Part shown: positions 1-25,861 of the stretch, in pieces
Numbering within the stretch: position 1 is the stretch's first letter
Layout of the letters: each line of letters opens with the position of its first letter
Virus record (IMG/VR): IMGVR_UViG_3300022602_004811
Span: 1 to 25,861 of that record
Source: a virus
Direction: 5' to 3' (one strand)
DNA: 25,861 nt
Program-made: the position numbers and the translations under genes
The notes under the pieces: model-generated
What the model saw: only the letters and a program-made list of their open reading frames with translations
Databases searched by the model: none
Told to the model about the DNA's origin: nothing

Positions 1-195
1 ATGACAAGCAACAATGATGTGGTTCGAGCCCGAATAGACGGGCACATCAAAGAGGAAGCCACATACGTACTGGCCGGAATGGGGCTATCTGTTTCTGACG
101 CCATTAGGATCCTGCTCACTCGCGTTGCATTCGATAAAGCACTTCCTTTTGACATCAATCGTGCTCGGTCTCAACCGGACAGTAATAAGCCATGA
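1..195 (+). CDS. RelB/DinJ-family antitoxin, toxin partner not seen
   Basis: This 64-residue protein resembles DinJ/RelB ribbon-helix-helix antitoxins, which bind a RelE/YafQ-type mRNA-cleaving toxin and repress their own operon. The family signature is visible: VRARIDGHIK near residues 8-17, then AGMGLSVSDAIRILLTRVA and KALPFDI in the middle, matching the DinJ pattern of an N-terminal RHH followed by the conserved SDAIR helix. The gene begins at the first base of the window, so its promoter and any upstream partner cannot be seen. The usual order is antitoxin then toxin, but the next gene, 48 bp downstream, is the first gene of an ABC-3C system rather than a RelE-like toxin. It may therefore be an orphan left after toxin loss, or it may belong to the ABC-3C locus. 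Family is fairly sure; the partner is unknown. Confidence 0.8.
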   Translation: MTSNNDVVRARIDGHIKEEATYVLAGMGLSVSDAIRILLTRVAFDKALPFDINRARSQPDSNKP

Positions 196-243
196 CGTTG
201 TTCCTGAGAAAATATAAAAGCCAAAAGTCACGGGCCTGAATCA

Positions 244-1164
244 ATGGATCGCATACAACAGCTCAACTACGAAAAGGACTTTCGCATCGCCTTCTTGGAA
301 TCCAAGGGAGACGGATTCCAACGTCTGTTCGAGAAGCTGATGTCGAAGGCCCACCCTAACGACTTCATGGCATGCCGACCCTGGGGCAACGTTGGAGATC
401 GTAAGAACGACGGGTATCTACCTTCCTCGCGAATCCTTTTCCAGAGCTACGCGCCGAATGAAATGAGCGCCGCCGAGGCCACCAAGAAGATCAACGAGGA
501 CTTCGAGGGGGCCAAAGAGCACTGGGAAAAATATTTCGATGAGTGGACCTTCGTCCACAACGCACCCGATGGGCGTCTGGGCCCCCACATCATCGAAGCA
601 CTGGCCAAACTCAGGCAAGACAATCCGAAGATCAGAATCGGACATTGTGGATACGAGGAAATGCTGGCGAAGTTCCGTCAGTTGAGCCTTCAGGATCTTG
701 AATCCTGGTTTGGCCCCTCGCTGACGATGGAAGCGAATGTCAACCTGGGCTTCAGCGACCTGGCCGCTGTGCTCACGCATATCAGCATCACGCCCATACC
801 CACGACGAGCGAGGTGAAGGACGTATCGCCCGGAAAGATCGAGGCCAATCTTCTGTCTCAGGCTGTCGCCGACTTCCTGAAGATCGGCATGCAGAAGTCG
901 CCGCTCGTTGCACAGTTCTTCAATAGCTGGAAGAACCCAACCTACGGCGAGCAGATCGCGCAGGCGTTCAAGAACGAATACGTGGGGCTACGGGATGGAG
1001 TTCCTCAGCCCCATCCTGATGAGATATTCGGCCGTCTCGAAGCATGGGCCGGGGGCACGGCGAACACCACGCCCGCGCACAAGGCCGCCGTGTTGGCCGT
1101 GATGGCCTACCTGTTCGACAAGTGCGAAATCTTCGAAGATGCTCAAGCGGTGGTGGCGGCATGA
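244..1164 (+). CDS. ABC-3C system effector with nuclease-like N-terminal domain
   Basis: This 306-residue protein is the variable, presumed effector component of an ABC-three-component conflict system. The call rests on context (small middle component and DUF2326 ATPase immediately downstream) and on layout. Residues 1 to about 155 carry FQRLFE (25-30), GDRKNDGY (51-58) and FQSYAP (66-71), a spacing like that of Mrr/restriction-endonuclease-like folds in which an acidic GDxxxDG loop precedes a short strand. Here Q67-S-Y69 stands where E-x-K would be, so catalysis may be altered. The C-terminal half (about 195-306) is helical and fits the shared ABC-3C C-terminal domain that docks on the other components. 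ATG at 244 is the first start in the frame; the stop overlaps the next gene as ATGA. The nuclease assignment is inference. Confidence 0.7.
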   Translation: MDRIQQLNYEKDFRIAFLESKGDGFQRLFEKLMSKAHPNDFMACRPWGNVGDRKNDGYLPSSRILFQSYAPNEMSAAEATKKINEDFEGAKEHWEKYFDEWTFVHNAPDGRLGPHIIEALAKLRQDNPKIRIGHCGYEEMLAKFRQLSLQDLESWFGPSLTMEANVNLGFSDLAAVLTHISITPIPTTSEVKDVSPGKIEANLLSQAVADFLKIGMQKSPLVAQFFNSWKNPTYGEQIAQAFKNEYVGLRDGVPQPHPDEIFGRLEAWAGGTANTTPAHKAAVLAVMAYLFDKCEIFEDAQAVVAA

Positions 1165-1409
1165 TCCTGCCATCCAAGCATCTGCCGCAGGATCGTGCGC
1201 TGCTGACCGTTGGTGCGCATGTTTTGACGTTCCTCGCTCACCCCAAGACTGTCTCCGCGCTCTGGGAGGAATTGAACAGAAATGACGCTGGCTTGGCGGC
1301 GGCGCCCCGGCGCGTTACCTATGACTGGTTCCTGCTCGCCCTCGACCTCCTGTACGCCCTTGGAACCATAGAACTCGAAAGCGGCCTTGTGGCACGGAGG
1401 ACAGCGTGA
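1161..1409 (+). CDS. ABC-3C middle component (MC6-like)
   Basis: This small protein of 82 residues lies between effector and ATPase. It begins MILPSKHLPQDRALL, an opening I associate with the ABC-3C middle-component 6 family, and continues with a PKTVSALWEEL helix and a TYDWFLLALDLLYALG stretch that looks like a winged-helix core. Middle components are thought to bridge the effector's C-terminal domain and the ATPase. Its ATG overlaps the upstream stop (ATGA at 1161-1164), and its stop overlaps the GTG start of the ATPase gene (GTGA at 1406-1409), so the three genes are tightly coupled in translation. An upstream extension in the same frame exists from 1044, but it runs inside the effector gene and looks non-coding. 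The call depends partly on context. Confidence 0.75.
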   Translation: MILPSKHLPQDRALLTVGAHVLTFLAHPKTVSALWEELNRNDAGLAAAPRRVTYDWFLLALDLLYALGTIELESGLVARRTA

Positions 1410-3127
1410 TCCATCACATCTTCAGCACGCTGCCTAGCTTCAAGAATCTTGGCGATCTGAAGCCCGGCCTGAATGTGCTGCTCGCCCAAAAAACCGAAGG
1501 GGCGACCACCAAACAAACACGCAATCGCGCCGGCAAAACCAGTTTCGTTGAGCTGGTGCATTTTCTGCTGGGCGCCGACGCCGGGCCGGACTCAATTTTC
1601 CGTACCCCGGAGCTGGCAGAACATGCCTTTGGCATGGACTTCGATCTGAAGTCAGAACGGACGGTGGTCGAGCGCAGCGGTAGTTCCAAAGCCAAAGTCT
1701 TCGTGACCTTCCCGCCTGCCGCAAAGGTCAAGTTCTCGGCCACCGAGTGGTGTACGTTCCTCGGCGAGCAAATGTTCGGCCTGAGCAGCCTTGAAGCTGC
1801 AGGCAGCAAGCCGCCTTCGTTCCGGTCACTGTTTGCCTACTTTGTGCGCCGACAGGTGAGTGGTGCGTTCATGACACCGGAGAAGCAGGCCACGATGCAG
1901 GGCACCGGCGACATGCAAATGGCGCTGATGTTCCTGCTCGGATTGGACTGGCAGATCGCCCGAGATTGGCAAGCTGTGCGTGATCGCGAAAAGACCCTGG
2001 AAGAGCTGAAGAAGGCGGCTGGGAACGGCGCGTTCGGTTCAATCATCGGCAAGGCCGCCGATTTGCGTACTGAGCTCACCATTCAGGAAGCCCGTCTCAA
2101 GAAGCTCCATGCGGAAGTTGAGACTTTCCAGGTCTTGCCGGAATACCGGGAACTGGAAGTCGAAAGCGCCACATTGACCCGGCAGCTCAACGAGTTGGCC
2201 AACGCAAATACCATCGACTTCTCAACCATTCGTGATCTGGAAAGCGCACTCGCCTCCGAGGTTCCTCCGGACCATGAAGACCTTCAGGCGGTCTATCAAG
2301 AAGCAGGCATCGTGCTACCTGACTTGGTTAAGCGCCGCTACGAGGACGTAAAGAGCTTTCACGAATCGGTGGTGCGTAATCGCAAGGACTATCTGTCTAG
2401 TGAACTCGAAGCGGCCAAGCTGCGTATCGAGCTGCGCGATAGCAAGAAGGCGCAGCTCGACCATCGGCGCGTTGAAATCCTGGGCATTCTCAAGAGCCAT
2501 GGTGCGCTCGAACAGTTTCTCAAGCTGCAAGGCGAACTGGGGCGACTGGAGTCCAAAGTGGAATCATTGCGGCGACGCTTCGAAGCCGCCGAGCAGCTCG
2601 AAGGCAACAAGAACGAGTTGGAGATCGAGCGCAACCGACTCACGATTCGCCTACGGCGTGACTTCACCGAGCAGAAGGATCGACTGGCGGAGGCCATCGT
2701 CGCCTTCGAGGAAACATCACAACGCTTGTATGAATCGGCCGGCAGTATGACGGTCGATGAAACCTCCAACGGACCGGTCTTCAAGTTTCCGATGCAGGGC
2801 GAACGCAGCAAGGGCATCAAGAACATGCAGATTTTCTGCTTCGACATGATGCTTATGCGGCTGTGCACCAGGCGGCAGATGGGACCAGGATTCCTAATCC
2901 ATGACAGCCACATCTTCGATGGCGTTGATGGACGCCAAGTCATCAGTGCATTGCGTCTTGGCTCGGAGATCGCGCAGGAACTTGGCTTTCAGTACATCGT
3001 CACAATGAATGAAGATGATGCTTTCAAGGAAATCATCGAAGGGTTCAACCTTAACGATTTTGTTCTGCCTGTGCGATTGACCGATGCCAGCGAAGATGGT
3101 GGATTGTTTGGCATTAGGTTTGGATAA
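1406..3127 (+). CDS. ABC-3C ATPase, SMC/RecN-like with DUF2326 C-terminus
   Basis: This is a 573-residue ABC ATPase of the SMC/Rad50-like type and the motor or sensor of the ABC-3C system. The N-terminal ATPase half has a divergent Walker A, RNRAGKTSF (39-47). Residues about 180-440 are charged and heptad-like, indicating a coiled coil. The C-terminal ATPase half has a signature-like ERSKGIKN (466-473) and a Walker B/D-loop region FLIHDSHIFDG (496-506), characteristic of DUF2326. Such proteins are predicted to act on nucleic acid or nucleoprotein complexes and to license the effector. The GTG start is chosen because GGAGG lies 5 nt upstream (1396-1400) and the start overlaps the preceding stop. 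The gene ends 23 bp before the convergent HTH gene, with no clear terminator between them. Confidence 0.85.
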   Translation: MIHHIFSTLPSFKNLGDLKPGLNVLLAQKTEGATTKQTRNRAGKTSFVELVHFLLGADAGPDSIFRTPELAEHAFGMDFDLKSERTVVERSGSSKAKVFVTFPPAAKVKFSATEWCTFLGEQMFGLSSLEAAGSKPPSFRSLFAYFVRRQVSGAFMTPEKQATMQGTGDMQMALMFLLGLDWQIARDWQAVRDREKTLEELKKAAGNGAFGSIIGKAADLRTELTIQEARLKKLHAEVETFQVLPEYRELEVESATLTRQLNELANANTIDFSTIRDLESALASEVPPDHEDLQAVYQEAGIVLPDLVKRRYEDVKSFHESVVRNRKDYLSSELEAAKLRIELRDSKKAQLDHRRVEILGILKSHGALEQFLKLQGELGRLESKVESLRRRFEAAEQLEGNKNELEIERNRLTIRLRRDFTEQKDRLAEAIVAFEETSQRLYESAGSMTVDETSNGPVFKFPMQGERSKGIKNMQIFCFDMMLMRLCTRRQMGPGFLIHDSHIFDGVDGRQVISALRLGSEIAQELGFQYIVTMNEDDAFKEIIEGFNLNDFVLPVRLTDASEDGGLFGIRFG

Positions 3128-3149
3128 ATTGAATTTGTTGATCGTCAAG

Positions 3150-3581
3150 CTACAAACACAATAGCGCCCGCTGCTCATCCCACAGCAACGGCGTGCCAGA
3201 CGCCAGATCAAACAGGGTGACGTGGTCCGGCAATGACTCGTCCAGGATAGCTGTCACGATGTCTGGCGCAAGGGTGGTGAGGTTCACCATCCTGCTGACG
3301 TAGGCCCGGTCCATTCCCTCCATCTCAGCAACCTCGGCCAGATTCCGGGCCTTGCCGGATTCGAGCAGCGCAAGCCAACGGTGCCCACGAGCCAGGGCCA
3401 GTTGGATCGGTGTGGGCTCACTGTCCCACTTCCTTGGCTGCAAGGCTGTGCCGTCGGGCAGCGTGACCGCCTTACGTCGACCTCGCCGCGTGATCTTGAT
3501 CGGGATGGTGACGTTGAAACTCCCATTGCTGGCTGCCACCAGGTCGGCGCTGCCAGTCGCATTGATCTTGATCTCGTTCAT
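3150..3581 (-). CDS. HTH protein of the recombinase operon
   Basis: This 143-residue protein is the last gene of the leftward integration operon. Residues about 80-101 (NLAEVAEMEGMDRAYVSRMV) form a clear helix-turn-helix of the ParB/sigma-factor-like kind, followed by a helical region ending near ASGTPLLWDEQ. The N-terminus (about 20-52) is basic and beta-like, with TRRGRRK. Proteins of this kind commonly accompany DUF2924-type serine recombinases, and a role as directionality factor or operon regulator is plausible, though nothing here proves it. The ATG overlaps the stop of the recombinase gene by four bases (ATGA). The exact family name is uncertain; the DNA-binding fold is well supported. 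Confidence 0.75.
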   Translation of the reverse strand: MNEIKINATGSADLVAASNGSFNVTIPIKITRRGRRKAVTLPDGTALQPRKWDSEPTPIQLALARGHRWLALLESGKARNLAEVAEMEGMDRAYVSRMVNLTTLAPDIVTAILDESLPDHVTLFDLASGTPLLWDEQRALLCL

Positions 3582-4936
3582 GCCGTCACCTCATCAACCG
3601 ACACCTGCTGCGTCTGGAGTTTCAGTTCGGCTGCCAGTCGCTCCAGGCCATTGGGTCGGAATTGCAACTCGACGGTGTGCGGCGTGACCACCACCTTCTT
3701 GATCAGTAGGCGAACGATGCGTTCCTGCTCGGCCGGGAACAACTGATCCCAGACCTTGTCGATCTGCAGCATAGCGATGCAGATCTTGGCCTCGTTCACC
3801 CCGTCATCCATGGCCGTCATCAGTTTGGCGACTCGTGTTTTGAGATCAGGAGCGCGCAAGATCAGGCGCATCTGCTGGACCACGTTCGCCTCCAGCTCAA
3901 TCGCCGGCAAGCGCGGCAGAGCGGACGCTCCTGCATGCTCCTTGTTCTCGCGTGTGTGGATGTAGTACCGGTACAGCTTGCCAGCACCCTTGCGGGTCCA
4001 GGCCACAGTCAGCGCCCGACCGTCGGCGCCCTCGATGATGCCCTTGAGCAGAAAGGGAATGGTCGCGCGGGTGTTGTTGCCCCGCATGCGTGGACTGATC
4101 TTCAAGATTGACTGCACTGCCTCCCAGGTGCTGGGCTCAATCAGGGGCTGGTGTTCGCCCCTGAACCATTCATCCTTGTGCCGCAATTCGCCCAAGTAGG
4201 TCCGGTTGCCCAGGAGTTTGTAAATAAGGCCTTTGTCGATCAGCTTGCCCTCGCGGACGTTGCCGTCCTGGGTGGTCCACGCCTTGGAGGTGACGCCGTC
4301 CATGCGCAACTCTTTCATGAGCTTGGTCGTGGAGCCGAGTTCAACAAAGCGCGTGAATATATGCCGAATGATCTTGGCCTCGCGCTCATTGGGAACCAGG
4401 CGACGGTCTTTCACGTCATAGCCCAGCGGCGGCACTCCTCCCATCCACATGCCCTTGCGCTTGGAAGCCGTGATCTTGTCGCGGATCCGTTCGCCAGTGA
4501 CCTCGCGCTCAAACTGTGCGAAGGACAGGAGCACGTTGAGCATCAGCCGGCCCATGGAGGTGGTGGTGTTGAACTGCTGGGTGACCGAAACAAAGGAAAC
4601 GCCGGCGCGTTCGAACACCTCGACCATCTTGGAAAAGTCGGCCAGGCTGCGTGTAAGACGGTCGATCTTGTAGACAACCACGATGTCGACGCGGCCGTCC
4701 TCAATGTCATTCATGAGCCGGCGCAAACCCGGGCGTTCCATGTTGCCGCCCGAGAAGCCGCCGTCATCGTAATCATCGGCAACCGGGATCCAGCCTTCGC
4801 TGCGCTGGCTGGCCACGTAGGCATGGCCTGCTTCCTTTTGGGCGTCGATGGAGTTGAAGGATTGGTCCAGGCGCTCGTCGCTGGACACCCGGCAGTAGAC
4901 TGCGCATCGCTGGCGCCGCTTGAGGACTTCGCTCAT
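3578..4936 (-). CDS. Serine recombinase (phage/ICE-type integrase)
   Basis: This 452-residue site-specific recombinase cuts and rejoins attachment-site DNA through a covalent phosphoserine link. The catalytic domain occupies roughly residues 8-155: YCRVSS (14-19, nucleophile Ser18, with Arg16), GGFSGGNMERPGL (59-71) and VYKIDRLTRS (88-97), which carries the conserved D-R-x-x-R. A recombinase/DNA-binding domain follows (GVPPLGYD, then LLGNRTYLGE), ending in a helical tail without an obvious four-cysteine zinc ribbon. The gene sits between the DUF2924 gene and the HTH gene with ATGA overlaps on both sides, so it is translated as part of one operon. It is the likely integrase of the element, which suggests that one attachment site lies near this end. 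No att repeat could be confirmed inside the window. Confidence 0.93.
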   Translation of the reverse strand: MSEVLKRRQRCAVYCRVSSDERLDQSFNSIDAQKEAGHAYVASQRSEGWIPVADDYDDGGFSGGNMERPGLRRLMNDIEDGRVDIVVVYKIDRLTRSLADFSKMVEVFERAGVSFVSVTQQFNTTTSMGRLMLNVLLSFAQFEREVTGERIRDKITASKRKGMWMGGVPPLGYDVKDRRLVPNEREAKIIRHIFTRFVELGSTTKLMKELRMDGVTSKAWTTQDGNVREGKLIDKGLIYKLLGNRTYLGELRHKDEWFRGEHQPLIEPSTWEAVQSILKISPRMRGNNTRATIPFLLKGIIEGADGRALTVAWTRKGAGKLYRYYIHTRENKEHAGASALPRLPAIELEANVVQQMRLILRAPDLKTRVAKLMTAMDDGVNEAKICIAMLQIDKVWDQLFPAEQERIVRLLIKKVVVTPHTVELQFRPNGLERLAAELKLQTQQVSVDEVTA

Positions 4937-5433
4937 TTGCCTGCTCCCTTCTTGCCGGTGGTTTTCTTTGCAGCGGTTGACTTCACCCCGAAAAACACAG
5001 GGCCAGACCAGGCTGTGCCGGTGATCTCCTTAGCGATGCGCGACAGGCTCTGGTAACGGCGACCATCGAATTCGTACTGGCCATCGACCGTAGCCATGAC
5101 CCGATACTCCTTGCCTTGGTATTCGCGGGTGAGAACGGTGCCGGCCATGAGCCGGATGTCGCGATCAAACTTCTTGTTTTGTCCAGATTCCAGGATGGCC
5201 TGGATTCGGCGCTTGTTGCGGTCGACCATGTTGCGGTCGAGCTTGCGGAACTCGATCTCCTGCAGTCGGTAGGCAATGCGCCGCTCAAGGAACTGGCGGT
5301 TGTGGGTAGGGTTGTCTGCGCCGAACAGACTCTTCCAAAGTGCCTTGATGTCAAGCATGGACAGGTCGGGCAAGCTGGTGATTCGTGCCAGCACCGACGG
5401 CGGCGTGGCGTAGGGTGATTGCGTGGTGGTCAT
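4933..5433 (-). CDS. DUF2924 protein, recombinase partner
   Basis: This 166-residue DUF2924 protein belongs to a family found almost always beside serine recombinases in proteobacterial prophages, with no proven biochemical role. Visible family features are an N-terminal helical part with the DIKALWKSLFG motif, then NRQFLERRIAYRLQE, a basic middle, and a C-terminal part with TREYQGKEYRV and GRRYQSLSRIAKEITGT. The latter resembles a small DNA-binding domain (helix after YQSLSRIA) ending in a lysine-rich tail. The ATG at 5433 is preferred over the longer reading because GGAG sits 5 nt upstream and the start overlaps the stop of the upstream small gene (ATGA). It is most likely an accessory factor for recombination. 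Confidence 0.88.
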   Translation of the reverse strand: MTTTQSPYATPPSVLARITSLPDLSMLDIKALWKSLFGADNPTHNRQFLERRIAYRLQEIEFRKLDRNMVDRNKRRIQAILESGQNKKFDRDIRLMAGTVLTREYQGKEYRVMATVDGQYEFDGRRYQSLSRIAKEITGTAWSGPVFFGVKSTAAKKTTGKKGAGK

Positions 5434-5645
5434 TTGGACTCCGTGACTTTGGTTGACGAGTCCGTATGAACGCTTCGGGTGCCAGAATAGGCAAGTCCTA
5501 AATGGCTCTTCGAGGCCACATTTGCTGACTTCGCGACAGTTTGTTCCCATACCCGGGAAATGCCCCTCGCTAGCAGGGCAGACACCTCGTCCATGCGTTC
5601 CGAGACGGACATGGAGTCAGGTGGGCGGCGGTTGATTTCTTGCAT
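5430..5645 (-). CDS. Small protein heading the integration operon
   Basis: This protein of about 71 residues is translationally coupled to the DUF2924 gene by an ATGA overlap. The N-terminal part contains SVSERMDEVSALLARGI, a convincing amphipathic helix; the tail contains LGLAYSGTRSVHTD. A related tail, LGFLWKQSVHTN, is encoded in the same orientation just upstream of the DUF6900 gene near 23720, which argues that the reading frame is real. No function is known to me. The start is uncertain: ATG at 5645 has AAGGA some 11 nt upstream, while a TTG at 5672 would add nine residues but has no well-placed ribosome binding site. It probably forms part of the recombinase operon. Confidence 0.6.
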   Translation of the reverse strand: MQEINRRPPDSMSVSERMDEVSALLARGISRVWEQTVAKSANVASKSHLGLAYSGTRSVHTDSSTKVTESK

Positions 5646-5790
5646 TGGTTGCCAGTCCTTGGTGTTCAACAATCGAAGGAAAAATTGTCCTCATAGGGAA
5701 GTGGCAAAGCCAGAAGGGAGTTTTAGATTGGTGCGGAAGGATGAGGAAAATATCCAACAGGAGCCCAAAAGCTCAATATGAATGAGGGCC

Positions 5791-5820
5791 TTTACATAGA
5801 GAACGATCGTTCTCTATAAT
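5791..5820 (+). promoter_or_regulatory. Promoter of the LexA-like gene, giving a leaderless transcript
   Basis: TTTACA (5791-5796) and a perfect TATAAT (5815-5820) are separated by 18 bp. The start point expected 6-8 nt after the -10 falls at about 5827, exactly where the GTG (5827) and ATG (5830) codons of the LexA-like gene lie. No Shine-Dalgarno sequence is present. The messenger should therefore be leaderless, as for lambda cI from PRM. Confidence 0.8.
5796..5817. promoter_or_regulatory. 22-bp perfect palindrome, probable repressor operator
   Basis: The half-site ATAGAGAACGA is followed immediately by its exact reverse complement, giving 22 bp of perfect dyad symmetry. It fills the promoter spacer and touches both hexamers, so a bound dimer would block RNA polymerase. 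This is the expected binding site of the LexA-like protein encoded just downstream (autorepression). It could also reach the leftward integration operon, whose first start lies about 150 bp away. It does not match the gamma-proteobacterial CTGT-N8-ACAG SOS box. Confidence 0.8.
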
Positions 5821-5826
5821 TGCGGC

Positions 5827-6426
5827 GTGATGAAAGCAATCAACGACCACGAACACCTCTCCACACTGCAGAGCTATTACGCCGAGCATCGAGTGTTGCC
5901 GTCCTACGCCCGCCTGATGAGCCTGCTTGGCTTTGCCTCCAAGTCAGCAGTCAAGAAGGTTCTGGAGCGACTAGAGGGGGTTGGCATGCTCGAACGAACC
6001 CCCGATGGCGACTGGTCGCCAAGCGAACAATTTTTCGAGCGCGTCATTGCGACCCAGCCCGTTCCGGCTGGCATGCCGATCTCAGCTGACAGCGACGTTC
6101 ACGAACAGATCACTATCGATCGGTTCTTGATCCAGCAGCCAGCCAAGACAGTGCTCATCCGAGTCAAGGGCGACAGCATGGTGGAGGCAGGCATCCATGA
6201 CGGCGATTTGGCCGTGGTGGAGCGCAGGACCGACGCCATGCAAGGCGACATCGTGGTCGCGGTCGTTGATGATCAATTCACACTAAAAACACTTGCACGA
6301 GACAAAGACGGATATCACCTGTTGCCCGCTAATCCAAATTACCCGGTAATTCGGCCAAGTAATAGCGAGAACGGCAAGCTCGAGATTTTTGGCGTCCTGG
6401 TTGGCCTTGTGCGCAAATACCCATGA
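5827..6426 (+). CDS. LexA-like self-cleaving transcriptional repressor
   Basis: This 199-residue S24-peptidase repressor has full LexA architecture. The N-terminal winged helix (about 8-56) contains LPSYARLMSLLGF and AVKKVLERLEGVGMLER, matching the LexA DNA-binding domain. The cleavage site is A81-G82 (VPAGMP), with Ser117 in GDSM and Lys154 in FTLKT completing the catalytic dyad at nearly the E. coli LexA spacing. RecA-stimulated autocleavage, and so induction by DNA damage, is expected. It is transcribed from a promoter overlapped by a 22-bp palindrome and appears leaderless; GTG at 5827 and ATG at 5830 are both possible starts. It heads an operon with the 412-residue and 317-residue proteins (12-bp gap, then overlap), so it probably controls their dose. 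Whether it is also the phage immunity repressor is unclear. Confidence 0.92.
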   Translation: MMKAINDHEHLSTLQSYYAEHRVLPSYARLMSLLGFASKSAVKKVLERLEGVGMLERTPDGDWSPSEQFFERVIATQPVPAGMPISADSDVHEQITIDRFLIQQPAKTVLIRVKGDSMVEAGIHDGDLAVVERRTDAMQGDIVVAVVDDQFTLKTLARDKDGYHLLPANPNYPVIRPSNSENGKLEIFGVLVGLVRKYP

Positions 6427-6438
6427 GGAACCATCGCC

Positions 6439-7677
6439 ATGAAAATCTTCTCTCCAGCCCACTTCCTGCGCCATGTCTCGATGCCAACTCTGCGAGAGTT
6501 CACAGATGCTCACCCAATTGCCTCCCGCCTGACCATCGACTGGGACAGTGATCCCGACACTTTGCCGGCCAAGCTCAACGCAGCTATTGAGGCGCTGCAT
6601 GCGTCGTTGAGTGCCGATAACTTTTCTGCTGACGAAGCTTCGGCGATTGGCGAAGATCTGCGTCTCTGGCAGGATGATCTGCGGCGCGTCCACCTCTTGA
6701 CCAACGATCTGGCAAGCAATGAGTTCCATGTCGCATGTGCAGACGACACGGAAGCACTCGAAGCTTTTGCCAGTCGTGATACGAGGGAGAAGGCGCTGTG
6801 GGTATTTCATGCCCGCGACAAATTGTTCCGTGACGTTGAGTTGAACCTTGCTTTCCAAGCGAAAGCCAATGGCAAATACTGGAAAAAGCACCGTATCGAG
6901 GCCGGTCTAGACCTGACAAACGAGCGAGAGAAGTTGGAGGCGTTCAGCCATGAGGTGGCTAAACTCTTCGAAAAATCCGGTGGTGGCAAGAGCACCCATA
7001 TTGAGCAAAGCGTTCACGCATCGGATGGCAGTGTCCAATTGACCATCTATGTTGAAGGTCCGATCACAGCGCTGGCGCATTTCACCGAAAACAAGTTCAA
7101 CCGTGTGTCCACGCGTATAGCTCTGGAGACTGCTGTCGTCTATCAACCCGCCACGGGTGTGATCGAGAGTGTGGTCAAGGGCGGATCGAAGAATCACCAG
7201 ACCGTGCTTCAACTGTTTGGCAAGCATGTGGTCGGTCGTGACATTCAGCCAGAAGAAATTGAGAAGGCTCGCTTCAAACTCAATGAACTGCGGGATGGGC
7301 TGCAGACTTTTGACGATCTGTCTCATTTCGGAGTTGAAAAAATCCGCTTACGCCGTGCCCAGTTCAGACCGCGCGCAAACACCGGCACGTCCTTTCGCAT
7401 CGAAGCATCACCTGAGCAGGATCAGGATGATGCGATTGAACTGGCACACAAAACTCTGAAGGTGCAGCATTCCTTCGAGACAGAGTACAACCTTGATGGC
7501 GCATCCGTACTCGTCTACCTAGCACCGGTGGATGGACAAAAGCCCAAGCGGTTCAGCTTTGACATTTATTCGACGGGCTCATCCACGATCAAGAACTTAT
7601 CGGAAAAGAACCAACCCATTGCCAATGCCGTGCTTCAGTCGCTCAATGTCATTGAGGCCGAGGAGGCAGTCGCTTGA
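6439..7677 (+). CDS. Unrecognised 412-residue protein of the LexA-like operon
   Basis: I do not recognise this protein. It starts at ATG 6439, 12 bp after the repressor gene, with GAGGA some 8 nt upstream. The N-terminal 170 residues are mostly helical and charged (LRLWQDDLRRVHLL; EKALWVFHARDKLFRDVEL; YWKKHRIEAGLDLTNEREK). The rest alternates beta-like segments (VQLTIYVEGPITAL, RIALETAVVYQP, SVLVYLAPVDG, KRFSFDIYSTGSST) with helices. There is no signal peptide and no membrane segment. A GGGKST string near residue 182 resembles a P-loop but lacks the preceding strand and spacing. The gene overlaps the next one by four bases, so the two products are probably made together and may form a complex. 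Being downstream of a damage-responsive repressor suggests an inducible or lysogeny-maintained function such as defence or toxicity; that is inference. Confidence 0.85.
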   Translation: MKIFSPAHFLRHVSMPTLREFTDAHPIASRLTIDWDSDPDTLPAKLNAAIEALHASLSADNFSADEASAIGEDLRLWQDDLRRVHLLTNDLASNEFHVACADDTEALEAFASRDTREKALWVFHARDKLFRDVELNLAFQAKANGKYWKKHRIEAGLDLTNEREKLEAFSHEVAKLFEKSGGGKSTHIEQSVHASDGSVQLTIYVEGPITALAHFTENKFNRVSTRIALETAVVYQPATGVIESVVKGGSKNHQTVLQLFGKHVVGRDIQPEEIEKARFKLNELRDGLQTFDDLSHFGVEKIRLRRAQFRPRANTGTSFRIEASPEQDQDDAIELAHKTLKVQHSFETEYNLDGASVLVYLAPVDGQKPKRFSFDIYSTGSSTIKNLSEKNQPIANAVLQSLNVIEAEEAVA

Positions 7678-8627
7678 GCTCCGTACAGGTCAATGCCATG
7701 GGTCTGCTCTGCAACTTGCTAGAGCAGACCAAGCCGCAGATCAATGGTGCTGCATTGATGGGTGGCGAGTTTGGCGATGGCGGACGTCAACTGATCCATG
7801 AGCGGCTGCTTGTCATAGGTCCCTATCTGTCCTATGTAACCTGTCCCGACTGCCAAATTGAATTGGCGCGTGTTGTAAGGACGGTTGGCGTTGATCAAGC
7901 CTTACTCCATTGTGATGAGTGCGGTGAGTCGACGGCTGGAGGTGAACTCCTCAAAACCTACACAGTCAGTCTGACCAAATTCGTTGATCGGTTGGCTTCG
8001 AGCCTGGAATTACAGACGACCAATCGCAAGCAGATCGACCCGGATGTCTCATGGCGCCTGGGCTTGTACGAGCACAAGCGTGGAAAAGCGCAGACCTGGT
8101 ATTTTGCGCGGCACCTTGGCCAACCCATGGTTGCCAAGCATCTGCTCGATCAGATCCGCTCAGACCATTCCACCCAGTCGGCCAAGATCCTCACAAGCGC
8201 TACAGTGCCATTGCCTGATGGCTCGCCCTTGGCTGGCTACGACGTGGTAAACCTTTCATCCGTGGCACGACTGTCCCAGAGCTGTTTCCTGTTCTTCGAA
8301 GACGGTATGGCCTCAACAGTCCAGCAACCCATAGAGGAAATCATGCCGCAGACTTCTCTTAGATACTTGCGCGACAAGGCCTGGGCGTTCGTCGAGGGTG
8401 TTAAGTACGAGCTGGAGGGCATGCAGCAGAAAATTCTGCTTGCGCTGATGGATGCCCACGCGCATCGCCTGGAGGGCAAGCAGATCGCAGATCGATGCGG
8501 CTCCGATGCATTTCCGTTTCAACCGGCGAAGTATTTCGGCCGGAACAATGAGGTCTACAAAGCCTTCGTCAGGTACGTGCCCGGTGACAAGGTTTATGAG
8601 TTGATTGTCAGTAACGAGAATGAATAA
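7674..8627 (+). CDS. Unrecognised zinc-ribbon protein (317 aa) of the LexA-like operon
   Basis: I do not recognise this protein. It has a probable zinc ribbon formed by CPDC (57-60) and CDEC (80-83). The centre contains WRLGLYEHKRGKAQTWYFAR and YDVVNLSSVARLSQSCFLFFED. The C-terminal region from about residue 240 (AFVEGVKYELEGMQQKILLALMD...EGKQIADRCG) looks like a winged helix, so nucleic-acid binding is likely. The start is TTG at 7674: a GAGGAGG lies about 8 nt upstream (7659-7665), and TTG overlaps the upstream stop as TTGA; an internal ATG in the same frame at residue 9 is the alternative. Before the IS21 insertion, the next gene of the operon began 31 bp after this stop. Together with the 412-residue protein it forms a conserved-looking unknown pair. 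Confidence 0.83.
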   Translation: MSSVQVNAMGLLCNLLEQTKPQINGAALMGGEFGDGGRQLIHERLLVIGPYLSYVTCPDCQIELARVVRTVGVDQALLHCDECGESTAGGELLKTYTVSLTKFVDRLASSLELQTTNRKQIDPDVSWRLGLYEHKRGKAQTWYFARHLGQPMVAKHLLDQIRSDHSTQSAKILTSATVPLPDGSPLAGYDVVNLSSVARLSQSCFLFFEDGMASTVQQPIEEIMPQTSLRYLRDKAWAFVEGVKYELEGMQQKILLALMDAHAHRLEGKQIADRCGSDAFPFQPAKYFGRNNEVYKAFVRYVPGDKVYELIVSNENE

Positions 8628-8654
8628 ATTTTTTGAAATTTTTGGCGAAAGGAC

Positions 8655-8662
8655 GATATGAC
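8655..8662. repeat. IS21 target-site duplication, left copy
   Basis: GATATGAC occurs directly before the CCCTGATGG left end of the element and again directly after its right end (11271-11278). An 8-bp duplication is within the range known for IS21-family elements. The copy contains the ATG of the small gene now found at 11274. Confidence 0.8.
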
Positions 8663-8713
8663 CCCTGATGGCCACCCAAATTCCCCCACTTATGGCCACC
8701 TCAAACTCCTCCA
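8663..8713 (+). repeat. IS21 left terminal inverted repeat
   Basis: CCCTGATGGCCA is followed by CAAATTCCCCCA (8677-8688), TGGCCACC, and a degenerate CAAACTCCTCCA (8702-8713), with a 25-bp period. It matches the complement of the right end apart from a one-base length difference and a few substitutions. Confidence 0.85.
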
Positions 8714-8816
8714 CCTGAATTGATCGGGGACAGGGTCTCAACGCCGACACCGTCGGCACCTGTGGGCAGGACGCATGTTCTGGCCTTCCTCGAAGGAAGG
8801 CCAAGGAGTGAATGTC

Positions 8817-10442
8817 TTGAAACCCAACCAACGCGCCACCGTCATCACGCTGCTGGAGCGCAGCACCCCACAGCGTGAGATCGCCCGCATCACGGGCATC
8901 GACCGCAAAACCATTCGCAGCTACCACCAGCGCTGGCTTGCCGATATTTCAAATTCCCCCAGGGTGGCCACCGGCTCTGAGGCCGTGGCCACTCAAATTC
9001 CCCCACCCTGGCCACCGGCTCGTGCCTCCACTTCCTCCAGTCTGTGCGAAGTTCACCGTGAGTTCATTGAGGCCCAGCTGCTCTTGCGCCGCAACGCCGT
9101 GAGCATCTACCAAGACCTGGTTGATGCTCACGGCTTTAGCGCCGCCTACAACAGCGTCAAACGCTTTGTGCGTGCCTTGCGCAAGAAGACGCCCGAGCAG
9201 TTTGACCGCCTGTCCTTCCTACCTGGCGAAGAGATGCAGGTCGATTACGGCGAAGGTGCGCCGACCTTGGTACCCGGCTCCGATCGCTACAAGAAGCCCC
9301 GCTTATTTGTCGCCACACTGCGCCACTCCCGGCGCAGTTTCCGCCGGGTGGTCTGGAAGTCCAGCCAACAGGTATGGGCCCAATTGCATGAGCAAGCGTT
9401 TCGCTACTTCGGCGGCTGCCCCCAGTACGTGGTGCTGGACAACCTCAAGGAGGGCGTGATCAAGCCCGATTTGTACGAGCCCGAGCTCAACCCCGTGTAT
9501 GCGGCCATGCTCGAGCACTATGGCGTGGTGGCCGATCCGGCCCGCGTGCGTGATCCCAATCGCAAGGGCACTGTGGAGCATGCCATCGGCCACACCCAGG
9601 CCACCGCATTGAAGGGCAAGCGCTTTGAATCGATCGAGGCCCAGAACGAGTTCCTGGAGAATTGGGAGACGAACTGGGCCGCCAAGCGCATCCACGGCAC
9701 CGAGCGCCAACAGGTGCAGGCCATGTTCGAGGCCGAGCGCTCACACCTCAAACCCTTGCCCCTGCTGGGCATGCAGTACTTCACACAAGGGGTACGCACC
9801 GTGTGCGATGACAGTTGCGTACGTGTGGACCACAGCAGCTACGCAGCCCGCCCTGCAGCCATTGGCTCCGTCGTGCTGGTGCGCATCTTTGAGCGGCGCA
9901 TCGAGATTCGGGATCTGCAAGGCGCTTTGCTGCGCACCCACGCCAAGGCCGAGCGGCCCGGCTCAGTGGTACTGCCCGCGCACGAGCGGGTGTTCAACCC
10001 ATCGCGCGAGACGCGGTTGATCCTGCGCCAGGCCAAAGAAATCGGCCAGCATGCCAGCCGCCTGTGTGAGCTGATGTTTGCAGCCGAGGGCCGGGTGGGC
10101 CAAAGAAAGCTCTGGGGCATCGTGGGATTGACCAAACGCTACCCGGCTATCTGCATTGACAGCGCCTGCGCCCAGGCCTTGGAGCAAGGGGTCTACAGCT
10201 ACAACCATGTCAAGACTTTGAGCGAGCGTTTGTTTGCCAGCGCGATGGCGAGCATGGACGAGGGGGCAAACCATGGCTCTGATGGTGTTGCCGGTGATTC
10301 CCTCGAAGAGGGCCTGCTGGCCCAGCAGCATGAGCTCATTCGCCAGGCTGACGAGTATGCGGATTTGTTCACCCATGCGGCCATGCACGCCGGCGCGGCC
10401 GTGAGCCGGGCCATGGATGCGGCCCAAGGAGGTCAGGCATGA
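8817..10442 (+). CDS. istA: IS21 transposase IstA
   Basis: This DDE-type integrase/transposase of about 541 residues cuts and joins the element ends. An N-terminal helix-turn-helix (TPQREIARITGIDRKTIRSY) precedes an RNase H-like core with the catalytic acids visible in MQVDYGEG, YVVLDNLKEG and KGTVEHAIG (D, D, E). The C-terminal part contains the beta-rich and helical region that contacts IstB. The TTG at 8817 is favoured because AAGGAG (8803-8808) lies 8 nt upstream and the protein then starts KPNQRATVITLLER like its relatives; GTG 8808 and ATG 8775 are longer alternatives in frame. Two extra copies of the terminal repeat motif lie inside the coding region at 8950-9005. The stop overlaps the istB start (ATGA). 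Confidence 0.95.
   Translation: MKPNQRATVITLLERSTPQREIARITGIDRKTIRSYHQRWLADISNSPRVATGSEAVATQIPPPWPPARASTSSSLCEVHREFIEAQLLLRRNAVSIYQDLVDAHGFSAAYNSVKRFVRALRKKTPEQFDRLSFLPGEEMQVDYGEGAPTLVPGSDRYKKPRLFVATLRHSRRSFRRVVWKSSQQVWAQLHEQAFRYFGGCPQYVVLDNLKEGVIKPDLYEPELNPVYAAMLEHYGVVADPARVRDPNRKGTVEHAIGHTQATALKGKRFESIEAQNEFLENWETNWAAKRIHGTERQQVQAMFEAERSHLKPLPLLGMQYFTQGVRTVCDDSCVRVDHSSYAARPAAIGSVVLVRIFERRIEIRDLQGALLRTHAKAERPGSVVLPAHERVFNPSRETRLILRQAKEIGQHASRLCELMFAAEGRVGQRKLWGIVGLTKRYPAICIDSACAQALEQGVYSYNHVKTLSERLFASAMASMDEGANHGSDGVAGDSLEEGLLAQQHELIRQADEYADLFTHAAMHAGAAVSRAMDAAQGGQA
8950..9016 (+). repeat. Internal copies of the IS21 terminal motif inside istA
   Basis: CAAATTCCCCCA occurs at 8950-8961 and 8994-9005, each followed by TGGCCACC (8965-8972; 9009-9016), with another GTGGCCAC at 8985-8992. 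This is the same motif combination as at the element's ends. It lies in the segment joining the HTH to the catalytic core of IstA. Confidence 0.8.
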
Positions 10443-11203
10443 ACATGACCGAGATCGATAACGCTTTGCGTCAGCTGCGCCTGTCGGGCATGCAGCAAAC
10501 GCTGAGCACACGCGCCATGCAGGCCCAGGCCAGCCAGGAGTCATTCTTGGAGACCTTCGCCGCCTTGCTGCAAGACGAGCTGGAGCGGCGCAGATCGGTG
10601 CTGCTCGATCGCCGCTACAAGCGCTCAGGGCTGGATGAGAAGGCCTCCTTGGCAGACTTGGACTGGCGCTTTAACCCCAAGATACCCCGGGCTGCGTGCT
10701 TTGAGTTGCACACCTTGAAGTTCATCACCGAAGGGGCCAATGCGTTGATTGTGGGCAAACCGGGCACGGGCAAAAGCCATGTGGCCAAGGCGCTGGCGTA
10801 CCAGGCCACGCTGCAGGGCTATGACGTGCGGTATTTGGAGGCGGACACTGAGTTTGCGCGGTATGCGCTGGCACCCAGCCAAGACAGAGCGAACATGCTG
10901 CGGGCATGGGTCAAGCCGGATTTGCTGATCGTGGACGATTTGTTTCTGGCCAGGCGGATCACGGCGGAGGCGGCAGAAGTTTTGCAGGCGATTGTTCACC
11001 AGCGCTACAAACTCAGGCGAGCCATGGTGGTGACATCCAACAGGGTGGTGCAGGACTGGGGCAAGTATCTGGGGGACGTGACCATGGCCAGCACGATCCT
11101 GGACAGGTTGATGCACCGCTGCGTGATGCTGGAGTTTGAGGGCAAGAGCTACAGGCTCAAGGAGGCGGCGGCACGCTTGGCCATCCAAGCTGACGCGTCA
11201 TAA
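10439..11203 (+). CDS. istB: IS21 helper ATPase IstB
   Basis: This 254-residue DnaC/DnaA-like AAA+ protein assembles on target DNA and stimulates the IstA transposase. The Walker A motif is GKPGTGKSH near residue 103, and Walker B is LLIVDDLF near residue 160. Sensor and arginine-finger regions follow (VVTSNRVVQDW; STILDRLMHR). The length is normal for the family, with no frameshift. The ATG overlaps the istA stop, giving fixed stoichiometry by translational coupling. It ends just inside the right terminal repeat. Confidence 0.95.
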   Translation: MNMTEIDNALRQLRLSGMQQTLSTRAMQAQASQESFLETFAALLQDELERRRSVLLDRRYKRSGLDEKASLADLDWRFNPKIPRAACFELHTLKFITEGANALIVGKPGTGKSHVAKALAYQATLQGYDVRYLEADTEFARYALAPSQDRANMLRAWVKPDLLIVDDLFLARRITAEAAEVLQAIVHQRYKLRRAMVVTSNRVVQDWGKYLGDVTMASTILDRLMHRCVMLEFEGKSYRLKEAAARLAIQADAS

Positions 11204-11218
11204 TCTGACCGCCCTGCC

Positions 11219-11270
11219 TGGGGGAATTTGGGGTGGCCACGGGTGGGGGAATTTGAACTGGCCATCAGGG
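11219..11270 (-). repeat. IS21 right terminal inverted repeat
   Basis: Read on the minus strand it begins CCCTGATGGCCA, then has CAAATTCCCCCA twice (11244-11255 and 11219-11230) with the same 25-bp period and GTGGCCACC between them. It begins 16 bp after the istB stop. Confidence 0.85.
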
Positions 11271-11278
11271 GATATGAC
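11271..11278. repeat. IS21 target-site duplication, right copy
   Basis: GATATGAC abuts the right end of the element and matches 8655-8662 exactly. Its ATG (11274-11276) is the start codon of the downstream small gene. Confidence 0.8.
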
Positions 11279-11516
11279 GAAAACACTGGTTTCACAGGAT
11301 CAAATTTCGGCGTGGATGACGTCGGAATTGCAAAAAATCGACGAATGTCAAGATTGCCAAATAAAGGGAATTGTCCCTCTGCAGTTTCCAGATGAAGATG
11401 GTTGCAATTGGTCTGATTCGTTGACAGTCAACAGCGGAGGAGTTCCCCCCGAAATATTGGTCCCTCATGTAAGAAGGATAGTTGCAGAGGCAAAGACAAG
11501 ATTTAATTTGGAATGA
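11274..11516 (+). CDS. Small unrecognised protein (80 aa), promoter and RBS cut off by IS21
   Basis: This hypothetical 80-residue protein begins MTKTLVSQDQISAWMTSELQ and has CQDC (about 26-29), then PDEDGCNWSDSLTV and a helical end RRIVAEAKTRF. The start codon lies inside the IS21 target duplication. Joining 8662 to 11279 restores an operon in which AAAGGA (8648-8653) stands 4 nt before this ATG, 31 bp after the stop of the 317-residue gene. The insertion therefore removed its ribosome binding site and put 2.6 kb of insertion sequence between it and the LexA-like promoter; only CAGGGG directly before the ATG could substitute. Base composition is much more AT-rich than in its neighbours. It overlaps the next gene as ATGA. 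Function unknown. Confidence 0.75.
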   Translation: MTKTLVSQDQISAWMTSELQKIDECQDCQIKGIVPLQFPDEDGCNWSDSLTVNSGGVPPEILVPHVRRIVAEAKTRFNLE

Positions 11517-11815
11517 TTGAGGTGGGTGAATTGAATTTCAAAACTGCAAAATGTGAGCGCTCAGGTGAGCAAATCCTCTTATCCGACGGATGGATTGTCT
11601 GTAACGCGCCATCGGGTGAATGGTCGTTTGTAAGTATCGATGCGAACGAGAACACGTTTGACTACCACGTGGAGCTAACTGCTTTGGTCAAATCGCCTGA
11701 AGCGTTGGTTGATTGGCTTGCGCACATAGGCGAAAAAACGTGGTTCAAGCCGGAAAAATTTTTTGAATTTTTCAAAAAATTTCGAAAAGAAAACAATATG
11801 TACGGATGTCTTTGA
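11513..11815 (+). CDS. Small unrecognised protein (100 aa), AT-rich
   Basis: This hypothetical 100-residue protein is coupled to the previous gene by ATGA. It reads as a compact alpha/beta protein: beta-like FKTAKCE, ILLSDGWIVCNAP and EWSFVSIDAN, then helices ALVDWLAHIG and EKFFEFFKKFRKEN. Its size, acidic beta-rich N-terminus and pairing with another small gene are reminiscent of immunity or antitoxin proteins, but there is no family match I can name. AT-rich codon use sets this pair apart from both flanks, suggesting a separate origin. A strong hairpin terminator follows about 65 bp downstream, closing the operon. Confidence 0.72.
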   Translation: MIEVGELNFKTAKCERSGEQILLSDGWIVCNAPSGEWSFVSIDANENTFDYHVELTALVKSPEALVDWLAHIGEKTWFKPEKFFEFFKKFRKENNMYGCL

Positions 11816-11880
11816 TGAATTTCTAAACTTTTCCCTGACTGACCTGATGGTTTAGGCGGTCAACACCATTCGCTATCAAT

Positions 11881-11915
11881 AACCCGGCTCCTGTCCGCAG
11901 GAGGCCGGGTTTTTT
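11881..11915 (+). terminator. Rho-independent terminator closing the LexA-like operon
   Basis: AACCCGGCTCCTG pairs with CAGGAGGCCGGGTT across a TCCG loop with a single bulged base, followed by six T residues (11910-11915). It separates the cargo operon from the early phage operon that starts at 12067. Confidence 0.88.
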
Positions 11916-11941
11916 GCATTTTGTTCGCACGATTTCGATTT

Positions 11942-11969
11942 GCAGAACCCTTCTGCCGAATCTGCCGAA
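11942..11969. promoter_or_regulatory. Candidate operator before the early operon
   Basis: GCAGAA-CCC-TTCTGC is a perfect 6-bp inverted repeat (11942-11956). It runs into two tandem perfect copies of TCTGCCGAA (11952-11960, 11961-11969). The cluster lies about 100 bp before the first early gene and does not resemble the 22-bp palindrome at 5796. No convincing -35/-10 pair could be assigned here. Confidence 0.4.
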
Positions 11970-12066
11970 CGGTTTCCAGAACCTGCCTTGAAAAACTGCA
12001 AGCACTGGTTAGCGCGGCTCCCCAGCCGCACGAAACAGGCCCTTTTTCACCTTCAAGGAGATTCAA

Positions 12067-12291
12067 TTGCAACCCACAGAACCCGTCCGACATCTCAACC
12101 AGCGGCAGCTTGCCGAACGCTGGGATTTGAGCGAAGCCACCCTGGAGCGCTGGCGCTCGGAGGGCATCGGCCCCGTCTTCCTCAAACTGCAAGGCCAGGT
12201 CCGATACCGGATCGAGGATATCGAAGCTTTCGAAGTCGACAGCCTGCGCAAGAGCACGTCCGAGCGTGAAGTCAGCGGAGGTGCAGCATGA
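12067..12291 (+). CDS. AlpA/MerR-like HTH protein, first gene of the early operon
   Basis: This 74-residue DNA-binding protein has an excisionase-type winged helix: LNQRQLAERWDLSEATLERWRSEG is the helix-turn-helix and GQVRYRIEDIEAFE the wing and following helix. Such proteins (AlpA, Cox, Xis) act as excision factors or early regulators in prophages. Being the first gene of the replication operon, it may control the switch to excision or early transcription. The start is TTG at 12067, supported by AAGGAG (12055-12060) six bases upstream. The stop overlaps the next start (ATGA). Confidence 0.82.
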   Translation: MQPTEPVRHLNQRQLAERWDLSEATLERWRSEGIGPVFLKLQGQVRYRIEDIEAFEVDSLRKSTSEREVSGGAA

Positions 12292-12767
12292 GCGCCGATG
12301 TGACTTTCACGCCCGAGCAGGTGCTGGCCACCCCGGCTGGCACGCTGGCGCGGCAACCTGCCGAACTGTTGTTCAGCATCAAGAATGCCGCTGCCGATCT
12401 ACTGGCCGCCGGCAAAGCCCTGAGTGATCACATCGATCAAGCCATCGACTTCAAGTGGAGCGAGCGTGCTCGCAACTTGCGCCATGACGCTGGCAAGGAC
12501 ACCGGGGTCGTGCATTTCGATGACGGCGATGTGCGTGTCACCGCAGATCTGCCCAAGAAGGTCGATTGGGACCAGACCCGCCTGGCAGAAATCACGCGCC
12601 GTATCACGGACAGCGGCGACGACGCCAAGCAGTACATCGAGATCAGCTACCGCGTCAGCGAAACCAAGTTCAACGCCTGGCCCGAAACCCTCAAGTCCGC
12701 CTTCGAGGCTGCTCGCACTGTCAAGACAGGCAAGCCGTCGTACCGCCTCGCCCTCATGAAGGAGTAA
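12288..12767 (+). CDS. Unknown early phage protein (159 aa)
   Basis: I cannot name a family for this protein. The N-terminal 60 residues are helical (PAELLFSIKNAAADLLAAGKALSDHIDQAI). The rest is alpha/beta with acidic strands (GVVHFDDGDVRVTADLPKKVDW) and a conserved-looking KQYIEISYRVSETKFNAWP. It starts at an ATG overlapping the HTH gene's stop, and the next gene follows after 5 bp. Its place just before the Sak4-like ATPase suggests a role in recombination or replication, from context only. Confidence 0.82.
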   Translation: MSADVTFTPEQVLATPAGTLARQPAELLFSIKNAAADLLAAGKALSDHIDQAIDFKWSERARNLRHDAGKDTGVVHFDDGDVRVTADLPKKVDWDQTRLAEITRRITDSGDDAKQYIEISYRVSETKFNAWPETLKSAFEAARTVKTGKPSYRLALMKE

Positions 12768-12772
12768 TTGCC

Positions 12773-13090
12773 ATGTTCTTCAATAAGAAAACCGCTGTTC
12801 AGAAATTGCGTGAGCGCCCTGACTGGTACGTGCGCGAACTGCCCGAGGAAATCTTCGTTCCGGCACTTGATGGCCATCGCCCAGATGACATGACCATCGC
12901 GTTGGAAGACGCAACGCTGGATGAGCTGGCTTTTGCCATCGTCGGCATCGAAGCCAAGGTGGCTCAGGCCCGCCGTGGCCTAAGCGGTCTGCGTGAAATG
13001 TACGAACAGGCTCGTAAACGCGGTGCTACAGGTAGCAACACGGTGGCTGAGGTGTTTTTTGGTGACGAGTTCGGGGAGGTTTCCAAATGA
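12773..13090 (+). CDS. Unknown early phage protein (105 aa)
   Basis: This small protein begins MFFNKKTAVQKLRERPDWYV. It continues with an acidic middle part (PDDMTIALEDATLDELAFAI) and a C-terminal helix rich in Arg and Ala (AKVAQARRGLSGLREMYEQARKRG). I recognise no domain. ATG at 12773 is chosen because GGAG lies 8 nt upstream (12761-12764) and a longer reading would run antiparallel to sense inside the previous gene. The stop overlaps the start of the Sak4-like gene (ATGA), so the two are co-translated. Confidence 0.8.
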   Translation: MFFNKKTAVQKLRERPDWYVRELPEEIFVPALDGHRPDDMTIALEDATLDELAFAIVGIEAKVAQARRGLSGLREMYEQARKRGATGSNTVAEVFFGDEFGEVSK

Positions 13091-13980
13091 GCCTGCCCAT
13101 CATTACCGCTGACCAGCGCCTGGCTGAGCGCCGTGGCGTCAAGGGCGTGCTGGTCGGGAAGTCCGGGATTGGTAAGACCTCCCAACTCTGGACGCTGCCT
13201 CCCGCATCCACTTTGTTCTTCGATTTGGAGGCAGGCGACCTGGCCGTCGAAGGCTATGCAGGCGACACCATCCGTCCTCGCACTTGGCAGGAATGCCGTG
13301 ACTTCGCGGTGTTCATCGGTGGCCCTAATCCGGCGTTGCGCGATGACCAGCCGTACAGCGAAGCGCACTTTCAGGCCGTGTGCCAGCGCTTCGGTGATCC
13401 GGCCGTACTGGACAAGTACGAGACGGTGTTCGTTGATTCGATCACCGTGGCCGGTCGCCTGTGCCTGCAATGGTGCAAGGGCCAGCCACAGGCCTATTCC
13501 GAGAAAACCGGCAAGCCAGACAGCCGTGGAGCCTACGGCCTTATGGGCCAGGAAATGATTGGTTGGCTGACCCACCTGCAGCACACCCGCAGCAAGAACG
13601 TCTGGTTTGTCGGGATCCTCAACGAGGCTCTGGACGACTTCAACCGCCGGGTTTTCACGCTGCAGATTGATGGCTCCAAGACCGGCTTGGAGTTGCCCGG
13701 CATCGTCGACGAGGTTGTCACGCTGGCCGAGGTCAAGGCAGACGACGGCAGCAGCTACCGCGCCTTCGTGTGTCACACGCTCAACCAGTGGGGTTACCCC
13801 GCCAAGGACCGCAGCGGTCGCCTTGATGCCATTGAGGAGCCAGACCTCGGTCGCCTGATGCGAAAGATCGCCGGCCCCGCGCGTCCTGCCAGTGAACGCC
13901 TGGACTTTGCACGTCCCCAGACCGGCACCGCCGAGCCTGCCCCCAACACCACCCCCGCCATTACTTCTCAGGAGTCCTGA
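13087..13980 (+). CDS. Sak4-like phage RecA-fold ATPase
   Basis: This 297-residue ATPase has Walker A GKSGIGKT (24-31), an early acidic strand FFDLEAGD (44-51) and Walker B YETVFVDSIT (111-120). A glutamine/asparagine-bearing strand WFVGILNE follows. The layout matches phage Sak4/AAA_24 proteins, which promote single-strand annealing and homologous recombination with a partner SSB. The C-terminal 40 residues are Pro/Ala-rich and probably disordered. The next gene encodes a DUF669 protein, the usual partner in such phages, and nuclease, helicase and resolvase genes follow, so the assignment to a recombination module is well supported by context. Confidence 0.85.
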   Translation: MSLPIITADQRLAERRGVKGVLVGKSGIGKTSQLWTLPPASTLFFDLEAGDLAVEGYAGDTIRPRTWQECRDFAVFIGGPNPALRDDQPYSEAHFQAVCQRFGDPAVLDKYETVFVDSITVAGRLCLQWCKGQPQAYSEKTGKPDSRGAYGLMGQEMIGWLTHLQHTRSKNVWFVGILNEALDDFNRRVFTLQIDGSKTGLELPGIVDEVVTLAEVKADDGSSYRAFVCHTLNQWGYPAKDRSGRLDAIEEPDLGRLMRKIAGPARPASERLDFARPQTGTAEPAPNTTPAITSQES

Positions 13981-13982
13981 TC

Positions 13983-14588
13983 ATGACTTTTTTCGATTTC
14001 AACTCTGCCGCCGAACAATCCAGCTACGACCTTATCCCCAAGGGCACGGTGGTGCGCGTGCGCATGACCGTCAAGCCTGGTGGCTATGACGACCCGTCCC
14101 AGGGTTGGACCGGCGGCTACGCCACGCGCAGCCTGACCACTGGCTCTGTTTACCTGAACTGCGAATTCGTGGTGCTCGATGGGCCGTTCGCCCGTCGCAA
14201 GATGTGGTCGCTGATTGGGCTGTACAGCGCCAAGGGTGCTGAGTGGACCAACATGGGGCGGACCTTCATCAAGGCCATCCTGAACTCCGCACGCGGGATC
14301 AACCCGAACGACAACAGTCCGGCAGCGCAAAACGCTCGTCGTATCAGCGGGTTTTCGGATCTGGAGGGCATCGAGTTCGTCGGCAAGGTCGATTGGGAAA
14401 AAGACCAGAACGGCCAGGACAAGTGCGTCATCAAGTCAGCCGTAACCCCGGACCACAAGGAGTACGCATCGCACATGAATGGTGCCGCACCTGCCGTAGC
14501 CTCGGTCTCCAGCGCCACTGCATCCAACGCTTATGCGCAGGCCACCGGACGCGCGCCGGTGCCGGGTCGTCCCAGCTGGGCTCAGTAA
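13983..14588 (+). CDS. DUF669 protein, SSB-like
   Basis: This 201-residue DUF669 protein starts MTFFDFNSAAEQSSYDLIPKG, the typical opening. It then has beta-rich segments (TVVRVRMTVKPG; GSVYLNCEFVVLDGPFARRKMWSLIGLYS) consistent with an OB-like fold. The C-terminal tail is Ala/Ser/Pro-rich and ends PSWAQ. Family members are found next to phage annealing ATPases and are thought to bind single-stranded DNA. AGGAG sits 8 nt before the ATG, which follows the Sak4-like gene by 2 bp. Confidence 0.85.
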   Translation: MTFFDFNSAAEQSSYDLIPKGTVVRVRMTVKPGGYDDPSQGWTGGYATRSLTTGSVYLNCEFVVLDGPFARRKMWSLIGLYSAKGAEWTNMGRTFIKAILNSARGINPNDNSPAAQNARRISGFSDLEGIEFVGKVDWEKDQNGQDKCVIKSAVTPDHKEYASHMNGAAPAVASVSSATASNAYAQATGRAPVPGRPSWAQ

Positions 14589-14600
14589 GGGGGAGTTGCC

Positions 14601-16289
14601 ATGATTCTTCGCCCCCGCCAAGCCTTGCTTGTGCAGAGGACCCTCGCGGCCCTCGGCGAGCATGGCAATACCCTGGCCGTTGCGCCCACCGGGTCGGGCA
14701 AGACAGTGATGCTGTCGGCTGTGGCCGGCAGCCTCCTGGCTGAGCCCGATGCCAAAGCCTGCATCCTGGCCCACCGCACTGAGTTGACCGGGCAGAACCG
14801 CTCGAAGTTCGAGCGAGTGAATCCGCGCCTCAAGACCTCGGTGTTTGATGCCAACGAGAAGTCGTGGGCTGGCAACGCCACCTTTGCCATGGTGCAGACG
14901 CTCTCCCGTGGCGCCAATCTGGACCAGATGCCGACGCTGGACCTGTTGATCATTGACGAGGCCCACCACGCGGTCTCGCCCAGCTACCGCGAAGTGATTG
15001 ACCAGGTGTTGATCAAGAATCCCAAGGCTGCCATCTGTGGCCTGACCGCCACCCCAAACCGGGGTGATGGCAAGGGCCTGCGTGAAGTGTTCAGCAACCT
15101 GGCCGATCAGATCACGCTGGGGGAGATGATCGCCAGCGGCCATCTGGTACCGCCCAGGACCTACGTGATCGACGTTGGCACCCAGGATGCCTTGCGCAAA
15201 GTGCATCGCACGGCCACCGACTTCGACATGAATGAGGTCGCGTCCATCCTGAACAAGACCCTTATCACGGAGTCGGTGATCAGCAACTGGAAAGCCAAGG
15301 CCAGTGATCGCAAAACCATTGTGTTCTGCTCGACGGTGGAGCATGCCAGCGATGTGTGCAATGCCTTCAATCAGGCCTGCGTTCACGCTGTTCTGATCCA
15401 CGGTGAGTTGTCTGACGCTGAACGCAAGGAGCGTCTGGCCTCATATGAAACCGGTCGCGCCCAGGTGGTGGTCAATGTTGCTGTGCTGACCGAGGGCTAC
15501 GACTACACGCCCACGTCCTGCGTGGTCCTGTTGCGCCCGAGTTCCTACAAATCCACCTTCATTCAGATGGTGGGTCGGGGCTTGCGCACGGTTGATCCGC
15601 AGGAGTTCCCTGGCGTGGTCAAGACCGATTGCATCGTCCTGGACTTTGGCACTGCGAGCCTCATGCATGGCGCGCTGGAGCAGGAAGTCAATCTTGACGG
15701 TCACGACCATGATGGTGATGCGCCCACCAAGGATTGCCCGGAGTGCGGTGCCATCGTTCCTCTGGCCGTGATGGAGTGCCCGTTCTGCTTCCATGTCTGG
15801 GAACCGACCGAAGCACCGGATGGCGGTGTGCTCGACAAGTTCATCATGAGTGAGATCGACTTGCTCAGTCGCTCCAATTTCCGCTGGTGCGATCTTTTTG
15901 GCAGCGACGATGCGCTGATGGCCACGGGATTCACAGCCTGGGGAGGCATCTTTTTCCTCAACGGTCGCTGGCATGCGATTGGTGGTGGCAAGGGGCTCAA
16001 CACTCGGCTGCTGGCGGTCGGCGAGCGCACGGTCTGCATGGCCAAGGCGGACGACTGGCTCAACGACAACGAGTCCGAAGACTCTGCCCACAAAACACGC
16101 CGCTGGCTCAACGAAGCTCCCACACCGAAGCAGTTGCAGTACCTGCCGCCTGAGCTTCGGGCCGATTACGGTCTGACGCGCTACCAGGCGTCCGCGCTGC
16201 TGTCGTTTCGTTTCAACCGCAATGCCATCGTGCGCCTGGTCAATGCGGCCAATGACGCGCATGCCCACCCAATCCTGGAGGCTGCGTGA
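14601..16289 (+). CDS. DEAD/DEAH-box superfamily 2 helicase with C-terminal zinc ribbon
   Basis: This 562-residue helicase is related to phage UvsW-like and bacterial RadD-like enzymes. Motifs in order: Walker A APTGSGKT (28-35), DEAH (119-122), GLTATPNR (147-154), helicase-C IVFCSTVEHA (240-249), NVAVLTEGYD and motif VI QMVGRGLRT (322-330). A zinc ribbon CPEC...CPFC (379-396) follows, then an unassigned alpha-helical region of some 160 residues. It probably unwinds or remodels recombination intermediates for the element. GGGGGAG lies just before the ATG. The stop overlaps the GTG start of the next gene. Confidence 0.93.
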   Translation: MILRPRQALLVQRTLAALGEHGNTLAVAPTGSGKTVMLSAVAGSLLAEPDAKACILAHRTELTGQNRSKFERVNPRLKTSVFDANEKSWAGNATFAMVQTLSRGANLDQMPTLDLLIIDEAHHAVSPSYREVIDQVLIKNPKAAICGLTATPNRGDGKGLREVFSNLADQITLGEMIASGHLVPPRTYVIDVGTQDALRKVHRTATDFDMNEVASILNKTLITESVISNWKAKASDRKTIVFCSTVEHASDVCNAFNQACVHAVLIHGELSDAERKERLASYETGRAQVVVNVAVLTEGYDYTPTSCVVLLRPSSYKSTFIQMVGRGLRTVDPQEFPGVVKTDCIVLDFGTASLMHGALEQEVNLDGHDHDGDAPTKDCPECGAIVPLAVMECPFCFHVWEPTEAPDGGVLDKFIMSEIDLLSRSNFRWCDLFGSDDALMATGFTAWGGIFFLNGRWHAIGGGKGLNTRLLAVGERTVCMAKADDWLNDNESEDSAHKTRRWLNEAPTPKQLQYLPPELRADYGLTRYQASALLSFRFNRNAIVRLVNAANDAHAHPILEAA

Positions 16290-16705
16290 AATGTGCTGTC
16301 TGCCATCGAAAAGCCAAGGGGTTCGGCTGGTTCAACACGCGCGTTCGCAGATCCGACCCCAATCGCTACAACGACAAGTGGGTGTTCTGCTCCCGACGAT
16401 GTCAGGAGGCCTTCTCCACGCTCATGAACAAAACGGAGGGGCAAATGATCGACCCCAGTGATATGGAAGTTTCAGCCATGCAGTCCTGTCTTAAGCCGCT
16501 GGGCGAATACGTTGGCTCAATCGGCATGGATCGGCCTCTGGCCGATTACAGCCGCGACGAGGTCCTCACGGTCATTGATGTGGTCGTCACCCACTACCAG
16601 GACCGCATGATCGAAGAGCACGAACGCATGGCTGCCAAGGAGCGTGCGTTCCTCGAGCAGCGTATTGCCACGCAGGCCGCAGGCCGGCAGCAAGGACGGT
16701 TGTGA
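16286..16705 (+). CDS. DUF6511-like small zinc-finger protein
   Basis: This 139-residue protein has an N-terminal zinc finger with CAVC (3-6) and VFCSRRC (Cys35, Cys39), a treble-clef-like arrangement. A helical C-terminal half follows (DEVLTVIDVVVTHYQDRMIEEHERMAAKERAFLEQRI). I associate this with the DUF6511 family of phage replication modules, but the exact name is not certain. The GTG start overlaps the helicase stop (GTGA) and has GGAG 7 nt upstream. Its place between helicase and exonuclease suggests an accessory role in DNA processing. Confidence 0.75.
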   Translation: MKCAVCHRKAKGFGWFNTRVRRSDPNRYNDKWVFCSRRCQEAFSTLMNKTEGQMIDPSDMEVSAMQSCLKPLGEYVGSIGMDRPLADYSRDEVLTVIDVVVTHYQDRMIEEHERMAAKERAFLEQRIATQAAGRQQGRL

Positions 16706-17460
16706 TGCTGGACTTCAATCACCGTCCCAAATTTCATGAACAGGTCGGTGCACTCATCGATGAGGCACTGGCACGCGAACGCGATGCCCAGACGCCGCGC
16801 GACTATCTGGGCGCATCTCGCCTTGGCGTGTCGTGTGAGCGTGCGCTGCAGTACGAGTACACCCGCGCGCCGGTAGATCCAGGGCGGGAGTTCTCGGGCC
16901 GGTTGCTGCGTATCTTTGAGGTGGGCCACGAACTGGAAGACCTGGCCATCCGTTGGCTGCGTCTGATCGGATTCGATCTTTACACCCGCAAAACGCAGGG
17001 CGGGCAGTTCGGGTTCTCCGTGGCTCGTGGCCGGATCAAGGGCCATGTCGACGGAATTCTGAACGATGGGCCGCCGGTACTTGGCATGGGCTATCCCGCG
17101 CTTTGGGAGTGCAAGACCATGAACGACAAGTCCTGGCGTGACACGGTCAAAAACGGCGTGGCCAAGTCCAAGCCGGTCTACGCCGCCCAGATGGCGATCT
17201 ACCAAGCCTACATGGAAGCCAGCATCCCGGGGATTTCGCAGAACCCCGCGCTTTTCACAGCCATCAACAAAGACAGCCAAGAGATATGGTTCGAGTTGGT
17301 GCCCTTTGATGGCGGGCTGGCCCAGCGGATGTCTGATCGCGCCGTGCGTGTCATTACGGCCACCGATGCCGGTGAGGTGCTGCCCCGATTCTCGACCACG
17401 CCAACCCACCAGGAGTGCCGCTTCTGTTCATGGCAGGAACGCTGCTGGGGTGGGTCTTGA
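16702..17460 (+). CDS. Cas4/RecB-like PD-(D/E)XK exonuclease with probable Fe-S cluster
   Basis: This 252-residue nuclease has catalytic motifs GHELE (75-79), GHVDG (114-118, Asp117) and WECKT (135-139, Glu136, Lys138), i.e. the RecB/Cas4-type PD-(D/E)XK core. Cys45 together with Cys239, Cys242 and Cys248 (ECRFCSWQERC) gives the one-plus-three cysteine pattern that holds a 4Fe-4S cluster in Cas4 and AddB. It probably produces the single-stranded ends that the Sak4-like ATPase and DUF669 protein anneal. GTG 16702 overlaps the previous stop; ATG at 16705, one codon later, is equally possible. The stop overlaps the next start (TGATG). Confidence 0.88.
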   Translation: MMLDFNHRPKFHEQVGALIDEALARERDAQTPRDYLGASRLGVSCERALQYEYTRAPVDPGREFSGRLLRIFEVGHELEDLAIRWLRLIGFDLYTRKTQGGQFGFSVARGRIKGHVDGILNDGPPVLGMGYPALWECKTMNDKSWRDTVKNGVAKSKPVYAAQMAIYQAYMEASIPGISQNPALFTAINKDSQEIWFELVPFDGGLAQRMSDRAVRVITATDAGEVLPRFSTTPTHQECRFCSWQERCWGGS

Positions 17461-19664
17461 TGCATGTATCGAGTAACAGTTTCTCCAGCTACTTCGACTT
17501 CAACGATGCAGCGGATCGCACATCTGGGACGACAGAAGACGTCGAAGGATTGCGCCATGCGTTGATCGATCGGCTCGAATCCGTCCTGCTGTTTCTGTTC
17601 CCCCAGGGGCGCATCCGTGGCGGGAAGTTCTACGTGGGTGACATTGATGGCTCACCCGGCAAGAGCCTGGTCGTTGAGATGGAGGGCGCGCGACGCGGGC
17701 TCTGGTTCGACTTCGCCACCGATATGGGTGGCGATGTGTTTGATGCCTGGGGCCTGTCGCGCAACCTGTCCGTCAAGACAGATTTCACCCGGATCCTTGA
17801 AGAGGTGCGCCAGTGGTGTGGCGCTGCGCCACCCATCGGAAAATCCATCAAGCGCAATGTCCGGCAGCAGCCGGTCGATGAACTTGGCCCCTACACCGCC
17901 ACCTGGGACTATCAAAGTGCCGACGGCACGCTGATCGCCCGGGTCTACCGCTATGACCCAGAGCCTGGCCGCAAGGAGTTCAGGCCCTGGGATGTGCGCG
18001 CCCGGATGTGGCGTGCCCCAGATCCGCGTCCGCTTTACAACCAGCCAGCAATGGCGTCAGCCAGGCAGGTGGTACTTGTGGAGGGGGAGAAGTGCGCCCA
18101 GGCTTTGATTGAGCTTGGGGTGGTGGCCACCACCGCCATGAACGGTGCGCGCGCGCCCATCGAAAAGACCGATTGGTCGCCCCTGAGAGGCAAGGATGTG
18201 GTGATCTGGCCTGACCGGGATCTCCCAGGCTGGGATTACGCGGAAAGTGCAGCCAAGGCCTGCGTCGCGGCGGGCAGTCGCTCGGTCTCCATCGTTGTGC
18301 CGCCCGAATCCAAACCCGAGAAGTGGGATGCCGCCGATGCGGTCGACGAAGGCTTTGACTGCAAGGCCTTCATCTCAGCTGGCGAGCGCATCACGGTCAA
18401 AGTCAGCGCCTCGGCCCTGCCCATCTACAGCATGGGCGAGGTCCTGGATGACGACACCCCTGTGCCACCTGATCTCGTCTCCAACCGGATCGTCATGCAC
18501 GGTTGCGTCACCGTGTTCGGCGGTGCGCCCAAGGTCGGCAAAAGCGACTTCCTGCTGGCGTGGCTTGCCCACATGGCTGCTGGCGTGGCGTTCTTGGACA
18601 TGGTGCCTGCGCGACCGCTCAAGGTCGTCTACATCCAGGCCGAGGTTCGTTACCCGTACCTCAAGGAGCGCATGCACAACATCGTACTGCCCAAGGAAGC
18701 ATTGGCGCTTGCCCGTCGCAATCTGATGGTCACGCCCCAGTTGCAGCTGGTGCTCAACGACGAGGGACTGGAGCAGCTGATCCAGGCCATCAGCACCCAC
18801 TTCGCAGGCGAGCCGCCAGACATCATTGCCATCGATCCAATTCGCAATGTGTTCGATGGTGGCAGTGTCGGGGGCGAGAACGACAACGACGCAATGATGT
18901 TTTTCCTCACGCGTCGGGTCAACAAGCTGCATCTCGCGATCAATCCGGACGCTGGCGTGATCCTGGTTCACCACACCAAGAAGATCACCAAGCGCCAGTT
19001 CGAGGAAGACCCGTTCCAGGCCTTTGCTGGTGCGAGCAGCCTTCGCAGCTATTACTCGGCGAGCCTGATGTTGCACCGGCCGGATGAGTCGACCACGGTG
19101 CGCCAGCTGATCTTTGAACTTCGCAATGGCCCGGGCCTGCCCATTCGCTACGTCGACAAGGTCGACAACCAGTGGGAGATCGTGAGGGACAGCGAGCGCC
19201 TGGTGCTCAAGGAGTACGGCCATCGGCTCGATGCCGAGCGGCTGCGCAAGCTCGACGTGATCCTGCAGATCCTCATCGACGAAGCGCTCAAGGGCAACTG
19301 CTACACAGCCAATCAGTTCGCCGAGGCATTCGAGGGCAAGGCTGGTCTGGGCGGCGAGCGCACCATCCGTGAACGCCTGTCGGCCCTGGCCACGCAGGGC
19401 TACATCAAGTATTTCCGCAATGCACAGGACTACGGGCTGCCCTCCATAGGGCGCTCCAAGTTTGGCTACCTGTGCGTCGAGGGCATGGTGGTCAACCTGC
19501 CCCACGGCGAGCCGGATCCGGACACCGGCGAGGTGCCAACGGTCTCCCTGCCCGTCCTTCCCACTCACTACAAGTGCCCGCTTTCCGGGGCAGCGATGCC
19601 CGTTGAAAACCCGGAAGTGTGGGTGTACCCCGAAAACAGCAACGACCCACAGGAGTCCGAATGA
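17460..19664 (+). CDS. TOPRIM primase / RepA-like helicase fusion
   Basis: This 734-residue replication protein carries both primase and helicase domains. The N-terminal domain (about 40-120) is followed by a TOPRIM-type domain with VLVEGEK (205-211) and WPDRD (250-254). A linker leads to a RecA-fold helicase/AAA_25 ATPase with Walker A GGAPKVGKS (354-362), Walker B IIAIDP (455-460) and VHHTKK (503-508). A winged-helix-like C-terminus follows (ANQFAEAFEGK...TIRERLSALATQGYI). It is similar in layout to P4 alpha and to phage primase-helicases that recognise an iteron-bearing origin. ATG at 17460 is preferred to the longer start at 17415 because it overlaps the exonuclease stop and the extra residues only re-read that gene's end. 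The iteron cluster begins directly downstream. Confidence 0.9.
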   Translation: MHVSSNSFSSYFDFNDAADRTSGTTEDVEGLRHALIDRLESVLLFLFPQGRIRGGKFYVGDIDGSPGKSLVVEMEGARRGLWFDFATDMGGDVFDAWGLSRNLSVKTDFTRILEEVRQWCGAAPPIGKSIKRNVRQQPVDELGPYTATWDYQSADGTLIARVYRYDPEPGRKEFRPWDVRARMWRAPDPRPLYNQPAMASARQVVLVEGEKCAQALIELGVVATTAMNGARAPIEKTDWSPLRGKDVVIWPDRDLPGWDYAESAAKACVAAGSRSVSIVVPPESKPEKWDAADAVDEGFDCKAFISAGERITVKVSASALPIYSMGEVLDDDTPVPPDLVSNRIVMHGCVTVFGGAPKVGKSDFLLAWLAHMAAGVAFLDMVPARPLKVVYIQAEVRYPYLKERMHNIVLPKEALALARRNLMVTPQLQLVLNDEGLEQLIQAISTHFAGEPPDIIAIDPIRNVFDGGSVGGENDNDAMMFFLTRRVNKLHLAINPDAGVILVHHTKKITKRQFEEDPFQAFAGASSLRSYYSASLMLHRPDESTTVRQLIFELRNGPGLPIRYVDKVDNQWEIVRDSERLVLKEYGHRLDAERLRKLDVILQILIDEALKGNCYTANQFAEAFEGKAGLGGERTIRERLSALATQGYIKYFRNAQDYGLPSIGRSKFGYLCVEGMVVNLPHGEPDPDTGEVPTVSLPVLPTHYKCPLSGAAMPVENPEVWVYPENSNDPQESE

Positions 19665-19821
19665 ACACGATTTGCCAAGATAGAGACCTCACGTACGGCG
19701 CGTTGGCGCGCGCTCGCATCGGTCCGCAGCAGCACGCCTATGCCGGAATGTGTCGCGCTTTGGAAAACACTCGCATGGGCCCGCATCTGTGCGATGCCAC
19801 ACACATCGACACGCAGGAGCA

Positions 19822-19969
19822 AGTTGGCAAAACAGGGGCCGGAAGTTGGCAAGATTTTGCCAACTGGATTCAGTTGGCAGACCGTTGCCAACTTAATTCC
19901 TTTTCAAATCAACTGCTTACGAGTTTTCCGCTTCAGTTGGCAGTTGGCAGTTGGCAAAAGTTGCCAACT
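19822..19969. repeat. Iteron cluster, nine copies of AGTTGGCA
   Basis: Forward copies start at 19822, 19844, 19872, 19935, 19942 and 19949. Reverse copies (TTGCCAACT) lie at 19857-19865, 19885-19893 and 19961-19969. The copies at 19935, 19942 and 19949 overlap by one base with a strict 7-bp period. The last forward and last reverse copies form the palindrome CAGTTGGCAA-AAG-TTGCCAACTG (19948-19970). Confidence 0.9.
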
Positions 19970-20024
19970 GAGCCAAGTCCTTGTTTTTATTCACTTTCTA
20001 CCCATTCCGAAGTTGGCGAAATCT

Positions 20025-20081
20025 CCCCCTCCTACTACGTAGGAGAGGGGGCTGATGCCCTCTCTCCGTTACGTAGGGAGA
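20025..20081 (+). promoter_or_regulatory. Mutually exclusive RNA arms over the RBS of the RuvC-like gene
   Basis: Arm A (20025-20035, CCCCCTCCTAC) can pair with arm B (20039-20051) around TAC. Arm B (GGAGAGGGGG, 20042-20051) can instead pair with arm C (20058-20067, CCCTCTCTCC) over 10 positions with one G-U pair and a 6-nt loop. Arm C (20063-20067) can pair with arm D (20077-20081), which includes the GGGAG ribosome binding site at 20076-20080. A:B formation frees C to hide the site; B:C formation exposes it. Confidence 0.5.
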
Positions 20082-20089
20082 ATGCCAGC

Positions 20090-20575
20090 GTGCTCAATCT
20101 GGTGCCGGTCTCGCGCACCGTGGTCATGGCGATAGATCTGGGGACCACGACCGGATGGGCCATGCGAACACTGGATGAGCAGGTCGCCCATGGCTTTGCC
20201 AGCTTTCGGCCCAGCCGCTACGAAGGCGGCGGCATGCGCTACCTGCGCTTCAAACGCTGGCTCAGCGACATGCGCCACCTGGCCACCGAAATCCACAGTT
20301 TGTATTTCGAGGAGGTTCGCCGCCATGCCGGCGTCGACGCCGCTCATGTCTACGGCGGACTGCTGGCCACGCTCACGGCCTGGTGCGAGCACCACAACAT
20401 CCCCTACCAAGGGGTGCCTGTGGGGACGATCAAGAGGCACGCCACCGGCAAGGGCAATGCCGGTAAGACGGAGGTGATGGACGCGATGCGGGCACTTGGG
20501 CATCCGGTGACCGATGACAACGAAGCAGATGCGCTGGCACTGCTGCACTGGGCTTTGGACACACAGGAGGGATGA
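20090..20575 (+). CDS. RuvC-like Holliday junction resolvase
   Basis: This nuclease of about 161 residues has the RNase H/RuvC fold. VVMAIDLGTTTGWA (11-24) provides the first catalytic Asp (16), LYFEEV (71-76) the glutamates, and DDNEADALALLHW (142-154) the C-terminal acidic cluster. VYGGLLATL, a feature of RuvC family helices, is present. It should cut branched DNA made by the phage annealing machinery. GTG at 20090 is chosen because GGGAG lies 9 nt upstream; ATG 20126 would remove residues before the first strand, and the open frame from 19661 would add an unlikely repeat-derived extension. Translation may be controlled by the RNA arms just upstream. Confidence 0.83.
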   Translation: MLNLVPVSRTVVMAIDLGTTTGWAMRTLDEQVAHGFASFRPSRYEGGGMRYLRFKRWLSDMRHLATEIHSLYFEEVRRHAGVDAAHVYGGLLATLTAWCEHHNIPYQGVPVGTIKRHATGKGNAGKTEVMDAMRALGHPVTDDNEADALALLHWALDTQEG

Positions 20576-20576
20576 C

Positions 20577-20969
20577 ATGGTTGCAGCAACACTTCAATGG
20601 ACAACGGATGACGTTGCCAACTGGCTGATCGAAGCCGCTCGCACGGCGCATCGCCTGCCGCCGGTCAGGGTGCAGGGCTACTTCAACTGCTGGCCCACCA
20701 TCGTGCGCACCGAGTACGAGCGCATGGCCCGCGACGACGCACCGGTCTATCGCTTTCCACCCACTCCGGTCGAGGTGGATCGCATGCTCGTGGTCATGCA
20801 GTGGGTCCAGTGCCTGGATGTGGAGCAACGCAAGCTGGTGTGGATGCGGGCTGAACGCTGGCGCTGGTACGACATCGGTAAACGCTTCGGTGTGGCTCCG
20901 CGCACGGCGCAAAGGCACTGGGAGGTCGCGATTCAGACTATTACTGAACATATTTCGCGTGAATGTTGA
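20577..20969 (+). CDS. DUF6362-like HTH protein
   Basis: This 130-residue protein is helical, with PPVRVQGYFNCWP early on. Its C-terminal helix-turn-helix (WYDIGKRFGVAPRTAQRHWEVAIQTI) resembles region 4 of sigma factors. I associate it with the DUF6362 family found at the end of phage replication operons, where a role in transcription of the next gene block is plausible. AGGAGGG lies 5 nt before the ATG at 20577, the strongest ribosome binding site in the operon, and the start is one base after the resolvase stop. A hairpin with flanking A and T runs follows about 55 bp downstream. Confidence 0.75.
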   Translation: MVAATLQWTTDDVANWLIEAARTAHRLPPVRVQGYFNCWPTIVRTEYERMARDDAPVYRFPPTPVEVDRMLVVMQWVQCLDVEQRKLVWMRAERWRWYDIGKRFGVAPRTAQRHWEVAIQTITEHISREC

Positions 20970-21023
20970 TAGACGTTGCTTGGCGCATCCTGCCCATGCC
21001 AAATGATGCGAACAAGTGAGGAG

Positions 21024-21052
21024 AAAACGCGAATTTCGAGGTGTCGCGTTTT
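21024..21052. terminator. Hairpin after the early operon, possibly bidirectional terminator
   Basis: AAAACGCGA and TCGCGTTTT are perfect 9-bp arms with an 11-nt loop. The A run on one side and T run on the other would allow weak termination in either direction. It lies 55 bp after the DUF6362-like gene. Confidence 0.45.
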
Positions 21053-21118
21053 GCCCGGATTCACGATAAATTCTGTCTACGGTCGCGAGAGATGCGCCTC
21101 CGATCCAACAGCTTCACG

Positions 21119-21160
21119 AACCCGCCCGGTGGCCCATGTGGCAATACCCGGCGGGTTTTT
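21119..21160 (+). terminator. Rho-independent terminator before the methyltransferase gene
   Basis: AACCCGCC-C-GG pairs with CCGGCGGGTT (21148-21157) with one bulged C, and a run of five T residues ends at 21160. It lies only 14 bp before the methyltransferase start, so read-through or antitermination would be needed for early-operon transcription to reach that gene. Confidence 0.75.
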
Positions 21161-21174
21161 CATTTCTGGTCCTC

Positions 21175-22425
21175 ATGAATCCCATCCACATCGAATACCG
21201 CCAGGTCGACGCACTGATCCCCTATGCCCGCAATGCCAAGCAGCATTCGGAGGCACAGGTGGCCCAGATCGCGGCCAGCATCCGGGAGTTCGGCTGGGGC
21301 GCTCCGATCCTGATCGATGGCCAGAACAACGTTATCGCTGGTCACGGCCGGCTATTGGCAGCCCGCAAGCTCGGTCTGCCCGAGGTCCCGGTTGTGCCGC
21401 TGGAGCACCTGTCCGACACCCAGCGTCGCGCCCTGATCCTGGCCGACAACAAGATCGGCGAGAACGCGTCTTGGGAGGATGACCTGCTGGGCATTGAGTT
21501 GGCAGATCTGAAAGACGCGGGCTTCGATCTGGGCCTGACTGGCTTTTCGCAAGAGGAGTGGGAAGCACTGATCGCTGGTGAGGAAGCCACGAAGGATGGC
21601 CTCACCGATGAAGATGCCGTGCCCGAGGTCAGCGAGACACCGATCTCAAAGGCGGGTGACATTTGGATCCTGGGTGAGCACAAGGTGCTGTGTGGTGACG
21701 CCACCAAGGTCGATGATTTCAAGGCCCTGCTGGGTGAGGAACTGGTCGACATGACCTTCACCGATCCGCCCTACAACGTGAACTACGCGAACACGGCCAA
21801 GGACAAGATGCGTGGCAAAAACCGCCCCATCATGAACGACAACCTTGGCGAAGGCTTCGGCAGCTTTTTGTTGGACGCATGCACGAACATCCTGACGCAC
21901 ACCAAAGGGGCGGTCTACATCGCCATGAGTTCATCTGAACTGGACACGCTGCAGTCTGCCTTCCGAGGCGCGGGCGGTCGCTGGTCCACGTTCATCATCT
22001 GGGCCAAAAACACATTCACGCTCGGACGCGCAGATTACCAGCGCCAGTACGAGCCCATCCTTTACGGCTGGCGTGATGGTGCTGACCACTTCTGGTGTGG
22101 CGCCCGAGATCAAGGTGACGTCTGGAGTGTCAAGAAGCCACAGAAGAACGACCTGCACCCAACGATGAAGCCAGTGGAACTGGTCGAACGTGCGGTGCGC
22201 AACAGCAGCAAGACCCGCGACCTGGTGCTCGATCCATTCGGTGGCTCTGGTTCCACGCTGATTGCCTGCGAAAAATCAGGACGCCGTGCTCGGCTCATTG
22301 AGCTTGATCCCAAGTACGTCGATGTGATTGTTCGTCGCTGGCAGGATTTCACCGGTTTGAAAGCATTGAAATCAGATGGTTTGAGAACCTTTGATGAAGG
22401 CTCGATAGAAGCAAATCCAGCGTGA
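21175..22425 (+). CDS. ParB-domain / DNA methyltransferase fusion
   Basis: This 416-residue protein joins a ParB/Srx-like domain (about 1-90, with GAPILIDGQNNVIAGHGRL at 42-60) to a beta-class amino-methyltransferase. DPPY (197-200, motif IV) precedes the AdoMet-binding DPFGGSGST (353-361, motif I), which defines the beta class and means N6-adenine or N4-cytosine methylation. No restriction enzyme gene is adjacent, so it is most likely an orphan phage methyltransferase that protects against host restriction or modulates expression. ATG 21175 is used; a longer reading from 21136 would be translated out of the terminator stem. Confidence 0.92.
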   Translation: MNPIHIEYRQVDALIPYARNAKQHSEAQVAQIAASIREFGWGAPILIDGQNNVIAGHGRLLAARKLGLPEVPVVPLEHLSDTQRRALILADNKIGENASWEDDLLGIELADLKDAGFDLGLTGFSQEEWEALIAGEEATKDGLTDEDAVPEVSETPISKAGDIWILGEHKVLCGDATKVDDFKALLGEELVDMTFTDPPYNVNYANTAKDKMRGKNRPIMNDNLGEGFGSFLLDACTNILTHTKGAVYIAMSSSELDTLQSAFRGAGGRWSTFIIWAKNTFTLGRADYQRQYEPILYGWRDGADHFWCGARDQGDVWSVKKPQKNDLHPTMKPVELVERAVRNSSKTRDLVLDPFGGSGSTLIACEKSGRRARLIELDPKYVDVIVRRWQDFTGLKALKSDGLRTFDEGSIEANPA

Positions 22426-22433
22426 CGGAAAGC

Positions 22434-22712
22434 TCAATGGTCGGCGCGCTTGAGATCTCGGTAGAAATTTTCGTGTGGCCCGACCATCAATAGTTTGAGC
22501 GTGCCCACATCCATAACACGGTACGCCAGCAAGCACAGCAAATTGCCCATGCGAAATTTGTGGACCTGCACACCGGCCAGGTCACCAATTTTGGCCTCAC
22601 CGATGTCAGGCTGACTAGCAATGGCCCGAACGGCTTCATCCAACGCCAACTTTTGTTGGCGGTGCAATTTCTTGACCGCGCGATCGAAGGTCGGGGTGAC
22701 AAGAATGCGCAT
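22434..22712 (-). CDS. RelE/ParE-family toxin
   Basis: This 92-residue type II toxin has the RelE-fold layout: helix TFDRAVKKLHRQQKLALDEAV, then strands VHKFRMGNLLCLLAYRV and TLKLLMVGPHENFYRDL. Conserved basic residues (Lys14-15, Arg18, Arg54) and the C-terminal HENFYRDLK match RelE-like mRNA interferases. It is encoded downstream of its antitoxin, the ATG overlapping that gene's stop (TGATG). The pair sits in a phage module on the opposite strand to the phage genes, so it probably acts as an addiction module for the element. Confidence 0.85.
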   Translation of the reverse strand: MRILVTPTFDRAVKKLHRQQKLALDEAVRAIASQPDIGEAKIGDLAGVQVHKFRMGNLLCLLAYRVMDVGTLKLLMVGPHENFYRDLKRADH

Positions 22713-22921
22713 CAGCTGAATTGGTATTCACCGATGGGTTGTTCCTGATCCGCGACCAAAATGTCACGGATCACGCTGAAGGGTAGATCGGGGTTCTCAG
22801 CCGCGATCTTGCCAATTTGCGACCAGTACTCAATTTGCTTGGGAACCGAGCGGTGTTCGATCGTGCCGTAGCGCTTGGCGCTCTCAACCAGGGTTTCTGG
22901 CAGTTTGACATTGATGGACAT
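22712..22921 (-). CDS. ParD-like antitoxin
   Basis: This 69-residue antitoxin starts MSINVKLPETLVESAKRYG, the ribbon-helix-helix opening of ParD-like TA antitoxins. RSVPKQIEYWSQIGKIAAENPDLPFSVIRDI follows, then an acidic C-terminus that should wrap the toxin. ATG 22921 has GGAGG 5 nt upstream; an upstream start at 22966 in frame lies within the promoter and is rejected. It probably represses its own promoter through the two tandem repeats at 22952-22971. Confidence 0.85.
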   Translation of the reverse strand: MSINVKLPETLVESAKRYGTIEHRSVPKQIEYWSQIGKIAAENPDLPFSVIRDILVADQEQPIGEYQFS

Positions 22922-22944
22922 GAGGACCTCCGTTGATAGGTCAC

Positions 22945-22973
22945 ATTTTATTCCAAAAAGGTCCAAAAGGGAA
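22945..22973 (-). promoter_or_regulatory. Promoter and operator of the ParD/RelE pair
   Basis: On the minus strand TTCCCT (22973-22968) and TAAAAT (22950-22945) are 17 bp apart. The spacer is occupied by two tandem 10-bp repeats (plus-strand TCCAAAAAGG 22952-22961 and TCCAAAAGGG 22962-22971), a likely antitoxin operator. Confidence 0.6.
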
Positions 22974-22987
22974 CCTTATGGGAATGG

Positions 22988-23470
22988 TCAGTCGGTGATG
23001 CGGTAGAACCGTTGACCACCGGACTCCTTCGCCGATGTGATCTTCAAGCCGAGCTTCTTCTTGAAAGCGCCGGCAAAGGTACCGCGCACCGTGTGCTGCT
23101 GCCATCCCGTGGCTTCACAGATCTGCGCGATTGTGGCGCCTTCGGGGCACCTGAGCATGGCAATCACCTGCGCCTGCTTGCTGTTGTCCCGAGTGCGGGG
23201 CTTCGCATCTGTCGCCGCTTCAATGATTTCGTCGAGGGCCTGGCTGGTGATGGGTGCCTTGCCAGGTACACCCAGGGCTTCGTAGCCTTCGGCAGCGATG
23301 AACCAGTCCTTGCCGTCGTAGGTGATCAAGGCACGTTTGAATAGGCCGTCGATCACCTTCTGGCGGGCACCCCCCTTGATTTTCTCGGGGAACCAGGTGA
23401 TCTTGCCTTCAGTGTACTGATGGGCATGAGCCAGGATGGCGTGTTGGGCGGGCGTAAGTTGCATGTTCAT
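22988..23470 (-). CDS. DUF3489 protein
   Basis: This 160-residue protein has the DUF3489 domain in its C-terminal half: KQAQVIAMLRCPEGATIAQICEATGWQQHTVRGTFAGAFKKKLGL, a winged-helix DNA-binding fold followed by the typical end GGQRFYRI. The N-terminal half (LTPAQHAILAHAHQYTEGKITWFP) is a second wHTH-like part. It is common in prophages and integrated elements near DUF2924 or DUF6900 genes; its function is unknown but probably regulatory. GGAG lies 6 nt before the ATG at 23470. It follows the DUF6900 gene by 12 bp on the same strand. Confidence 0.87.
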   Translation of the reverse strand: MNMQLTPAQHAILAHAHQYTEGKITWFPEKIKGGARQKVIDGLFKRALITYDGKDWFIAAEGYEALGVPGKAPITSQALDEIIEAATDAKPRTRDNSKQAQVIAMLRCPEGATIAQICEATGWQQHTVRGTFAGAFKKKLGLKITSAKESGGQRFYRITD

Positions 23471-23482
23471 GGTGTTCTCCGA

Positions 23483-23689
23483 TCAGGATTGGGTGGAAAT
23501 GGGTGTTTGATTGGTGCTCGCGGCTTTGCGGCCTGCTTCAAAGGCTGCCTGCAGCGCAGCCTTGACACCCCAGACGCTCACGTCGTGGAAGTCCAGCCCG
23601 TCGCTGTGCTGGGTCTCTAAGGTCTCGATGAATAGATGCTCTTTGGCGATTTGCTCGATCTGTTGTTTGTTGGGATCTTTGGCGTGCAT
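23483..23689 (-). CDS. DUF6900 protein
   Basis: This 68-residue protein carries QIAKEHLFIETLETQHSDGLDFHDVSVWGVKAALQAAFEAGRKA, which fits the small DUF6900 domain that accompanies DUF3489 in phage genomes. ATG 23689 has AAGGAG 6 nt upstream. The same frame stays open about 100 bp further upstream and encodes LGFLWKQSVHTN without any start codon, matching the tail of the small protein at 5430-5645. Function unknown. Confidence 0.8.
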   Translation of the reverse strand: MHAKDPNKQQIEQIAKEHLFIETLETQHSDGLDFHDVSVWGVKAALQAAFEAGRKAASTNQTPISTQS

Positions 23690-23784
23690 TCGCTGCTCCT
23701 TGGCTTGGTTGATAGTGTTCGTATGAACGCTCTGTTTCCAGAGGAAGCCAAGCGAAATCCCCGAAGCAGTTGCTTCTTTCTTGA
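23690..23784 (-). pseudogene. Startless reading frame with the SVHT tail motif
   Basis: Downstream of a TGA near 23784 the minus strand reads FKKEATASGISLGFLWKQSVHTN and on into the DUF6900 start, with no ATG, GTG or TTG. The segment 23705-23752 resembles 5449-5495 at DNA level, including an identical 12-mer CGTATGAACGCT. It looks like the remains, or a conserved piece, of the small gene that precedes DUF2924. A regulatory function of the DNA itself is the alternative. Confidence 0.4.
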
Positions 23785-23805
23785 ATCAGTTGGAAAACCC
23801 GGTAA

Positions 23806-24171
23806 ATGCCCCGCAGCGCGCCCACACCCTGTCGATACCCGGGTTGCCAAATGGTGCTGGCGGTCCCCGGTTACTGCGATGCGCACCGACCTGTGATTCA
23901 CCACGATTACGGTCGCGCCAGACGACGGTTCGATCCTGAGGTCGACTTTTACCGATCTGGCCAATGGCGCTCGGTCAGGGCCAATTTCCTGCTGGAGAGC
24001 CCGTTGTGTGTGATTTGCCTGGGTGCGGAGCGCTACGTCCCCGCCACCGTGGTCGACCACATCCTGCCAATCAAAGATGGAGGTGGTCGCTTTGACGTCG
24101 CCAACTTGCAGTCGTTGTGCGTGTCTTGTCACAACCGCAAGACCGCACGCGAGACTGCCCAGCGGCGCTGA
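23806..24171 (+). CDS. Phage HNH endonuclease
   Basis: This 121-residue HNH nuclease has two zinc-binding CxxC pairs, CVIC (68-71) and CVSC (105-108). They frame the catalytic core VVDHILPI (82-89), the central Asn in FDVANLQ (Asn100) and the final CHNRKT (His109, Asn110). Three further cysteines (9, 14, 24) in CRYPGCQMV...YC may bind another zinc. In HK97-like phages such enzymes sit directly before the terminase genes and are needed with the terminase for cutting at cos, and the same order is seen here. The ATG at 23806 is used; upstream readings overlap the antisense DUF6900 leader. Confidence 0.92.
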   Translation: MPRSAPTPCRYPGCQMVLAVPGYCDAHRPVIHHDYGRARRRFDPEVDFYRSGQWRSVRANFLLESPLCVICLGAERYVPATVVDHILPIKDGGGRFDVANLQSLCVSCHNRKTARETAQRR

Positions 24172-24272
24172 CCCGGGGGTGGGTCTGTTTTTTTGGAGGC
24201 CTCGGCGCGGCGATGCGCGCGTGAGGTCAAATTTTTGCGCGTGCAAATTGAAAATCTTTTTTTTGGATCCTC
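24172..24272. other. Putative cos region between HNH and terminase small subunit
   Basis: This 101-bp gap combines a G run (CCCGGGGGTGGGTC), T runs (seven and eight T) and alternating GC-rich blocks (GGCGCGGCGATGCGCGCG; TTTGCGCGTGCAAA, an imperfect palindrome). No coding potential is visible. Cos sites lie in this position in phages with the same HNH-terS order, so the assignment rests on context alone. Confidence 0.35.
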
Positions 24273-24737
24273 ATGCCTGGCCGTAAGCCTTTGCCCGCCG
24301 CTGTAAAGAAGATCAAGGGGACGCTGCAGAAGTGCCGAACCAATCCAAACGAGCCGCGCCCCACTGGCCAACTGGGCGAGCCGCCCGAGTACATGTCCGA
24401 CATAGCCAAGGAGGCCTGGACCTACGCGGTGCAAAACGCGCCACAGGGTTTGCTGTCGTCGCTTGACGCCTCCGTGCTGGAGCGCTGGGCCAACTGTGCG
24501 GGACTGTACCGCGAAGCCCTGTCCAAGATCAATCGCGCAGGAGTGGCTGGCATGATCGTGAAGACGCCCAGTGGCATCTTGCGCCGATCGCCGCTGATGG
24601 ATGTGATACGGGATCTGGCCCAGGAGATGAAGGGCTATGAGTCAGAGATGGGATTCACGCCCGCGTCCCGCTCGAGGGTCCAGGTGCCGCAGGAATCGGT
24701 CGACAAGAACGATCCCTGGGCAGAAATTGCAGGCTGA
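24273..24737 (+). CDS. Phage terminase small subunit, P27 family
   Basis: This 154-residue DNA-recognition subunit of the packaging motor has the family opening GRKPLPAAVKKIKGT and PPEYMSDIAKEAWTYAV near residues 36-52. The central helices follow (LLSSLDASVLERWANCAGLYREAL), then SGILRRSPLMDVIRDLAQEMKGY and a C-terminal tail with NDPWAEIAG. It should bind the packaging site and load the large subunit. The large subunit normally follows directly; here a TA pair on the opposite strand lies between. The stop is 4 bp from the convergent TacT-like stop. Confidence 0.9.
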   Translation: MPGRKPLPAAVKKIKGTLQKCRTNPNEPRPTGQLGEPPEYMSDIAKEAWTYAVQNAPQGLLSSLDASVLERWANCAGLYREALSKINRAGVAGMIVKTPSGILRRSPLMDVIRDLAQEMKGYESEMGFTPASRSRVQVPQESVDKNDPWAEIAG

Positions 24738-24740
24738 CGA

Positions 24741-25229
24741 TCAGATCAATGATTGATTGAGGCGCAGCATCAGTGTCATTGGATGTGCAGGTGACGCCTT
24801 GAAACCGTAGTACTCGTAGAACTGGCGAGCACGATCGTTGATGGCGTGGACAAGCATGGCTCGCACTCCCGTGTTTTGGGACACCAGTACGCAGCGCTGC
24901 AACGCATCCTGAAGCAAGGCAGCGCCCAGTTTCATTCCTTGTGCGCGGGCATCGACCGCCAAGCGGGCAAGGACCATCACCGGAACCGGATCAGGCATGT
25001 TCTGGCGAATGGACCGTGTTGCATCTTGGTGCGCGACGGCTCCCGCTGCCAAAGCGTAGTAGCCCATGACCTCACGCTCATTGGTCGTGACGACGAAAGT
25101 TCGGCTGGCACCGCTGGTTTGGTTGCCCTGCGCGCGGCGCTTGAGCCATTCGTCGAGCACAGATTCGCCGCAAGCGAATGAATTGACCTGGTGATCCGGT
25201 GACAGCGACTCGGGAGGGCGCAAATTCAT
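24741..25229 (-). CDS. GNAT acetyltransferase toxin (TacT-like)
   Basis: This 162-residue GNAT toxin is expected to acetylate the amino group of charged tRNA and so block translation. Family marks: NSFACGESVLDEWLKRRA (16-33), MGYYALAAGAV (55-65), LARLAVDARAQGMKLGAALL (87-106) with the acetyl-CoA-binding R-x-x-G pattern, and QFYEYYGF (136-143) with the catalytic Tyr region. ATG 25229 overlaps the antitoxin stop (ATGA); the TTG at 25241 is less likely. It lies between the two terminase genes in the opposite orientation. Confidence 0.9.
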   Translation of the reverse strand: MNLRPPESLSPDHQVNSFACGESVLDEWLKRRAQGNQTSGASRTFVVTTNEREVMGYYALAAGAVAHQDATRSIRQNMPDPVPVMVLARLAVDARAQGMKLGAALLQDALQRCVLVSQNTGVRAMLVHAINDRARQFYEYYGFKASPAHPMTLMLRLNQSLI

Positions 25230-25492
25230 GCGCCAGCCCAAGGTGCCTTGACTGCAAGCAGGCGCTCAAGCCCACGATTGGGTTGCACAGGAGCATCCAG
25301 CAGAGCAGTGAACTGTCGAAATTTTTCGTCATCAAGGCTGAAGAACACCTGGTCGAGCAGTACCGACTGGGCCTTGTCGCAGGCAGCTTCCAGCATGAAG
25401 TCAGACCGGTTTTTACCCAGCAGGTGCGCGGCCTGGTCGATCAGGTCGCGCTGCTGAGGCAGGGCTCGCAAATTAATGGCGGCGTCACGCAT
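25226..25492 (-). CDS. DUF1778 antitoxin (TacA-like)
   Basis: This 88-residue DUF1778 antitoxin has an N-terminal ribbon-helix-helix (AAINLRALPQQRDLIDQAAHLLGKNRSDFMLEA) and the typical FFSLDDEKFRQFTALLDAP segment that neutralises the GNAT toxin. ATG 25492 is chosen because GGAG lies 6 nt upstream; the longer reading to 25525 runs through the operator. The gene is transcribed from a good promoter containing TGTGTAT repeats, which points to autorepression by the toxin-antitoxin complex. Confidence 0.9.
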   Translation of the reverse strand: MRDAAINLRALPQQRDLIDQAAHLLGKNRSDFMLEAACDKAQSVLLDQVFFSLDDEKFRQFTALLDAPVQPNRGLERLLAVKAPWAGA

Positions 25493-25508
25493 AGCTATCT
25501 CCAAATGA

Positions 25509-25562
25509 ATACACAACAGATACACAAATCCTAGCCGGATGTGTAGCTAATGTCAATACACG
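25509..25562 (-). promoter_or_regulatory. Promoter and operator repeats of the TacA/TacT pair
   Basis: On the minus strand a perfect TTGACA (25556-25551) and TAGGAT (25533-25528) are 17 bp apart. TGTGTAT repeats lie at 25515-25509 and 25526-25520, with a related GTGTAT at 25561-25556 and an inverted TGTGTAG at 25540-25546. These surround the core promoter as expected for a RHH operator. Confidence 0.75.
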
Positions 25563-25579
25563 GCTGAAATCTCCCTTAC

Positions 25580-25861
25580 ATGACCGCCCAAACCCAAACG
25601 GCCAAGATCGCCAGGCAGTACGCCGAGCAGGTGGTGGCTGGTGAAATCCTTGCCTGCCGATGGGTGCAGCTGGCTTGCCAGCGGCAACTGAACGATCTGG
25701 CGCGCTTCAAAGGCAAGGGCAGCCTATTTCGCTTCAACCCGAAGCTGACCGATCGGGACGGCCGGGCCTTTCACCCGGCAGACAATATTTGCGCCTTCAT
25801 TGAGCGACTGCCGCACGTGAAAGGGCCGTTGGCCGGCAAGTTGATGAACTTGGAGTGTTGA
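25580..25861 (+). CDS. Terminase large subunit, N-terminal fragment (93 aa)
   Basis: The sequence IARQYAEQVVAGEILACRWVQLACQRQL, followed by RDGRAFHPADNICAFIERLPHVKGPLAGK, is the N-terminal start of phage terminase large subunits (packaging ATPase/nuclease). Complete proteins continue after a conserved L-E-P-W-Q and reach several hundred residues; here the frame ends in LMNLEC and a TGA at the last base of the window. The break falls just after the Leu-Glu of that motif, so the gene is probably interrupted by an inserted element, intron or frameshift beyond the edge. No Shine-Dalgarno sequence precedes the ATG, and the divergent TacA promoter is 24 bp away. Packaging function is doubtful unless splicing or a downstream continuation exists. 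Confidence 0.85.
   Translation: MTAQTQTAKIARQYAEQVVAGEILACRWVQLACQRQLNDLARFKGKGSLFRFNPKLTDRDGRAFHPADNICAFIERLPHVKGPLAGKLMNLEC

Follow-up and report, generated by a model that had tools for sequence, protein, structure and literature searches.

The window, by which we mean the whole stretch of 25,861 nucleotides of viral DNA analysed here, carries a gene for a LexA-family repressor followed by two genes whose products we call B and C (Table 1). The open reading frames leave a gap of 12 bp between lexA and B and an overlap of 4 bp between B and C, in agreement with a preliminary description, made from the letters alone, of a LexA-like gene followed by genes for a 412-aa and a 317-aa protein with these same spacings. 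The promoter and the operator palindrome upstream of lexA are additions to that description. The palindrome, AGAGAACGATCGTTCTCT, is perfect over its 18 bp and occurs once in the window, where zero copies are expected. No terminator-like sites were found across positions 5500-8800. As read from the sequence, lexA-B-C is an intact, putatively self-regulated LexA operon behind a near-consensus promoter. By analogy with the LexA family, the operon is probably damage-inducible, and the predicted LexA box might in addition control the recombinase operon, which runs divergently.

Table 1. Features of the locus, with positions in the window
Feature	Position	Strand	Description
ParB-HTH-like small protein, recombinase operon	3150..3581	-	weak match; conserved neighbour
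Large serine recombinase, probable integrase	3578..4936	-	PF00239 2e-40, PF07508 4e-11
DUF2924 protein	4933..5550	-	1e-39; integration module
Small divergent gene	5430..5672	-	conserved neighbour; no Pfam family
Sigma-70-type promoter, TTTACA-18 bp-TATAAT	5791..5820	+	11/12 consensus matches
Predicted LexA operator AGAGAACGATCGTTCTCT	5798..5815	.	core GAAC-N4-GTTC, within promoter spacer
lexA	5827..6426	+	199 aa, LexA-family self-cleaving repressor; domain and cut-off matches, invariant active site
Protein B gene	6439..7677	+	412 aa; helical N-terminal domain and alpha/beta domain (predicted), PHROG 37634
Protein C gene	7674..8627	+	317 aa, TTG start; zinc-ribbon-like and winged-helix-like regions
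Target-site duplication, left copy GATATGAC	8655..8662	.	8 bp
IS21-family element	8663..11270	+	istA 8775-10442, istB 10439-11203; ends CCCTGATGGCCA...TGGCCATCAGGG
Target-site duplication, right copy GATATGAC	11271..11278	.	8 bp, contains D80 ATG
D80	11274..11516	+	80 aa, AT-rich; now parted from the operon by the IS
E100	11513..11815	+	100 aa, AT-rich; small cargo gene
Excisionase/AlpA-like HTH protein	12067..12291	+	PHROG 66, HTH_17; downstream of operon

The repressor and its genomic setting

The repressor scores 111.7 bits against TIGR00498, above the curated cut-off of 110.95, and likewise exceeds the cut-offs of PF01726 (25.3; cut-off 23.7) and PF00717 (97.5; cut-off 23.3), with a Pfam match to Peptidase_S24 at 5e-28. 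All 51 of 51 relatives in the alignment share the cleavage site A81-G82 and the catalytic residues S117 and K154, and the earlier identification of a self-cleaving LexA-like repressor holds. At the LexA promoter, the box core GAAC-N4-GTTC is present in 42 of the 54 LexA loci surveyed, while elsewhere it occurs at only 8 places in 609 kb, with a density not above that of loci without LexA. The exact box is missing from at least 12 LexA loci; several of these come from other branches or have their start at the end of a contig. One predicted operator per element would be the simplest reading of these sequences.

The gene order of the lineage runs from the ParB-HTH-like gene through serine recombinase, DUF2924 and small protein to, on the other side of a divergent junction, regulator, B, C, an Xis-like gene and recombination/replication genes. 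Pairwise distances among LexA, B, C, recombinase and DUF2924 are correlated with r = 0.88-0.96, whereas the same five correlate with two replication genes at only 0.46-0.73; the replication genes correlate with each other at 0.95. The B-C value does not exceed those of B-LexA or B-recombinase and hence gives no particular indication of a B-C complex. TerL is present in 4 of 12 lineage records, and TerS is present in the window. B and C are among the core genes of a tailed-phage lysogeny/integration module and not variable cargo. The position originally assigned to the operon, repressor-headed, with unrecognised products and between integrase and replication modules, is supported by these data.

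At positions 244-3127 the window holds its recognisable defence-type genes, with ABC-3C CTD10 and MC6 domains, a PDC-M68B match at 8e-148 and a weaker similarity to LmuB. On sequence grounds, this ABC-3C/PDC-M68 region is likely to be the site of the phage's defence cargo.

Downstream of C, IstB matches PF01695 (2e-49) and IstA carries the Pfam domains rve and Mu-transpos_C_2; together with the 8-bp repeats GATATGAC, these matches bear out the IS21 insertion noted before. In locus L022, whose B is 91% identical, the same C-D80-E100 junction lacks the IS, so that the original gap between C and D80 was about 30 bp, close to the 31 bp that had been proposed between the operon and two AT-rich small genes. 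The reading frame given earlier for the first of these genes began further upstream, within the IS, and its start is here placed at 11274. Through the IS, D80 and E100 are cut off both from the promoter of the operon and from the stretch that immediately preceded the D80 start codon. Among the relatives fetched, D80 and E100 recur in L022 only, and the slot downstream of C otherwise holds different genes, including those of the toxin-antitoxin type (YafQ/RelB in L018, HigB in L070). D80 belongs to no family in Pfam, NCBIfam, PADLOC or PHROGs; E100 shows a weak match to PHROG 12459 (0.02) and nothing else. As candidate members of a conserved system both were rejected, being present in a single relative, and they are cargo outside the conserved unit. 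The four-gene system of the preliminary description is not supported by these occurrences.

Pairing of B and C and exchange of the regulator

Residues 1-409 of B align to positions 1-409 of the PHROG 37634 profile at 4e-45, and distant B relatives match the same profile over essentially their full length (3e-37 to 1e-90). By profile similarity, B belongs to this family, which has no assigned function. Searches of B and C against Pfam, NCBIfam and PADLOC returned no family with a meaningful score and those against PHROGs no function; C matches no family in any of the four collections. Both proteins had already been regarded as unplaceable in a known family. Profile searches with C and with two alignments of B against PDB sequences gave nothing convincing. 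In tblastn searches with B and three distant B relatives no annotated phage was hit, and no isolates or annotated phages carrying B or C were found. Among plasmids, the B set retrieved one hypothetical protein, on the Candidatus Tenderia mobilizable plasmid CP013100, and C retrieved no match.

The B-C pair was found at about 90 distinct loci in betaproteobacteria, IMG/VR contigs and distant Pseudomonadota relatives, the last mostly about 20-35% identical. C adjoins B in 20 of 20 genome loci. IMG/VR contigs with B also carry an adjacent C, the exceptions being contig edges and an odd 4.9-kb contig (L076). A sample of 397 genomes of the phylum yielded distant B proteins in 13 further genomes (E 1e-12 to 7e-4), and the Candidatus Tenderia plasmid supplies one more; these are followed by a C-like gene, about 305-340 aa long, that overlaps B or begins within a few bp of it. 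This was assessed on loci whose contig continues and whose frames were read; an automatic count of loci lacking C was left aside, since it misses directly visible C genes (e.g. L005, L007, L008) and since the C profile also misses C genes that have diverged too far. B and C are thus an obligate adjacent pair, and the two large proteins, for which occurrence apart from each other had been named as a refutation, always appear together. When eight C proteins are aligned, that of the window shares 15-46% identity with the others. Some branches retain the cysteines of the zinc-ribbon-like region (Cys57, 60, 80 and 83) while others have lost them, so they are not essential to the C family.

The regulator is less constant than the pair. 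The slot beside B is occupied by LexA in 54 loci, by an ImmA-like M78 peptidase in 14 and by nothing recognised in 9, while 16 loci start too near B, at a contig edge, to be judged. An XRE-type HTH with the M78 domain was confirmed in both loci examined, fused in L011 and adjacent in L125; such a protease and HTH beside B-C are absent from the window and present at other B-C loci. In most of the distant relatives, the ImmA-type gene and B are divergently transcribed. The strict linkage to LexA that had been supposed is not borne out by these counts. The regulator is exchangeable, and in the simplest reading B-C, rather than LexA, represents the constant output of the switch.

Structural leads for B and C

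The structure of B was predicted with a pLDDT of 78 and a pTM of 0.55 from an alignment of 20 sequences. In a Foldseek search of the PDB, the best 11 matches are all human or yeast CENP-N/Chl4 entries (probability 0.97-1.00), after which the probability falls sharply to 0.14 for the following match. The best E value is 8.2e-5, with TM scores of at most 0.46 and rmsd values of 7-15 Å. BFVD, searched with the same model, gave nothing clear, and a PF05238-type match is absent from the Pfam hits of B. The hhalign comparisons of B with human CENP-N, yeast Chl4 and RdgC were run with shuffles; global alignment was uninformative. The human CENP-N and yeast Chl4 queries were exact matches to PDB entries, and the E. 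coli RdgC query aligned with RdgC proteins fetched through PF04381. B scores at noise level against both CENP-N and Chl4, but the same comparison likewise does not link these two to each other and so has no power for B. In terms of overall charge (not surface charge), B has a net value of -13, residues 1-143 one of -10, and the family median is -8. The basic character of CENP-N is thus not found in B when overall charge is scored, and the acidity of B argues against DNA binding by B itself. From the model, we give a CENP-N-like fold of B roughly even odds as a lead and true homology to CENP-N low odds.

A published report describes the Chl4/Iml3 complex as similar to the bacterial recombination-associated protein RdgC and also to TBP (PMC4080450). 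RdgC is absent from the 50 structural matches listed for the B model, B has no PF04381 match, and the hhalign probability of B against RdgC is 0.08, i.e. noise. The model of C matches OmpR-type and other winged-helix DNA-binding domains with probabilities up to 1.00 and E values never below 0.04; these individually weak matches weakly suggest a winged-helix-like C-terminal region.

Proposed role and comparison with known systems

We tentatively propose, at not quite an even chance, that B and C form a conserved complex, switched by LexA or an ImmA-type module, that acts at prophage induction. LexA would occupy the single palindromic operator, which lies between the hexamers of the lexA promoter, and so repress lexA-B-C, and DNA damage would release the operon through RecA-stimulated self-cleavage of LexA. 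In other branches, an ImmA-type module (M78 protease), usually divergent from B-C, takes the place of LexA over the same pair. B and C most likely would act as a complex, which the winged-helix domain of C may anchor on phage DNA with B as scaffold, and which would work at the transition from lysogeny to excision and replication. Seen in the sequences are the operon layout, the operator, the conservation of the active site, the obligate pairing of B and C, the swapping of regulators and membership in the phage core; damage induction, the complex, DNA binding and the role at induction are inferred from them. Since B-C stays constant under two unrelated switches, its action is likely what the damage signal serves in these phages. 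The existence of some B-C loci without a recognisable regulator speaks against the proposal.

It is unlikely, in our estimate, that B and C are made on induction to bind the large serine recombinase and turn it from integration to excision. Of the genes compared, the recombinase agrees most closely with B in its evolutionary distances (r 0.949, rho 0.80, vs 0.88-0.91 for LexA, C and DUF2924), but no other protein in the comparison is as long as these two, so that noise is reduced and their correlation inflated. Where enough sequence is available, most loci have B-C between the recombinase gene and the replication genes; however, a small excisionase-like HTH protein is already present downstream of B-C, and known recombination directionality factors are mostly single, smaller proteins. 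Distinctly unlikely on the present model is that B is a true homologue of CENP-N/CENP-L, a prokaryotic source or cousin of the inner-kinetochore fold that would work on phage DNA in a complex under LexA/ImmA control, together with a winged-helix partner.

The defence or superinfection-exclusion role in the lysogen, put forward in the preliminary description, is unlikely. B and C would be expressed from the repressor's own operon, have no assigned function and belong to a phage that has defence-type genes at another site. However, they occur in every surveyed member of the lineage, never as an exchangeable cassette and mostly within this phage backbone, tight LexA control would hold them low in the lysogen, and PADLOC models match neither. 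The fixation of B-C in the lineage core speaks more for a function in induction, released by damage, than for defence. Of the inducible system envisaged earlier, the repressor-headed, probably inducible operon is retained, and the defence role, the four-gene unit and the strict LexA linkage are not.

We give just as little credence to B as a modulator of RecA or the SOS signal, of CENP-N/RdgC fold, that would feed back on LexA cleavage. The 11 best PDB matches, the reported likeness of Chl4/Iml3 to RdgC (PMC4080450) and the location of B behind RecA-dependent regulator types speak for it, as does the known case of ICEBs1, a mobile element that damps the host damage response (PMC11841131). The absence of RdgC from the 50 listed matches, the noise-level profile score and the lack of PF04381 speak against it. 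Least probable of all is a partition-type nucleoprotein complex stabilising an extrachromosomal form of the element: CENP-N-like matches, a nearby ParB-HTH-like gene and the relative on CP013100 are offset by the lack of a recognised partner ATPase beside B-C, by most relatives adjoining an integrase and by the acidity of B.

B-C is a two-gene unit to which no function is assigned; it is a constant of a phage lineage distributed across Pseudomonadota, and different branches of the lineage connect it to damage-associated switches of two unrelated types. A confirmed CENP-N-like fold would in addition bear on the origin of an inner-kinetochore fold. In its model, B is described like CENP-N/Chl4 as a helical N-terminal domain followed by an alpha/beta domain, which in CENP-N are a pyrin-like domain and the CENP-L/N homology domain; the differences are the lack of detected sequence similarity, TM scores of at most 0.46, the acidic character of B and its bacterial host without nucleosomes. 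RdgC is reported to resemble the Chl4/Iml3 fold (PMC4080450) and acts in bacterial DNA metabolism, and B lacks profile similarity to it. The description of PHROG 37634 available to us gives no function and includes neither the pairing with C nor the regulator.

As in autoregulated lexA operons, of which lexA2-imuA-imuB-dnaE2 is an example, LexA here heads the operon that it is predicted to repress via its own promoter. In contrast to that example, B and C have no meaningful match to DNA polymerase or Imu models, and the operon resides in a phage lineage. ImmR/ImmA is the switch of ICEBs1-type elements, and relatives of B-C likewise have an M78 protease beside the pair, with an XRE-type HTH where examined. 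The window differs from such elements in that its regulator slot holds LexA and in that it represents a tailed phage, equipped with a serine recombinase, and not a conjugative element.

Probable defence cargo and packaging genes

A three-gene ABC-3C-type unit with the domains CTD10, MC6 and CTD10/DUF2326 lies in the left part of the window. It matches the PADLOC candidate PDC-M68A/B (8e-148) and is also similar to LmuB of Lamassu, and this unit is likely the real defence cargo of the element. In the right part, a DNA methyltransferase carrying a fused ParB-like domain matches PHROG 498 (2e-158). By its predicted gene content, a DUF3489 protein followed by an HNH endonuclease and the terminase small subunit, the right end of the window is where the packaging module begins.

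Coordinates of the features discussed
Feature	Locus	Position	Placement
ABC-3C-type unit	window	244-3127	
LexA box	window	5798-5815	
Methyltransferase/ParB-like fusion	window	21136-22425	
DUF3489 protein	window	22988-23470	
HNH endonuclease and terminase small subunit	window	23806-24737	right end, after DUF3489 protein
~175-180 aa gene	L011	5331-5873	between XRE/ImmA-type gene and B
~175-180 aa gene	L012	4860-5381	between XRE/ImmA-type gene and B
~175-180 aa gene	L045	1240-1785	between XRE/ImmA-type gene and B
YafQ/RelB toxin-antitoxin genes	L018	8236-9001	C/Xis-like slot
HigB toxin-antitoxin genes	L070	6094-6815	C/Xis-like slot

Proteins B and C and their neighbours

In three relatives a conserved gene precedes that of the 412-aa protein B. 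Its product has no match in Pfam, and its 'TRVFADTNVILEAF' start is suggestive of a PIN nuclease. The slot between the 317-aa protein C and the Xis-like gene, which holds toxin-antitoxin genes in two relatives, is occupied in the window by the small genes D80/E100 and the IS. Four distant C relatives (L106, L113, L127, L138) have lost the zinc-ribbon cysteines but kept the protein around them, so C is not defined by its predicted metal site.

The LexA box

Both in the window and in most of the LexA loci, the core of the phage box reads GAAC-N4-GTTC. Because of this shape, host LexA probably does not control the phage box: the core resembles the Gram-positive SOS box, whereas beta/gammaproteobacterial hosts would be expected to have boxes of the CTG-N10-CAG type.
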